DNA from: Closterium sp. NIES-65
Taxonomy: Eukaryota > Streptophyta > Zygnematophyceae > Desmidiales > Closteriaceae
Direction of reading: 5' to 3'
Length of the DNA: 64,000 nucleotides
Assembly (NCBI GenBank): GCA_948144175.1
Contig: CANXME010002517.1
Coordinates: forward strand, 1,240,001-1,304,000
Below are positions 1-64,000 of this stretch, piece by piece. A model generated the notes under the pieces. It did no database searches, was not told the origin of the DNA, and saw only the letters and a list, made by a program, of their open reading frames with translations. How positions within the stretch are numbered: the stretch's first letter is position 1; each line of letters starts with the position of its first letter. The translations under genes were made by a program, and so were the position numbers.

Positions 1-1602
1 TTGCACAAGTTCTTGGTCTCCCGCCTTCTACTGGTCCTGCTCCTCACTTAGAGTGTCCACAGCCCGTCCAGTCGCAGTCACAGTTACAACCCGCCTCCCC
101 TCTACCTGCTCCTTCTCCCTACACTGGTCCTACTAGAGGTCTTACTGAGCGTCGTGAGCCTGCGTCTCGTCCTTCGTCGCCTGTTCGTGCTGCTCGCGCT
201 AGTCGTCGTGCTCCACGTCCTCCTGCGGTCCCAGACACACCCCGGATGGCACTTCGTCCTTCCACTGCTCCTCTGCGTGTCCCGTTGCCGTCTCCTCCAG
301 AGTCCTCTCTTCCTGTTCTCCCTGACCCGGCCTCTGACTTTCTTCGTGCTGCCAGTCCTACTGTCACGCGTCTCCTGGCCACTGTTGTCACTGACCCTCC
401 TTTGAGTCCACTTCTGCGTCTGCCTTAGTGGCAGAGCTTGTCGACTTCACTGCTCGTTGTCGTCTAGACTACGCCACTAGTCTTGTTGCTGAGTCCGAGT
501 CTGTCTGTCCTCCGTCCGTCGGGGGTGGGTGTGCTCCTAGCACGGACGTCCTTGAGGACAGGCAAGAGGAGTTCCAGTGTTTTGCTGCTGCTTTGCCTCA
601 TCTCGTGTCCACGCTAATTGCCCCTAAGGGAGACCCAGATGCACCAGACATCCCGACTCCTCGATTGTACGCTGAGGCGATCGAGGGTCCCTACTCCTCT
701 CAGTGGAAGTCAGCCATGGACGCAGAGATGGCTTCCTGGAAGTCCACAGGCACCTACGTCAACGAGGTTCCCCCACCTGGGGCGAACATCGTCAGTGGCA
801 TGTGGATTTTCAGGGTGAAGCGGCCGCCGGGTTCTCCGCCTGTCTTCAAGGCGCGTTACGTGGCTCGAGGCTTCAGTCAGCGGCAGGGAGTTGACTACTT
901 TCAGACCTTCTCTCCCACCCCGAAGATGACCACTCTTCGGGTGCTGCTGCACATAGCCGCTCAGCGCGACTACGAGCTTCACTCTCTTGACTTCAGCACA
1001 GCTTTCTTGCAGGGCAGCCTGCACGAGGAGATCTGGCTGCGCCGCCCACCTGGCTTCACTGGGTCGTTTCCTCCTGGTACCCAGTGGAGCCTCCGGCGGC
1101 CAGTCTACGGTCTCCGCCAGGCGCCCCGTGAGTGGCACGACACACTGAGGACCACACTTGCGGATCTTGGGTTTGCTCCTCCTACAGCCGACCCGTCGCT
1201 GTTTCTGCGCACCGACACCTCTTTGGCGCCGTTCTACATCCTCGTGTACGTCGACGACTTGGTCTTTGCCACTGCTGACACTGCTGGACTCGCCCACGTT
1301 AACTCCGAGCTGCAGAAGAGACACACGTGCACAGACCTGGGTGAAATGCGCAGCTACCTTGGCTTGCAGATCACCCGGGACAGAGCACAGCGCACCATTA
1401 CCCTGACTCAGTCACACATGGTGCAGCAGGTCCTTCAGCGCTTCGGCTTCACGTACTCCTCGCCTCAGGCCACTCCTCTGCCTACTCGCCACTCGCTCTC
1501 AGCTCTGCCTTCGGATGAGTCCGTAGAGCCGAGTGGCCCGGATGCAGAGCTTGTTGGCTGCCTCATGTACCTGATGACCTGCACACGACCTGACCTTGCA
1601 TA
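1..1602 (+). pseudogene. Copia-1a pol, first part: post-integrase linker and reverse transcriptase
   Basis: This is Ty1/copia reverse transcriptase (RVT_2) preceded by the Ser/Pro/Arg-rich linker that follows integrase. Bases 1-427 match the linker of Copia-1c but the frame breaks near 400-428, where 1a reads GACCCTCCTTTGAG and 1c has two more bases. From 428 the frame is open. It shows the copia RT entry motif WIFRVKR near 800-830, KARYVARGFSQ near 855, the Leu-Asp-Phe-Ser-Thr-Ala-Phe palm segment near 990, and the catalytic YVDDL near 1246. The frame then runs by accident into the Copia-2a LTR at 1603. RT and RNase H continue at 9197. The frameshift and the insertion make the gene non-functional. 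Confidence 0.88.
1598..1602. repeat. Target-site duplication GCATA, left of Copia-2a
   Basis: GCATA here is repeated at 9192-9196. Copia-1b carries the uninterrupted target sequence (reverse complement near 13015), where GCATA occurs once. That proves a clean 5-bp duplication. Confidence 0.93.
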
Positions 1603-2704
1603 TGCGGAGATAACTGCAGCAACGGGAGTTAGACTACGGGCTAGGCACGTGTGCTCGTGTGATCTCTACGTTCTCTGTTCCTTAGTCGTTTTCCTTGTGC
1701 ACACACTACATGCTAGTTCACGGGGAAAATTGGCAAGAGTTTCACTAGGAAAAGTTCATAACAATTGGTACAATGAAGTTGGCACAGCAAGACTACATCA
1801 GAGCAAGCATTCAGGTCGGCCAACTGCCAACGCAGCTTGGTCGACCGTGCTCCAGCACGACTTGGTCGACCGCGCTCCAGCAAGGCAAGGTCGACGGCGT
1901 GCCAACGTCACAGGTTGACGGCGTGACAGCGTTGCTCACGCAGGACAGCAGTGCACCCTGCTTCGCAGTTGCGTGCAGGTGATTGGCGTGCAGAGTCTCG
2001 TCACCTACACAGCGCACAACACCACGTCAACCTCGAGCTGACGACTGCCTCTGATCGGCCACGCCGACCTCGGGATACCACCACCGAGGTCGGGCTCGCC
2101 AACTTTGCCTGGGCGACCGTCGTACTCCTCCGCAGCACTTCGCCACCCAGGTAACCTGGTCGACCGGGCAACCGCGTCGACCAGCAGCTCCGGTTCGTGT
2201 CCGTCGGCCTCCCAAGTCGACGACCACCTCCACGTTGACCTCACCAGGTCGACGACACCATCGGTCGACCTCCTTCATGTCGATGTCCCCTCTGATCGAC
2301 CAGCTCCACGTCGACCAGCACAGTCGTCGGCCGACCACCCACGTCGGCCGCCCGAAGCGCGTCACGAAGTTGACGCTCCGCTACTCGACACCTTGCGTAA
2401 AGGTCGACGTCGGTCCCTCCTTCGTCGACCACCAGGTCCAGTCGACCACCCACAGGTCGACCAGCGGTCCGTTAGCCGACTGCCGAAGTCGGCTTCGACG
2501 TCCTCCGGAGGTCGACTCCCAAGTCGACCTCCCTGAAGTCGGCGCCACCCTGAAGTCGGCGCCCGTGCAGTGGTCCCCCGTGCAGGTCGACCTCCTCGTT
2601 GACCAGCTCACCCACTGCTGCAGGTCGGCTGTTCCCCTCACACCCGACCACGAAGTCGGCTCCGCCCAAGCGAGGACGGGGCCAATACCCAACTCCCGTT
2701 GACA
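1603..2704 (-). repeat. Copia-2a 3' LTR
   Basis: 1102 bp, the same length as the 5' LTR at 8090-9191. On the minus strand it begins TGTCAACGGGAG and ends TCTCCGCA. It is crowded with GTCGAC palindromes and AAGTCGGC motifs (see findings). Confidence 0.93.
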
Positions 2705-2716
2705 CTCCCCTGCCGC
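2705..2716 (-). other. Copia-2a polypurine tract
   Basis: On the minus strand GCGGCAGGGGAG lies directly against the LTR start TGTCAACG, the expected place for plus-strand priming. The same 12 bases occur at 41814-41825 in Copia-2b. Confidence 0.8.
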
Positions 2717-2832
2717 GTTCACGCTTGGGCACCCAGCCCACACGGCAGTACAGCTCGGAGACTAGCTCGTCGACGTGCACCCAACACATAGCACATCGTC
2801 CACCGCACCAGCCATGCAAAAGGGCATGGCAC

Positions 2833-5800
2833 CTACTGCTGCACGTCGTTGTCGCCGTCGCCCACGTCGGCCAAGCGAACTTGGCCGATTGCGACGGAGC
2901 ACCGGTTGAAGGCCGGATAGTGCAGCGCCTTCGTCAGGAAGTCGGCCGGCTGCTCAGCGGTTGGGATGTACTGCAGCGAGAACTTCCCGCGCCTCACCAT
3001 GTGCTGCAGCCAGGCCTGTCGTCGTTCCATGTGCTTGAGGTTGCCCGTCAACCCCATGCCCTCGGCGACCATGATGGCCGACTTGTTGTCCACGCGCAGG
3101 ACAGTCGGCTTCCCGACGTCCAGTTGCCGGAATTCTGCGAGGAGGAAGCAAAGGCGGCGTCCCTCCTTGCCAGCTTCAGTGGCCGCCACGTACTCCGACT
3201 CGGTCGACGACAACGTCGCGCACTTGATGCGCTGGCTCGACCAGGAGACTGCAGCCCCTCCGTAGACGAACACGTAGCCACCCGTGCTCGTCCTGTTCTG
3301 TTTATCACCAGCGTCGTCGGCGTCCACGTAGCCGACCAGCTCCAGTGACTCAGGTCCACCGCCGAACTCGAGGGCAGTGTCGCGCGTATTGGCGAGGTAG
3401 GCGAGGCAGCGGTCGACCTCGCGCCAGTGCTGGTCGCTCCTCACCGTGAGGCCGCTCCCCAGCTTGCTGCAGGCGAAGGCGATGTCCGGCCTCGTCGTCG
3501 TCGCTGCGAACTGCAGCGAGCCAACCTTCTGCCGGTACTCCTCCTCCTGCCGTTCCTGCGCCTCCTCGTCATCGAAGGTGAGCTCGGCGTAGGCACCGAA
3601 CGAGACCGGCGTCTTCGGGGTGCGCCCGGTCTGCTCCTCGTCAAGGAAGCGCCTACGCAGCTTGTCGGCGTAGCCCTGCTGGTGCAGCCAAAGCTTCCCC
3701 GCCGACCTGTCGCGCACGATCTCCAGCCCGAGATACTTCTGCATCGACGAGATCTCACGCAGCTCGAAGGCAGCTTCCAGCAGCTCCTTCAGCTCCTTCA
3801 GCATCGTGGTGCTGCTCCTGGCGGCAAGTAGGTCGTCGACGTAGACCAGCACCCAGCAGGCCACTCCATCCTCGTCAACCTTGAAGTAGAGAGCCTCGTC
3901 GACCTGGCTCTTCTTCCACCCGGCGCCGACCAGCGCGTCATTGAGCGCCAAGTACCATAGCAGCGGCGACTGCTTTAGCCCGTACAGGCTCTTCAGCAGC
4001 TTGCACACCCGGCCGGTCCCGTCGTTGAAGTAGTCCGGCTGGGACATGTAGAGCACCCTGTCGAGTTTGCTCTACAAGAAGGCGTTCTTCATGTCGAGCT
4101 GCATCAGGTTGAGGTTGCGGACGGCGACGATGCTGAGGAAGATCCTCAGCGTGACGTAGCTACCCACCAGCGCGAACGTCTCGTCGTAGTCGGCGCCGTA
4201 CACCTGTGTGAAGCCCTTCACAACCAGCCTCGCCTTCTCGCGCTCGACGGTGTCGTCGACGTGGTACTTCGTCGTCAACACCCACCGGTTCTTCATGACG
4301 TTCACTCCCGGCGGACGTTCGACCAACTCCCACGTTCCCATGTTGAGGAGGCTGCGAATCTCCTCCTCCATGGCGGCCTTCACCGCCGGGCCCTTCCAGC
4401 TCGCCAACGCCTCCTTCACCGTCATCGTCGAGATGTCCCAACGATGCTCGGGGTCGGCTAGCATGTCGGGGTCGAGCTCTGGAAACTCCTCATCCTCCTC
4501 GGCATCGTCGTACAGCAGGTCGTCGGCCTCATCGTCCACGTCGTACACCGTGGTGAAGGCAGCGGGGACGAAGAAGTCAGGCGGTCTCCGAAGTCGGCCT
4601 GAACGCCGTGGTCCTGGCTGGACCTCCTCGGCGTCCCCTCCATCGTTGCTGTTGTCGCTGCCCTCGGCGTCTTGCTGCTCCTCAGCCGGCGTCTCAGCCG
4701 ACTTCTCCCCTATGGTCGGCTCCCCTGCCGACTGCTCGGTCGCCGACTGCTCCTTGGTCGGCGTCACTGCTGCCTGCTCCTTTGTCGGCCGCTGGTCCTC
4801 GACCTGCTTCTCGACCTGCTCCTCCCCTGTCGACGTCGACTGCAATCCCACGTCGACCTGCCGCTCGTCACGTCGGCCACCGGCGATGCACTTGGCTGAA
4901 GGCGACGTCCCACTACTCCCCTCATCGCCGGAGACCGACACCGAGGTCAGCCCATGCAGGTCGGCCACGAGGGGAGGGGCAGGGGTCGAAGGGGGAGGGG
5001 TAGGGCGGACGTCCTCGACGTCCGTAATAGCAAGCTCACCGACCTCGGCAAGCAGTGGCAGCGTCGCCGACGAGGTGTCAGAGGGCGGGGTGGGCGACGA
5101 GCGGCCGGACACCGACCCGTACTCCGTCTTCCACTCGGCCAGCGACAGCTCCTCGTAGAACACCACATCCGACGTGGTCACCACCCGGTCGGCGTCGACA
5201 TCGAGGAGCTCCCAGCCCTTGCTCGCCGCCGACACGCCAAGGTGCAGGCCCCACCTGGCCTTCGGCTGCAGCTTCCCACCACGCTGCTGCTCGGTGACTA
5301 AGAACTGCGCCATGCAGCCCCACACCCGCGCCAGTGACAAGTCGGGCTTCTTCCCGGTCAGCAGTTGGTACGGCGTCGTCCCCGGCGGCAGCGCCGACCT
5401 CTCAAGGCAGTTGCGGACCCAGACGGCCTGCCGCAGAGCGAGGTGCCACCAGTGGTGCTGCACGCCCATGTGCAGCAGCATTGTCCGCACCGACTCCACC
5501 ACCGTCCTCATCTCCCGCTCCGCCATGCCGTTCTGTTGCGGGGTGTTTGGGCAGGTCAGGTCGTGGACGATCCCCTTGCCGTTCACGAAGTCGGTGAACT
5601 GCTTCCCGAGGAACTCCCCTCCCCGGTCTGAGCGCAGCATCAACACCGACTTCTTCGTCTGCCGCTCAGCCACCGCCAGCCACTGCATGAACGCTTGCAA
5701 GGCATCTGACTTCTTGGCGACCGGCTTCACCCACACGTAACGGGTCTTGCGGTCCTTCAGCAGCAAGAAGTACAGACTGCCATCCTTGGCAGCCACGCGA

Positions 5801-8013
5801 AACGGCCCGCACAGGTCGATGTGCACGACGGCCAGCACGTCGTCGGCGTCGGAGCCGTGGTCGGGGAAGGTGTGTCGCGCCAGCTTCCCGCCGACGCACG
5901 AGACACACGGGGAGTCGACGTCCGTCGCCGACTTGAAGTCCAGCCCAATGGCGACCTCGTTCTTCGCCAAGCTCCGTATGGTGTCCATGCCAACATGCGC
6001 AAGCCTCGCATGCATCCGGTCCGGCGTCGACTTCGTCTTCGAGACAATCGCCCGCAGAGCCACCACCTCCGTCGTGGGCGGCGTCGACCTCGTCGCGCAG
6101 GGACGCAAGTCGGTGCAGAGGACTCGCCCGGAGTACGTCGCCCGCCCGAGCACCTCCCCTGCTGCCGAGACGAGCAGCATGCCGTCGTCGTCCTCCTGCA
6201 GCTTTACGCCGTGCTCCTTCAGCTGGCCGGCCAACAGCAGGTTGGCTCGCACACCTGGGACGTACAACACGTCGGGGATGAGCACCTCCTTCCCGGCCTC
6301 TCCTCGCAGAGCGACGGTGCCACTGCCCTGAACGTCCTGCAGCGCCCCATTGAAGCCGCGCACGTGCTTGATGGAGTCACTCGGCTGCAGGTCAACGAAG
6401 GCTTCCTTCGTTCCCATCAGGTGGTGGGAGCAACCGCTGTCGAGCAGGACCACCGCCGGGTTCGCCTGCACAGCCGCCGCCATCGCCTGGAAGTCCTCTC
6501 CGGCCTCCGGCGCCAGAGAGATGGTCGGCTCCACGACGCCGACCAGCGAGCACGACGCCATCTTGTCGTCTCGCCCCTTGCCGCCTGCAACGGAGTCGGC
6601 GTCCTTCGCCGAAGTCGATGCCTTGGTCGACTGTTTCTCCTTGCGCGGAGTATTTCCTCCACGACGAGGACGACGACTGCCAGACCTCCCGCGGCCGCCC
6701 TTGTCGTCGTCGTCGGAGTCAGTGCGGTCGGGACACTCGAAGGAGAGGTGATCGGGGTTGTGGCAGATCCAGCACTCCCGACGTCGACCTCCTCCTCCTC
6801 GACCGCCGTCCTTGGTCGACTTCTTCTCGACCTCCTTGGTCGAATTCCAGCCACCGCTCCCGCCGCCACCAGACTGTCCGCGCTGTCTTGGTCGGCCTCC
6901 TTGCTTCGCCGGGGCGACGAAGTTGGCCTGCGCCAAGAGCTCCTGCGATCGCTCAGCCTCCTGCATCGCCTCGTCCTGCAGGATGTACGAGGTCAGGTTG
7001 TCCTCGTTGAGCGTCGCCCTTGTGCTCGGCGCCATAGACAGCCGCTTCAGCAGGTTATAGCTGCTAGACAGTCCCTGCATGACATGGGTGATGTACGACG
7101 CCGTAGAGTACTGCGCGCCGGCCATCCTGATGGTGGCGAGAATTCGCCTGGCTCGGTTGCAGTAGTCGGTCGCACTCTCCTCGTCGCCCATACGCAGCTG
7201 CGTCAGCTGTCCCTCCAGCTGGGCGATGAACAGGTCGTCGGTGACCTGGTACGTCGACTCAATGAAGTGCCACGCCCGGTGGCCGGCGTCGAGGTACTCC
7301 CGGCACCACTTCAAGGCGATCTGCACGCCCGGCGAGCAGCACCGCGAGATGACCGTGAAGGTCAACAGCTGCACGGCGCGAAACTCCGCCCGCAAGTCGG
7401 GGTGGTGCTCCCCCGGCGTCGCCAAGGTCCCTCGGGCGAAGCCGATCAGCCTGGCCATCTCCAGCTGGGGCTCGATAGCTTCCTTCCAGGTGAGAATGTC
7501 GGGTCGACCGACCAGCGGAGGGGTGACCGAGATCCTGTCCGGCGTAAACTTGAAGTAGCCGTAGCTCGGTGCAATCCCACCCGCCGTCACCTGGGTCGCC
7601 GACATCAGCGACAATCCACTTCGACGCCCTCCGACGTCGCCCTGCGAGTAGCCTGCAGCCGCCGACGACTGCACCCCTCGCGTCTGAACGCCGCCGACTT
7701 CACCGGCGTGTATCACACCTCGGTGCCTCGACGTGCCTTCCGCACTGCTGCCGACCTGACCTCCACCGGCGTTGACGCCCACGTCGACGCCGCCTTCGTT
7801 GTTCACCGGACGAGGAGAGGCAGGTCGAGACGGGTGCTCCGTCACCCACATGGAGCGGAGTCCAGCCTCGACGACCGGCCAGGGCAAGTCGCCGTACTCG
7901 TTGGCCTGGTGCTTCCTCCTCGCGTTCTCCAACCGTGCCTCTAGGGTGTCCACCACCCCCGCGTCACCTACGGCTCCTACCATAGTGACTCCCGCACAGT
8001 TGCCGGCCTGCAA
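2833..8013 (-). pseudogene. Copia-2a gag-pol polyprotein, broken by one nonsense codon
   Basis: A single gag-pol frame in Ty1/copia order: gag, CCHC knuckle (C-WI-C-HNPD-H-LSFE-C), aspartic protease (LLDSGCSHHLMG), integrase (HIDLCGPF, RSDRGGEF, PQQNGMAERE), reverse transcriptase (LVYVDDLLA) and RNase H (SSTESEYVAATEAG). The frame reads from 8013 to 4074, where CTA on the plus strand is a TAG codon right after the AFL of the RT palm. It then continues in the same frame from 4071 to 2833. Copia-2b has CAG (Gln) here, so this is one CAG-to-TAG change. The first Met is at 8013. A second Met ten codons in aligns with the start used in Copia-2c and may be the real one. Everything else looks intact. 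Confidence 0.92.
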
Positions 8014-8089
8014 CTACGAAATAGGTAAGTGGTGTCTACGTCGACCTGACTGAAAGGTAAGTCGTGTGCCTTCCACGCTCACCGCACCA
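8014..8089 (-). other. Copia-2a 5' leader with candidate primer-binding site
   Basis: Directly after the 5' LTR the minus strand reads TGGTGCGGTGAGCG (8076-8089). It begins with the TGG expected opposite a tRNA CCA end, at the right position, but is not the initiator-Met site used by the other families here. I could not assign the tRNA. Confidence 0.6.
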
Positions 8090-9191
8090 TGCGGAGATAA
8101 CTGCAGCAACGGGAGTTAGACTACGGGCTAGGCACGTGTGCTCGTGTGATCTCTGCGTTCTCTGTTCCTTAGTCGTTTTCCTTGTGCACACACTACATGC
8201 TAGTTCACGGGGAAAATTGGCAAGAGTTTCACTAGGAAAAGTTCAGAACAATTGGTACAATGAAGTTGGCACAGCAAGACTACATCAGAGCAAGCATTCA
8301 GGTCGGCCAACTGCCAACGCAGCTTGGTCGACCGTGCTCCAGCACGACTTGGTCGACCGCGCTCCAGCAAGGCAAGGTCGACGGCGTGCCAACGTCACAG
8401 GTTGACGGCGTGACAGCGTTGCTCACGCAGGACAGCAGTGCACCCTGCTTCGCAGTTGCGTGCAGGTGATTGGCGTGCAGAGTCTCGTCACCTACACAGC
8501 GCACAACACCACGTCAACCTCGAGCTGACGACTGCCTCTGATCGGCCACGTCGACCTCGGGATACCACCACCGAGGTCGGGCTCGCCAACTTCGCCTGGG
8601 CGACCGTCGTACTCCTCCGCAGCACTTCGCCACCCAGGTAACCTGGTCGACCGGGCAACCGCGTCGACCAGCAGCTCCCGTTCGTGCCCGTCGGCCTCCC
8701 AAGTCGACGACCACCTCCACGTCGACCTCACCAGGTCGACGACACCATCGGTCGACCTCCTTCAGGTCGATGTCCCCTCTGACCGACCAGCTCCACGTCG
8801 ACCAGCACAGTCGTCGGCCGACCACCCACGTCGGCCGCCCGAAGCGCGTCACGAAGTTGACGCTCCGCTACTCGACACCTTGCGTAAAGGTCGACGTCGG
8901 TCCCTCCTTCGTCGACCACCAGGTCCAGTCGACCACCCGCAGGTCGACCAGCGGTCCGTTAGCCGACTGCCGAAGTCGGCTTCGACGTCCTCCGGAGGTC
9001 GACTCCCAAGTCGACCTCCCTGAAGTCGGCGCCACCCTGAAGTCGGCGCCCGTGCAGTGGTCCCCCGTGCAGGTCGACCTCCTCGTCGACCAGCTCACCC
9101 ACTGCTGCAGGTCGGCTGTTCCCCTCACACCCGACCACGAAGTCGGCTCCGCCCAAGCGAGGACGGGGCCAATACCCAACTCCCGTTGACA
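8090..9191 (-). repeat. Copia-2a 5' LTR
   Basis: 1102 bp. On the plus strand it begins TGCGGAGATAAC and ends CCCGTTGACA, next to the second GCATA (9192-9196). It holds the promoter of the element, but I saw no convincing TATA box. Confidence 0.93.
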
Positions 9192-9196
9192 GCATA
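9192..9196. repeat. Target-site duplication GCATA, right of Copia-2a
   Basis: Second copy of the 5-bp duplication. The Copia-1a RT frame resumes across it. Confidence 0.93.
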
Positions 9197-9824
9197 CCCT
9201 CTTAGCATCTTGGCACGCTATGTTGCTCCTGGGAGACACCGACCAGAGCACATGGCTGCAGCGAAGAGGGTGTTGCGCTACGTGTGCAGTACGTCGGGCA
9301 TGGGGCTAGTGCTTGGAGGGCGACGTCGAGTGGTCCTCACAGGTCACGCTGACGCTTCTTGGGCTGACGACCAGGCGACACAGCGGTCGTCACAGGGTTA
9401 CACCTTCAGCCTTGGCTCCGGCTCTGTTTCGTGGCGGTCTACCCGCTCGTCTTGTGTTCTCACCTCCAGCTGTGAGGCTGAGATCTACGCGGGGGCCATG
9501 GCTGCACAGGAGCTACGCTGGCTCACCTACCTGCTGACTGACCTAGGAGAGCCGCCTCGTTCTCCTCCAGTTCTGTACGTAGACAACAAGGCCATGCTGG
9601 CCTTGTGTCGGGAGCATAGACTGGAGCACAGAACGAAGCACATTGCTCTTCGCTACTTCCTGGCTCGTGAGCTGCAGCAGCGTGGTCAGCTACGCCTCAC
9701 CTACGTGGCCTCTGAGGCGAACACTGCTGTTATCTTCACCAAGGCCCTTCCGCCTTGTGGTCATCAGCGCTTCTGTGCTATGCTAGGTCTTGTGCCTACT
9801 TGGCCTCACTTGCTCACTTCTTGA
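9192..9824 (+). pseudogene. Copia-1a pol, last part: end of RT and RNase H
   Basis: This continues the pol that was cut at 1602. It encodes the end of the RT thumb (YPLSILARY, then the connection HMAAAKRVLRYV) and a copia-type RNase H with HADASWADDQ, SSCEAEIYAGAMAAQELRWL and YVDNKAMLALCREHRLEHRTKHI. The closing TxDIFTKALP motif reads TAVIFTKALP, so the usual Asp is Val here while Copia-1b keeps Asp. It ends with the stop at 9822-9824 after LLTS. The domain itself is open, but the gene as a whole is disrupted. Confidence 0.9.
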
Positions 9825-10023
9825 TCTTGTTTGTACTGTACTCTTTCTATACCTGCACTTGCTTGTTTACCTTTATATATATGATCTTGCATGTGAACTG
9901 GCCTTGTGGCCTTGCTCTTGTGCTCGGACTGTGTGGTGACGTTGTGATCCGCCCTGAGCTTGCTTTGCTTTGCTTGACTGGTCTTGTGACCCCTTGTTCT
10001 CCCCCACTTTGCCTATGGGGGTG
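9825..10023 (+). other. Copia-1a 3' untranslated region and polypurine tract
   Basis: About 200 bp separate pol from the LTR and contain no ORF. They include a TTTATATATATGATC stretch near 9872 and end in the purine-rich tract CCTATGGGGGTG just before the LTR. The same block is conserved in Copia-1b (12201-12399, inverted) and recognisable in 1h (20299-20537). Confidence 0.75.
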
Positions 10024-10149
10024 TGTCAGGCATATATGCTATAGTCTGTGTAGGCTGTAGTGGGGCAGTTCATATGGGGTACAACACTATAGGTTTTACT
10101 ACTTGTACTCCTCATTCTGCTCAATGCATTCATTCCTCGTTTCTTATCA
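10024..10149 (+). repeat. Copia-1a 3' LTR (126 bp)
   Basis: Starts TGTCAGGCATATATGC and ends TTCTTATCA. It aligns with the LTRs at 27795-27920, 62028-62158 and, inverted, 12068-12200 and 18893-19025. This is an unusually short LTR for an autonomous-sized element. Confidence 0.88.
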
Positions 10150-12067
10150 TCGCGAACCTGGACAAGGAGCATACAGCTACACCATCACGTTCATTGACGC
10201 CGCCACTCGCTATGTCTGGCATCTCAACCTTCCAAGACGCGACGTGGCCTTCGTTTCCTGGCTCCCAGTAGTAGAACGGGAATCAGGAGTTAAGCTAAAG
10301 AAATTCCAGTCTGACGGGGGAGGAGAATACACCTGCACAAAGGCTCAAGCAGTACTTGGCAGAGAGAGGAATCAAGCGGCTCATATCTCTTCCCTACGCC
10401 CACCAACAGCAAGGGGTAGCAGACAGGATGAACAGGACTCTCCAGAACACCATGCGCAAGCTGCTACGTGGCATGCGGCTACCCAAACACCAATGGCCCG
10501 AAGCAATGGACCACGCTGTCATGCTGCACAACTTGCTCTCGTTATCATCGCTTCCGAACAACTTATCACCGCACTTGCTGTGGACAGGAAAACAGGCAGC
10601 ACAAAAATGTTGAGAGTTTTCGGCTGCATGGTACAGTACCGACCCCCAGCTGCACGAGCCGGTCGATTCTCCCAACGCGCACAGTGGGGTCTACACCTGG
10701 CCATTGAAAAGAATTACAACGCGTGGAAGATTTTCGACGTCCACTCAAAGGAGACAGTAGCAGCACCTGATGTCATTTTCTACGAGCGACTCACACTTTT
10801 GACGTACCTTGCCAACCCTAAACCCTGGACCCCACAGGTGGTTTTCATGGTGACCGAGCCTTCGCCTAGGCAGCAGACGAAGCTGACTGGGACGAGCAGA
10901 TTGTGGATGAAGCCTCGGAGGAAGCCGGACCTCTCCCTTACTGCTCTGTTGACGTCCCAATGGATGACGAAAATCCTCGCGAAAGCGTCAACGCCGAAGT
11001 ATATTACCACTTCACCGACAACGGTTACGTTACACCTGCAAGAGTGGTCCAATTTCATACCTGACCCAGAAGCGGGCGACGAAGCAGCTTATCTCGAGGA
11101 CACAACACTTCTCCGCTACACGCAGAGTGGCCTCCCGATACTCGGCCTCGTCACCGCGGTCCACGGCACAACGATTCCTAAGGAGCCTGCCACAGTTCAG
11201 CAGGCTCTGAGGGGGAGCATAGGGAAAAATGGCACGAAGCCATGGACAAGGAGCTAAAAGCGCTGGAAGAACGAAACACCTGGAAAGTCGTCCCCATCGG
11301 CGTGGCACGCAACAAAACGGTACTCATTGGAAAATGGGTCTTTCGTGTAAAAACAAAGGCAGACGGCACCATTGACAAGTTTAAGGCGCGCTGGGTCGTG
11401 CGCAATTTCGACCAAGAGCACGGACGCGACTTCACCGAAACATTCGCTCCGGTCAGCCGACATGAAGAAGAAGAAGCTGCGACAAATCGACGTCGCCAAT
11501 GCATTTCTCTATGCACCTGTTGACGCCGAAATCTTCGTCGAACTACCACACGGCTCCAACGGAGAGCCCAACCAAGTCTGTCAGCTGCTGAAGTCCCTGT
11601 ACGGTATTAAACAGGCCCCGAGACTGTGGCAACAGTACTTGCACGCTAGACTTCTCCGCATCGGATTCCGCCAACTACCGCACGACCAGGGCATGTACCG
11701 GCTCACGAAAGACGACGACTACATCTTATTGATCGTCTATGTAGATGACCTACTCTACATTGGTTTGGCCGACATCGTTACTACCTGGTTCGAAGAGGAG
11801 TTGCACCAGGATCTTACTCTCACAGTGTCATCGAACGTCACGCAATACCTCGGTCTCAACATTCAGGAAGAAGAAAGCGCAATCTACCTCAGCGCTGCGA
11901 AGTACGCCGACACCATTGCCAAACGCTTCGAACTCACCCAAACTGCCATCTCAACGCCATACTGCTACACTACCGGAAATTACAGGGAAAGCTCCACTCC
12001 GCTCAAGCCCGCAGGCATACGCGAATATCAGATAAAGCTGGGATGCCTCCTCTTCGCAGCTGTTACC
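10150..12067 (+). pseudogene. Copia-4 pol, first part: integrase and RT, decayed
   Basis: Diverged Ty1/copia pol with several frame breaks. 10150-10350 gives the integrase core (FIDAATRYVWHLN, QSDGGGEYTC). A frameshift follows, and PYAHQQQGVADRMNRTLQNTMRK appears in another frame near 10395-10460. Next come the integrase tail (LRVFGCMVQY near 10610) and the RT opening (GKWVFRVKTKADG near 11330). A break near 11460-11475 removes part of the palm after FAPVSRH, then RT resumes (DVANAFLYAP, LLKSLYGIKQAPRLW, LIVYVDDLLY near 11735). It is cut at 12067 by Copia-1b, and the reading continues at 19031. The 5' half lies left of the window because Copia-1a is inserted at its left edge. Base composition is more AT-rich than in its neighbours. 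Confidence 0.85.
12063..12067. repeat. Target-site duplication TTACC, left of Copia-1b
   Basis: Repeated at 19026-19030. Joining the flanks restores the Copia-4 frame (...AVTC then RPDLSYSTSQ), confirming a clean insertion. Confidence 0.92.
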
Positions 12068-12200
12068 TGTGAAGTTAAGAACGAGAGAATGATTGAACTA
12101 TGAAAGAGTTGGGTACAAGTGCTAACCCTAATTGGGTTGTACCCCTTATGGGCTACCCCACTACAGCCTACACAAATTTATAAGCTATAATGTTCTGACA
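12068..12200 (-). repeat. Copia-1b 3' LTR (133 bp)
   Basis: Plus strand begins TGTGAAGTTAAG and ends TTCTGACA, matching 18893-19025 with four substitutions. Confidence 0.92.
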
Positions 12201-12399
12201 CACCCCCATAGGCAAAGTGGGGGAGAACAAGTGGCCACAAGACCAGTCAAGCAAAGCAAAGCAAGCTAAGGGTGGATCACAAAGTCACCACACAGTCCGA
12301 GCACAAGAGCAAGGCCACAAGGCCAGTTCACATGCAAGATCATATATATAAAGGTAAACAAGCAAGTGCAGGTATAGAAAGAGTACAGTACAAACAAGA
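12201..12399 (-). other. Copia-1b 3' UTR and polypurine tract
   Basis: The minus strand carries CCTATGGGGGTG (12201-12212) against the LTR. The rest matches the Copia-1a 3' UTR and has no ORF. Confidence 0.75.
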
Positions 12400-15300
12400 T
12401 CAAGAAGTGAGCAAGTGAGGCCAGGTAGGCACAAGACCTAGCAAAGTACAGAAGCGCTGATGATCACAAGGCGGAAGGGCCTTGGTGAAGATATCAGCAG
12501 TGTTGGCCTCAGAGGCCACGTAGGTGAGGCGGAGCTGACCACGCTGCTGCAGCTCAAGAGCCAGGAAGTAGCGGAGAGCAATGTGCTTCGTTCTGTGCTC
12601 CAGTCTGTGCTCCCGACACAAGGCCAGCATGGCCTTGTTGTCTACGTACAGAACTGGAGGAGAACGAGGCGGCTCTCCTAGGTCAGTCAGCAGGTAGGTG
12701 AGCCAGCGTAGCTCCTGTGCAGCCATGGCCCCTGCGTAGATCTCAGCCTCACAGCCAGAGATGAGAACAGAAGACGAGCGGATAGACCGCCACGAAACAG
12801 AGCCGGAGCCAAGGCTGAAGGTGTAACCCTGTGACGACCGCTGCAGAGCCTGGTCGTCAGCCCAAGAAGCGTCAGCGTGACCTGTGAGGACCACTCGACG
12901 TCGCCCTCCAAGCACTAGCCCCATTCTAGACGTACTGCACACGTAGCGCAAAACCCTCTTCGCTGCAGCCATGTGCTCTGGTCGGTGTCATAGCGTGCCA
13001 AAATGCTAAGAGGGTATGCAAGGTCAGGTCGTGTGCAGGTCATCAGGTACATGAGGCAGCCAACAAGCTCTGGGTACGGGCCACTCGGCTCTACGGACTC
13101 ATCCGAAGGCAGAGCTGAGAGCGAGTGGCGAGTAGACAGAGGAGTGGCCTGAGGCGAGGAGTACGTGAAGCCGAAGCGCTGAAGGACCTGCTGCACCATG
13201 TGTGACTGAGTCAGGGTAATGGTGCGCTGTGCTCTGTCCCGGGTGATCTGCAAGCCAAGGTAGCTACGCAGTTCACCCAGGTCTGTGCACGTGTGTCTCT
13301 TCTGAAGCTCGGACTTAACGTGGGCGAGTCCAGCAATGTCAGCAGTGGCAAAGACCAAGTCGTCGACGTACACGAGGATGTAGAACGGCGGCAAAGAGGT
13401 GTCAGTGCGCAGAAACAGCGACAGGTCGGCTGTAGAAGGAGCAAACCCAAGAGCCGCAAGTGTAGTCCTCAGTGTGTCGTGCCACTCACGGGACAGACAG
13501 ACTCAGACTCAGCAACAAGACTCGTGGCATAGTCTAGACGACAGTGAGGAGCGAAGTCGACAAGCTCAGCAACTAGGGCAGACGCAGCAGTGGACTCAAA
13601 GGAAGGGTCAGTGACAACTGTAGCAAGGAGACCCGTGACCGAAGGACTAGCAGCACGAAGGGAGTCAGACTCCGGGTCAGCAAGAGGAGCAGGAGACGGC
13701 AACGGGACACGCAAAGGAGCAGTGGAAGGACGCAGCGCCATCCGGTGTGTGTCGCGAACCGCAGGAGGACGCGGACGCGCAGTACGACCACTAGTGCGAG
13801 CAGCACGAACAGGCGACGCAGGACGAGACGCGGGCGCACGACGCTCAGCAAGACCTCCAGTAGGACCAGTGTAGGGAGAAGGAGCAGGTAGAGGGGAGGC
13901 GGGCTGTAACTGTGCCTGCGACTGGACACGCTATGGACACTCTAAGGAAGGAGCAGGACCAGGAGAGGGCGGGAGACCAAGAACCTGCTCCAGGAGCGGA
14001 ACGAAGTACGGCCTCGGCAGCTCAGCGCCTCGAGAGCCAGCAAGGACGGCACCAGTACCCCCAGCGGCAGTACCAGCGCCAGCAGCACCTCCAGCTCCAA
14101 CAGCGCCAACTCCAGCACCCTCAGAAGCACCAACGCCAGCAGTACCGCCAGCGCCAACACCCCCAGCAGCTCCCGCTCCAGCAGCACCAACTCCAGTAGG
14201 ACCGTCAGCTCCAGCAGCCTCAGCACCACCCCCAGACACACCAGCGCCAGTAGAAACACCTGCGTCAACACCCCCAGAAGCTCCAGCTCCAGCAGCACTA
14301 GTACCGCCAGTAGCTCCAGCAGGACCAACTCCAGTAGCCCCAGCAGCACCTCTAGTCTAAGCAGCACGTCTCCAGCGGCGGGCAAACCACTCGCGCAGCT
14401 CCTGTGGAGAGAGTGGCTCCCGCCTCGACGAAGCACCGCCGGCGGCCACACGAGCAGACCCAGCGCCCCCAGGCTTAGCACCCCCAGGCTCCGCACCTCC
14501 AGGCTCCGCACCCCAAGGCTCCGCACCCCCAGACCCAGCACCCCCAGGCTCAGCACCCCCAGACTCAGCACCCCCAGACCCGGCACCCAAGGCTCAGCAC
14601 TTCTAGCAGCACCAGAGTCAACAGCTACGTCGACAGGCTCGACTGCGTCTACGTGGGACACACCTAACGGGGCAGGACCCTGAGGGGGGAGGGGGTCTAA
14701 CGGGGGAGGACCTGGTGCAAGGAAGAGCGGCGGCGGGGGGAGGGGCGCAGTGTGGTAGGGGAAGAGACGGTAGTAAGGCACCGACTCGTCAAAGGTGACG
14801 TCCTGGGAGGACAGAACACGGCGCGAGGTGGGGTGGTAAAACTGCCAACCAGGCGCGTCAGGGGGGAAGCCAAGGAAGACGCAGGGAACAGCACGGGGGG
14901 ACAGCTTGTCCGCAGACAAGTCGCGGACAAACGCCCGAGATCCCCAGACCCGAAACGCAGACGCATCTCCAACTTTCCCGGTCCACCGCAAGGCGGGGGA
15001 GGTCTCTGGCAAGGAGACTCAGGGCTGAAGGTTGAGCTGATGCGCAGCGTACTGAACCGCAAACGGCCACAGAAAATGGGGGGCAGCCGCATGCATCATG
15101 GACGTACGAGCGACGTCCATGACCATGCCAATGCGGCGCTTAGCAATCCCATTTTGCTGTGGAGAGGCCGGAAGCGTGAAGGTCTGGCGAATGCCCTGTG
15201 CACGACAGAAGGCTCCCAGACGGGCAGAGAAAAACTCCCCGCCTCTGTCCGAGTGCACACGCAGAACAGGAAAGTCCGAGCCGAAACTCTCTCTGAGCTG

Positions 15301-17715
15301 GAGACGAGCTGCGTGGATCCAGTCGATCAACACCTCAGTGACGTCACCCTTGCTGAGCAAGGGGAAGACTGTGGTGTAACGCGAGTAGTCGTCAACCACC
15401 AACAGGAAGTAACGCTCGTGCCCCTGTCCACGGACGCGGGCGGGGCCCCACACGTCCATGTGGAGGGTCTGTAGCGGAGCCTCTGTCGGAGGAAACTCGG
15501 AGGAGTGAGGGGCGGCGCGCTGTCGCCCCTCGACGCAGGGGACGCAGGTAGGGCCAGGCCCCGGAGGTAGGGGAGGGAGAGACCGAGGGAGACCAGAGAC
15601 AAGGACACGGGTGGCCATGCCTCGGAGACGAGGCAGGGAGGGGTGACCAAGGCGGTGGTGCCAGAGGAGAGTCTGGTGGGACAGGAGACGACACGAGCAG
15701 GGAGCAGACTCAGGACCAGACCTGGACGCTGCAGCAAACACCTGACTCGACGCACCTACGTGGCCAGACTTAGAGCCGGAGGAGACTCAGTAGTAAGGGT
15801 GTACAGGCTCGACCCTGGCCGATGCGTGAACATGGCCAAGTGTCAGCCTGTCCGAGCACACGTGCAGTGGGTCACTCGCTGACTCGCAGGAGTGAACTGG
15901 TCAACCCCCCTATCCTGTAGGTTCGCTCCACTCACCAAGTTCGTAGAGAACGACAGGAGGTAGAGACCTGAGAGGGTGCCAGAGGGGGCTGCCGGGCACG
16001 GTAAGACGGTGGAGAAGCTAGCAAGGACAGGACCCTCAGAGGGGTCTGCCAGGGAGACTGCAACCGGCCGACTGAGCGGCGTAAGAGTGGTGCGGTCTCG
16101 AAAGAAGGAGCGGGACGCACCCGAGTCAAGGTTGAAGGTGTGGAAGGCCTGAGCCGACGTAGTACCTGAGAGAGCAGACTCACCAGCACCTGGGGCAGCA
16201 GACGCACTGGCACCTGGGGCAGAAGACCCACTGGCACCTGGGGTAGCAGACGCACTAGCACCTAGAGCAGCAGCCTCACCAGCACCTAGAGCAGTGGCCT
16301 CAATGCCCGGGTCAGGCGGTACACACAGGTAACAGTCACCCTCAACACTAGTAGTCACAGAATACATGGCAGCAAGGATAGCATCATAGTCAAGATCAAA
16401 GACGGCAACCCCCGCCCTAGACAGATCTCCCCAGCGAGGGATCTCTGACGCCTCAGGGAACTGGCGCCGCCACGCGTCCGTCAGGCGACCGAAGCAGTGC
16501 TGGGTGGAGTGCGGGCCCCCGCACTGCTCACCAGCTCGGTTGCCGGTACGGAGGACGTAACTGCAGGGACCAAAACCCCCACCGCGCTGACGCGCAGTGT
16601 ACCACTCACGAAGCTGCTGAGGGGACAGGGTCACACTAGTCCGCTGCTGCTGGCGCGGACCACCACCTGAGCCACTCCTCTGCGCAGAGTCGCGACCCGC
16701 TCCACCACCGCCGCCGCTGCCGGCCGCCTCCGCCGCCTCCTCCACCTCCGCCTCCTCCGCCACCTCCGCCGCCTCCGCTCCCTCCGCCACCACCGCCGCC
16801 TCCGCCGTCTCCACTGCTGCCGCCGCCGCCGCCACCCCCGGCACCACTCCCACCACCACCCCCACTCCCTCCACTGCCTCCACCACCACCTCCACCGCCC
16901 CCGCCAGCCCCTCCAGCGCCCTTGCCCCCCTTGCCCTTGCCGGTGCGGCGTCTCCCGCTCGGGACAGACGCAGCGCCGACCGACTCGAAACCAACGAGGT
17001 CGGCCGCAGCAGCAGAAGCAACAGAGGGCAAGAGGGGGCAGGGAGAACACCCCTCAAAGACGGGGGTGCGAGGGTCACCACGAGAGGCTCCTACAGCGAC
17101 TTTACTCTTCTATGCTGCTAGGAGGGCCTTATCGAGGAGGTCAACGGTGAGAGTGGTGGGCCAAACTGAGAGGAAGTGGTCCCTGACTACGAGAAGAGAG
17201 TCAGGGAGCCGGGTGACTATGTAGTAGAGGGTGATGTACATGGGGGGGGGGGGGTTCTTGGCGCAGAACTCAGCAGGAAGCGCACCGCGGTAGCGAGCGT
17301 CACTAGTGCGGAGGTGCGTAATGAGGTCAGCGACTGTGGGAAAGGCAGCAAGGTCAGGGAAGAGGTACGGTAGCATGAGGCGGCTCAGTGCAGCAGTGGG
17401 AGGGGAAGAGTAGCGTGCAACTACAGCGTCGTACAAGGTCTGAGCACTCCTGTACTGGCTAAAGTGTGCACGCTCAGTGGTCGGTAAGTGGCGGCGCACA
17501 GCAAGGCGAGCAGCAGCATCGCGCGTGGCCCACTGTGAGCGAACAGTGGCGTCAGCATCAGCAGCAGGGGCAGAAGAGGCACCAGGATTGAGGTCAAAGA
17601 GGGAGAGACCGTCTGTCCTATCGCACTGTAGGGAAAGCTGCAGATCATCGACCCAAACCTCAAAGTCAACTGCCCGACCCTCAGCGTCAAAGGTGAGAAC
17701 ACTAGGGGTGGCCAT
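12400..17715 (-). pseudogene. Copia-1b gag-pol, multiply broken
   Basis: Gag starts at 17715 (MATPSVLTFDAEGRAVDFEV) and stops at a GAG-to-TAG codon at 17110-17112 (LLDKALLAA then stop). A long Gly-rich run (about 16700-16900) contains a frameshift. Then come a Cys/His cluster (C-x13-C-x3-H-x4-C, near 16490-16560), protease (LDSGASRSFF, near 16105), the integrase zinc region (HHRLGHPSL ... CVPC), integrase core (LHMDVWGPA, HSDRGGEFFSARL, PQQNGIAKRR) with a stop at 15019-15021, and a repetitive Ala/Gly/Glu/Pro linker. Near 13490 about 0.6 kb is missing relative to Copia-1a, from after SESVC to before REWHDTL. This removes the RT fingers. RT thumb and RNase H then read through to the stop at 12400. 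Confidence 0.88.
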
Positions 17716-17809
17716 GACAGCAGTAGACAGGTAGTGAGTACAGTGGGGCAGGGCAGTGCAGTGGCAGAGGCGCTGCTCTTACCAGGTAAGTGAGGCGGAC
17801 CCGGGCAGG

Positions 17810-18800
17810 CCGGCTGGCGGCGGCGCCTCGGCTGCAGTGCGGCTCGGCGGCTCGGCGGCTCGGCGGCAAAACGCGGCTCGGCGGCTCGGCCGCAAAACGC
17901 GGCTCGGCGGCTCGGCGGCAAAGGCGGCTCGGCGGCAAAGGCGGCTCGGCGGCAAAGGCGGCTCGGCGGCTCGGCAGCACAGGCGGCTCGGCGGCTCAGC
18001 GGCTCGGTGGCTCGGCGGCGCAGCGGCTCGGCGGGGCCGCTAAAGGGCGGCGACGGGGCCGCTGAAAGGGCGGCGACGGGGCCGCGGAAGGGCGGCGACG
18101 GGGTCGCTGAAGGGCGGCGACGGGGCCGCAGGTAGGGGCGGCGACGGGGCCGCTGAAAGGGCGGCAACAGGGCCGCGGAAGGGCGGCGACGGGGCCGCTG
18201 AAAGGCGGCGACGGGGCCGCTGAAAGGCGGCGTCGGGACCGCTGAAAGGGCGGCGACGGGGCCGCGGAAGGGCGGCGACAGGGCCGCGGAAGGGCAGCGA
18301 TGAGGCCGCTGAAGGGCGGCGACGGGGCCGCAGGTAGGGGCGGCGACGGGACCGCTGAAAGGGCGGCGACAGGGCCGCGGAAGGGCGGCGACGGGGCCGC
18401 TGAAAGGCGGCGACGGGGCCGCTGAAGGGCGGCGACGGGGCCGCTGAAAGGGCGGCGACTGGGGTCGCGGAAGGGCAGGCTACAGGGCCGCTGAAAGGGC
18501 GGCGACAGGGCCGCGGAAGGGGTGGGCGGCGACGGGGCCGCTGTAAGGCGGCGACGGGGCCACGGAAGGGCGGCAACGGGGCCGCTGAAGGGTGGCGACG
18601 GGGCCGCAGTTAGGGGCGGCGACGGGGCCGCTGAAAGGGCGGCGACAGGGCCACCTAAGGGCGGCGACGGGGCCGCTTAAAGGGCGGCGCGACGGGGCCG
18701 CAGGGGCGGCGCGACGGGGCCGTAAGGGCGCGACGGGGCCGTTAGGGGCCGTAAGAGGGGCCGTTAGGGGCCGTAAGAGGGGGAACGACACGGGGCGCGA
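17810..18800 (-). repeat. Copia-1b leader minisatellite
   Basis: Nearly 1 kb between the primer site and gag consists of GC-rich tandem units. The part from about 18040 to 18740 has units of roughly 20-28 bp around GGCGGCGACGGGGCCGCTGA. The part nearer gag (17830-18035) has GGCTCGGCGGC units. ORFs over it are only translations of the repeat. A short poly-A run lies at 18833-18841, next to the primer site. Confidence 0.88.
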
Positions 18801-18880
18801 CTCGGGCAGGGGCCAAGCGCGCTCCGGGCAGGAAAAAAAAAGATCGGTGGGCAGTAGGAACAGTTCCCACGAGGGAACCA

Positions 18881-18892
18881 GCTCTGATACCA
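18881..18892 (-). other. Copia-1b primer-binding site (initiator Met tRNA)
   Basis: The minus strand reads TGGTATCAGAGC directly after the LTR, the standard complement of the plant initiator-Met tRNA 3' end. Confidence 0.93.
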
Positions 18893-19025
18893 TGTGAAGT
18901 TTAGAACGAGAGAATGATTGAACTATGAAAGAGTTGGGTACAAGTGCTAACCCTAATTGGGTTGTACCCCTTATGAGCTACCCCACTACAGCCTACACAG
19001 ATGTATAAGCTATAATGTTCTGACA
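18893..19025 (-). repeat. Copia-1b 5' LTR (133 bp)
   Basis: Second LTR of the pair. It ends TTCTGACA at 19025 against the right TTACC duplication. Confidence 0.92.
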
Positions 19026-19030
19026 TTACC
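19026..19030. repeat. Target-site duplication TTACC, right of Copia-1b
   Basis: Matches 12063-12067. Confidence 0.92.
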
Positions 19031-19673
19031 TGTCGTCCGGATCTATCGTACTCTACAAGCCAGCTCGCCACCTACCTCAAGAAACCTGAAGCGGAAAACC
19101 TGGCGGAGCTCGACCGCGCTCTTCACTACCTCGTCAGCACCCCAACGATCGGCCTAACCTATCACAAGAGTGGAACTACAATGCCTAAGTTAATCGGCTA
19201 CGTCGACGCCGACCACGCTGGAGACTCTAACAACAGGCGCTCGCGCACCGGCTACATCTACCGACTCGAACCTATCGGACCCATCTCATGGCAGTCGAGC
19301 AAGCAGGAGCTAATCGCCCTCTCCTCAGCTGAAGCAGAATATATCGCACTCTGCTCAACCACCAAGGAAGGACTATACCTTCGCGAACTACTGGAAGAAG
19401 CGAAGGCTGGCTCAGTTACCCAGCTTCTCTCTGTTCTGCGACAACCAGTCTGCAATTCGCATCGCGAACAGGACGAAGCACATCGCCCTGCGATATTTCT
19501 TCATGAAGGGACGAGATCGAGAAAGGAAGACTCGAGCTGTCATACTGCCCCACGTCCGAGATGGCAGCTGACTACTTGACCAAGAAGCTCGGAAAGCAGA
19601 AGTTCGAGTACTGCATGCTGCTGACTGGACAGAGCCACGTCACTAGCAGCGACACTCCAGAAGCGAAGGGGAG
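19031..19673 (+). pseudogene. Copia-4 pol, last part: RT end and RNase H, plus polypurine tract
   Basis: This continues the frame cut at 12067. RPDLSYSTSQLATYL is split by a stop or frameshift near 19060. RNase H follows from about 19150 (GYVDADHAGDSNNRRSRTGY, SSAEAEYIALCSTTKEGLYL). A further frameshift near 19430 displaces the DNQSAIRIANRTKHI-like segment into another frame. The end of the domain (MADYLTKKL-like) is readable only out of frame near 19560-19590. GCGAAGGGGAG just before 19674 is the polypurine tract. Non-functional. Confidence 0.85.
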
Positions 19674-20074
19674 TGTTGGAAACAAGTAATTTGAACGCTT
19701 CTGTTGTGTGTCGAAACACTAAGTCGTAAACGAGGTGAAGCACAGCGAAGCATCGGCGAGTCAACAGTTGGAGGTTGAGAAGTGAAGAAACCGCTGGAGG
19801 TTACGCGAAAGTCAAAGGTCAGCGACCTTTGACCTGACAAAGTACAGCGCGACAGCAAGGACAAACAACTGACTCGCTATTGAGCAATTGCCCGAGTCGT
19901 CACTGTATCGAACCGCAACAGCAATAGTAAAACAGTTACTAGTTGCATCTTTTCATATTCCTTGTACTCTTATGAAAAGCCTTGTATCTCTTTGATTAAT
20001 CAATCTACTTTGTCCTCACATACCAGCGCAAGGTGGTTCAAGACTTATCATTATACGCTTCCGCATTTACAACA
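19674..20074 (+). repeat. Copia-4 3' LTR (about 401 bp)
   Basis: Begins TGTTGGAAACAAG right after the polypurine tract and ends at a matching ...TTTACAACA (20066-20074), giving TGTTG/CAACA inverted ends. The 3' edge is inferred from these ends because no second LTR is visible. It is AT-richer than neighbouring elements. Confidence 0.6.
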
Positions 20075-20164
20075 AGTCCTACCCAGAGTTTAGCCTTGCA
20101 ATGATCCTAAGGGCTTTTTCTCAGCCCACCAGTCTCGAGGTCATAAATATCGTACGGCAAAGCC
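20075..20164. other. Short spacer between Copia-4 and the 1h relic
   Basis: About 90 bp with no ORF or recognisable motif. The exact right edge depends on the uncertain LTR edge of 1h. Confidence 0.35.
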
Positions 20165-20537
20165 TCCATTATTATAAACGGAAACAGTGGAATAGTATGA
20201 TTGGCAAGCATGGGTGATACAAGTATGAACCCTAAAATTGCTACACCCTCTATAGCATGCCTCACTACAGCCTACAACGACAAAGGTACAGTATGACACA
20301 CCCCCAAAAACTAAGTCAGGAACAATAGAAGAGAGCAACAAACACATATGATCGCAAGACCGGTCAACAGAAGCAACAACACGAAGCTCGGTGTTGATCA
20401 TGAAGTCACCATATAGTATGAGGACAAGCAAACAGCCAAGGCCAGTTCAAGGGTTCGCAAATATATAGAAATGCATGAACAAACAGCAAGAGATAAGAGA
20501 CAAGAATACATCTAACGAGGATCTGTCTCGACAAGGC

Positions 20538-21420
20538 CTAACCACAGACAGAACGGATGGTGGTCCCCAGGCTAAGGGCCTTGATGAGGATGTCTGCAGT
20601 GTTGGCCTCTGAGGCCATGAAGTCCAATCGTGCCTGGTCGCATCCCTGCAGCTCTCGCAGGAGAAAATACCTCACATCGTGGTGCTTCACTCTGCACTCC
20701 AGTCGAGGCTTGCAACACAAAAAAATTATGACCATGTTGTCAGCGAACAAGGTCAGTGCAGAGCGAGGCCGCTCAACGAGGTCGGTGAGAAAGAAGGTTA
20801 ACCTAACGGAGCTCCTGCGCAGCCATGGTACCGGCATAGATCTCTACTTCTGCGCCAGACTATGTCACAGACGACGACGACCATGTAGACCTACACGGCA
20901 CAGCCCCAGCACCCAAGCTGAAGTAGTAACCTTGAGTAGACCGATAAGTCAGCGTGTCGTCGGCATAGGAAGAGTCGCAGTGACTGGTCAACACAAATGG
21001 CTGTGTCCCTCCAAGCACAAACCCTATGCTTGATGTAGTACCCAAGAACCTTGTCACCTTCACAGCAGTCGCCCAGTGCAGAGGACGGTGTCTCCTAGTT
21101 GCAACAAGCAAGAGAGGACGCTGAGGGGAAAGCCGAGTTCCAGGCGAATACAAGCCATCAGGTATATGAGGTAGACCACAAGCTCTGCGTAGGGACCATT
21201 TGGACTCAAAGGGCTCGTCGGGAAAAGGGCCAGTGAGTCAATGCTCAACGGCAAGAGGAGTGGGCTGTATGGTGGAGTGCTGTAGCTCGAACCGTTGAAG
21301 GACATGCTGCACTATGTGTAACTTGCTGTTGACGGTGCGAGCGGCTCTGTCCCTGGTGATCTACAAGGCAAGGTAGCGCCGAATTTCACCCACGTCACTG
21401 CATGTGTGTGCGAGGAACAA
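20538..21420 (-). pseudogene. Copia-1h pol remnant: RNase H and end of RT
   Basis: In overlapping frames the minus strand gives RNase H pieces (SEANTADILIKAL near 20600, LECRVKHHDVRYFLLREL near 20680, SHCDSSYADD near 20970) and the RT thumb (YAELVVYLIYLMACIRLELG near 21180). They align with Copia-1a and 1b at clearly lower similarity and with several frame changes. The expected LPKALPP-like end is altered. Non-functional. Confidence 0.7.
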
Positions 21421-21505
21421 AGAACTGGTTCATAAATAATAAATGATCACATGGATACAACACGAGGCTATATATAGGCTCGACACAAGGCCAGTAACCC
21501 GGGTG
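21421..21505. other. Non-coding junction inside Copia-1h
   Basis: AT-rich stretch with CTATATATAGG at about 21468. It marks where integrase and most of RT have been lost. It could be a fragment of another insertion; I cannot identify it. Confidence 0.35.
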
Positions 21506-23599
21506 TTACTCGAAGATTCCGCGGGTTGCGAAGCGTCCCGAAATGGTTCTTCCCGAATTCGGTAGAAGGCTCTCGGAGGCAACCGAAAAGCATAGAATTC
21601 GGTGCATGCTAACTATCCGGTGCCACAGGACTGTCGGATGGGTGAGCGACCAATAGGAGCACGACTTACCAACCTGACCAGACACAGCTACCTGGGAAGA
21701 CGAAGTGTGCGGTGTGAAGAGATCGAAACAGACTGCCCCCCCGGCTAAACGTGGCCAGTGAAGCATAGGTGTTACCGTCGACGCAGGTCCCATCACGCTC
21801 AGTTGGAGGAAATACAGACGCTGACTGTGGCGGTCCTGAAGGTATCCAACACCTACCAAGTTTTTGGAGAACGGAGGGATGTGAAAACCATTGAGGACAT
21901 CAGAGGGAACAGCTGGATAGAGGGAGGGTGGTAGAGCTGCGTGCAACTGCTGGTCCTGAAATAGGATCAGCCACTACAACCGTAACCGAAGCAAAGAGCA
22001 GACTGAGAGTCGTGTGGTCGAGAAAGAAGCATTAGATGCACCAGAGTCCAGCATGAAAGACAGCGACGCCTCAGCCGAAGGTGCACATGGGCTAGTAGCT
22101 ATATAAGCACATTGGTTAGAACAAGCACCTATACAAACACGCCAAGAATATAGAACACCAGCACGCGAGCAAACATATCCAGCAGCACTTCCACACCAGC
22201 ACACATCACAGAGGCAGATTGCACCGCACCAAACAAAAATACTGCAGGCATCTGAAACAACGACGGACCAAGAGAACAAGTGAGCAGGGCGCAGTCCGAA
22301 AAGGGGCCATCACCATACTCTGCGCGAAGGCAGGTCGTGAGCTGCGCAAAGCACCATCCATGAGGGTAAAAGCGGTCATTGGGGTGACTGCTAGGTGTCC
22401 CAGTCTGGATAAGGTATTGGCACAATGAAGGTGGAATACCACGGGACACCCAGGTGGACGAGCCACTGCCATGCCCAGCGCCCCCAGGTCCACCAGATCC
22501 CCACTGCTGGGGCTGCTGCTGTACCTGCCGTGGAACTTGCTGTTGCGGCTGTCCCTGTGGCTGCGGCTGTCCCTACTGCTGCTGCGGTCCCTGGTGTGGC
22601 TGCTGCTGCTAGGCCTGCAGTTATTGTGCTGCCGCCGCACGCACCAAACAACTGCTCCAGGACCCCCTCGAGTTAGGCCCACAAGCCCAGCGCCACCATC
22701 AGTACCACCTCCATTCGACGCGCTAGTATTGACCCCACCTCCGCGACCCCCTACATCACACCCTCTGCCACCACCGACGCCAACACCCCTTCTCCCTTTC
22801 TTACCTCCCTTGCCCCCGGCAACGGACACGGCTGCAGTCTCGTCAAAAGCAAGAGACACAGTACATGCAAGAAAAGCATTAAAGGTGGGGAGCTGTGGAA
22901 CAGTATATTCCTGAAATACCGGGGGAACTACGGCGCTAGAAGCAGCGGCAACGGAGCGTTTGTTGCTCTCGATCTCCTTGGGTGCTGACTCAAGGACGTC
23001 GATAGTGAGCATAGTTGGGTGCTTCCGGAGAAGCGCGCCTCGTACAAGTGTAAGGCGGTCAGGGAGGCAAAAGGCTGTGAAGTGAATAATGATAGGCATT
23101 GGCACTGGGGGGATTGCAAGCTCAGCCTCAATGTAAGAAGCACGGAAACTAGAGTCACGCGAGCACAGGTGGGTGATAAGGTCAGGTGTGCATGCAAACG
23201 TTCCGAGGTCAAGAAACAGTAACAACATGAAGAGGCGACCGAGCGAGGCGGAGCAGGGAGTGGAGTAACGGGTCTTAATTACATCAAAACAGGGATGGGC
23301 AGATCGAACCTGGCTGAAGTGTGCCTCCTCAGATTTGGGGAGAAGGTTGCCGAGGGCGATACGAGTTGCAGCATCACGAGACTACCACACCGACAGGGCA
23401 ATGTGGGCAATGTAGGCTCCGCAGGCAGGTCACGAAGGCGAGGAGGCGAACGCAGGTCACCAGAGACCTGCGCCCAGAATGTGTTGCCATCCTAGCATTG
23501 GCAAATGTAGGTAAAACTCTGTGCGGAGGAGCTAGGCGGGGAACTCTAGTGCCCTACCCTCCGCATCGAAAAGTAGAGGGCGTAGGACTGTCATGCCTA
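21506..23599 (-). pseudogene. Copia-1h gag, protease and pre-integrase remnants
   Basis: Gag begins at about 23599 on the minus strand with a Met followed by LLFDAEGRALEF, aligning with the LTFDAEGRAVDFEV of Copia-1b, and meets stops within 12 codons. 22206-23228 gives the rest of gag, including VPMPIIIHFTAFCLPDRLTL and a Gly/Arg-rich run. Gln/Thr/Ala-rich repeats at 22450-22620 stand where the other copies have the Gly run and Cys/His cluster. 21974-22080 gives a protease-like LDSGASNASF. 21506-21946 gives a pre-integrase-like region (HPTVLWHRI). Several frame changes; non-functional. Confidence 0.6.
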
Positions 23600-23610
23600 G
23601 TGTTCGACGA

Positions 23611-24658
23611 GACTGGGAGCAACGAGCTGCGAACGAACGAAGCACAAGACGAGCAAAGCCGGGGGGGGGGGGGCGAGCCTAGGAATGGTTGGAGCAAGCG
23701 GCGAGGAGAGCCAGAGAGGCTAGTCTAGAGACGCGAGACACAAAGAGGTACTGACCCTAATCTACCATAAGAAGGGCAACTGTTTCTGCCAGCCGCCGCG
23801 GGGAACGCCGATGGCAGTAGGTACGTATGGGGCAACGGGCGTGGGTGCGAGACGAGTTGGAGAGCAGGTTCTAGTGCGCCGACAGGCACATGTGCTATTG
23901 GCGCTGTGCAAGTGGCCGCTGTGAGAGCAGGGATGCAGGCGCGACGGGCTAGGGCTGGGACAGGCTGCACTCGCAGGCAGCTGGGAGTGCGCAAGCAGCA
24001 GGGTGTGTGCAGTGGCATGCGCGCGGTTGCGTGCGGGCAGAAGCGCCTGCGCGGCTGCGTGCGTGCGCTAACGGGCTGCGGGTTGCGCATGGCTGATGCA
24101 TGCTGTGAGTCTTACGGGGCAGGGAGGGTGTGCCGTACAAACACGTGTCTGGTCAGGACGTGCTAAGGGGCGAGGCAGACTATTCCTTGGCGGCGGCCGC
24201 CATGTTTTATGACATTGCTCCCCGGGCCGGGCATCACTCCAGGCCGAGCCTCTCTCCCGGGTTTTGCACCTGGTCGTCGTTACCAATAGGCTATTTCTCT
24301 TATGCTCGATGCCGGCGTCAAACCCGGCTCACTCCCTTCCGGTGAACGTTGCCGCGCAGCTTAAGCTGTCATCCGACGACCCCGTCCCGCGCCAGCCGTA
24401 CAAAAGGGCTGGTGCAAGCAGCTGATGCTCTACGCACTAGTTTCGTAGACAGCTTCTACTCTCGCCACAAATGTAATCAGGTCCCACTGCTGCATTGAAG
24501 GCGCCGCCGCTTGCTGCGTTCTAGGCGCCGCTTCTCGTCGATCCAAGGCTCTTTTTAAGCGATCACACCACCTACTAATCCCAGACCTGCCGTTGCCGGA
24601 CCTGCCTCCGGAACCACCTCCGGGCCTACTGCAGACCTACTACTGCCAAGCCTGTTTG
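23611..24658. other. Non-repeat spacer upstream of the phytocyanin-like gene
   Basis: About 1 kb with no credible ORF and no LTR-element similarity I can see. The first part (to about 23740) may still be 1h leader and contains a 14-bp G run near 23660. 23880-24080 is GC-rich with many GCAGG and TGCGCG words. TTTTTAAG near 24552 is a weak TATA-like stretch about 100 bp before the candidate start codon. No promoter can be assigned with confidence. Confidence 0.4.
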
Positions 24659-24725
24659 ATGGCGTCCGTAAAGTCGAGCCCCATCCGTCTCCCCATCCTA
24701 CTGCTACTGCTGCTCCTCCTCGCAG
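24659..24725 (+). pseudogene. Candidate exon 1 (signal peptide) of a phytocyanin-like gene
   Basis: ATG at 24659 opens a 22-codon stretch MASVKSSPIRLP followed by a run of leucines ending AG, a textbook secretory signal peptide. It stops exactly at a consensus plant splice donor, CTCGCAG|GTAAGC. Secreted or GPI-anchored phytocyanins and early-nodulin-like proteins begin this way. The donor leaves one extra base (phase 1), while the best exon 2 acceptor needs phase 0. So either a small exon is missing from this reconstruction or the gene has lost its frame. Confidence 0.5.
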
Positions 24726-24814
24726 GTAAGCGGCATGCTACCAGCGAGCAGGGCTTTGAACCTTACAATTCTATATCAAGCATTTACCTTGAGCACGTCC
24801 CTCACCGCGCCCTG

Positions 24815-25245
24815 AGCAACATGGTGTGCGGTGATGTGCTGTGCTGTGATGTGCTGTGTGGTGTTGTGCTGTGTGGTGTTGTGCTGTGCAGTGTTGTGCT
24901 CTGCGGTGATGTGCTGTGCGGTGATGTGCTGTGCTGTGATGTGCTGTGCGGTGTTGTGCAGTACGGTGTTGTGGTGTGCGGTGCTGTGCTGTGCGGTGAT
25001 GTGCTGTGCGGTGTTGTGTTGTGCGGTGTTGTGCTTTGCAGGTAATGTGCTGTGCGGTGATGTGCTGTGCTCTGCGGTGATGTGTTGTGCGGTGTTGTGC
25101 TGTGCGGTGTTGTGTCGTGTGGTGTTGTGCTGTGAGGTAATGTGCTGTGTGGTGTCGTGCTGTGCGGTGTTGTGCTGTGCGGTGTTGTGCTGTGCTGTGC
25201 GGTGTTGTGCTGTGCGATGATGCGCTGTGCGGTGTTGTGCTGGCA
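24815..25245. repeat. TGTGCTGTGCGGTG microsatellite/minisatellite
   Basis: About 430 bp of irregular tandem units built from GTGCTGTGCGGTGTT and GTGCTGTGCGGTGAT (10-15 bp, sometimes 5-bp subunits). It falls in the presumed first intron of the phytocyanin-like gene. Long Cys/Val or Thr/Ala/Gln/His ORFs across it are repeat translations, not genes. Confidence 0.9.
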
Positions 25246-25504
25246 TGTTCGCTGGACACTTTGTGGACCGCCATCCGCATTGCCTCCCTTACAGTGAGCC
25301 CCATTTTCCTGCCATCCAACTTGCCCGTTTCAGAATTGCTTATTTCGCGTCCACACCCACGCGGAACCCCATGCACCACCCACGCGGAACCCCATGCACC
25401 ACCCCACGGTGAACCCACCAACCTATGCTCTTGATATTGCTAACAAATTGCCAATTCGTATGCCCTCTTGCTTCTCTCGCTCCCTCCCCTGGTGTGAGCG
25501 GCAG

Positions 25505-25576
25505 GGCGCCGAAACGGTGGTGGTTGGGTGGAGGTTCCGGTGCTGGGATGGGATTCCATTGTGAAGACGTGGGTGC
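25505..25576 (+). pseudogene. Duplicated, damaged copy of phytocyanin-like exon 2
   Basis: After a pyrimidine-rich tract and acceptor GCGGCAG, the sequence encodes GAETVVVGWRFRCWDG, almost identical to DAKTVVVGWRFKRWDA in the exon at 25661. Four extra bases after GGGATGGGATT shift it out of frame into TGA. Its flanks are also similar to those of the second copy, so exon and intron edge were duplicated together. Confidence 0.5.
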
Positions 25577-25660
25577 CTGCTAAGTCTGCTATAAATTCTC
25601 TTCTCTCGCGCTCTCTCTCGTGCTCTCTCTCGTGCTCTCTCCTCCCCTCTGTACCGGCAG

Positions 25661-25757
25661 GATGCCAAGACGGTGGTAGTGGGGTGGAGGTTCAAGCGCT
25701 GGGATGCGAGTGTGAAGACGTGGTGCCCACCCCGTCTCAGCTATGGTGACACAGCTG
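25661..25757 (+). pseudogene. Candidate exon 2 of a phytocyanin-like gene
   Basis: Acceptor CTGTACCGGCAG|GATGCC is followed by DAKTVVVGWRFKRWDASVKTW, then LSYGDTA, and ends in phase 1 at GCTG|GTCAGC. The order V-V-G-W...W...VKTW...GDT matches the N-terminal half of phytocyanins, where a Gly-Trp, a Trp and a GD-[TS]-L segment precede the first copper-ligand region. Joining this exon to 26258 restores YGDTAVFQWNDW in frame, matching the family's usual GDTLVF motif. Family membership is inference from motif order. Confidence 0.5.
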
Positions 25758-26257
25758 GTCAGCTCCTTCTCCTGCTGCTGCTCCTGCTCCTCTTGCTCCT
25801 GTTGCTCAATCTTTTGCTGCCGCCTGTCTCCTTTTCACTCCAACCCCCCCCTCCCCCCCTCCCTCTCTCTCGATCTCTCTCTTTCTCTCTTCACCCCCCT
25901 TGCCTTCTCTCTCCTTTCCCCCCCTTCTCTCTCCACCCCCTCTCCTCCTCGCTTCTCCCTATAACCCCCAGCACCAATCTCTCTCTCCATCCATTTTCCC
26001 ACCTCATTTCTCCATATAACCCCAAGCCCCATCTCTCTCCACCCCGTTTCCCACGGTGGTTTGCGTGTGCATAAACCCGCGCCGTTGTATAGTGTACTGT
26101 CCTATCCGTTCACTCGTCTCTCCGCTGCACCACGTAGGTGACCTTTCAGTCGACTCAAAAGCCACGCTGGTTTTTGTTTGCATGAGCCCGTGCCCTTGTG
26201 TGCCAGCCTATCCATGCACTCGCCTCTCCCCTGCCCCGCGTGCCCGGGTCCCTGCAG
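25758..26257. other. Presumed intron with pyrimidine tract and direct repeat
   Basis: 25770-26045 is an almost pure C/T stretch on the plus strand (TCTCTCTC, CCCCCCT runs). 26056-26130 and 26170-26240 are an imperfect direct repeat (TTTGCGTGTGCATAAACCCG and TTTGTTTGCATGAGCCCG, then related CCTATCC...ACTCGTCTCTCC). The second ends in the acceptor CCCTGCAG at 26250-26257. Confidence 0.55.
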
Positions 26258-26523
26258 TGTTCCAATGGAATGACTGGCGGCGCAAGCACAACGTGGTGGC
26301 TATTGGCTCCGTGGGCTAGGAGCTGTGTTACTTCTATGGCACACCGAGTGAGGCGGTCAAGGTGCTGGCCAAGGAGGCGCATCAGGGCACGTACACACAC
26401 ACGTTGGTTCCCCCGGGGGGCCGTCAGCCTTCTTCGTTGTTCACCAGCAGTGTGGGGAGCGACTTTCTCAAAGGCATGATGTCTTGGCACCTCCGGGCCT
26501 TTGAAGCGTCTCCAGTGGTATAG
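26258..26523 (+). pseudogene. Candidate exon 3 of a phytocyanin-like gene, with an internal stop
   Basis: After CCCTGCAG the frame gives VFQWNDWRRKHNVVAIGSVG, a TAG at 26317-26319, then ELCYFYGTPSEAVKVLAKEA, HQGTYTHTLVPPGG, a short unmatched stretch, LFTSSVGSDFLKGMM and a stop at 26521-26523. HNVV is the first copper-ligand histidine motif of phytocyanins, and YFYG..., GTYTH and FTSSVGSDxxxGM follow the family's order. The later Cys and His ligands are not present in the C-x4-H form, as in early-nodulin-like members or a decayed blue copper protein. The internal stop makes this a probable pseudogene. Function would have been an extracellular cupredoxin; the assignment rests on motifs only. 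Confidence 0.5.
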
Positions 26524-27794
26524 GCCGCGTGATTGGGGAGGAGCAGAGCAGGTCAGGGCGTGGCTAGTGGTTTTGGTATTGTTCTCCTAGTGGTCCGAGT
26601 GTCGCTATTTGTGGCGTTTTGCTTTGTCAGAGTGTTTGTTACGGTACCGTACCGGTACCGTAGTCTTTGTGCCTGCAAGGTTCATGAACTTGCTCATCGC
26701 CAGTACAATAGACCGCAATAAGGTACGGTACTACGGTATGCGCTTGGACCTGGTGCATTTCACATCCTGTTGGCCTGGTGTTCTGTATCATCCGTGTTCT
26801 CGCTTCAAAAGACATGTTACATTAATTGAGCCCAGGGACACGCGTCCCCATATGCATGAATTTACCGTACCTTTAACCAGACGAGTGGACTGTACCGTAT
26901 GTGGCAAAAAAACTCTTGGTCCCCACCCCATTCCAGAGGACAGTCTGGTCTGGTGGCAATCACCACCTCCCCTCCCCTCCCCCTCTCCTTCCCCTTCCCA
27001 TCACTCCCCATCCCACCTCCCTTCTCTCCCCTTCCCCCACCACCATCCCCTTTCATCCCAACCCACCCTCCTCTCCACCTCCACTCCACTCCCCCCTCCC
27101 CACACGCCCCATGCCGCCTCCCAAAAACGAGTACACAGCCGTGTAACCGACCGCTCTGATGAACGTGAATTGGATGTGGAATCACGGGGCAGATTAGTGT
27201 GCCAGGAGGGTGGGGGTGACTGCACTTAACTGCAAGAGAGTACCGTAGTTGTGTATCGAGTCGAGGGTCATCCCTACTTGGTGAGGGAGAGATGAGTTCC
27301 GTATAACAAGCCACTGAAAAATAGTGCACCACCAACAGATGTAACTACCGTATTACCCCGGATAGTAGCGCATATGCGCTTATAATAAAGTCAGTTTTTT
27401 TTAGGGGGGGCGCTTGTAAATGAGTAACGGGCATAAGCGCATGCACTTATAAGACGGGAAAATGAAATTAATTTCTAAAGGCACCAAATCGAAGCTCTCC
27501 TTAAGGTGAACACAGCCGAACGTTCGTTCACATGGGATCGTGCACGGAATGTAGGGGAAATCAACCGCGACTCGGTTTCCCACCACACATTCACGTCCAG
27601 AAGTTGCGCACCTGCCTTTGCTGACTCGCATCCTGCCGTACGGCCCAATCGCATTGTCATGTGCCTCATGGCAGTCGATTCCACCCGAATCCTCTAGAAG
27701 GGGGTGGAAACTTTCCTGCCATTGCTGACGCAAATCCTGCCGTGCGGTCCAATCACAGCAGGATGCGTTGCCATGCAGGCAAATTCCAGCCGAA
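26524..27794. other. Non-coding spacer with TACCGTA words and a local duplication
   Basis: No credible ORF. The heptamer TACCGTA or its complement recurs near 26643-26665, 26720-26740, 26870-26905, 27240 and 27345. 26960-27110 is a C/T-rich run. 27340-27465 holds TACCGTATTACCCCGG and GCGCTTATAA words in both orientations. 27610-27680 and 27720-27780 are an imperfect direct repeat around GCTGACTCGCATCCTGCCGT. Confidence 0.55.
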
Positions 27795-27920
27795 TGTCAA
27801 GTTTATATGCTATAGTCTATCTAGGCTGTAGTGGGGTAGATACTATAGGGTACAACATTTCTAGGTTTCCTACTTGTACCCACATTTTGCCTAGTCATTC
27901 CATTTCCTCATTTCTTCACA
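27795..27920 (+). repeat. Copia-1c 5' LTR (126 bp)
   Basis: Begins TGTCAAGTTTATATGC and ends CATTTCTTCACA, directly followed by the primer site. Aligns with the other Copia-1 LTRs. Confidence 0.88.
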
Positions 27921-27931
27921 TGGTATAGAGC
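27921..27931 (+). other. Copia-1c primer-binding site, one base short
   Basis: TGGTATAGAGC, i.e. the initiator-Met site TGGTATCAGAGC lacking the C. This is a decayed version of the site intact in Copia-1b. Confidence 0.8.
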
Positions 27932-28079
27932 AGGTTCCCTAGTGGGAACGCTTCCTTGGGCCCACCACTGATTTTTTTTTTTTTTTTTTTCTGACCGAAG
28001 CGCGAGTCGCCCCTGCCCGAGGCGCGCCTCGTGGGCCGCCCTCTCGTTGCGTCCCCTGCCCCTAGAGGCCCGTCGCGCC

Positions 28080-28860
28080 CCTCTAGAGGCCCCTCTCACG
28101 GCCCCTTGCGCCACCCCTAGCAGCCCCGTCGCCGCCCTTAGCGGCCCCGTCGCCGCCCCTAGCGGCCCTGTCGTCGCCCTTCGCGGCCCCGTTGCCGCCC
28201 TTTGAGGCCCCTCGCGGCCCCTTCGCGGCCCCGTTGCCGCCCCTAGCGGCCCCGTCGCCGCCCTCCGCGGCCCCGTCGCCGCCCCTAGCGGCCCCGTCGC
28301 CGCCCCTAGCGGCTCTGTCGCCGCCCTCCGCGGCCCCGTCGCCACCCCTAGCGGCCCCGTCGCCGCCCCTAGCGGCCCCGTCGCCGCCCTTCGCGGCCCC
28401 GCCGCTGCCCCTATCGGCCCCGTCGCCGCCCTCCGCGGCCCCGTCGCCACCCCTAGCGGCCCCGTCTCCGCCCCTAGCGGCCCCGTCGCCGCCCTCTCGC
28501 GGCCCCTGTGCCGCCCTCTCGCGGCCCCTGTGCCGCCCTCTCACGGCCGCGTCGCCGCCCTCTCGCGGCCCCGGTGCCGCCCTCTTGCGGCCTCGTCGCC
28601 GCCCTTAGCGGCCCCGTCGCCGCCCCTTGCGGCCCCTTCGCCGCCCCTAGCGGCCCCTCCCCGGCCCCTCCCCGGCCCCTTCACCGCCGAGCCGCCGAGC
28701 CGCCGAACCACCGAGCCGCCGAGCCGCCAAGCACCCGAGCCGCCGAGCCGCCGAGGCCGCCGTCGAGCCGCCACTACCAAACCGCTGCCGCCGAGCTGCA
28801 ATCGAGCCGCTGCCACCGCGGTTGCAGCCCTGTTCCTACCGGCGCGCCCCGGCCTTACCC
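28080..28860 (+). repeat. Copia-1c leader minisatellite
   Basis: Tandem units of about 21-27 bp around CCCCGTCGCCGCCCCTAGCGG to about 28680, then GCCGCCGAGC units to about 28800. It is the reverse complement of the type seen in Copia-1b and in the same place (primer site to gag). A run of about 20 T lies at 27971-27990. Confidence 0.88.
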
Positions 28861-28902
28861 ACCCGGACTAGTGAGAGCACTCCCTGCTAGACCACTGCTG
28901 TC

Positions 28903-29184
28903 ATGGCTACCCCCAGTGTCCTTACCTTTGATGTTGAGGGTCGTGCTGTTGACTTTGAGGTCTGGGTCGATGACCTACAGCTCTTCATACAGTGCGATAG
29001 GACAAACGGACTCTCCCTGTTCGATCTCACCTCTGGTGCCTCTCCTGCCCCGCCTGGTGATGCTGACAGCACTGTTCGCTCACAGTGGGCTACACGCAAT
29101 GCTGCTGCCCGTCTTGCTGTACGTCGCCACTTACCGACCACTGAGCGTGCGCACTTTAGTCAGTACAAGAGTGCTAAGACCTTG
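28903..29184 (+). pseudogene. Copia-1c gag, N-terminal part
   Basis: ATG at 28903 gives MATPSVLTFDVEGRAVDFEV, the Copia-1 gag start shared with 1b (17715) and 1d (63177). The frame is open for about 94 codons to SAKTL. There the match stops at 29184 because foreign sequence follows (16 bp of filler, then Copia-3). Gag resumes at 54251, but about 140 bp that 1d has between these points is missing, so the insertion came with a deletion of target DNA. Confidence 0.85.
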
Positions 29185-29200
29185 ATGGCGAGTGTCGATT
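29185..29200. other. 16-bp filler at the left edge of the Copia-3 insertion
   Basis: These bases match neither Copia-1 gag nor Copia-3 at this position. Filler plus the ~140-bp loss of target suggests end-joining repair rather than a clean integrase insertion. Confidence 0.55.
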
Positions 29201-29291
29201 AGCAGCAGCATTGGAAGTGTTGCAAGCTGGCTGGGATGGCTCTGAACTGAGAGAGCAACATATCCTAAGGCCAACAATCCGAGGGGAAGTT
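29201..29291 (+). other. Copia-3 pol end and polypurine tract preceding the left LTR
   Basis: Matches 34874-34964, i.e. the last codons of RNase H, the TGA stop and CCGAGGGGAAGT, which is the polypurine tract. Normal elements start at the LTR, so the left end carries extra upstream sequence. Confidence 0.85.
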
Positions 29292-30119
29292 TGTTGGTGC
29301 AACCCTACGGTTTGCACTCGGCTTGTTGTCCGTGTGCGTGCATGTGTGTGTGTATGGAATGGTATGAGGGCATGGGATAATATATATTTCATGCTTATAG
29401 TTGTGTGTGAATGTTGAGTCATGATGTCGAGTGTGTGTGTCGAGTCAATAGCGAGTTATCGCTAGACGCGTGTTACGCGGTCGTTTGTGTCTCGCACGCG
29501 GTTTCTATTTTGTCGTGCGCGGTTTCTATTTTGTCCTGTGTCGAACGTTCGGCGTGTCGCAGGTGTGTGTAGAAGACCCATCAAGAAGTCAAGGATGAGT
29601 TTGTGATGAAGAGCCCGAGCCTTGGTGTCAAGCCTCAAGTGATTTTGAAGCTCGCCAAAAGGGTACACCTCAAGATATCGAAGATAGTTACATTACTTTG
29701 TGTAGTGTAACATTTCACTTGGTGTAGGCCCTAGTGAAGAGTGGTTTCGAGACCCTTCGTGGTTGGGGACAGTGTGGCACTGTTCCACATCACTGTACCT
29801 CGGCTCTTGGGGTTTGTAGGAGCTGGGAGTCATTCCCAACTCGTAACTCTTCCTAACTCTTCCTATCTTGTGTTCTAAGACTATGTTGCTGCCATAGTGC
29901 TGTTCGTTCAAACCGACGTTGTGTCGTCAATACTTGGTCAAATCGTGCGATCTAAATTGCCTAGTGTAGGCAACAATAAGACGCTCCAGATCCAAGTTGA
30001 ATCAAGACATTTGATGTTGTGATCAGAACGCTATGAACGTTTGAAGCCGCTGTGCAGAAATCCGACTGTGCACTCTATCTTTCGTTTTAGGCACATTGGA
30101 GCCTACTGTGACTATAACA
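29292..30119 (+). repeat. Copia-3 left LTR (828 bp)
   Basis: Begins TGTTGGTGCAACC and ends GACTATAACA. It matches 34965-35291 joined to 50215-50714 (827 bp) with few changes. GGGATAATATATATTTC near 29375 is a TATA-like stretch. Confidence 0.9.
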
Positions 30120-30121
30120 AG

Positions 30122-30133
30122 TGGTATCAGAGC
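30122..30133 (+). other. Copia-3a primer-binding site (initiator Met tRNA)
   Basis: TGGTATCAGAGC two bases after the LTR end. Confidence 0.93.
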
Positions 30134-30153
30134 CCCTTGGAGCAGTTTCGACA

Positions 30154-33100
30154 ATGGCTGGACCTGAGGAAAGGGGTGGCAGAGGTGTTGGTGGCAGAGG
30201 AGAAGCCCAAGCTCAAGGCCAACCCCGTGATTCAGCCATGGCGCCTGTGCAACCAAGTGTTGGCCCATCTAGGGATGAGCCTAGAGTGTTTGGCCTTGAC
30301 AAGTTCAATGGTGACAACTTTGCTGAGTGGTCCTTCAGAATGGAGAACATATTTGACCACTATGATCTGCTGGAGGTAATGGAAGGAACGGAGAAGCGTC
30401 CCGAGAACGACCCGGAGAAGAGCCCGTGGGTGCGGAAGAGCGCACAAGGCTACCTCCTACTTGGGCAAGCGTTGGGGAGCAGCCAAATCCGTCACATCAA
30501 GCCTTTCCAGCATGAACCAGAGAAGGGACCAAAGGCATGGGCTGCTCTCAAGGGTGTACACGCTCCTGCAACAGCGGCGGTAGCTGTGGTGTTGGAACGG
30601 CAAATGGCGACACTACGAATTGAAGAGGATGAAGCGGTTGAAGAAGGGGTGCAGAAATTCTTCGACTTGTTGACGCGGCTTGAGGGAGCTGATTTGAACT
30701 ATAGTGAGCTCCAAAAGAAGACCAAGTTGCTGGCCCTACTCCCTGAGTCATGGTCCTCGCTCATCATCAACCTTAATCGCGACTTGCCCCGCCTCTCGCT
30801 TGAAGACGTGAAGCGAGCTATCCTTCAAGAGGATTTCCGCCGCCGTGAGTTGGCGAGTGCGGATGGCGCTGGGGCAGCGAGCATCGGCCGTGGATATGGT
30901 CAAGGAAGAGGTAGAGGACCAGGGGGAGGAAGGTTTGGTGGCAGCAACTTCGGCGGAGGCCGCGGGAGTGGCGGTTACGGCAGCGACGACAAGAGCTACG
31001 GACGCGGTCGCGGCCGATTCGACGTCGAGTGTCACTATTGCCACAAGAGCGGACACATGTGGCGCGACTGCTTCAAACTCCCTGATGGTTGGACCCCTGC
31101 TCAAGGCCAAGAGGGTAGAGGAGCAGGAGGAGGGAGAGGAAGAGGCCGTGGAGGCCGTGGCGGTCGCGGTGGCGGAGCTGCAAACATGAAGAGCGGAGAC
31201 AACGACAAGGACCCGAGCAACGATCGGTACCCGGGTCTATTCTACTTCGTGTCGACGCAATTACCGACTGGTCCAGAGAAGGATGAAGGCTTTGAGGAGC
31301 CAGCAGCTGTGGGGAAGGTAACTCTACACCCTCTGGACTATTGGGTGATCGATAGTGGCGCTACCTATAGCATGACACCTCGCCCGGACTTGCTCACCGA
31401 ACTCGAACCGTCACCGGTGAAGCATGTCACATCAGCTTTGGGGCAGCGAGCGGAGGTGAAAGGCATGGGCAAGGCCATGTTTAAGGGTGCTGATGGGAAG
31501 ATGGTGGGCCTCAAGAATGTGCTTTGGGTGCCCAGCCTTGCTGCCAACCTGATTTCCGTGCGGCGGTTGGCAAAGGCCGGCATGGACACGAACGCAAAGG
31601 GAGCCAAGACCTACACCGCAAGGCTTGGCGATCGGATTCTTTGGGACCTTGATGAGGACAGAGATGTCTACAACAAGATGTGGCAGATCCCTGTGGTCCC
31701 AATGCCTAAGGAGAGGCAAGTGGCAGCAAGCGTCAGCACCAAAGGTGGAGCGGTTGGTAGCGGCGATTGCGCGGACGGTCGCGCTAAGGAGAAGGAGTCC
31801 AAGAAGTGCAATCTTGGAAGGACTCTCAAGCTTGGTGAACCTATGGAGAGAGGTGCAGCAGCCAAGGAGCAGCAAAAGGGTGAGGAGAACCCCGAGGCAG
31901 CAGCGGAGGAGGACTACGGAGAGAGTATGTGGGGCACTATTGCGAGCGCGGCATTCTCCAATCCAACTTCGGCTACGGGGGAGTGTGATTGGCTCACCTT
32001 GCATCGGCGCATGGGGCATGTGGCCCTGCCCATCTTGCAGCAGCTAGTAAAGAATGAGATGGTTGCTGGCATACGTGTGAAGGGGGAGCCCGATGAGGTA
32101 CTTGGCTGCCCGACGTGCATGCAAGCCAAGTTCACCCGTTTCCCATTCTCTAGTTCGGAGGCAACGGCTAAGGCACCACTTGATGAGGTGGTGATGGACG
32201 TGGTGGGCCCCCTGAAGCTTGGAGCTGCTGGAGCTGAGTACTTCCTCACTATTGTGGACGTCTACACCCGTATGACTTGGGTGTACGTGCTGGCCAAGAA
32301 GAGCGACGTGGCTGAAACGTTGAAGGCGGATTGGTTCCCGATGGTGGAGCGGCAACAAGACCGTCTAGTCAAGTCAATCCGCACCGATCGAGGGGGAGAG
32401 TTCCTGAGCAAGGAGTTTGGGTTGTGGCTGAAGAAGAATGGTATTCGGCACTCCCTCACCATGCCATAATCCCCTGCAATGAACGGCATCGCCGAGCGAG
32501 CGAACCGCACAATCACGGAGGCGGCACGCGGGTTGCTCATTGAAGCCGGGCTACCCGACTATTTCTGGCCTTATGCGGTGCGGAGCGCGTGTGTGGCCAA
32601 GAACCGAGCCTTGACTCATGTGGGAGCAGACAAATGGGTGCCCTATGTGGAGTGGCTAGGAAGGAAGCCAAAGGTGGATATGCTTTGGGTGTTCGGGTGC
32701 ATGTGCATGGCGCTCGTGCCTAAGCATCTTCGGCACAACAAGCTTGGTGCCAAGGCGGTGTGGGCCGTGCACTTGGGCATGGCTCAAAACAGCAAGGGAT
32801 GGCTTCTTTGAGACCCATTCACCAAGAAGTTCTTGGTGAGCAGGGACTGCAAGTTCATGGAGAACTTCATGTACAAAGATTGGAAGGCGGAGAATGAGGC
32901 GAAGACAGGCGTGCGGTTTGGGGAGGTGAAGAGTTCCGGCTTGGAGCATGTGGAGCTGCCTTTGGAGCTGAGCAGCGGCAGCACAACCACAAGGCAATCC
33001 TCCCTTGTGAATGGGGGAGAGGAGGCCAATGATGCAGAGGAAGAAGAGGAGGAGGTGCAGCAAGTGAGCGAGCGTGCACCGACACTCCCTTCCCGTACTA

Positions 33101-34923
33101 CGAGTGCTCCACGGATTCGAGCCACACCGCAGCAACACCAAGGCCTTCAAGTCCCTGCAACTGAGGAGGAAGGAAGGGGGAAGAGGAGAGTTTAACCCCC
33201 TAATAGGCTGACCTTTGATGCGCCGGGAAAGCAGGGCAAGACGGCCCTGGCCGGAGCGGCAATGATGGTCGGAGACGACGAGGAGAGTGACAACGAGGAG
33301 TGTGCCTTCGCGCTCTTCTCTCCGGTGGAGATGTTGGGGGAACCAGCAACTCTCAAGGAGGCTTTGGAGAGTAGTGATGCTGAGGAGTGGAAGAAGGCCA
33401 TGGAGAGTGAGCTGAAGAGCATCGAGGAGAATGACACGTTTGAATTGGTGGAGCTACCGGAGGGGCGTAGGGCGATAACGTCCAAGTGGCTCTTCAAAAT
33501 CAAGTCGGATGCCGACGGCAAGATCGAGCGCTACAAGTCTAGGCTTGTAGCCAAGGGGTACCAACAGAAGGAGAAGGTGGACTTGAAGGAGCTGTTTGCC
33601 CCTGTGGTGAAGCCGACGACGCTGCGAACCCTATTCGCGGGAGCCGCCATCAAAGGATGGGTAGTAAAACAAATGGACATCGTAACGGCATTCCTTAACG
33701 GCATCCTTGAGGAGGAGATTTTTATGGCGCAGCCAGAGGGGTTTGATGATGGTAGTGGCAGAGTGTGGAAGCTAAAGAAGGCCCTCTATGGGCTGAAGTA
33801 GGCCCCTAGGCAATGGTACATGAAGCTGCGCGAAGTGTTGGAGGAGATCGGCTTCACTCCCTCAACGGCCGATCACTCCTTGTTCATGCTTGGCAAGGGG
33901 GAGCAGAGGAGCTTCATGGTGGTTTATGTGGATGACATTCTTATATTCTCACCCTCCTCTGACCTTGTGAAGGAGGTGATGCTGAAGCTGCATGACAAGT
34001 TCAAGTGCAAGTCCCTTGGTGACGTGAACTTCTACCTTGGGCTCCACATCGAACGAGACGTGGAGAAGCGGAGCATGCGAGTGCACCAACGGAAGTACCT
34101 GGAGGCGTTGGCTGCCAACTTTGGCCAGAGTGAAGGTCATGTGGCTACACCCTTTCCCTCTGGGTTCAAGTGTGTGAAGGGACCAGAGGAGGAGAGCGTT
34201 TGTGAAGAGGAGAGGCGCCGTTTTCACTCGTTGGTGGGCAGCCTCATGTATGCGGCGGTAAACACCCGAGCGGACGTTGCGTTTGCTACCGGGCAGCTGG
34301 CAAGGGTTGTGCAATGCCCTAATGAGGAGTAGGTAGCAGCTGGAATGAGGGTGGCCAAGTATCTTGGCCAAACACTGACCGTTGGGCTGCAATACTCGGC
34401 GGCGGCACAAAGGCGCCAAAAGGGCGCGGATGGTGTTGAACCCGGGCGTTTGTTCCTCACCGCCTACTCGGATGCTTCATATGCATCGGAACCAGATGAC
34501 ATGACAAGTGTGGGAGGCTTCATATGCTGTGTTGGTGGAGGCCCAACTGCTTGGGAGAGCAAGAAGCAGGTTGACCAAGCTTTGAGCTCGGTAGAGTCCG
34601 AGTACATGGCACTCTTCCGTGCCGTACGGGAGATTGTGTGGCAGCGGCGTTTGTTGGCTGAATTAGGGGAGGAGCAGCAAGGACCTACCCCACTCTACTG
34701 TGACAGCCAGGGTGCCATTGCTCTTGCTAAGAACCCTGTGTTGCATGGACTCACAAAGCACATGAGGGTGAAGTGGCATTGGACGAGGAGCATGGTGACC
34801 GCGGGTGAAGTTGAGTTGCTGTACGTGAAGACCACGGGGCAGCCGGCTGACATGATGACTAAGAGGCTGGTGGAGCAGCAGCATTGGAAGTGTTGCAAGC
34901 TGGCTGGGATGGCTCTGAACTGA
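30154..34923 (+). pseudogene. Copia-3a gag-pol, five nonsense codons
   Basis: A single frame from ATG 30154 (MAGPEERGGRG) to TGA at 34923. Gag (LDKFNGDNFAEWSFRMENIF), Arg/Gly-rich stretches, CCHC knuckle CHYCHKSGHMWRDC (about residue 292), protease YWVIDSGATYSMTP (about 398), pre-integrase LHRRMGHVALP and CPTCMQAKF, integrase DEVVMDVVGPL and RTDRGGEFLSKEF, RT VVYVDDILIF (near 33925) and RNase H. Stops at 32467 (TAC to TAA), 32809 (TGG to TGA), 33193 (CAA to TAA), 33799 (CAG to TAG) and 34330 interrupt it. The first three are shown by Copia-3b, which has the sense codons. No frameshifts were noticed. Confidence 0.92.
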
Positions 34924-34964
34924 GAGAGCAACATATCCTAAGGCCAACAATCCGAGGGGAAGTT

Positions 34965-35291
34965 TGTTGGTGCAACCCTACGGTTTGCACTCGGCTTGTT
35001 GTCCGTGTGCGTGCATGTGTGTGTGTATGGAATGGTATGAGGGCATGGGATAATATATATTTCATGCTTATAATTGTGTGTGAATGTTGAGTCATGATGT
35101 CGAGTGTGTGTGTCGAGTCAATAGCGAGTTATCGCTAGACGCGTGTTACGCGGTCGTTTGTGTCTCGCACGCGGTTTCTATTTTGTCGTGCGCGGTTTCT
35201 ATTTTGTCCTGTGTCGAACGTTCGGCGTGTCGCAGGTGTGTGTAGAAGACCCATCAAGAACTCAAGGATGAGTTTGTGATGAAGAGCCCGA
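34965..35291 (+). repeat. Copia-3 middle LTR, first part
   Basis: Begins TGTTGGTGCAACC after the polypurine tract, and is interrupted at 35292 by Copia-2b. It continues at 50215. Confidence 0.92.
35287..35291. repeat. Target-site duplication CCCGA, left of Copia-2b
   Basis: Repeated at 50210-50214. The uninterrupted LTR at about 29612 reads AGCCCGAGCC, with CCCGA once. Confidence 0.93.
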
Positions 35292-36416
35292 TGTCAACGG
35301 GAGTTGGGTATTGGCCTCGTCCTCGCTTGGGCGGAGCTGACTTCGTGGTCGGGTGTGAGGGGAGCAGCCGACCCGCAGCAGTGGGTGAGCTGGTCGACGA
35401 GGAGGTCGACCTGCACGGGGGACCACTGCACGGGCGCCGACTTCAGAGAGGTCGACTTGGGAGTCGACCTGCGGAGGACGTCAACTTGGTGACGTCAACT
35501 AGGGGAAGCCGACTTCGACGGTCAGCTAACGGACTGCTGGTCGACCTGTTAGCGGTCGACTGGACCTGGTGGTCGATGAAGGAGGGGCCGACGTCGACCT
35601 CGACTCAGGACGCCGAGCAGTTGGGCGTCGAGTAGCGGGGTGTCAACTTCGTGACGCCAGCTTCGGGTGGCCGACGTGGGTGGTCGGCCGAAGACTGTGC
35701 TGGTCGACGTGGAGCTGGTCGACCAGGGGGGACGTCGACCTCGAGGAGGTCGACTGATGGTGTCGTCGACCTGGTGAGGTCGACGTGGAGGTGGTCGTCG
35801 ACTTAGGAGGTCGACGGGCACATACGGGAGCTGCTGGTCGACGTGGTTGCCTGGTCGACCAGGTTACCTGGGTGACGAAGTGCTGCGGAGGAGTGCGACG
35901 GTCGCCCAGGCGAATTTGGCGAGCCCGACCTCGGTGGTGGTATCCCGAGGTCGTCATGGCGGATCAGAGGCAGTTGTCAGCTCGAGGTCGACGTGGTGTG
36001 TGCGTTGTGCAGGTGACGAGACTCTGCACGCCAATCATCTGCGTGCAATTGCGAAGCAGGGTGCACTGCTGTCCTGGCATGAGCAACGCTGTCGCGCCGT
36101 CAACCTGCGACGTTGGCACGCCGTCGCCCTTGCCTTGCTGGAGCGCGGTCAACCAAGTCGTGCTGGAACGCGGTCGACCAAGCTGCGCTGGCAGCTGGCC
36201 GACCTGAATGCTTGCTCTGATGTAGTCTTGCTATGCCAACTTCATTGTACCAATTGTTCAAAAACTTTTCCTAGTGGAACTCTTGCCAATTTTCCCCGTG
36301 AACTAGCAAGTAGTGTGCGCACAAGGAAAACGACTAAGGAACAGAGAACGCAGAGATCACACGAGCACACGTGCCTAGCCTGCAATCTAGCTCCCGTTGT
36401 AGTAGTTATCTCCGCA
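35292..36416 (+). repeat. Copia-2b left LTR (1125 bp)
   Basis: Begins TGTCAACGGGAG and ends TCTCCGCA. Compared by eye with 41826-42115 it differs at roughly a dozen positions plus a 15-bp indel. It is less diverged from 49289-50072. Confidence 0.92.
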
Positions 36417-36492
36417 TGGTGCGGTGAGCGTGGACGGCACACGACTTACCTTTCAGTCAGGTCGACGTAGACACCACTTACCTATTTCGTAG
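36417..36492 (+). other. Copia-2b leader with candidate primer-binding site
   Basis: TGGTGCGGTGAGCG (36417-36430) lies directly on the LTR end, as in 2a and 2c. The rest of the leader contains two ACTTACCT words and no ORF. Confidence 0.65.
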
Positions 36493-39400
36493 TTGCAGGC
36501 CCGCAACTGTGCGGTAGTCACTATGGTAGGAGCCGTAGGTGACACGGGGGTGGTGGACACCCTAGAGGCACGGTTGGAGAACGCGAGGAGGAAGCACGAG
36601 GCCAACGAGTATGGCGACTTGCCCTGGCCGGTCATCGAGGCTGCACTCCGCTCCATGTGGGCGACGGAGCACCCGTCTCGACCTGCCTCTCCTCGTCCAG
36701 TGAACAACGAAGGCGGCGTTGACGTGGGCGTCTACGCCGGTGGTGGTCAAGTCGGCATCAGTGCTGGAGGCACGTCGAGGCAACGAGGTATGATACATGC
36801 CGGTAAAGTCGGCGCCGTTCAGGCGCGAGGGATGCAGTCGTCGGCGGCTGCAGGCTCTTCGCAGGGTGACATCGGAGGTCGACAGAGTGGGCTGTCGCCG
36901 ATGTCGGCGTCCCAGGTGATGGCAGGTGGGATTGCGCCGAGCTACGGCTACTTCAAGTTCACGCCGGACAGGATCTCAGTCACCCCCCCACTGGTCGGTC
37001 GACCCGACATTCTCACCTGGAAAGAAGCTATCGAGCCCCAGCTGGAGATGGGCGGGCTGATCGGCTTCGCCCGAGGGACCGTGGCGACGCCGGGAGAGCA
37101 CCACCCCGACCTGCGTGCGGAGTTTCGCGCCGTGCAGCTGTTGACCTTCATGGTCATCTCGCGGTGCTGCTCGCCGGGCGTGCAGGTCGCCTTGAAGTGG
37201 TGCCGGGAGTACCTCGACGTCGGCCACAGGGCATGGCACTTCATTGAGTCGACGTACCAGGTCACCGACGACCTGTTCATCGCCCAGCTGGAGGGACAGC
37301 TGACACACCTGCGTATGGGCGACAAGGAGAGTGCGACCAACTACTGCAACCGAGCCAAGCAAATTCTCGCCACCATCAAGATGGCCGACGCGCAGTACTC
37401 TACGGCGTCGTACATCACCCATGTCATGCAGGGATTGTCTAGCAGCTATAACCTGCTGAAGCGGCTGTCTATGGCGCCGAGCACAAGGGCGACGCTCAAC
37501 GAGGACAACCTGACCTCGTACATCCTGCAGGACGAGGCGATGCAGGAGGCTGAGCGATCGCAGGAGCTCTTGGTGCAGGCCAACTTCGTCGCCCCGGCGA
37601 AGCAAGGAGGCCGACCAGGACAGCGCGGACAGTCTGGTGGCGGCGGGAGCGGTGGCTGGAAGTCGACCAAGGAGGTCGAGAAGAAGTCGACCAAGGACGG
37701 CGGTCGAGGAAGAGGAGGTCGACGTCGGGAGTGCTGGATCTGCCACAACCCCGATCACCTCTCCTTCGAGTGTCCCGACCGCACTGACTCCAACGACGAC
37801 GACAAGGGCGGCCGCGGGAGGTCTGGCAGTCATCGTCCTCGTCGTGGAGGAAATCATCCGCGCAAGGAGAAACAGTCGACCAAGGCATCGACTTCGGCGA
37901 AGGACGCCGACTCCGTTGCAGGCGGCAAGGGGCGAGACGACAAGATGGCGTCGTGCTCGCTGGTCGGCGTCGTGGAGCCGACCATCTCTCTGGCGCCGGA
38001 GGCCGGAGAGGACTTCCAGGCGGTGGCGGCAGCTGTGCAGGCGAATCCGGCGGTGGTCCTGCTCGACAGCGGTTGCTCCCACCACCTGATGGGAACGAAG
38101 GAAGCCTTCGTCGACTTGCAGCCGAGTGGCTCCATCAAGCACGTGCGCGGCTTCAATGGGGCGCTGCAGGACGTTCAGGGCCGTGGCACCGTCTCCCTGC
38201 AAGGAGAGGCCGGGAAGGAGGTGCTCATCCCCGACATGCTGTACGTCCCGGGTGTGCGGGCCAACCTGCTATCGGCCGGCCAACTGAAGGAGCACGGCGT
38301 GAAGCTGCAGGAGGACGGAGACGGCATGCTGCTCGTCTCAGCAGCGGGGGAGGCGCTCGGGCGGGCGACGTACTCTGGGCAAGTCCTCTGCACCAACCTG
38401 CGTCCCTGCGCGACGAGGTCGACGCCGCCCACGACGGAGGTCGTGGCTCTGCGGGCGATCGTCTCGAAGACGAAGTCGACGCCGGACCGGATGCATGCGA
38501 GGCTTGCGCATGTCGACGAGGACACCATACGGAGCTCGGCGAAGAATGAGGTCGCCATTGGGCTGGACCTCAAGTCGGCGACGGGCGCCGACTCCCCGTG
38601 TGTCTCGTGCGTCGGGGGGAAACTGGCGCGGCACACCTTCCCCGACCAAGGCTCGGACGCCGACGACGTACTGACCGTCGTGCACATCGATCTGTGCGGG
38701 CCGTTCCGCGTGACTGCCAAGGATGGTAGCCTGTACTTCTTGCTGCTGAAGGACCGCAAGACCCGCTACGTGTGGGTGAAGCCGGTCGCCAAGAAGTCAG
38801 ATGCGTTGCAGGCCTTCGTGCAGTGGCTGGCTGTGGCTGAGCGGCAGACGAAGAAGCCGGTGTTGATGCTGCGATCTGACCGAGGAGGGGAGTTCCTCGG
38901 GAAGCAGTTCACCGCCTTCGTGAACGGCAAGGGGATCGTCCACGACCTGACCTGCCCATCCACCCCGCAGCAAAACGGCATGGCGGAGCGGGAGATGAGG
39001 ACGGTGGTGGAGTCGGTGCGGACAATGCTGCTGCACATGGGTGTGCAGCACCACTGGTGGCACCTCGCTCTGCGGCAGGCCGTCTGGGTCCGCAACTGCC
39101 TTGAGAGGTCGACGCTGCCGCCGGGGACGACGCCGTACCAGCTGCTGACCGGGAAAAAGCCCGACTTGTCGCTGGCACGGGTGTGGGGCTGCATGGCGCA
39201 GTTCCTTGTCCCTGAGCAGCAGCGTGGTGGGAAGCTGAAGCCAAAGGCCAGGTGGGGCCTGCACCTTGGCGTGTCGGCGACGAGCAAGGGCTGGGAGCTC
39301 CTTGACGTCGCCACTGACCGAGTGGTCACCACGTCGGACGTGGTGTTCTACGAGGAAATGTCGCTGGCGGAGTGGAAGACGGAGCACAGGCCGGTGTCCG

Positions 39401-41697
39401 TCCGCTCGTCGTCCACCCCGCCCTCTGACATCTCGTCGGCGACACTGCCGCTACTTGCCGAGGTTGGTGAGCTTGCTACGGAGGACGTCGAGGACGTCCG
39501 CCCCCCTACCCCTCCCCCTCCAACCCCTGCCCCTCCCCTTGTGGCCAACCTGCGTGGGCTCACCTCGGTGTCGGCCTCCGGCGATGAGGGGAGTAGCGGG
39601 ACGTCGCCTTCGGCGCCGGCCAAGTGCATCGCCGGTGGCCAACGTGACGAGCGGCAGGTCGACATGGGTTTGCAGTCGGCGTCGACAGGGGAGAAGCGGG
39701 TCGAGGAGCAGCGGCCGACGAAGGAGCAGGCTGCCGTGAAGCCGACCACGGAGCTGTTGGCGACCGGGCCGTCGGCAGGGGAGCCGACCACAGGGGAGAA
39801 GTCGGCTGGGAAGCCGACCGCAGTGGAGCAGTCGGCTGGGACGCCGGCTGAGGAGCAGCACGGCGCCGAGGGCAGCGACGAGAGCGACGATGGAGGGGAT
39901 GCCGAGGAGGCCCAGCCGGGACCACGGCGTTCAGGCCGACTTCGGAGGCCGCCTGACTTCTTCGTCCCCGCTGCCTTCACCACGGTGTATGATGTGGACG
40001 ATGACGACGACCTGCTGTACGATGACGCCGAGGATGATGAGGAGTTTCCGGAGCTCGACCCCAACATGCTAGCCGACCCCGAGCACCGTTGGGACATCTC
40101 GACGATGACGGTGAAGGAGGCGTTGGCGAGCTGGAAGGGCCCGGCGGTGAAAGCCGCCATGGAGGAGGAGATTCGCAGCCTCATCAACATGGGCACTTGG
40201 GAGCTGGTTGAACGCCCGCCGGGGGTGAACGTCATGAAGAACCGGTGGGTGTTGACGACAAAGTACCACATCGACGACACCGTCGAGCGAGAGAAGGCGA
40301 GGCTGGTCGTGAAGGGCTTCACACAGGTGTACGGCGCCGACTACGACGAGACGTTCGCGCCGGTGAGCAGCTACGTCACGTTGAGGATCTTCCTCAGCAT
40401 CGTCGCTGTCCTCAACCTCAACCTGATGCAGCTCGACATGAAGAACGCCTTCCTGCAGAGCAAGCTCGATCGGGTGTTGTACATGTCCCAGCCGGACTAC
40501 TTCAACGATGGAACCGGCCGGGTGTGTAAGCTGCTGAAGAGCCTGTACGGGCTGAAGCAGTCGCCGCTGTTGTGGTACTTGGCACTCAACGATGTGCTGG
40601 TCGGCGGCGGGTGGAAGAAGAGCCAGGTCGACGAGGCTCTTTACTTCAAGATCGGCGAGGGTGGAGTGGCCTGCTGGGTTCTGGTCTATGTCGACGACCT
40701 GCTTGCCGCTAGCAGCAGCACCGTGATGCTGAAGGAGCTGAAGGAGCTGGTGGAAGCTGCCTTCGAGCTGCGCGAGATCTCGCCGGTGCAGAAGTACCTC
40801 GGGCTGGAGATCGTGCGCGACAGGTCGGCGAGGAAGCTGTGGCTGCACCAGCAGGGTTACGCCGACAAGCTGCGGAGGCGCTTCCTCGACGAGGAGGAGA
40901 CCGGGCGCACCCCGAAGACACCAGTCTCGGTCGATGCCTACGCCGAGCTCACCTTCAATGACGAGGAGGCGCAGGAACGGCAGGAGGAGGAGTACCGGCA
41001 GAAGGTCGGCTCGCTGCAGTTCGCGGCGACGACGACGAGGCCGGACATCGCCTTCGCCTGCTGCAAGCTGGGGAGCGGCCTCACGGTGAGGAGCGACCAG
41101 CACTGGCGCGAGGTCGACCGCTGCCTCGCCTACCTCGCCAACACACGTGACACTGCCCTGGAGTTCGGCGGTGGACCTGAGTCGCTGGAGCTGGTCGGCT
41201 ACGTGGACGCCGACGACGCCCGTGACAAGCAGAACAGGACGAACACGAGCGGCTACGTGTTCGTCTACAGAGGGGCTGCAGTCTCCTGGTCGAGCCAGCG
41301 CATTAAGTGCACGACGTTGTCATCGACAGAGTCGGAGTATGTGGCAGCCACTGAAGCTGGCAAGGAGGGACGCCGCCTTCGTTTCCTCCTCGTAGAATTC
41401 CGGCAACTGGACGCCGGAAAGCCGACTGTCCTGCGCGTGGACAATAAGTCGGCTATCACGGTCGCCGAGGGCATGGGGTTGACAGGCAACCTCAAGCACA
41501 TGGAGCGGCGACAGGCCTGGCTGCAGCACATGGTGAAGCGCGGGAAGTTCTCGCTGCAGTACATCCCAACCGCTGAGCAGCCGGCCGACTTCCTGACGAA
41601 GGCGCTGCACTATCCGGCCTTCAACCGGTGCTCCGTCGCAATCGGCCAAGTGCGCCTGGCAGACGTGGGCGACGGCGACAACGATGTGCAGCAGTAG
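36493..41697 (+). CDS. Copia-2b gag-pol polyprotein, full-length and uninterrupted
   Basis: An open frame of 1734 codons in Ty1/copia order. Gag occupies about residues 1-480, with FTPDRISVTPPLVGRPDIL and a CCHC knuckle CWICHNPDHLSFEC (about 414-427). The protease motif LLDSGCSHHLMG is near 524. Integrase has HIDLCGPFRV (about 731), RSDRGGEF (about 793) and PQQNGMAERE (about 825). An acidic, Pro-rich linker covers about 1000-1200. RT has ENRWV-like KNRWVLTTKY (about 1250), LDMKNAFLQ and LVYVDDLLA (about 1398). RNase H has YVDADDA, SSTESEYVAATEAG (about 1610) and ADFLTKAL (about 1698). The second Met, ten codons in, matches the Copia-2c start. It encodes everything needed for capsid formation, reverse transcription and integration; activity is unproven. 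Confidence 0.95.
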   Translation: MQARNCAVVTMVGAVGDTGVVDTLEARLENARRKHEANEYGDLPWPVIEAALRSMWATEHPSRPASPRPVNNEGGVDVGVYAGGGQVGISAGGTSRQRGMIHAGKVGAVQARGMQSSAAAGSSQGDIGGRQSGLSPMSASQVMAGGIAPSYGYFKFTPDRISVTPPLVGRPDILTWKEAIEPQLEMGGLIGFARGTVATPGEHHPDLRAEFRAVQLLTFMVISRCCSPGVQVALKWCREYLDVGHRAWHFIESTYQVTDDLFIAQLEGQLTHLRMGDKESATNYCNRAKQILATIKMADAQYSTASYITHVMQGLSSSYNLLKRLSMAPSTRATLNEDNLTSYILQDEAMQEAERSQELLVQANFVAPAKQGGRPGQRGQSGGGGSGGWKSTKEVEKKSTKDGGRGRGGRRRECWICHNPDHLSFECPDRTDSNDDDKGGRGRSGSHRPRRGGNHPRKEKQSTKASTSAKDADSVAGGKGRDDKMASCSLVGVVEPTISLAPEAGEDFQAVAAAVQANPAVVLLDSGCSHHLMGTKEAFVDLQPSGSIKHVRGFNGALQDVQGRGTVSLQGEAGKEVLIPDMLYVPGVRANLLSAGQLKEHGVKLQEDGDGMLLVSAAGEALGRATYSGQVLCTNLRPCATRSTPPTTEVVALRAIVSKTKSTPDRMHARLAHVDEDTIRSSAKNEVAIGLDLKSATGADSPCVSCVGGKLARHTFPDQGSDADDVLTVVHIDLCGPFRVTAKDGSLYFLLLKDRKTRYVWVKPVAKKSDALQAFVQWLAVAERQTKKPVLMLRSDRGGEFLGKQFTAFVNGKGIVHDLTCPSTPQQNGMAEREMRTVVESVRTMLLHMGVQHHWWHLALRQAVWVRNCLERSTLPPGTTPYQLLTGKKPDLSLARVWGCMAQFLVPEQQRGGKLKPKARWGLHLGVSATSKGWELLDVATDRVVTTSDVVFYEEMSLAEWKTEHRPVSVRSSSTPPSDISSATLPLLAEVGELATEDVEDVRPPTPPPPTPAPPLVANLRGLTSVSASGDEGSSGTSPSAPAKCIAGGQRDERQVDMGLQSASTGEKRVEEQRPTKEQAAVKPTTELLATGPSAGEPTTGEKSAGKPTAVEQSAGTPAEEQHGAEGSDESDDGGDAEEAQPGPRRSGRLRRPPDFFVPAAFTTVYDVDDDDDLLYDDAEDDEEFPELDPNMLADPEHRWDISTMTVKEALASWKGPAVKAAMEEEIRSLINMGTWELVERPPGVNVMKNRWVLTTKYHIDDTVEREKARLVVKGFTQVYGADYDETFAPVSSYVTLRIFLSIVAVLNLNLMQLDMKNAFLQSKLDRVLYMSQPDYFNDGTGRVCKLLKSLYGLKQSPLLWYLALNDVLVGGGWKKSQVDEALYFKIGEGGVACWVLVYVDDLLAASSSTVMLKELKELVEAAFELREISPVQKYLGLEIVRDRSARKLWLHQQGYADKLRRRFLDEEETGRTPKTPVSVDAYAELTFNDEEAQERQEEEYRQKVGSLQFAATTTRPDIAFACCKLGSGLTVRSDQHWREVDRCLAYLANTRDTALEFGGGPESLELVGYVDADDARDKQNRTNTSGYVFVYRGAAVSWSSQRIKCTTLSSTESEYVAATEAGKEGRRLRFLLVEFRQLDAGKPTVLRVDNKSAITVAEGMGLTGNLKHMERRQAWLQHMVKRGKFSLQYIPTAEQPADFLTKALHYPAFNRCSVAIGQVRLADVGDGDNDVQQ

Positions 41698-41825
41698 GTG
41701 CCATGCCCTTTTGCATGGCTGGTGCGGTGACCGGCGTGCTGTGTGTTGGACGCACGCCGACGGGCTATTCTTGGAGCTGTAGTGCCTTGAGGACTGGGGG
41801 CCCAAGCGTGAATGCGGCAGGGGAG
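41698..41825 (+). other. Copia-2b 3' UTR and polypurine tract
   Basis: Short non-coding stretch ending GCGGCAGGGGAG (41814-41825) against the LTR. Confidence 0.8.
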
Positions 41826-42115
41826 TGTCAACGGGAGTTGGGTATTGGCCCCATCCTCGCTTGGGTGGAGCTGACTTCGTGGTCGGGTGTGGGGGGAGCA
41901 GCCGACCCGCAGCAGTGGGTGTGCTGGACGACAAGGAGGTCGACCTGCACGGGGGACCACTGCACGGGCGCCGACTTCAGAGAGGTCGACTTGGGAGTCG
42001 ACCTGCGGAGGACGTCAACTTGGGGAAGCCGACTTCGACGGTCGGCTAACGGACTCCTGGTCAACCTGTTAGCGGTCGACTGGACCTGGTGGTCGACGAA
42101 GGAGGGGCCGACGTC
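41826..42115 (+). repeat. Copia-2b right LTR, first 290 bp
   Basis: Begins TGTCAACGGGAG and stops at ...GGGGCCGACGTC, where Copia-2c begins. The last five bases ACGTC are the presumed target duplication of 2c. Confidence 0.9.
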
Positions 42116-43250
42116 TGCGGAGATAACTACAGCAACGGGAGCTAGGTTACGGACTAGGCACGTGTGCTCGTGTGATCTCTGCGTTCTTTGTCCCTTAGTC
42201 GTTTTCCTTGTGCTCACACTACTTGCTAGTTCACGGGGAAAATTGGCAAGAGTTTCACTAGGAAAAGTTCAGAACAGTGGTGCAATGAAGTTGGCATAGC
42301 AAGACTACATCAGAGCAAGCATTCAGGTCGGCCAACTGCCAGCGCAGCTTGGTCGACCGCGTTCCAGCACGACTTCGTCGACCGCGTTCCAGCAAGGCAA
42401 GGTCGACGGCGTGCCAACGTCGCAGGTTGACGGCGTGACAGCGTTGCTTATGCAGGACAGCAGTGCACCCTGCTTCGCAGTTGTGCGCAGTTGATTGGCG
42501 CGCAGAGTCTTGTCACCTGCACAGCGCACACACCACGTCAACCTCGAGCTAACTGCTGCCTCTGATCCGCCACGACGACCTCGGGATACCACCACCGAGG
42601 TCGGGCTTGCCAACTTCGCCTGGGCGACCGTCGCACTCCTCCGCAGCACTTCGTCACCCAGGTAACCTGGTCGACCAGCAGCTCCCGTACGTGCCCGTCG
42701 ACCTCCCAAGTCGACGAACACCTCCACGTCGACCTCACCAGGTCGACGACACCATCGGTCGACCTCCTCCAGGTCGACATCCCCTCTGGTCGACCAGCTC
42801 CACGCCGACCAGCACTCCTGGTCGACCTGCTCCTCGTCGACCAGCACAGTCGTCGGCCGACCACACGTCGGCCACCCGTAGCTGGCGTCACGAAGTTGAC
42901 GCCCTGCTACTCGACGCCTAACTGCTCGGCGTCCTGAGTCGAGGTCAACGTCGGCCCCTCCTTCGTCGACCACCAGGTCTAGTCGACCACTAGCAGGTCA
43001 ACCAGCAGTCCGTTAGCTGACTGCCGAAGTCGGCTTCCCCAAGTTGACGTCACCAAGTTGACGTCCTCCGCAAGTCGACACCCAAGTCGCCCTCCCTGAA
43101 GTCGGCGCTCGTGCAGTGGTCCCCCGTGCAAGTCGACCTCCTTGTCGACCAGCTCACCCACTGCCAGAGGTCGGCTGCTCCCCTCACACCCGACCACGAG
43201 GTCGGCTCCGCCCAAGCGAGGACGTGGCCAATACACAACTCCCGTTGACA
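42116..43250 (-). repeat. Copia-2c 3' LTR (1135 bp)
   Basis: Plus strand begins TGCGGAGATAAC and ends CCCGTTGACA. The polypurine tract lies at 43251-43262. Confidence 0.9.
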
Positions 43251-43380
43251 CTCCCCTGCCGCGTTCACGCTTGGGCCCCCTAGTCCTACTAGGCAGTACT
43301 CCTCAGAGAATAGCTCGTCGATGTGCACCCAACACACAGCACGTCGTCCACCGCACCAGCCATGCAAAAGGGCATGGCAC

Positions 43381-46300
43381 CTACTGCTGCACGTCGTTGT
43401 CGCCGTCGCCCACGTCGGCCAAGCGCACTTGGCCGATTGCAACGGAACACCGGTTGAAGGCCAGATAGTGCAGCGCCTTCGTCAGGAAGTCGGCCGGCTG
43501 CTCAGCTGTCGGGATGTACTCCAGCGAGAACTTCCCGCGCTTCACCATGTGCTGCAGCCAGGCCTGTCGCCGTTCCATGTGCTTGAGGTTGCCCGTCAAC
43601 CCCATGCCCTCGGCGACCGTGATGGCCGACTTGTTGTCCACGCGCAGGACAGTCGGCTTCCCGGCGTCCATTTGCCGGAATTCTGCGAGGAGGAAGCGAA
43701 GGCGGCGTCCCTCCTTGCCAGCTTCAGTGGCCGCCACGTACTCCGACTCGGTCGACGACAGTGTCGCGCACTTGATGCGCTGGCTCGACCAGGAGACTGC
43801 AGCCCCTCCGTAGACAAACACGTAGCCACTCGTGCTCGTCCTGTTCTGCTTGTCACCGGCGTCGTCGGCGTCCACGTAGCCGACCAGCTCCAGCGACTCA
43901 GGTCCACCGCCGAACTCCAGGGCGGTGTTGCGTGTGTTGGCGAGGTAGGCGAGACAGCGATCGACCTCACGCCAGTGCTGATCGCTCCTCACCGTGAGGC
44001 CGCTCCCCAGCTTGCTGCAAGCGAAGGCGACGTCCGGCCTCGTCGTCGTCGCCGCGAACTGCAGCGAGCCGACCTTCTGCCGGTACTCCTCCTCCTGCCG
44101 TTCCTGCACCTCCTCGTCATCGAAGGTGAGCTCTGCGTAGGCACCGACCGAGACCGGTGTCTTCGGGGTGCGCCCGGTCTGCTCCTCGTCCAGGAAGCGC
44201 CTACGCAGCTTGTCGGCGTAGCCCTGCTGGTGCAGCCACAGCTTCCCCACCGATCTCTCGCGCACGATCTCCAGCCCGAGGTACTTCTGCACCGGCAAGA
44301 TCTCGCGCAGCTCAAAGGCGGCTTCTAGCAGCTCCTTCAGCTTCTTCAGCATCGCGGCGCTGCTGCTGGCGGCAAGCAGGTCGTCGACGTAGACCAGCAC
44401 CCAGCAAGCCACTCCATCCTCGCCGACCTTGAAGTAAAGAGCCTCGTCGACCTGGCTCTTCTTCCACCCGGCGCCGACCAGCACATCGTTGAGTGCCAAG
44501 TACCACAACAGCGGCGACTGCTTCAGCCCGTACAGGCTCTTCAGCAGCTTACACACCCGGCCGGTTCCGTCGTTGAAGTAGTCCGGCTGAGACATGTACA
44601 GCACCCGGTCAAGCTTGCTCTGCAGGAAGGTGTTCTTCATGTCGAGCTGCATCAGGTTAAGGTTGAGGACGGCGACGATGCTGAGGAAGATCCTCAGCGT
44701 GACATAGCTGCTCACCGGCGCGAACGTATCGTCGTAGTCGGCGCCATACACCTGTGTGAAGCCCTTCACGACCAGCCTTGCCTTCTCTCGCTTGACGGTG
44801 TCGTCGATGTGGTACTTCGTCGTCAACACCCACCGGTTCTTCATGACGTTCACCCCCGGCGGGCGGTCGACCAGCTCCCAAGTGCCCATGTTGATGAGGC
44901 TCCGAATCTCCTCCTCCATGGCGGCCTTCACCGCCGGGCCCTTCCAGCTCGCCAGCGCCTCCTTCACCGTCATCGTCGAGATGTCCCAACGATGCTCGGG
45001 GTCAGCTAGCATGTCAGGGTCGAGCTCCGGAAACTCCTCATCCTCCTCGGCGTCGTCGTATAGCAGGTCGTCTTCATCGTCCACGTCATACACCGCGGTG
45101 AAGGCAGCGGGGACGAAGAAGTCAGGCGGCCTCCGAAGTCGGCCTGAACGTCGCGGTCCTTGCTGAACCTCCTCGGCGTCCTGCTGCTCCTCAGCCGGCG
45201 TCCCAGCCGACTGCTCCACTGTGGTCGGCTTCCCAGCCGACTTCTCCCCTGTGGTCGGCTCCCCTGCCGACGTCCCGGTCGCCGACTGCTCCGTGGTCGG
45301 CTTCACGACAGCCTGCTCCCTTGTCGGCTGCTGCTCCCCGACCTGCTCCTCCCCTGTCGACTCCAATCCCACGTCGATGCGCCGTTCGTCAAGTCGGTCG
45401 CCGGCGATGCACTTGGCCGGTGCCGAAGGCGGCGTCCCACTACTCCCTTCATCGCCGGAGGCCAACACCGAGGTCAGCCCACGCAGGTCGGCCACGAGGG
45501 GAGGGGCAGGGGTCAGAGGGTGAGGCGTAGGGGTATGGACGTTCTCGACGTCCTCAACAGTAAGCTTTCCGACCTCGGCAAGCACCGGCAGCGTCGCCGA
45601 CGAGGTGTCAGAGAGCGGCAAGCGGCCGGACACCGGCCCATGCTCCGTCTTCCACTCGGCCAGCGACAGCTCCTCGTAGAACACCACGTCCGACGTGGTG
45701 ACCATCCGGTCAGAGGTGACGTCAAGGAGCTCCCAGCCCTTGCTCGCCTCTGACACACCAAGGTGTAGGCCCCACTTGGCCTTCGGCTACAGCTTCCCAC
45801 CACGCTGTTGCTCAGGGACAAGGAACTGCGCCATGCAGCCCCATACTCGTGCCAGCGACAAGTCGGGCTTCTTCCCGGTCAGCAGCTGGTATGGCGTCGT
45901 CCCCGGTGGCAGCGTCGACCTCTCAAGACAGTTGCGGACCCAGACGGCCTGTCGCAGAGCGAGGTGCCACAAGTGGTGCTGCACACCCATGTGCAGCAGC
46001 ATTGTTCGCACCGACTCCACCACCGTCCTCATCTCCCGCTCCGCCATGCCGTTCTGTTGCGGGGTGTATGGGCAGGTCAGGTCGTGGACGATCCCCTTGC
46101 CGTTCACGAAGTCGGTGAACTGCTTCCCAAGGAACTCCCCTCCCCGGTCAGAGCGCAGCATCAACACCGACTTCTTCGTCTGCCGCTCAGCCACCGCCAG
46201 CCACTGTTCGAACGCCTGCAACGCATCTGACTTCTTGGCGACCGGCTTCACCCACACGTAGCGGGTCTTGCGGTCCTTCATCAGCAAGAAGTACAGGCCG

Positions 46301-48355
46301 CCGTCCTTGGCAGCCACGCGAAACGGCCCGCACAGATCGATGTGCACGATAGCGAGCACGTCGTCGGCATCGGAGCCATGGTCGGGGAAGGTGTGTCGCG
46401 CCAGTTTCCCGCCGACGCACGAGACACACGGAGAGTCGGCGTCCGTCGCCGTCTTGAGGTCCAGCCCAATGGCGACCTCGTTCTTCGCCGAGCTCCGTAT
46501 GGTGTCCATGCCGACGTGCGCAAGCCTCGCATGCATCCGGTCCGGCGTCGACTTCGTCTTCGAGACGATCGTCCGCAGAGCCACCACCTCCGTCGTGGGC
46601 GGCGTCGACCTCGTCGCGCAGGGACGCAGGTTGGTGCAGAGGACTCGTCCAGAGTACGTCGCCCGCCCGAGCACCTCCCCTGCTGCCGAGACGAGCAACA
46701 TGCCGTCTCCGTCCTCCTGCAGCTTCACGCCATGCTCCTTCAGCTGGCCGGCCGACAGTAGGTTGGCTCGCACACCCGGCACGTACAACACGTCGGGGAT
46801 GAGCACCTCCTTCCCGGCCTCTCCTTGCAGGGCGATGGTGCCGCAGCCCTGGACATCCTGCAGCGCCCCATTGAAGCCGCGCACATGCCGGATGACACCG
46901 CTCGGCTGCAAGTCGACGAAGGCTTTCTTCGTCCCCATCAGTGGTGGGAGCAACCGCTGTCGAGCAGGACCACCGCCGGGTTCGCCTGCACAGCCGCCGC
47001 CACCGCCTGAAAGTCCTCTCCGGCCTCCGACGCCAGAGAGATGGTCGGCTCCACGACGCCGACCAGCGAGCACGACGCTGTCTTGTCGTCTCGCCCCTTG
47101 CCGCCTGCAACGGAGTCGGCGTCCTTCGCCGAAGTCGATATCTTGGTCGACTGCTTCTCCTTGCGCGGTTGGTTGCCTCCACGACGAGGACGACGGCTGC
47201 CAGACCTCCCATGGCCTCCCTTAGCATTGTCGTCGTCGGAGTCGCTGCGGTTGGGACACTCGAAGGAGAGATGATCGGGATCGCCGCACAGCCAGCACTC
47301 CCGACCTCGACCAAGTTCGCCTGCGCCAAGAGCTCCTGCGACCGCTCAGCCTCCTGCATCGCCTCATCCTGCAGGATATACGAGGTCAGGTTGTCCTCGT
47401 TGAGCGTCGCCCTCGTGCTCGGCGCCATGGACAGCCATTTCAGCAGGTTGTAGCTGCTAGAGAGACCCTGCATGACATGGGTGATATACGACGCCGTGGA
47501 GTACTGCGCTCCGGCCATCCTAATGGTTGTGAGAATTCGTCTGGCTCGGTTGCAGTAGTCGGTCGCACTCTCCTCGTCACCCATACGCAGGTGCGTCAGT
47601 TGTCCCTCCAGCTGGGCGATGAACAGGTCGTCGGTGAAGTGCCACACCCGGTGGCCAGCGTCGATGTATTCCCGGCACCACTTCAACGCGATCTGCACGC
47701 CCGGCGAGCAGCACCGCGAGATGACCGTGAAGGTCAACAGCTGCACGGCGCGAAACTCCACACGCAGGTCGGGGTGGTGCTCCCCCGGCGTCGCCACGGT
47801 CCCTCGGGCGAAGCCGATCAGCCCGGCCATCTCCAGCTGGAGCTCGATGGCTTCCTTCCAATTGAGAATGTCGGGTCGACCGACCAGCGGAGGGGTAACC
47901 GAGATCCTGTCCGGCGTAAACTTGAAGTAGCCGTAGCTCGGCGCAATTCCGCCCGCCGTCACCTGGGTCGCCGACATCGGCGACAGTCCACTTCGACGCC
48001 CACCAGCGTCGCCATGCGAGGAGCCTGCAGCCGCCGAAGACTGCATCCCTCGCGTCTGAACGCCGCCGACTTCACCGGCGTGTATCACACCTCTTTGCCT
48101 CGACGTGCCTCCAGCACTGCTGCCGACTTGACCGCCACCGGCGTTGACGCCCACGTCGACGCCGCCTTCGTTGTTCACAGGACGAGGAGAGGCGGGTCGA
48201 GACGGGTGCTCCGTCGCCCACGTTGAGCGGAGTCCAGCCTCGACGACCGTCCAGGGCAAGTCGCCATACTCGTTGGCCTCATGCTTCCTCCTCGCGTTCT
48301 CCAACCGTGCCTCCAGGGTGTCCACCACCCCCGCGTCACCTACGGCTCCTACCAT
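43381..48355 (-). pseudogene. Copia-2c gag-pol, broken
   Basis: Starts MVGAVGDAGVVDTLEARLEN at 48355. Gag has a 24-bp deletion near 47636 and a deletion of roughly 130 bp near 47308 that removes the basic stretch before the zinc knuckle (knuckle near 47290 reads CWLCGDPDHLSFEC). A one-base loss near 46938 in the protease region (CCCATCAGTGG where 2a has CCCATCAGGTGG) shifts the frame. Integrase reads on from about 47070 to 45790, where CTA is a TAG codon in place of the CAG/AAG of the other copies. The frame then continues from 45756 to 43381 through RT (LVYVDDLLA) and RNase H to the normal stop. Confidence 0.9.
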
Positions 48356-48444
48356 AGTGACTACTGCACAGTTGCCGGCCTGTAACTACGCAATAGGTAA
48401 GTGGTGTCTACGTCGACCTGACTGAAAGGTAAGTCGTGTGCCGT

Positions 48445-48461
48445 CCACGCTCACCGCACCA
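48445..48461 (-). other. Copia-2c candidate primer-binding site
   Basis: The minus strand reads TGGTGCGGTGAGCGTGG against the LTR, identical to the sites of 2a and 2b. Confidence 0.6.
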
Positions 48462-49288
48462 TGCGGAGATAACTACAGCAACGAGAGCTAGGTTACGGAC
48501 TAGGCACGTGTGCTCGTGTGATCTCTGCGTTCTTTGTCCCTTGGTCGTTTTCCTTGTGCTCACACTACTTGCTAGTTCACGGGGAAAATTGGCAAGAGTT
48601 TCACTAGGAAAAGTTCAGAACAATGGTGCAATGAAGTTGGCATAGCAAGACTACATCAGAGCAAGCATTCAGGTCGGCCAACTGCCAGCGCAGCTTGGTC
48701 GACCGCGTTCCAGCACGACTTCGTCGACCGCGTTCCAGCAAGGCAAGGTCGACGGCGTGCCAACGTCGCAGGTTGACGGCGTGACAGCGTTGCTTATGCA
48801 GGACAGCAGTGCACCCTGCTTCGCAGTTGTGCGCAGTTGATTGGCGCGCAGAGTCTTGTCACCTGCACAGCGCACACACCATGCAACCTCGAGCTAATTG
48901 CTGCCTCTGATCCGCCACGACGACCTCGGGATACCACCACCGAGGTCGGGCTTGCAAACTTCGCCTGGGCGACCGTCGCACTCCTCCGCAGCAATTCGTC
49001 ACCCAGGTAACCTGGTCGACCAGCAGCTCCCGTACGTGCCCGTCGACCTCCCAAGTCGACGAACACCTCCACGTCGACCTCACCAGGTCGACGACACCAT
49101 CGGTCGACCTCCTCCAGGTCGACATCCCCTCTGGTCGACCAGCTCCACGTCGACCAGCACTCCTGGTCGACCTGCTCCTCGTCGACCAGCACAGTCGTCG
49201 GCCGACCACACGTCGGCCACCCGTAGCTGGCGTCACGAAGTTGACGCCCCGCTACTCGACGCCCAACTGCTCGGCGTCCTGAGTCGAG
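48462..49288 (-). repeat. Copia-2c 5' LTR, truncated (827 bp)
   Basis: Matches 42116-42943 of the left LTR and ends at CCTGAGTCGAG. The remaining LTR sequence is absent. Confidence 0.88.
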
Positions 49289-50072
49289 TAGCGGGGCGTC
49301 ACCTTCGTGATGCCAGCTTCGGGTGGCCGACGTGGGTGGTCGGCCGAAGACTGTGCTGGTCGACGTGGAGCTGGTCGACCAGAGGGGACGTCGACCTCGA
49401 GGAGGTCGACCGATGGTGTCGTCGACCTGGTGAGGTCGACGTGGAGGTGGTCGTCGACTTGGGAGGTCGACGGGCACGTACGGGAGCTGCTGGTCGACGT
49501 GGTTGCCTGGTCGACCAGGTTACCTGGGTGACGAAGTGCTGCGGAGGAGTGCGACGGTCGCCCAGGCGAAGTTGGCGAGCCCGACCTCGGTGGTGGTATC
49601 CCGAGGTCGTCATGGCGGATCAGAGGCAGTTGTCAGCTCGAGGTCGACGTGGTGTGTGCGCTGTGCAGGTGACGAGACTCTGCACGCCAATCATCTGCGT
49701 GCAACTGTGAAGCAGGGTGCACTGCTGTCCTGGCATGAGCAACGCTGTCGCGCCGTCAACCTGCGACGTTGGCACGCCGTCGCCCTTGCCTTGCTGGAGC
49801 GCGGTCAACCAAGTCGTGCTGGAACGCGGTCGACCAAGCTGCGCTGGCAGTTGGCCGACCTGAATGCTTGCTCTGATGTAGTCTTGCTATGCCAACTTCA
49901 TTGTACCAATTGTTCAAAAACTTTTCCGAGTGGAACTCTTGCCAACTTTCCCCGTGAACTAGCAAGTAGTGTGCGCACAAGGAAAACGACTAAGGAACAA
50001 AGAACGCAGAGATCACACGAGCACACGTGCCTAGCCTGCAATCTAGCTCCCGTTGTAGTAGTTATCTCCGCA
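49289..50072 (+). repeat. Copia-2b right LTR, last 784 bp
   Basis: Aligns base for base with 35633-36416 and shares its private bases (for example GTGCGCACAAGG and CTGCAATCTAGC) rather than those of Copia-2c. It therefore belongs to 2b. Confidence 0.85.
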
Positions 50073-50163
50073 TGGTGCGGTGAGCGTGGACGGCACACGA
50101 CTTACCTTTCAGTCAGGTCGACGTAGACACCACTTACCTATTTTGTAGTTGCAGGCCGGCAAC
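50073..50163 (+). other. Second Copia-2 primer site and leader, after the right LTR
   Basis: TGGTGCGGTGAGCG and 77 following bases match the 2b leader at 36417-36507. They lie downstream of a complete LTR end, where flanking DNA would be expected. Confidence 0.88.
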
Positions 50164-50209
50164 GTGCCTAGCCTGCAGTCTAGCTCCCGTTGTAGTAGAT
50201 ATCTCCGCA
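50164..50209 (+). repeat. 46-bp LTR tail ending Copia-2b
   Basis: GTGCCTAGCCTGCAGTC to TCTCCGCA matches only the last 46 bp of the LTR. It ends at the CCCGA duplication (50210-50214). Confidence 0.9.
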
Positions 50210-50214
50210 CCCGA
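50210..50214. repeat. Target-site duplication CCCGA, right of Copia-2b
   Basis: Matches 35287-35291. Confidence 0.93.
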
Positions 50215-50714
50215 GCCTTGGTGTCAAGCCTCAAGTGATTTCGAAGCTCGCCAAAAGGGTGCACCTCAAGATGTTGAAGATAGTTACATTACTTTGTGTA
50301 GTGTAACATTTCACTTGGTGTAGGCCCTAGTGAAGAGTAGTTTCGAGACCCTTCGTGGTTGGGGACAGTGTGGCACTGTTCCACATCACTGTACCTTGGC
50401 TCTTGGGGTTTGTAGGAGCTGGGAGTCATTCCCAACTCGTAACTCTTCCTAACTCTTCCTATCTTGTGTTCAAGACTATGTTGCTGCCATAGTGCTGTTC
50501 GTTCAAACCAACGCTGTGTCACAAATACTTGGTCAAATCGTGCGATCTAAATTGCCTAGTGTAGGCAACAATAATACGCTCCAAATCCAAGTTGAATCAA
50601 GGCATTTGATGTTGTGACCAGAACGCTATGAACGTTTGAAGCCGCTATGCAGAAATCCGACTGTGCACTCTATCTTTCGTTTTAGGCACATTGGAGCCTA
50701 CTGTGACTATATCA
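50215..50714 (+). repeat. Copia-3 middle LTR, second part
   Basis: Resumes GCCTTGGTGTCAAGCC and ends GACTATATCA (GACTATAACA in the left LTR). With 34965-35291 it makes 827 bp. Confidence 0.9.
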
Positions 50715-50716
50715 AG

Positions 50717-50728
50717 TAGTATCAGAGC
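50717..50728 (+). other. Copia-3b primer-binding site, mutated
   Basis: TAGTATCAGAGC, one substitution from the initiator-Met site at 30122. Confidence 0.85.
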
Positions 50729-50748
50729 CCCTTGGAGCAGTTTCGACA

Positions 50749-53700
50749 ATGGCTGGACCTGAGGAAAGGGGTGGCAGAGGTGCTGGTGGCAGAGGAGAAG
50801 CCCAAGCTCAAGGCCAACCCCGTGATTCAGCCATGGCGCCTGTGCAACCAAGTGTTGGCCCATCTAGGGATGAGCCTAGAGTGTTTGGCCTTGACAAGTT
50901 CAATGGTGACAACTTTGCTGAGTGGTCCTTCAGAATGGAGAACATATTTGACCACTATGACCTGCTGGAGGTAATGGAAGGAACGGAGAAGCGTCCCGAG
51001 AACGACCCGGAGAAGAGCCCGTGGGTGCGGAAGAGCGCACAAGGCTACCTCCTACTTGGGCAAGCGTTGGGGAGCAGCCAAATCCGTCACATCAAGCCTT
51101 TCCAGCGTGAACCAGAGAAGGGACCAAAGGCATGGGCTGCTCTCAAGGGTGTACACGCTCCTACAACAGCGGCAGTAGCTGTGGTGTTGGAACGGCAAAT
51201 GGCGACACTACGAATTGAAGAGGATGAAGCGGTTGAAGAAGGGGTGCAGAAATTCTTCGACTTGTTGACGCGGCTTGAGGGAGCTGATTTGAACTATAGT
51301 GAGCTCCAAAAGAAGACCAAGTTGCTGGCCCTACTCCCTGAGTCATGGTCCTCGCTCATCATCAACCTTAATCGCGACTTGCCCCGCCTCTCGCTTGAAG
51401 ACGTGAAGCGAGCTATCCTTCAAGAGGATTTCCGCCGCCGTGAGTTGGCGAGTGCGGATGGCGCTGGGGCAGCGAGCATCGGCCGTGGATATGGTCGAGG
51501 AAGAGGTAGAGGACGAGGGGGAGGAAGGTTTGGTGGCAGCAACTCCGGCGGAGGCCGCGGGAGTGGTGGTTACAGCAGCGACGACAAGAGCTACGGACGC
51601 GGCCGCGGCCGATTCGACGGCGAGTGTCACTATTGCCACAAGAGCGGACACATGTGGCGCGAATGCTACAAACTCCCAGATGGTTGGACCCCTGCTCAAG
51701 GCCAAGAGGGTAGAGGAGCAGGAGGAGGGAGAGGAAGAGGCCGTGGAGGCCGTGGCGGTCGCGGTGGCGGAGCTGCAAACATGAAGAGCGGAGACAACGA
51801 CAAGGACCCGAGCAACGATCGGTACCCGGGTCTATTCTACTTCGTGTCGACACAAGTACCGACTGGTCCAGAGAAGGATGAAGGCTTTGAGGAGCCAGAA
51901 TCTGTGGGGAAGGTGACTCTACACCCTCTGGACTATTGGGTGATCGATAGTGGCGCTACCTATAGCATGACACCTCGCTCACCGAACTCGAACCGTCACC
52001 GGTGAAGCATGTCACATCAGCTTTGGGGCAGCGAGCGGAGGTGAAAGGCATGGGCAAGGCCATGTTTAAGGGTGCTGATGGGAAGATGGTGGGCCTCAAG
52101 AATGTGCTTTGGGCGCCCAGCCTTGCTGCCAACCTGATTTCCGTGCGGCGGTTGGCAAAGGCCGGCATGGACACGAACTCAAAGAGAGTCAAGACCTACA
52201 CCGCAAGGCTTGGCGATCGGATTCTTTGGGACCTTCATGAGGACAGAGATGTCTACAACGAGATGTGGCAGATCCGTGTGGTCCCAATGCCTAAGGAGAG
52301 GCAAGTGGCAGCAAGCGTCAGCACCAAAGGTGGAGCGGTTGGTAGCGGCGATTGCGCGGACGGTCGGGCTAAGGAGGAGTCCAAGAAGTGCAATCTTGGA
52401 GGGACCAGCAAGCTTGGTGAACCTATGGAGAGAGGTGCAGCAGCCAAGGAGCAGCAAAAGGGTGAGGAGAACCCCGAGGCAGCAGCGGAGGAGGACTACG
52501 GAGAGAGTATGTGGGGCGCTATTGCGAGCGCGGCATTCTCCAATCCAACTTCGGCTACGGGGGAGTGTGATTGGCTCACCTTGCATCGGCGCATGGGGCA
52601 TGTGGCCCTGCCCATCTTGCAGCAGCTAGTAAAGAATGAGATGGTTGCTGGCATACGTGTGAAGGGGGAGCCCGATGAGGTACTTGGCTGCCCGACGTGC
52701 ATGCAAGCCAAGTTCACCCGTTTCCCATTCTCTAGTTCGGAGGCAACGGCTAAGGCACCACTTGATGAGGTGGTGATGGACGTGGTGGGCCCCCTGAAGC
52801 TTGGAGCTGCTGGAGCTGAGTACTTCCTCACTATTGTGGACGTCTACACCCGTATGACTTGGGTGTACGTGCTGGCCAAGAAGAGCGACGTGGCTGAAAC
52901 GTTGAAGGCGGATTGGTTCCCGATGGTGGAGCGGCAACAAGACCGTCTAGTCAAGTCAATCCGCACCGATCGAGGGGGAGAGTTCCTGAGCAAGGAGTTT
53001 GGGTTGTGGCTGAAGAAGAATGGTATTCGGCACTCCCTCACCATGCCATACTCCCCTGCAATGAACGGCATCGCCGAGCGAGCGAACCGCACAATCACGG
53101 AGGCGGCACGCGGGTTGCTCATTGAAGCCGGGCTACCCGACTATTTCTGGCCTTATGCGGTGCGGAGCGCGTGTGTGGCCAAGAACCGAGCCTTGACTCA
53201 TGTGGGAGCAGACAAATGGGTGCCCTATGTGGAGTGGCTAGGAAGGAAGCCAAAGGTGGATATGCTTCGGGTGTTCGGGTGCATGTGCATGGCGCTCGTG
53301 CCTAAGCATCTTCGGCACAACAAGCTTGGTGCCAAGGCGGTGTGGGCCGTGCACTTGGGCATGGCTCAAAACAGCAAGGGATGGCTTCTTTGGGACCCAT
53401 TCACCAAGAAGTTCTTGGTGAGCAGGGACTGCAAGTTCATGGAGAACTTCATGTACAAAGATTGGAAGGCGGAGAATGAGGCAAAGATAGGCGTGCGGTT
53501 TGGGGAGGTGAAGAGTTCCGGCTTGGAGCATGTGGAGCTGCCTTTGGAGCTGAGCAGCGGCAGCACAACCAGGAGGCAATCCTCCCTTGTGAATGGGGGA
53601 GAGGAGGCCAATGATGCAGAGGAAGAAGAGGAGGAGGTGCAGCAAGTGAGCGAGCGTGCACCGACACTCCCTTCCCGTACTACGAGTGCTCCACGGATTC

Positions 53701-54201
53701 GAGCCACACCGCAGCAACGCCAAGGCCTTCAAGTCCCTGCAGCTGAGGAGGAAGGAAGGGGGAAGAGGAGAGTTCAACCCCCTAATAGGCTGACCTATGA
53801 TGCGATGGGAAAGCAGGGCAAGACAGCCCTGGCCGGAGCGGCAATGATGGTCGGAGACGACGAGGAGAGTGACTACGAGGAGTGTGCCTTCGCGTTCTTC
53901 TTTCTAGTGGAGATGCCAGGAGAACCAGCAACTCTCAAGGAGGCATTGGAGAGTAGTGATGCTGAGGAGTGGAAGAAGGCCATGGAGAGTGAGCTGAAGA
54001 GCATCGAGGAGAATGACACGTTTGAATTGGTGGAGCTACCGGAGGGGCGTAGGGCGATAACGTCCAAGTGGCTCTTCAAAATCAAGTCGGATGCCGACGG
54101 CAAGATCGAGCGCTACAAGTCTAGGCTTGTAGCCAAGGGGTACCAGCAGAAGGAGAAGGTGGACTTGAAGGAGCTGTTTGCCCCTGTGGTGAAGCCGACA
54201 A
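50749..54201 (+). pseudogene. Copia-3b gag-pol, frameshifted and truncated within RT
   Basis: Starts at ATG 50749 (MAGPEERGGRGAGG) and is very similar to 3a. Gag, CHYCHKSGHMWREC and the protease start YWVIDSGATYSMTP read to about 51978. A 10-bp loss there (present in 3a as CGCCCGGACTTGCTC) shifts the frame. The second frame from about 51979 reads through integrase (DEVVMDVVGPL, RTDRGGEF, YSPAMNGIAERANRT) into the RT opening (KWLFKIKSDADGKIERYKSR, FAPVVKPTT). It is open where 3a has three stops. At about 54201 RT ends abruptly in LTR tail sequence. The RT core and RNase H are absent. Confidence 0.9.
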
Positions 54202-54250
54202 CACTCTATCTTTCGTTTTAGGCACATTGGAGCCTACTGTGACTATAACA
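54202..54250 (+). repeat. 49-bp Copia-3 LTR tail at the right edge of the tandem
   Basis: CACTCTATCTTTCG to GACTATAACA equals the last 49 bp of the LTR at 29292-30119. It joins truncated RT on the left and Copia-1c gag on the right. Confidence 0.9.
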
Positions 54251-57200
54251 CTGCGCTGCGCTTCCTCCTGAGTTCTGTGCCAAGAACCCCCCCCCCCCCA
54301 TGTAGATCACCCTCTACTACATAGTCACCCGGCTCCTTGACTCCCTTCGCTCGGTCAGGGACCACTTCCTCTCAGTTTGCCCCACCACACTCACCGTTAA
54401 CCTCCTTGAGGAGCGCCTCCTTGCAGCTCAGAAGAGTATAGTCGCTGTAGGAGCCTCTCGAGGTGACCCGCGTGCCCCTATCTTTGAGGGGTGCTCTTCC
54501 CCCCCCCTTTTGCCCTCTATTGCCTCTGCTGCTGCCGTCGACTTCGTTGGCACCGAGTCGGTCGGCGTTGCGTCTGCCCCTAGCGGGCGACGCCGCACTG
54601 GCAAGGGCAAGGGGGGCAAGGGCGCTGGAGGGACTGGCGGGGGCGGTGGAGGTGGAGGTGGAGGAGGCGGAGGGAGTGGGGGTGGTGGTGGGAGTGGTGG
54701 CGGGGGTGGGGGCTTTAGTGGCGGCGGTGGCGGCGGAGGCGGCGGCGGCGGTGGCGGTGGGAGCGGAGGAGGAGGCGGTGGCGGCGGTGGCGGAGGTGGC
54801 GGCGGAGGAGGTGGAGCTAGTCGGGGTGGCTCTGCGCAGCGGGGCGGCTTAGGTGGTGGTCAGCGCCAGCACCAGCAGCGCACTCGTGAGACCACGTCCC
54901 CCCAGCAGCTTCGTGAGTGGTACACTGGGCGTCAGCGAGGTGGGGGTACTGGTCCCTGTACCTACGTCCTGCGTACCGGTGACCGCGCTGGTGAGCAGTG
55001 CGGGGGCTCGCACTCCACCCAGCGCTGCTTCGGCCGCCTGACGGATGCTTGGCGTCACCAGTTCCCTGACGCCACTGAGATCCCTCGCTGGGGAGAGCTG
55101 TCTAGGGCGGGGGTTGCTATCTTTGATCTTGACTATGATACTATTCTTGCTGCCATATATGCTGTGTCTAATAATGATGAGGGTGACTGTTACCTGTGTG
55201 TTCCGCCTAACCCGGGCATTGAGGCTGCTGCTCTAGGTGCTGGTGAGGCTGCTGCTCTAGGTGCTAGTGCGTCTGCTGCCCCAGTTGCAGGTGAGTCTGC
55301 TCTTTCAGGTACCACGTCGGCTCAGGCCTTACACACCTTCACCCTTGACTCGGGTGCTTCCCGCTCCTTCTTTCGAGACCGCACCACGCTTACGCCGCTT
55401 AGTCGGCCGGTTGCGGACTCCCTGGCGGACCCCTCTGGGAGTCCCGTCCTTGCTCGCTTCTCCACTGTCTAACCGTGTCCGGCAGCCCCCTCTGACACCC
55501 TGTCAGGTCTCTACCTCCCCTCTTTCTCTACGAACTTGGTGAGTGGTGCTGATCTACAGGATGGGGAGGTTGACCAGTTCACTCCTTCGAGTCAGCGGGT
55601 GACCCACTGTACGTGTGCTCGGACGGGCCAACACTTGGCCACGTTTACCCGTCGGCCGGGGTCGACTGACTACTGAGACTCCTCCGGTTGCTGAGACTGG
55701 TCAGGTAGCTGCGTCGAGTCAGGCGTTTGCTGTAGCGTCCAGGTCTGGTCCTGAGTCTGCTCCCTGCTCGTGTCGTCTCCTGTCCCACCAGACTCTCCTT
55801 TCGCACCACCGCCTTGGTCACCCCTCCCTGCCTCGTCTCCGAGGCATGGCCTCCCGTTACCTTGTCTCTGGTCTCCCCCGGTCCCTCCCTCCCCTCCCTC
55901 CGGGGCCTGCCCCTACCTGCGTTCCCTGCGTCGAGGGGCGGCATTGCGCCGCCCCTCACTCCTCCGACAGAGGCTCCCCTGCAGACTCTTCACATGGACG
56001 TGTGGGGCCCTGTCCGCGTCCGTGGCCAGGGTCACGAGCGTTAATTCCTGTTGGTGGTTGACGGCTACTCGCGTTACACCACGGTGTTCCCCTTGCGCAG
56101 CAAGGGTGACGTCATTGAGGTGTTGATCGACTGGATCCGCGCAGCTCGTCTCCAGCTCAGAGAGAGTTTCGGCTCGGACTTTCCTGTTCTGCGTCTGCAC
56201 TCTGACAGAGGCGGGGAGTTTTCCTCTGCTCGTCTGGGAGCCTTCTGTCGTGCACAGGGCATCCGCCAGACCTTCACGTTTCCGGCCTCTCCACAGCAAA
56301 ATGGGATTGCTGAGCGCCGCATTGGCATGGTCATGGACGTCGCTCGTACGTCCATGATGCATGTGGCTGCTCCCCATTTTCTCTGGCCGTTTGCGGTTCA
56401 GTACGCCGCGCATCAGCTCAACCTTCAGCCCCGGGTCTCCTTGCCAGAGACCTACTCCACCTTGCGGTGGACGGGGAAGGTTGGCGATGCGTCTGCGTTT
56501 CGGGTCTGGGGATCTCGGGCGTTTGTCCGCGACTTGTCTGCGGACAAGCTGTCCCCTCGTGCTGTTCCCTGCGTCTTCCTTGGCTTCCCCCCTCGCGCGC
56601 CTAGTTGGCAGTTTTACCACCCCACCTCGCGCCGTGTTTTGTCCTCCCAGGACGTTACCTTTGACGAGTCGGTGCCCTACTACCGTCTCTTCCCCTACCG
56701 CACTGCGCCCCTCCTCCCGCCGCCGCTCTTCCTTGCGCCAGGTCCTCCCCCGGTAGAACCTCTCCCCCCTCAGGGTCCTGCTGTGTCAGGTGTGTCCCAG
56801 GTAGACGCATTTGAGCCTGTCGAGGTAGCTGTTGACTCTGGTGCTGCTAGGGATGCTGAGCTTGGGGGTGCGGAGCCTAGGGGTGCTGAGTCTAGGGGTG
56901 CTGAGCCTGGGGGTGCTGAGTCTGGGGGTGCTGAGCCTGGGGGTGCGGAGCCTGGGGGTGCTGAGCCTGTGGGTACGATGCCTGGGGGTGCGGAGCCTGG
57001 GGGTGCTGGGTCTGCTCGTGTGGCCTCTGGCGGTGCTTCGTCGAGGCGGGAGCTACTCTCTCCGCAGGAGCTGCGCGAGTGGTTTGCCCAGCGCTGGAGC
57101 CGTGCTGCTGGAGCTCGAGGTGCTACTGTTGCTGCTAGTCCTGGAGGTGCTCGTACTGGCGGTACTGGAGCTGCTGGGACTGGGGGTGCTGCTGGGGCTA

Positions 57201-58271
57201 CTAGTGTTGGTCCTGCTGGAAGTGCTGCTGGAGCTGCTGGAGTTGGTGCTGTTGGGGCTGGAGCTGCTGGGGGTGTTGGCGCTGGTGGTTCTGCTGGCGC
57301 TGGTACTTCTGAGGGTGCTGGAGTTGGCTCTGTTGGAGCTGGAGGTGTTGCTGGTGCTGGTGCTGCCGTTGGGGGTGCTGGTGCTGTCCCTGCTGGTTCT
57401 GGAGGCGCTGCGCGGCCGCGACCGTACTTCATTCCGCTCCTTGAACAGGTTCTTGGTCTCCCGCCCTCTACTGGTCCTGCTCCTCCCTTAGAGTGTCCAC
57501 AGCCTATCCAGTCGCGGTCATAGTTATAGCCCGCCTCCCCCCTACCTGCTCCTTCTCCCTACACTAGTCCTACTAGAGGTCTTGCTGAGCGTCGTGAGCC
57601 TGCGTCTCGTCCTGCGTCGCCTGTTCGTGCTGCTCGCACTAGTAGTTGTGCTCCGCGTCCACGTCCTCCTGCGGTCCTAGGCACACACCAGATGGCACTG
57701 CGTCCGTCCACTGCTCCTCTGCGTGTCGCGTTGCCGTCTCCTCCAGAGTCCTCTCTTCCTGTCCTTGCTGACCCGGAGTCTGACTCTCTTCGTGCTGCCA
57801 GTCCTACTGTCACGCGTCTCCTGGCTACTGTTGTCACTGACCCTTCCTTCGAGTCCACTGCTGCGTCTGCCTTGGTTGCTGAGCTTGTCGACTTTGCTGC
57901 TCGCTGTCGTCTAGACTACACCACTAGTCTTGTTGCTGAGTCTGAGTCTGTCTATCCTCCGTCCGTCGGGGGTGAGTGGGCTCTTAGCACGGACGTCCTA
58001 GAGGACAGGCAGGAGGAGTTCCAGTGTTTTGCTACTGCTTTGCCTCATCTCGTGTCCACGCTGATTGCCCCTGAGGGAGACCCGGATGCACCAGACATCC
58101 CGACTCCTCGATCGTACGCTGAGGCGATCGAGGGTCCCTACTCCTCACAGTGGCAGACAGCCATAGACGCTGAGATGGCTTCATGGAAGTCCACAGGCAC
58201 CTACGTCGACGAGGTTCCCCCACCTGGGGCGAACATCGTCAGTGGCATGTGGATTTTCAGGGTGAAGCGGC
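54251..58271 (+). pseudogene. Copia-1c gag-pol, continued
   Basis: Gag resumes (RCASS-like region, Pro run from 13 C, then ATG TAG where 1d has a Tyr codon). Then come a Gly run of about 60 residues (54630-54820), a Cys/His cluster GPCTYVLRTGDRAGEQCGG with HSTQRCF (C-x13-C-x3-H-x4-C), and protease LDSGASRSFFRD near 55345. A stop at 55470, pre-integrase (LLSHHRLGHPSLP) and a TAA near 56041 follow. Integrase is open from 56051 (VVDGYSRYTTVFPL, HSDRGGEFSSARL, PQQNGIAERR). A GAEPG-type repeat lies at 56850-57010 and Ala/Gly/Val repeats at 57100-57410. After stops near 57523, the RT opening reads from 57692 to WIFRVKR, cut at 58271 by Gypsy-1. Confidence 0.88.
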
Positions 58272-58679
58272 TGTCGGTGTGAGAGGATGTCCTCGTTATA
58301 ATATTTTCTCACTATTATATTTTTCCGTTATCTTATTCTCCCTTTTCTCCTCTTTATTTTGGTCTTTATCTCATCTCAATCGGTCTACTATTCCATTTTC
58401 TAGAGCCTTCTATTTATTTCTCTTATTTCCTACTTTTCCCACCGACATACCTATTATACGGCACCGACAGCGCCGACAGTGGTGTATACGGTGTAATCTG
58501 GGCGTAATCCCAAGTGCCAATAGACTTGCGTGCTTATGCGCACTTGTGATTGTAGTATCGGGAAGGGTGTGTTCCCAAAGGTTCGTTTTATCTCGTTTAT
58601 CCTTGTACTTTCCGAGTATAAATAGGCCTTGTATTCAGTTTTAGTGACAAGTTTCGATTGAGAATTCGATCCTGTGACA
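58272..58679 (+). repeat. Gypsy-1 5' LTR (408 bp)
   Basis: TGTCGGTG to CCTGTGACA. Clearly AT-richer than the surrounding Copia-1c. Confidence 0.85.
58617..58624 (+). promoter_or_regulatory. TATA box of the Gypsy-1 LTR
   Basis: TATAAATA within GAGTATAAATAGGCC, about 55 bp from the LTR end. This is the expected pol II core promoter of the element. Confidence 0.7.
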
Positions 58680-58681
58680 CT

Positions 58682-58694
58682 TGGTAATCAGAGC
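58682..58694 (+). other. Gypsy-1 primer-binding site
   Basis: TGGTAATCAGAGC two bases after the LTR: the initiator-Met site with one extra A. Confidence 0.8.
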
Positions 58695-58843
58695 CGTTCT
58701 CACTCGACAACTCTCGGCTAAGAAGTGGTCGCGGAAAAAATCGCCTCGAAAAACCGCCGGGGGCGACCAATTCGACGCCGATTTCTGGTAAGTACCAGTT
58801 CCGCGCTTTTCGAATTAACCCCCTCGCGTGGTTTTTGAACAGG

Positions 58844-59785
58844 ATGGGATCGCCGGCGACCAACGACGTTACGCAGCAGCTCTTCGCGCAAATCGCCAAG
58901 ATGGAAGCGGAGATGCGAGCGACGACTGAACGGTCGCGATTGGAGAACGAGGAGCTGCGAAACGAACTGCAGCGCGTTACGCGACTCCTCTCGACCATGA
59001 ACATTCCTGCTTCGACGACTTCGCAGCAGTCGCAGCGTCAGTTCGAGGTTCCGAAACTTCGCTCGCCGGAATCGTTCGACCCTAGCGATCGAAAATCCGA
59101 CGTCAGGCGGTGGCTCGCGACGATGGAAATTTATTTCGCGGCGATCGGATGGACGACAACGGAGTACGACGGCGAGAAAATTCGTCTCGCGACAACGTTG
59201 ATGCGCGGTCCAGCTCTCGAGTGGCTTGGAAGCAACAGTAGCATTTTCCAGGGCGAAGCCACGTGGCAGCAGTTCCAGGCAGACCTTCTCAAACGTTTTG
59301 AGCCGATTAATTCCACTTATATTGCGCGTGAAAAATTACATCACCATAGGCAATACGGGAGTGTCGCGCAATACACGCAGCAGATGGAGGAATTTTATAA
59401 TCGCATTCCCGACATTACCGAGGGCGAAAAAATTCAGTCCTACATCGCGAGGCTGAAAACCGACATTCGGCGCCAGGTTGCAGCAGCGAATTGCAGCAGC
59501 TACAGCGAAATCGTATCGGCCGCGGAGCGTTTTGACTTGGTCAACTCCGGGACACGACGACCCCACGTCGTCGGATCACGACAAGGGGATCGCTCGGCTT
59601 CAACCACGTTCGCCGACCCCATGGAAGTCGACAAATTCGACGCGAGTTCACGTCCTGCAAAAAACAAAACACTTTGCGAATTTTGCGGCGGAAACGGACA
59701 TCGGATTGTCGACTATTTTCACATGAAATCTGCACGTGCGGCATTCCGAGCTCGTGGGAGTGGCGAAACTAAAAACAAAAGGTAA
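58844..59785 (+). CDS. Gypsy-1 gag
   Basis: ATG at 58844 (MGSPATNDVTQQLFAQIAKM) begins a frame of about 313 codons. Residues 15-55 are a heptad-like, Glu/Arg-rich coiled coil. The Ty3 gag core follows (SDVRRWLATMEIYFAAIGW, ALEWLGSNSS, LLKRFEPINSTYIAREKL). A C-terminal CEFCGGNGHRIVDYFHM is a knuckle whose last Cys is Tyr or Phe, so it lacks one zinc ligand. It ends at TAA 59783-59785. Pol is open in the -1 frame across this stop, beginning before 59782, so gag and pol overlap. Confidence 0.88.
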   Translation: MGSPATNDVTQQLFAQIAKMEAEMRATTERSRLENEELRNELQRVTRLLSTMNIPASTTSQQSQRQFEVPKLRSPESFDPSDRKSDVRRWLATMEIYFAAIGWTTTEYDGEKIRLATTLMRGPALEWLGSNSSIFQGEATWQQFQADLLKRFEPINSTYIAREKLHHHRQYGSVAQYTQQMEEFYNRIPDITEGEKIQSYIARLKTDIRRQVAAANCSSYSEIVSAAERFDLVNSGTRRPHVVGSRQGDRSASTTFADPMEVDKFDASSRPAKNKTLCEFCGGNGHRIVDYFHMKSARAAFRARGSGETKNKR

Positions 59786-62027
59786 AAAAACGGATCTCGC
59801 CAGTGATTGCGGATCGTGCTGGCGAGAAAAAACAGATCCGAAAGCGTCAGCGCAATCTGGACCGAATCGAAATTGAAGGACAGCATTGGGCGCGAGATTT
59901 GGAGAATCAAGGGCGAAATCCCAAGCCCCTTGACCGAAATTTGTCAGAGGAATTCGCCGAGGAAAAGAAAACCTCCGCGAAAACAGACTCGACCAAGACG
60001 GGAACTCTCCAATTCGACCCCGGGAAAAAACAGAATTCGTTAAAGTTATCTTTTAAAGATGCTTTAATGAAGACTGGCGATTTTCGCGGGTCCGGAGCCA
60101 TAAACAAATCCCGGGGAGAACTCCAGAGGAAGCAGACAATTAAAGAAGTGGTACCGGTGCCTACGGAGCTGGGGAAAAAATGAAGGAGTGTGGAAAGGAG
60201 TAGACCTTTTCACGGCGTCTACGTCCTCTCCCGGAACCTGCCCAAGACGACTCTCCACTCCCCAGGGAAGAAGTCTATGGAGCTGAAGCAGCTGAAGAGG
60301 CAGCTGGGAGTTCAAAAGAAGCTGCAGAAACTCCGAAAACCCCTCAAGGATGCATCCAGTGGATCGCAGGCGTTGACCGGATCCACCCCCTCAGGGTCAA
60401 CTTGTACGGTTACTACCTCTACTCCTGGCATTGGAGAAGAGCCTTTCTCCACGCAGCCCAGGCCAGCTAGTTGTCCAGAAGAAAGCAGTGGAACCACGGT
60501 GTGTACTAAATATTGGGATGTACCCTATGATCCTATTAATGAGACTATTTTTGGGTACTCCGAGCAACGCTCACCACTCCTGCTCGAGGTGATCTGCAAC
60601 GGACAGCGCCTCCAAGCACTCGTGGACAGCGGGGCGTCGCACAGCGTGTATGACAAAAAGGCAATCGATCGACTCGGAAGTGACATCAAGTCCTCAAGCT
60701 TCTCTGCAACGATGGTGGATGGCAGTAAGCTACCTATCTACGGGGAAACACGGTTGCTACTCCAGATTGGACTCCTTCGATGGAAGCCTGCTCTCCCCGT
60801 CACAAATATCAAAGGACTCGACGTAATCTTCGGGAGAGACTTTCTTAAAAAGTTCAACCCCGAGATCAACTGGGTTAACCAGACGGCCAACATCAACAAC
60901 AACGAGAGGAAAATCAGCCTTCCCAAATGGGACGACACGGGAAATATTCCAGTCGAGACACTCGCACGCTTTGAAAAGGACGTCAAACGGACCACAGCGG
61001 GATTCATGGCGATAGTCAACGAGGCAGACAACGGAGAGAAGCAGACCCAGGAACTTCCTCCAGCAGTCAAGAAAAGTCTTGAAGAGTTCCAGGACGTTCT
61101 CCCCGACGATTTACCTGATCAACTACCGCCATACCGGACACATCAACACGAGATCGTAGAAGAGCCGGGGTCCAAGCCAACATTCCGAGCACCATACCGG
61201 CTGAGCCCGACAGAGCTTGCCAATATGAAAAAACAAATAGAGTGTCTCCTGGAGAAAGGGCTGATTCAACCTTCGACTTCGCCGTACGGAGCTCCAGTTC
61301 TCTTCACTCCGAAGCCAGACGGAAGTCTGCGAATGTGCATCGACTACCGAGCCTTGAACAAGCAGACTGTAAAAAATAAATACCCGATACCACGGATCGA
61401 CGACTTACTCGATCAACTTCGCGGTGCTACGGTATTCACCAAGCTCGACCTCAGATCGGGATACTGGCAAATTCGTATGGCGGACAACTCTATCCACAAA
61501 ACCGCTTTTCGAACTCGGTATGGGTCATACGAGTATCTCGTGATGCCATTCGGACTCACTAACGCACCAGCCACATTTCAGGCAGAAATGAACCATATCC
61601 TTCGGCCCCTTCTGGACGAGTGCGTGGTGGTATATTTGGACGATATCCTGATCTACTCGAAAGATATGAAGCAGCAAGTTGAGCATCTACGACGGGTGTT
61701 TGAAATTCTTCGACGAGAATGCTTCTACGTGAAACTATCCAAGAGCGAGTTTGCGTTGAAAAAAGTCCAGTTCCTTGGACATACGGTGAGCGCTCAAGGA
61801 GTTCACGTGGATCCTAAGAAGATCGAAGCAGTGCGAACGTGGAAGACCCCTGAGAACGTGAAGGAGTTACAACAGTTCCTTGGATTCGCCAACTACTACA
61901 ACCGGTTCGTACCGAACTACGCCAAGATTGCCGCACCATTAACGAACCTGTTGAAGAAGAATACACCATATCAATGGGAGGCGAAGCACCAGGAAGCCGT
62001 GGAACAACTTAAAACCGCACTCACGTC
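59786..62027 (+). pseudogene. Gypsy-1 pol: protease and RT, one premature stop, cut by Copia-1d
   Basis: Pol is in the -1 frame relative to gag. It reads a Lys/Glu-rich spacer to a TGA at 60181-60183, then from 60184 the same frame continues. The protease [15 protein letters not shown] is at about 60610-60655. RT covers about 61170-61800 with [35 protein letters not shown], the catalytic [10 protein letters not shown] near 61634 and [11 protein letters not shown]. The RT/RNase H junction [15 protein letters not shown] and [11 protein letters not shown] follows. At 62028 the Copia-1d LTR begins, and the last codons before the following stop belong to it. RNase H, integrase and any chromodomain are not visible. 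Confidence 0.9.
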
Positions 62028-62158
62028 TGTCAGAACATTATAGCTCATGCTTTTGTGTAGGCTATAGTGGGGTATCCCATAGGGGGTACAACCCAATTAG
62101 GGTTAGTACTTGTACCCATTTCATTCATAGTTCATTCATTCACGTTCACTTCTTCACA
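62028..62158 (+). repeat. Copia-1d 5' LTR (131 bp)
   Basis: TGTCAGAACATTATAGC to CTTCTTCACA, close to the Copia-1b LTRs. Confidence 0.9.
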
Positions 62159-62170
62159 TGGAATCAGAGC
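62159..62170 (+). other. Copia-1d primer-binding site
   Basis: TGGAATCAGAGC, one substitution from the initiator-Met site. Confidence 0.85.
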
Positions 62171-62229
62171 AGGTCCCCTCCTAGGGACTGTTCCCAGGGC
62201 CCACCGAAGCGCGCCCCGAGGCGCGCGTT

Positions 62230-63080
62230 CCCTTTTTTTCGCGACCCTCCGTGTCGCCCCTAGCGGCCCGTTACGCCGCCCTTACTTCCCCGTTACGCCG
62301 CCCTTACCTACGCGGCCCCGCCGCCCTTACCTCCGCGGCCCCGCCGCCCTTACCTACGCGGCCCCGCCGCCCTTACGTCGCGGCCCCGCCTCCCTTACGT
62401 CGCGGCCCCGCCGCCATCACGTCGCGGCCCCGCCGCCCTCACCTCGCGGCCCCGCCGCCCTCACGTCGCGGCCCCGCAGCCCTCACGTCGCGGCCCCGCC
62501 GCCCTCACGTCGCGGCCCTGCCGCCCTCACGTTGCGGCCTCGCCGCCCTTACGTCGCGGCCCCGCCGCCCTCACGTTGCGGCCCCGTCGCCTCACCTTCG
62601 CGGCCTCGCCACCCTCACCTTCGCGGCTCCGCCGCCCTTACCTACACGGCCCCGCCGCCCTTACCTACGCGGCCCCGCCGCCCTTACCTAAGCGGCCCCG
62701 CCGCCCTTACGTCGCAGCCCCGCCGCCCTCACGTCGCGGCCCCGCCGACCTCACGTAGCGGCCCCACCGCCTCACCTTCGCGGCCCCGCCACTCTCACGT
62801 AGCGGCCCCGCCGCCTCACCTTCGCGGCCCCGCCGCCCTCACGTAGCGGCCCCGCCGCCTCACCTTCGCGGCCCCGCCAGTCTCCCCTCCTACCGAGCTG
62901 CCCGAGCAGCCGCCCGCCGCGCTGCCCGGTCCCGGAGCAGCCGAGCCGCCCAGCAGCAGCCACCGAGCCGCAGTTCAGCCGAGCCGCCCAGCAGCAGCCG
63001 CCGAGCCGCCGGGCCGCCGACCCACAGTACAGCCGAGCCGCCCAGCAGCCGCCGCCGAACAGCAGCGCAGCCAAGCCGCA
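62230..63080 (+). repeat. Copia-1d leader minisatellite
   Basis: Tandem units of about 20-24 bp around GGCCCCGCCGCCCTCACGTC to 62880, then CCGAGCCGCC units to about 63090. Same position as in 1b and 1c, but the unit sequence has drifted (CACGTCG in place of TAGCGG). Confidence 0.88.
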
Positions 63081-63176
63081 CTACTGCCGAGCCGCCCGAC
63101 CTGCCCTGTCTGGTGAGCACAGCCCCACTGCTACTGCGTGCCCTTCCCCCACTGCTTGCACTGCTAGTCTGTCGTC

Positions 63177-64000
63177 ATGGCTACCCCTAGTGTCCTCGCT
63201 TTTGACGCTGAGGGTCGAGCCATTGACTTTGAGGTCTGGGTCGACGACCTGCAGTTGTTTTTACAGTGCGATAGGGCGGACGGTCTTTCTCTCTTTGACC
63301 TCACCTCTGGCGCCTCCCCTGCTCCTGCTGCTCATGCTGACCCCACTGTTCGCTCTCAGTGGGCCACCCGCGATGCTGCTGCACGTCTTGCTGTGCGTCG
63401 CCACCTGCCTACCACTGAGCGCGCGCACTTTAGTCAGTACAAGAGTGCTCAGACCTTGTACGACGCCGTAGTTGCGCGCTACTCTTCCCCTGCCACCGCT
63501 GCACTGAGCCACCTCATGCTACCGTACCTCTTTCATGACCTTGCTGCCTTTCCTACAGTCGCAGACCTCATCACGCACCTCCGCACTTCTGACACTCGCT
63601 ACCGCGCTGCACTTCCTGCTGAATTCTGCCCCAAGAACCCCCCCCCCATGTACATCGCTCTCTATTACATAGTCACTCGCCTCCCTGACTCCCTTCGCGT
63701 AGTCAGGGACCACTTCCTCTCCGTCTGTCCCACCACCCTCACTGTCGACCTCCTTGAGAAGGCCCTCCTAGCGGCGGAGAAGAGCATAGTCGCTATAGGA
63801 GCCTCTCGTGGTGACCCGCGCACCCCCATCTTTGAGGGGTGTTCTCCTTCCCCCCTGCTGCCCTCTGTTGCCTCTGCTACTGCTGCCGACCTGCTTGGTC
63901 TTGAATCGGTCGGCGCGGCGTCTGCCCCTAGTGGGAGACGCCGCCCTAGCAAGGGCAAGGGGGGCAAGGGCGCGAGTGGAGCTGGCGGGGGCGGTGGAGG
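63177..64000 (+). CDS. Copia-1d gag, open to the window end
   Basis: ATG 63177 gives MATPSVLAFDAEGRAIDFEV, then SLFDLTSGASPAPAA, RSQWATRDAAARLAVRRHL, YDAVVARYSSPAT, FPTVADLITHLRTSDTRYR and IVTRLPDSL. It reaches the Lys/Gly-rich GKGGKGASG just before the window end, without a stop. It is the best-preserved Copia-1 gag here. The LALLAAEKS position that is a stop in 1b is a sense codon. The poly-C run at 63638-63647 (10 C) encodes Pro and keeps the frame. This gag would form the capsid; the zinc-like cluster and protease lie beyond the window. Confidence 0.88.
   Translation, partial: MATPSVLAFDAEGRAIDFEVWVDDLQLFLQCDRADGLSLFDLTSGASPAPAAHADPTVRSQWATRDAAARLAVRRHLPTTERAHFSQYKSAQTLYDAVVARYSSPATAALSHLMLPYLFHDLAAFPTVADLITHLRTSDTRYRAALPAEFCPKNPPPMYIALYYIVTRLPDSLRVVRDHFLSVCPTTLTVDLLEKALLAAEKSIVAIGASRGDPRTPIFEGCSPSPLLPSVASATAADLLGLESVGAASAPSGRRRPSKGKGGKGASGAGGGGG

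Follow-up and report, generated by a model that had tools for sequence, protein, structure and literature searches.

Three-LTR copia complexes of Angela, bounded by one 5-bp duplication, were ascribed to a jump between two co-packaged RNAs during reverse transcription in the available text of Sabot and Schulman 2007 (PMC1950507). Plants commonly carry tandem LTR elements bounded by a single duplication, according to the accessible part of a further report (PMC11899658), and Cassandra arrays are described, in text likewise available in part, as repeated LTR-internal units (PMC7215508). Furthermore, co-packaged Onsen RNAs recombine pairwise during reverse transcription in Arabidopsis, as stated in the accessible portion of PMC5668417. 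In paper titles and abstract openings, where the subscription literature is thinly covered, no description of a short leader/U5 module at one end of an element was found, and novelty is unproven.

Here we analyzed the right end of an LTR element in a window of 64,000 nucleotides (the whole stretch of DNA studied) from Closterium sp. NIES-65. The structure observed is one insertion unit with one 5-bp duplication, and its right terminus is a U5 end which follows a full LTR, a primer site and a leader.

Results

The whole element, named Copia-2b in a preliminary description of this DNA, occupies 35292-50209 on the plus strand and lies flush with a CCCGA duplication on both sides, the left copy being read from the sequence at 35287-35291 and the right copy at 50210-50214. 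All parts of the element described here lie on the plus strand. The left LTR (35292-36416; 1125 bp, TG..CA) is directly followed on its 3' side by the primer site TGGTGCGGTGAGC and then by the leader, and this normal primer site and leader (36417-36507) are the counterpart of the odd leader at the right end. An open frame extends from stop to stop over 36493-41697. A profile search of this frame, done in four pieces, unveiled copia-type gag, integrase and RVT_2 matches in the order Retrotran_gag_2, gag_pre-integrs, rve and RVT_2, with the matches to gag_pre-integrs and rve falling below the Pfam curated cut-off. Judged from this sequence, with a copia-type gag and the integrase upstream of an RVT_2-type reverse transcriptase, the element is assigned to Ty1/copia; furthermore, it has TG..CA LTRs, a primer site adjoining the left LTR and a 5-bp duplication, as is usual for this group. 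No tRNA genes were found in the window. Apart from the right end the biology of the element is ordinary.

Beyond what the preliminary description had noticed, the right LTR was found to be split by a nested relative, B, which lies on the minus strand at about 42116-49282 (or up to 49288). The body of the right LTR therefore consists of a first part at 41826-42115 and a remainder at 49283-50072, the latter with a complete 3' end. Left and right LTR differ at 26 of 1,080 positions. The nested element lacks about 307 bp at the start of its own 5' LTR, the host LTR is short of about 31 bp on that same side, and B is missing from a further copy of the locus on contig C1900.

The right LTR terminates with ..TATCTCCGCA at 50072. 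It is followed by an extra primer site and leader of 91 bp (50073-50163), of which 89 bases match the normal counterpart at 36417-36507, and then by the last 46 bp of an LTR (50164-50209), i.e. a U5 end, which forms the integrated right end and matches the end of the left LTR and that of the right LTR at 44 of 46 positions each. At the crossover between leader and LTR tail (junction 50158-50173) only 2 bp, AC, are common to both parents. This direct reading bears out the preliminary description, which had listed the LTR up to 50072, the 91 bp of primer site and leader, the 46-bp tail and CCCGA in this order.

For comparison, the sequence into which the element inserted is available without the insertion. 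The flanking DNA is itself a copia-like element, tandemly repeated beyond its own LTR (29201-33617, and 34874-35291 together with 50210-54199) at a distance of 5,673 bp between units. The assembly contains further paired copies of this flanking element at the same spacing. The copy at 29201-33617 carries a single CCCGA at 29614-29618, and the downstream flank follows directly after it. With one CCCGA in the empty site, the extra 137 bp must lie inside the insertion, and the earlier claim that a single duplication brackets the odd end held. The refuting alternative named there, an independent solo insertion of the 46-bp tail with its own duplication, was thereby ruled out. Evidently, the further claim that the CCCGA bracket by itself indicates an origin before integration was too strong, since a trimmed tandem dimer would also keep CCCGA on both sides.

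Such a dimer, arranged as LTR-internal-LTR-internal-LTR, could arise by unequal crossing over or already as cDNA. A later deletion of about 6 kb would then have removed everything between leader position 91 of its second unit and a point 46 bp short of the end of its third LTR, with the target duplication intact. Arrangements of the type LTR-internal-LTR-internal with two primer sites in one orientation do occur in the same family (L034 on C1617 and L035 on C1965), the flanking element (29201-33617 versus 34874-35291 plus 50210-54199) is tandemly repeated as well, the 2 bp common to both parents at the junction fit illegitimate recombination, and published tandem LTR elements have single duplications as far as the available text of PMC11899658 goes. 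With respect to the differences between templates described below we nevertheless consider this origin, the strongest of the alternatives, unlikely.

Compared with the leader and LTR of the same element, the odd piece shows 4 differences in 137 positions. This resembles the divergence between the two LTRs (26 of 1,080) and indicates a similar age for the odd end and the insertion. The odd leader has one private base, the T in TTTTG, which is absent from the other family rows listed. In the left leader, the C in GGCCC was considered as a marker of two source RNAs and was dropped, since C1900 carries G there and the C is thus a later mutation. At 36490-36512 the leader contains a short hairpin, GUUGC-AGGCCC/AGGCCG-GCAAC with a GGCC loop, which ends exactly at the position of the window junction. 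This hairpin is given as a remark only, as RNA folding of the leader unveiled no structure beyond that of shuffled sequences (z from -0.70 to 0.19, longer pieces).

The window locus was found on three contigs. Over 9,657 aligned positions C2383 differs from the window by 10 mismatches and 76 positions in gaps, and it ends inside the element, before the odd end. C1900 has the same left flank and duplication (98.5% identity over 3,189 bases), and its right end is deleted, the deletion starting 4 bp before the LTR terminus; its right LTR stops 4 bp short, at L036 3169-3175, and runs into another repeat. The odd end is thus held by one contig only. In this repeat-dense region, in which the near-identical duplicate contig C2383 breaks off inside the element, a misjoining of repeat copies at 50163/50164 or 50072/50073 during assembly might be suspected. 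Against this, both ends are flush with the 5-bp duplication as verified by the empty site, the odd leader has its own base (the T in TTTTG), and a mirror case is present on a separate contig, C1709. An assembly artefact is consequently very improbable.

In order to judge how rare the arrangement is, the assembly (874 Mb, 2,400 contigs) was searched. The 16-mer across the junction, a search proposed in the preliminary description, occurs once in the window, with 0 expected in 100 shuffles, and once in the whole 874-Mb assembly, namely at the window locus. A query of 258 bases across the odd end gave the full arrangement at the window locus only, among the 40 candidates scored out of 2,421. For comparison, LTR end and primer site adjoin at 1,699 places, counted as exact matches to the 20 bases across this junction. 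Scans from primer site to LTR end returned the window element for gaps of 71-131 bp and one place, on C1709, for gaps of 131-191 bp, and no match for gaps of 11-71, 191-251 and 251-311 bp; with exact anchors and a range of 11-311 bp these counts are lower bounds. Hence the suggested search for other LTR-leader-LTR-tail ends yielded one further case, in which the module is at the left end. A CpG-tolerant scan of the 71-131 bp range returned the window element and one low-complexity match; it adds little, as its backward control gave 6 matches.

Several candidates were discarded. A scan of the 191-251 bp range with too short a word for the LTR end gave 73 matches, and in 30 of 30 loci inspected the word stood in a gag context; rescanning this range with a longer word gave 0 matches. 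A further one of the 73, at C2000:214844 (L077), has a primer site and some 50 bp of leader, after which other sequence and no LTR tail follows, so that this is a broken element of a different kind. The candidate LTR-partial-LTR end on C1617 turned out to be a solo LTR that sits inside another LTR and is bounded by a CCGAC repeat of its own; L034 contains it in addition to its tandem arrangement.

The element on C1709 (L033, 1118-9039) carries the module at its left end and is a mirror image of the window element. A full left LTR (L033 1118-2288) is followed by the primer site with 79 bp of leader (L033 2289-2367) and by an LTR tail of about 109 bp, which ends at L033 2478 and is succeeded by primer site, leader and gag as usual; the right LTR (L033 7868-9039) is normal. 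The duplication AGACT flanks both sides. The extra sequence amounts to 190 bp, versus 137 bp in the window element. In both cases the polarity is the same: leader, at position 79 or 91 from the start of the primer site, is joined to U5 at a point that precedes the primer site by about 109 or 46 bp. The break points thus lie near the primer site twice, which speaks against random trimming of a dimer only in part, as this closeness is partly imposed by the 11-311 bp scan.

The outer LTRs on C1709 differ at 15 of 1,171 positions and by one gap, and the inner tail differs from them at 8/109 and 7/109 positions. At 7 sites both outer LTRs agree against the tail. From the divergence of the outer LTRs about 1.5 such differences would be expected, and P(>=7) is 0.0009. 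Among the 64 further LTR ends in the comparison, 14 (several of which come from one locus) share the type of the tail at these seven sites, and none has the exact outer type. The inner tail is hence of another subtype than the outer LTRs, and two templates must have contributed. A dimer of one element would not give this result, whereas a heterodimer would.

At the boundary of leader and tail on C1709 two bases, GA, match neither parent as sampled. These unmatched bases, together with the AC common to both sides at the window junction, would also fit an end joining before integration, in which a partial plus strand ending in the leader is joined via microhomology to a short U5-ended cDNA; this would correspond to alternative end joining of extrachromosomal cDNA, which is reported in second-strand transfer of LTR elements in the available part of PMC12786077. 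This route requires a free short U5-ended double strand, and nothing in the sequence prefers it over a jump of the polymerase, as both share the polarity from leader to U5. We regard end joining as improbable.

A second indication of two templates comes from the tail in the window, where a single one of the 46 sites is informative. At this U5 position (site 15, counted over the terminal 46 bp) A is present in both LTRs on the window contig and on C1900 and in the left LTR on C2383. The odd tail has G there, which is also the base in 57 of the 60 rows of close family members, or in 33 of 36 when each distinct row is counted once; two of the remaining three rows have A and one has T. Sampled loci other than that of the window element gave no further A row, so that the two A rows must be among the four rows which elements E1 and B of the window contribute; of these two elements, the nested element B is the one with this type. 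As one RNA has one U5, the differing tail (G versus A) points to a second template. Crossing over within one element would predict A at site 15 in the third LTR of a dimer, contrary to the G observed. It is these template differences, here and on C1709, that argue against a dimer formed by crossing over of one element.

The other difference of the odd tail is A at site 36. Copies L072 and L073 combine this base with G15, but it recurs in diverged copies too and is weak evidence. It may be a private mutation. A donor search using this variant gave five other places, 2, 5, 10, 10 and 16 of 46 positions off, and no identical donor.

Discussion

With respect to these results, we read the odd end, with a probability of roughly 0.6, as an aberrant product of reverse transcription, in which the growing strand jumped between U5 and leader of two co-packaged RNAs, and which was integrated as it stood. 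In its favor are the single duplication round the whole together with the paralogous empty site, the G/A difference at U5 site 15 and the mirror case on C1709. On the other side, chance reversion or LTR gene conversion could mimic the difference at site 15, an extra step is required to keep the left end normal, tandem dimers exist in the same family (L034, L035) and favor the dimer a priori, and the odd end is held by a single contig.

According to the proposed jump, a virus-like particle would hold two related RNAs. Minus-strand DNA primed by the tRNA would copy 46 nt of U5 of RNA 1, jump to leader position 91 of RNA 2, copy this second RNA from its leader back to primer site, U5 and R, and then finish as usual. 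The plus-strand strong-stop DNA would consequently consist of U3-R-U5-primer site-leader-U5 tail-(primer site). At the 3' end of the minus strand, the internal primer site of this DNA plus the 91-nt leader could form a longer duplex than could its terminal primer site by itself, and such pairing via the internal site would give a normal left LTR and an extension on the right only. Integrase would then join the ordinary U5 terminus ..CCGCA to the target. A jump between two RNAs before integration had already been the preferred idea of the preliminary description, and it is supported mainly by C1709 and the G/A site in U5; what that model omitted was the step that leaves the left end normal, though both LTRs normally come from the same strong-stop DNA.

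In analogy, the element on C1709 would result from the same jump between U5 and leader made later, when the minus strand had already passed the primer site of the second RNA and entered its U5. A jump within the first 46 nt after priming would accordingly lead to an extension of the right end as in the window, and a jump at the end of the round to one of the left end as on C1709, with integrase meeting an ordinary U5 terminus in either case. Tentatively, both cases may reflect a recurrent and specific failure of copia reverse transcription, namely a jump of the nascent strand that links U5, at 46-109 nt from the primer site, with the distal leader of the partner RNA (position 79-91). Its timing, before or after the main minus-strand round, would decide which end, right or left, keeps the short module of primer site, leader and U5, and both products would be acceptable to integrase.

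If this is true, a short leader/U5 module at the end of an element is the fossil of one error of reverse transcription. Such modules would record the presence of two RNAs in one particle, the strand-transfer step that failed and the ends that integrase accepts, and they could be counted in any assembly by a similar pattern. Furthermore, they would mislead programs for LTR dating and boundary calling.

Among the known systems, Onsen resembles the mechanism proposed here in that copia reverse transcription mixes two RNAs of one family, as far as the available text of PMC5668417 goes; the switches described there are homologous and leave the structure unchanged, whereas the switch in the window would be between non-homologous sites. 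The tandem LTR structures of plants (PMC11899658; Cassandra, PMC7215508) comprise, in the accessible parts of these reports, full-length repeated LTR-internal units within single duplications, in contrast to the 137-bp remnant in the window element. The complexes in the available text of Sabot and Schulman (PMC1950507) share with the window element and that on C1709 the copia type and the extra LTR sequence inside a single target duplication. In these complexes, as given there, the outer LTRs are alike and the inner LTR stems from another template, and both features recur on C1709 (outer LTRs differ at 15/1,171, inner tail of another subtype); in the window element the outermost right piece measures 46 bp and is 2 sites off the left LTR, one of them diagnostic. 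As described in that text, the complexes contain three full LTRs and two internal regions, and the jump takes place between R regions. In contrast, the window element and that on C1709 repeat only 91 and 79 bp of leader with 46 and about 109 bp of LTR end, and the break falls between U5 and leader. The window element further differs in having the extra piece at its right terminus. Measured against the available account of these complexes, the window element is a reduced relative of the known template-switching complexes.
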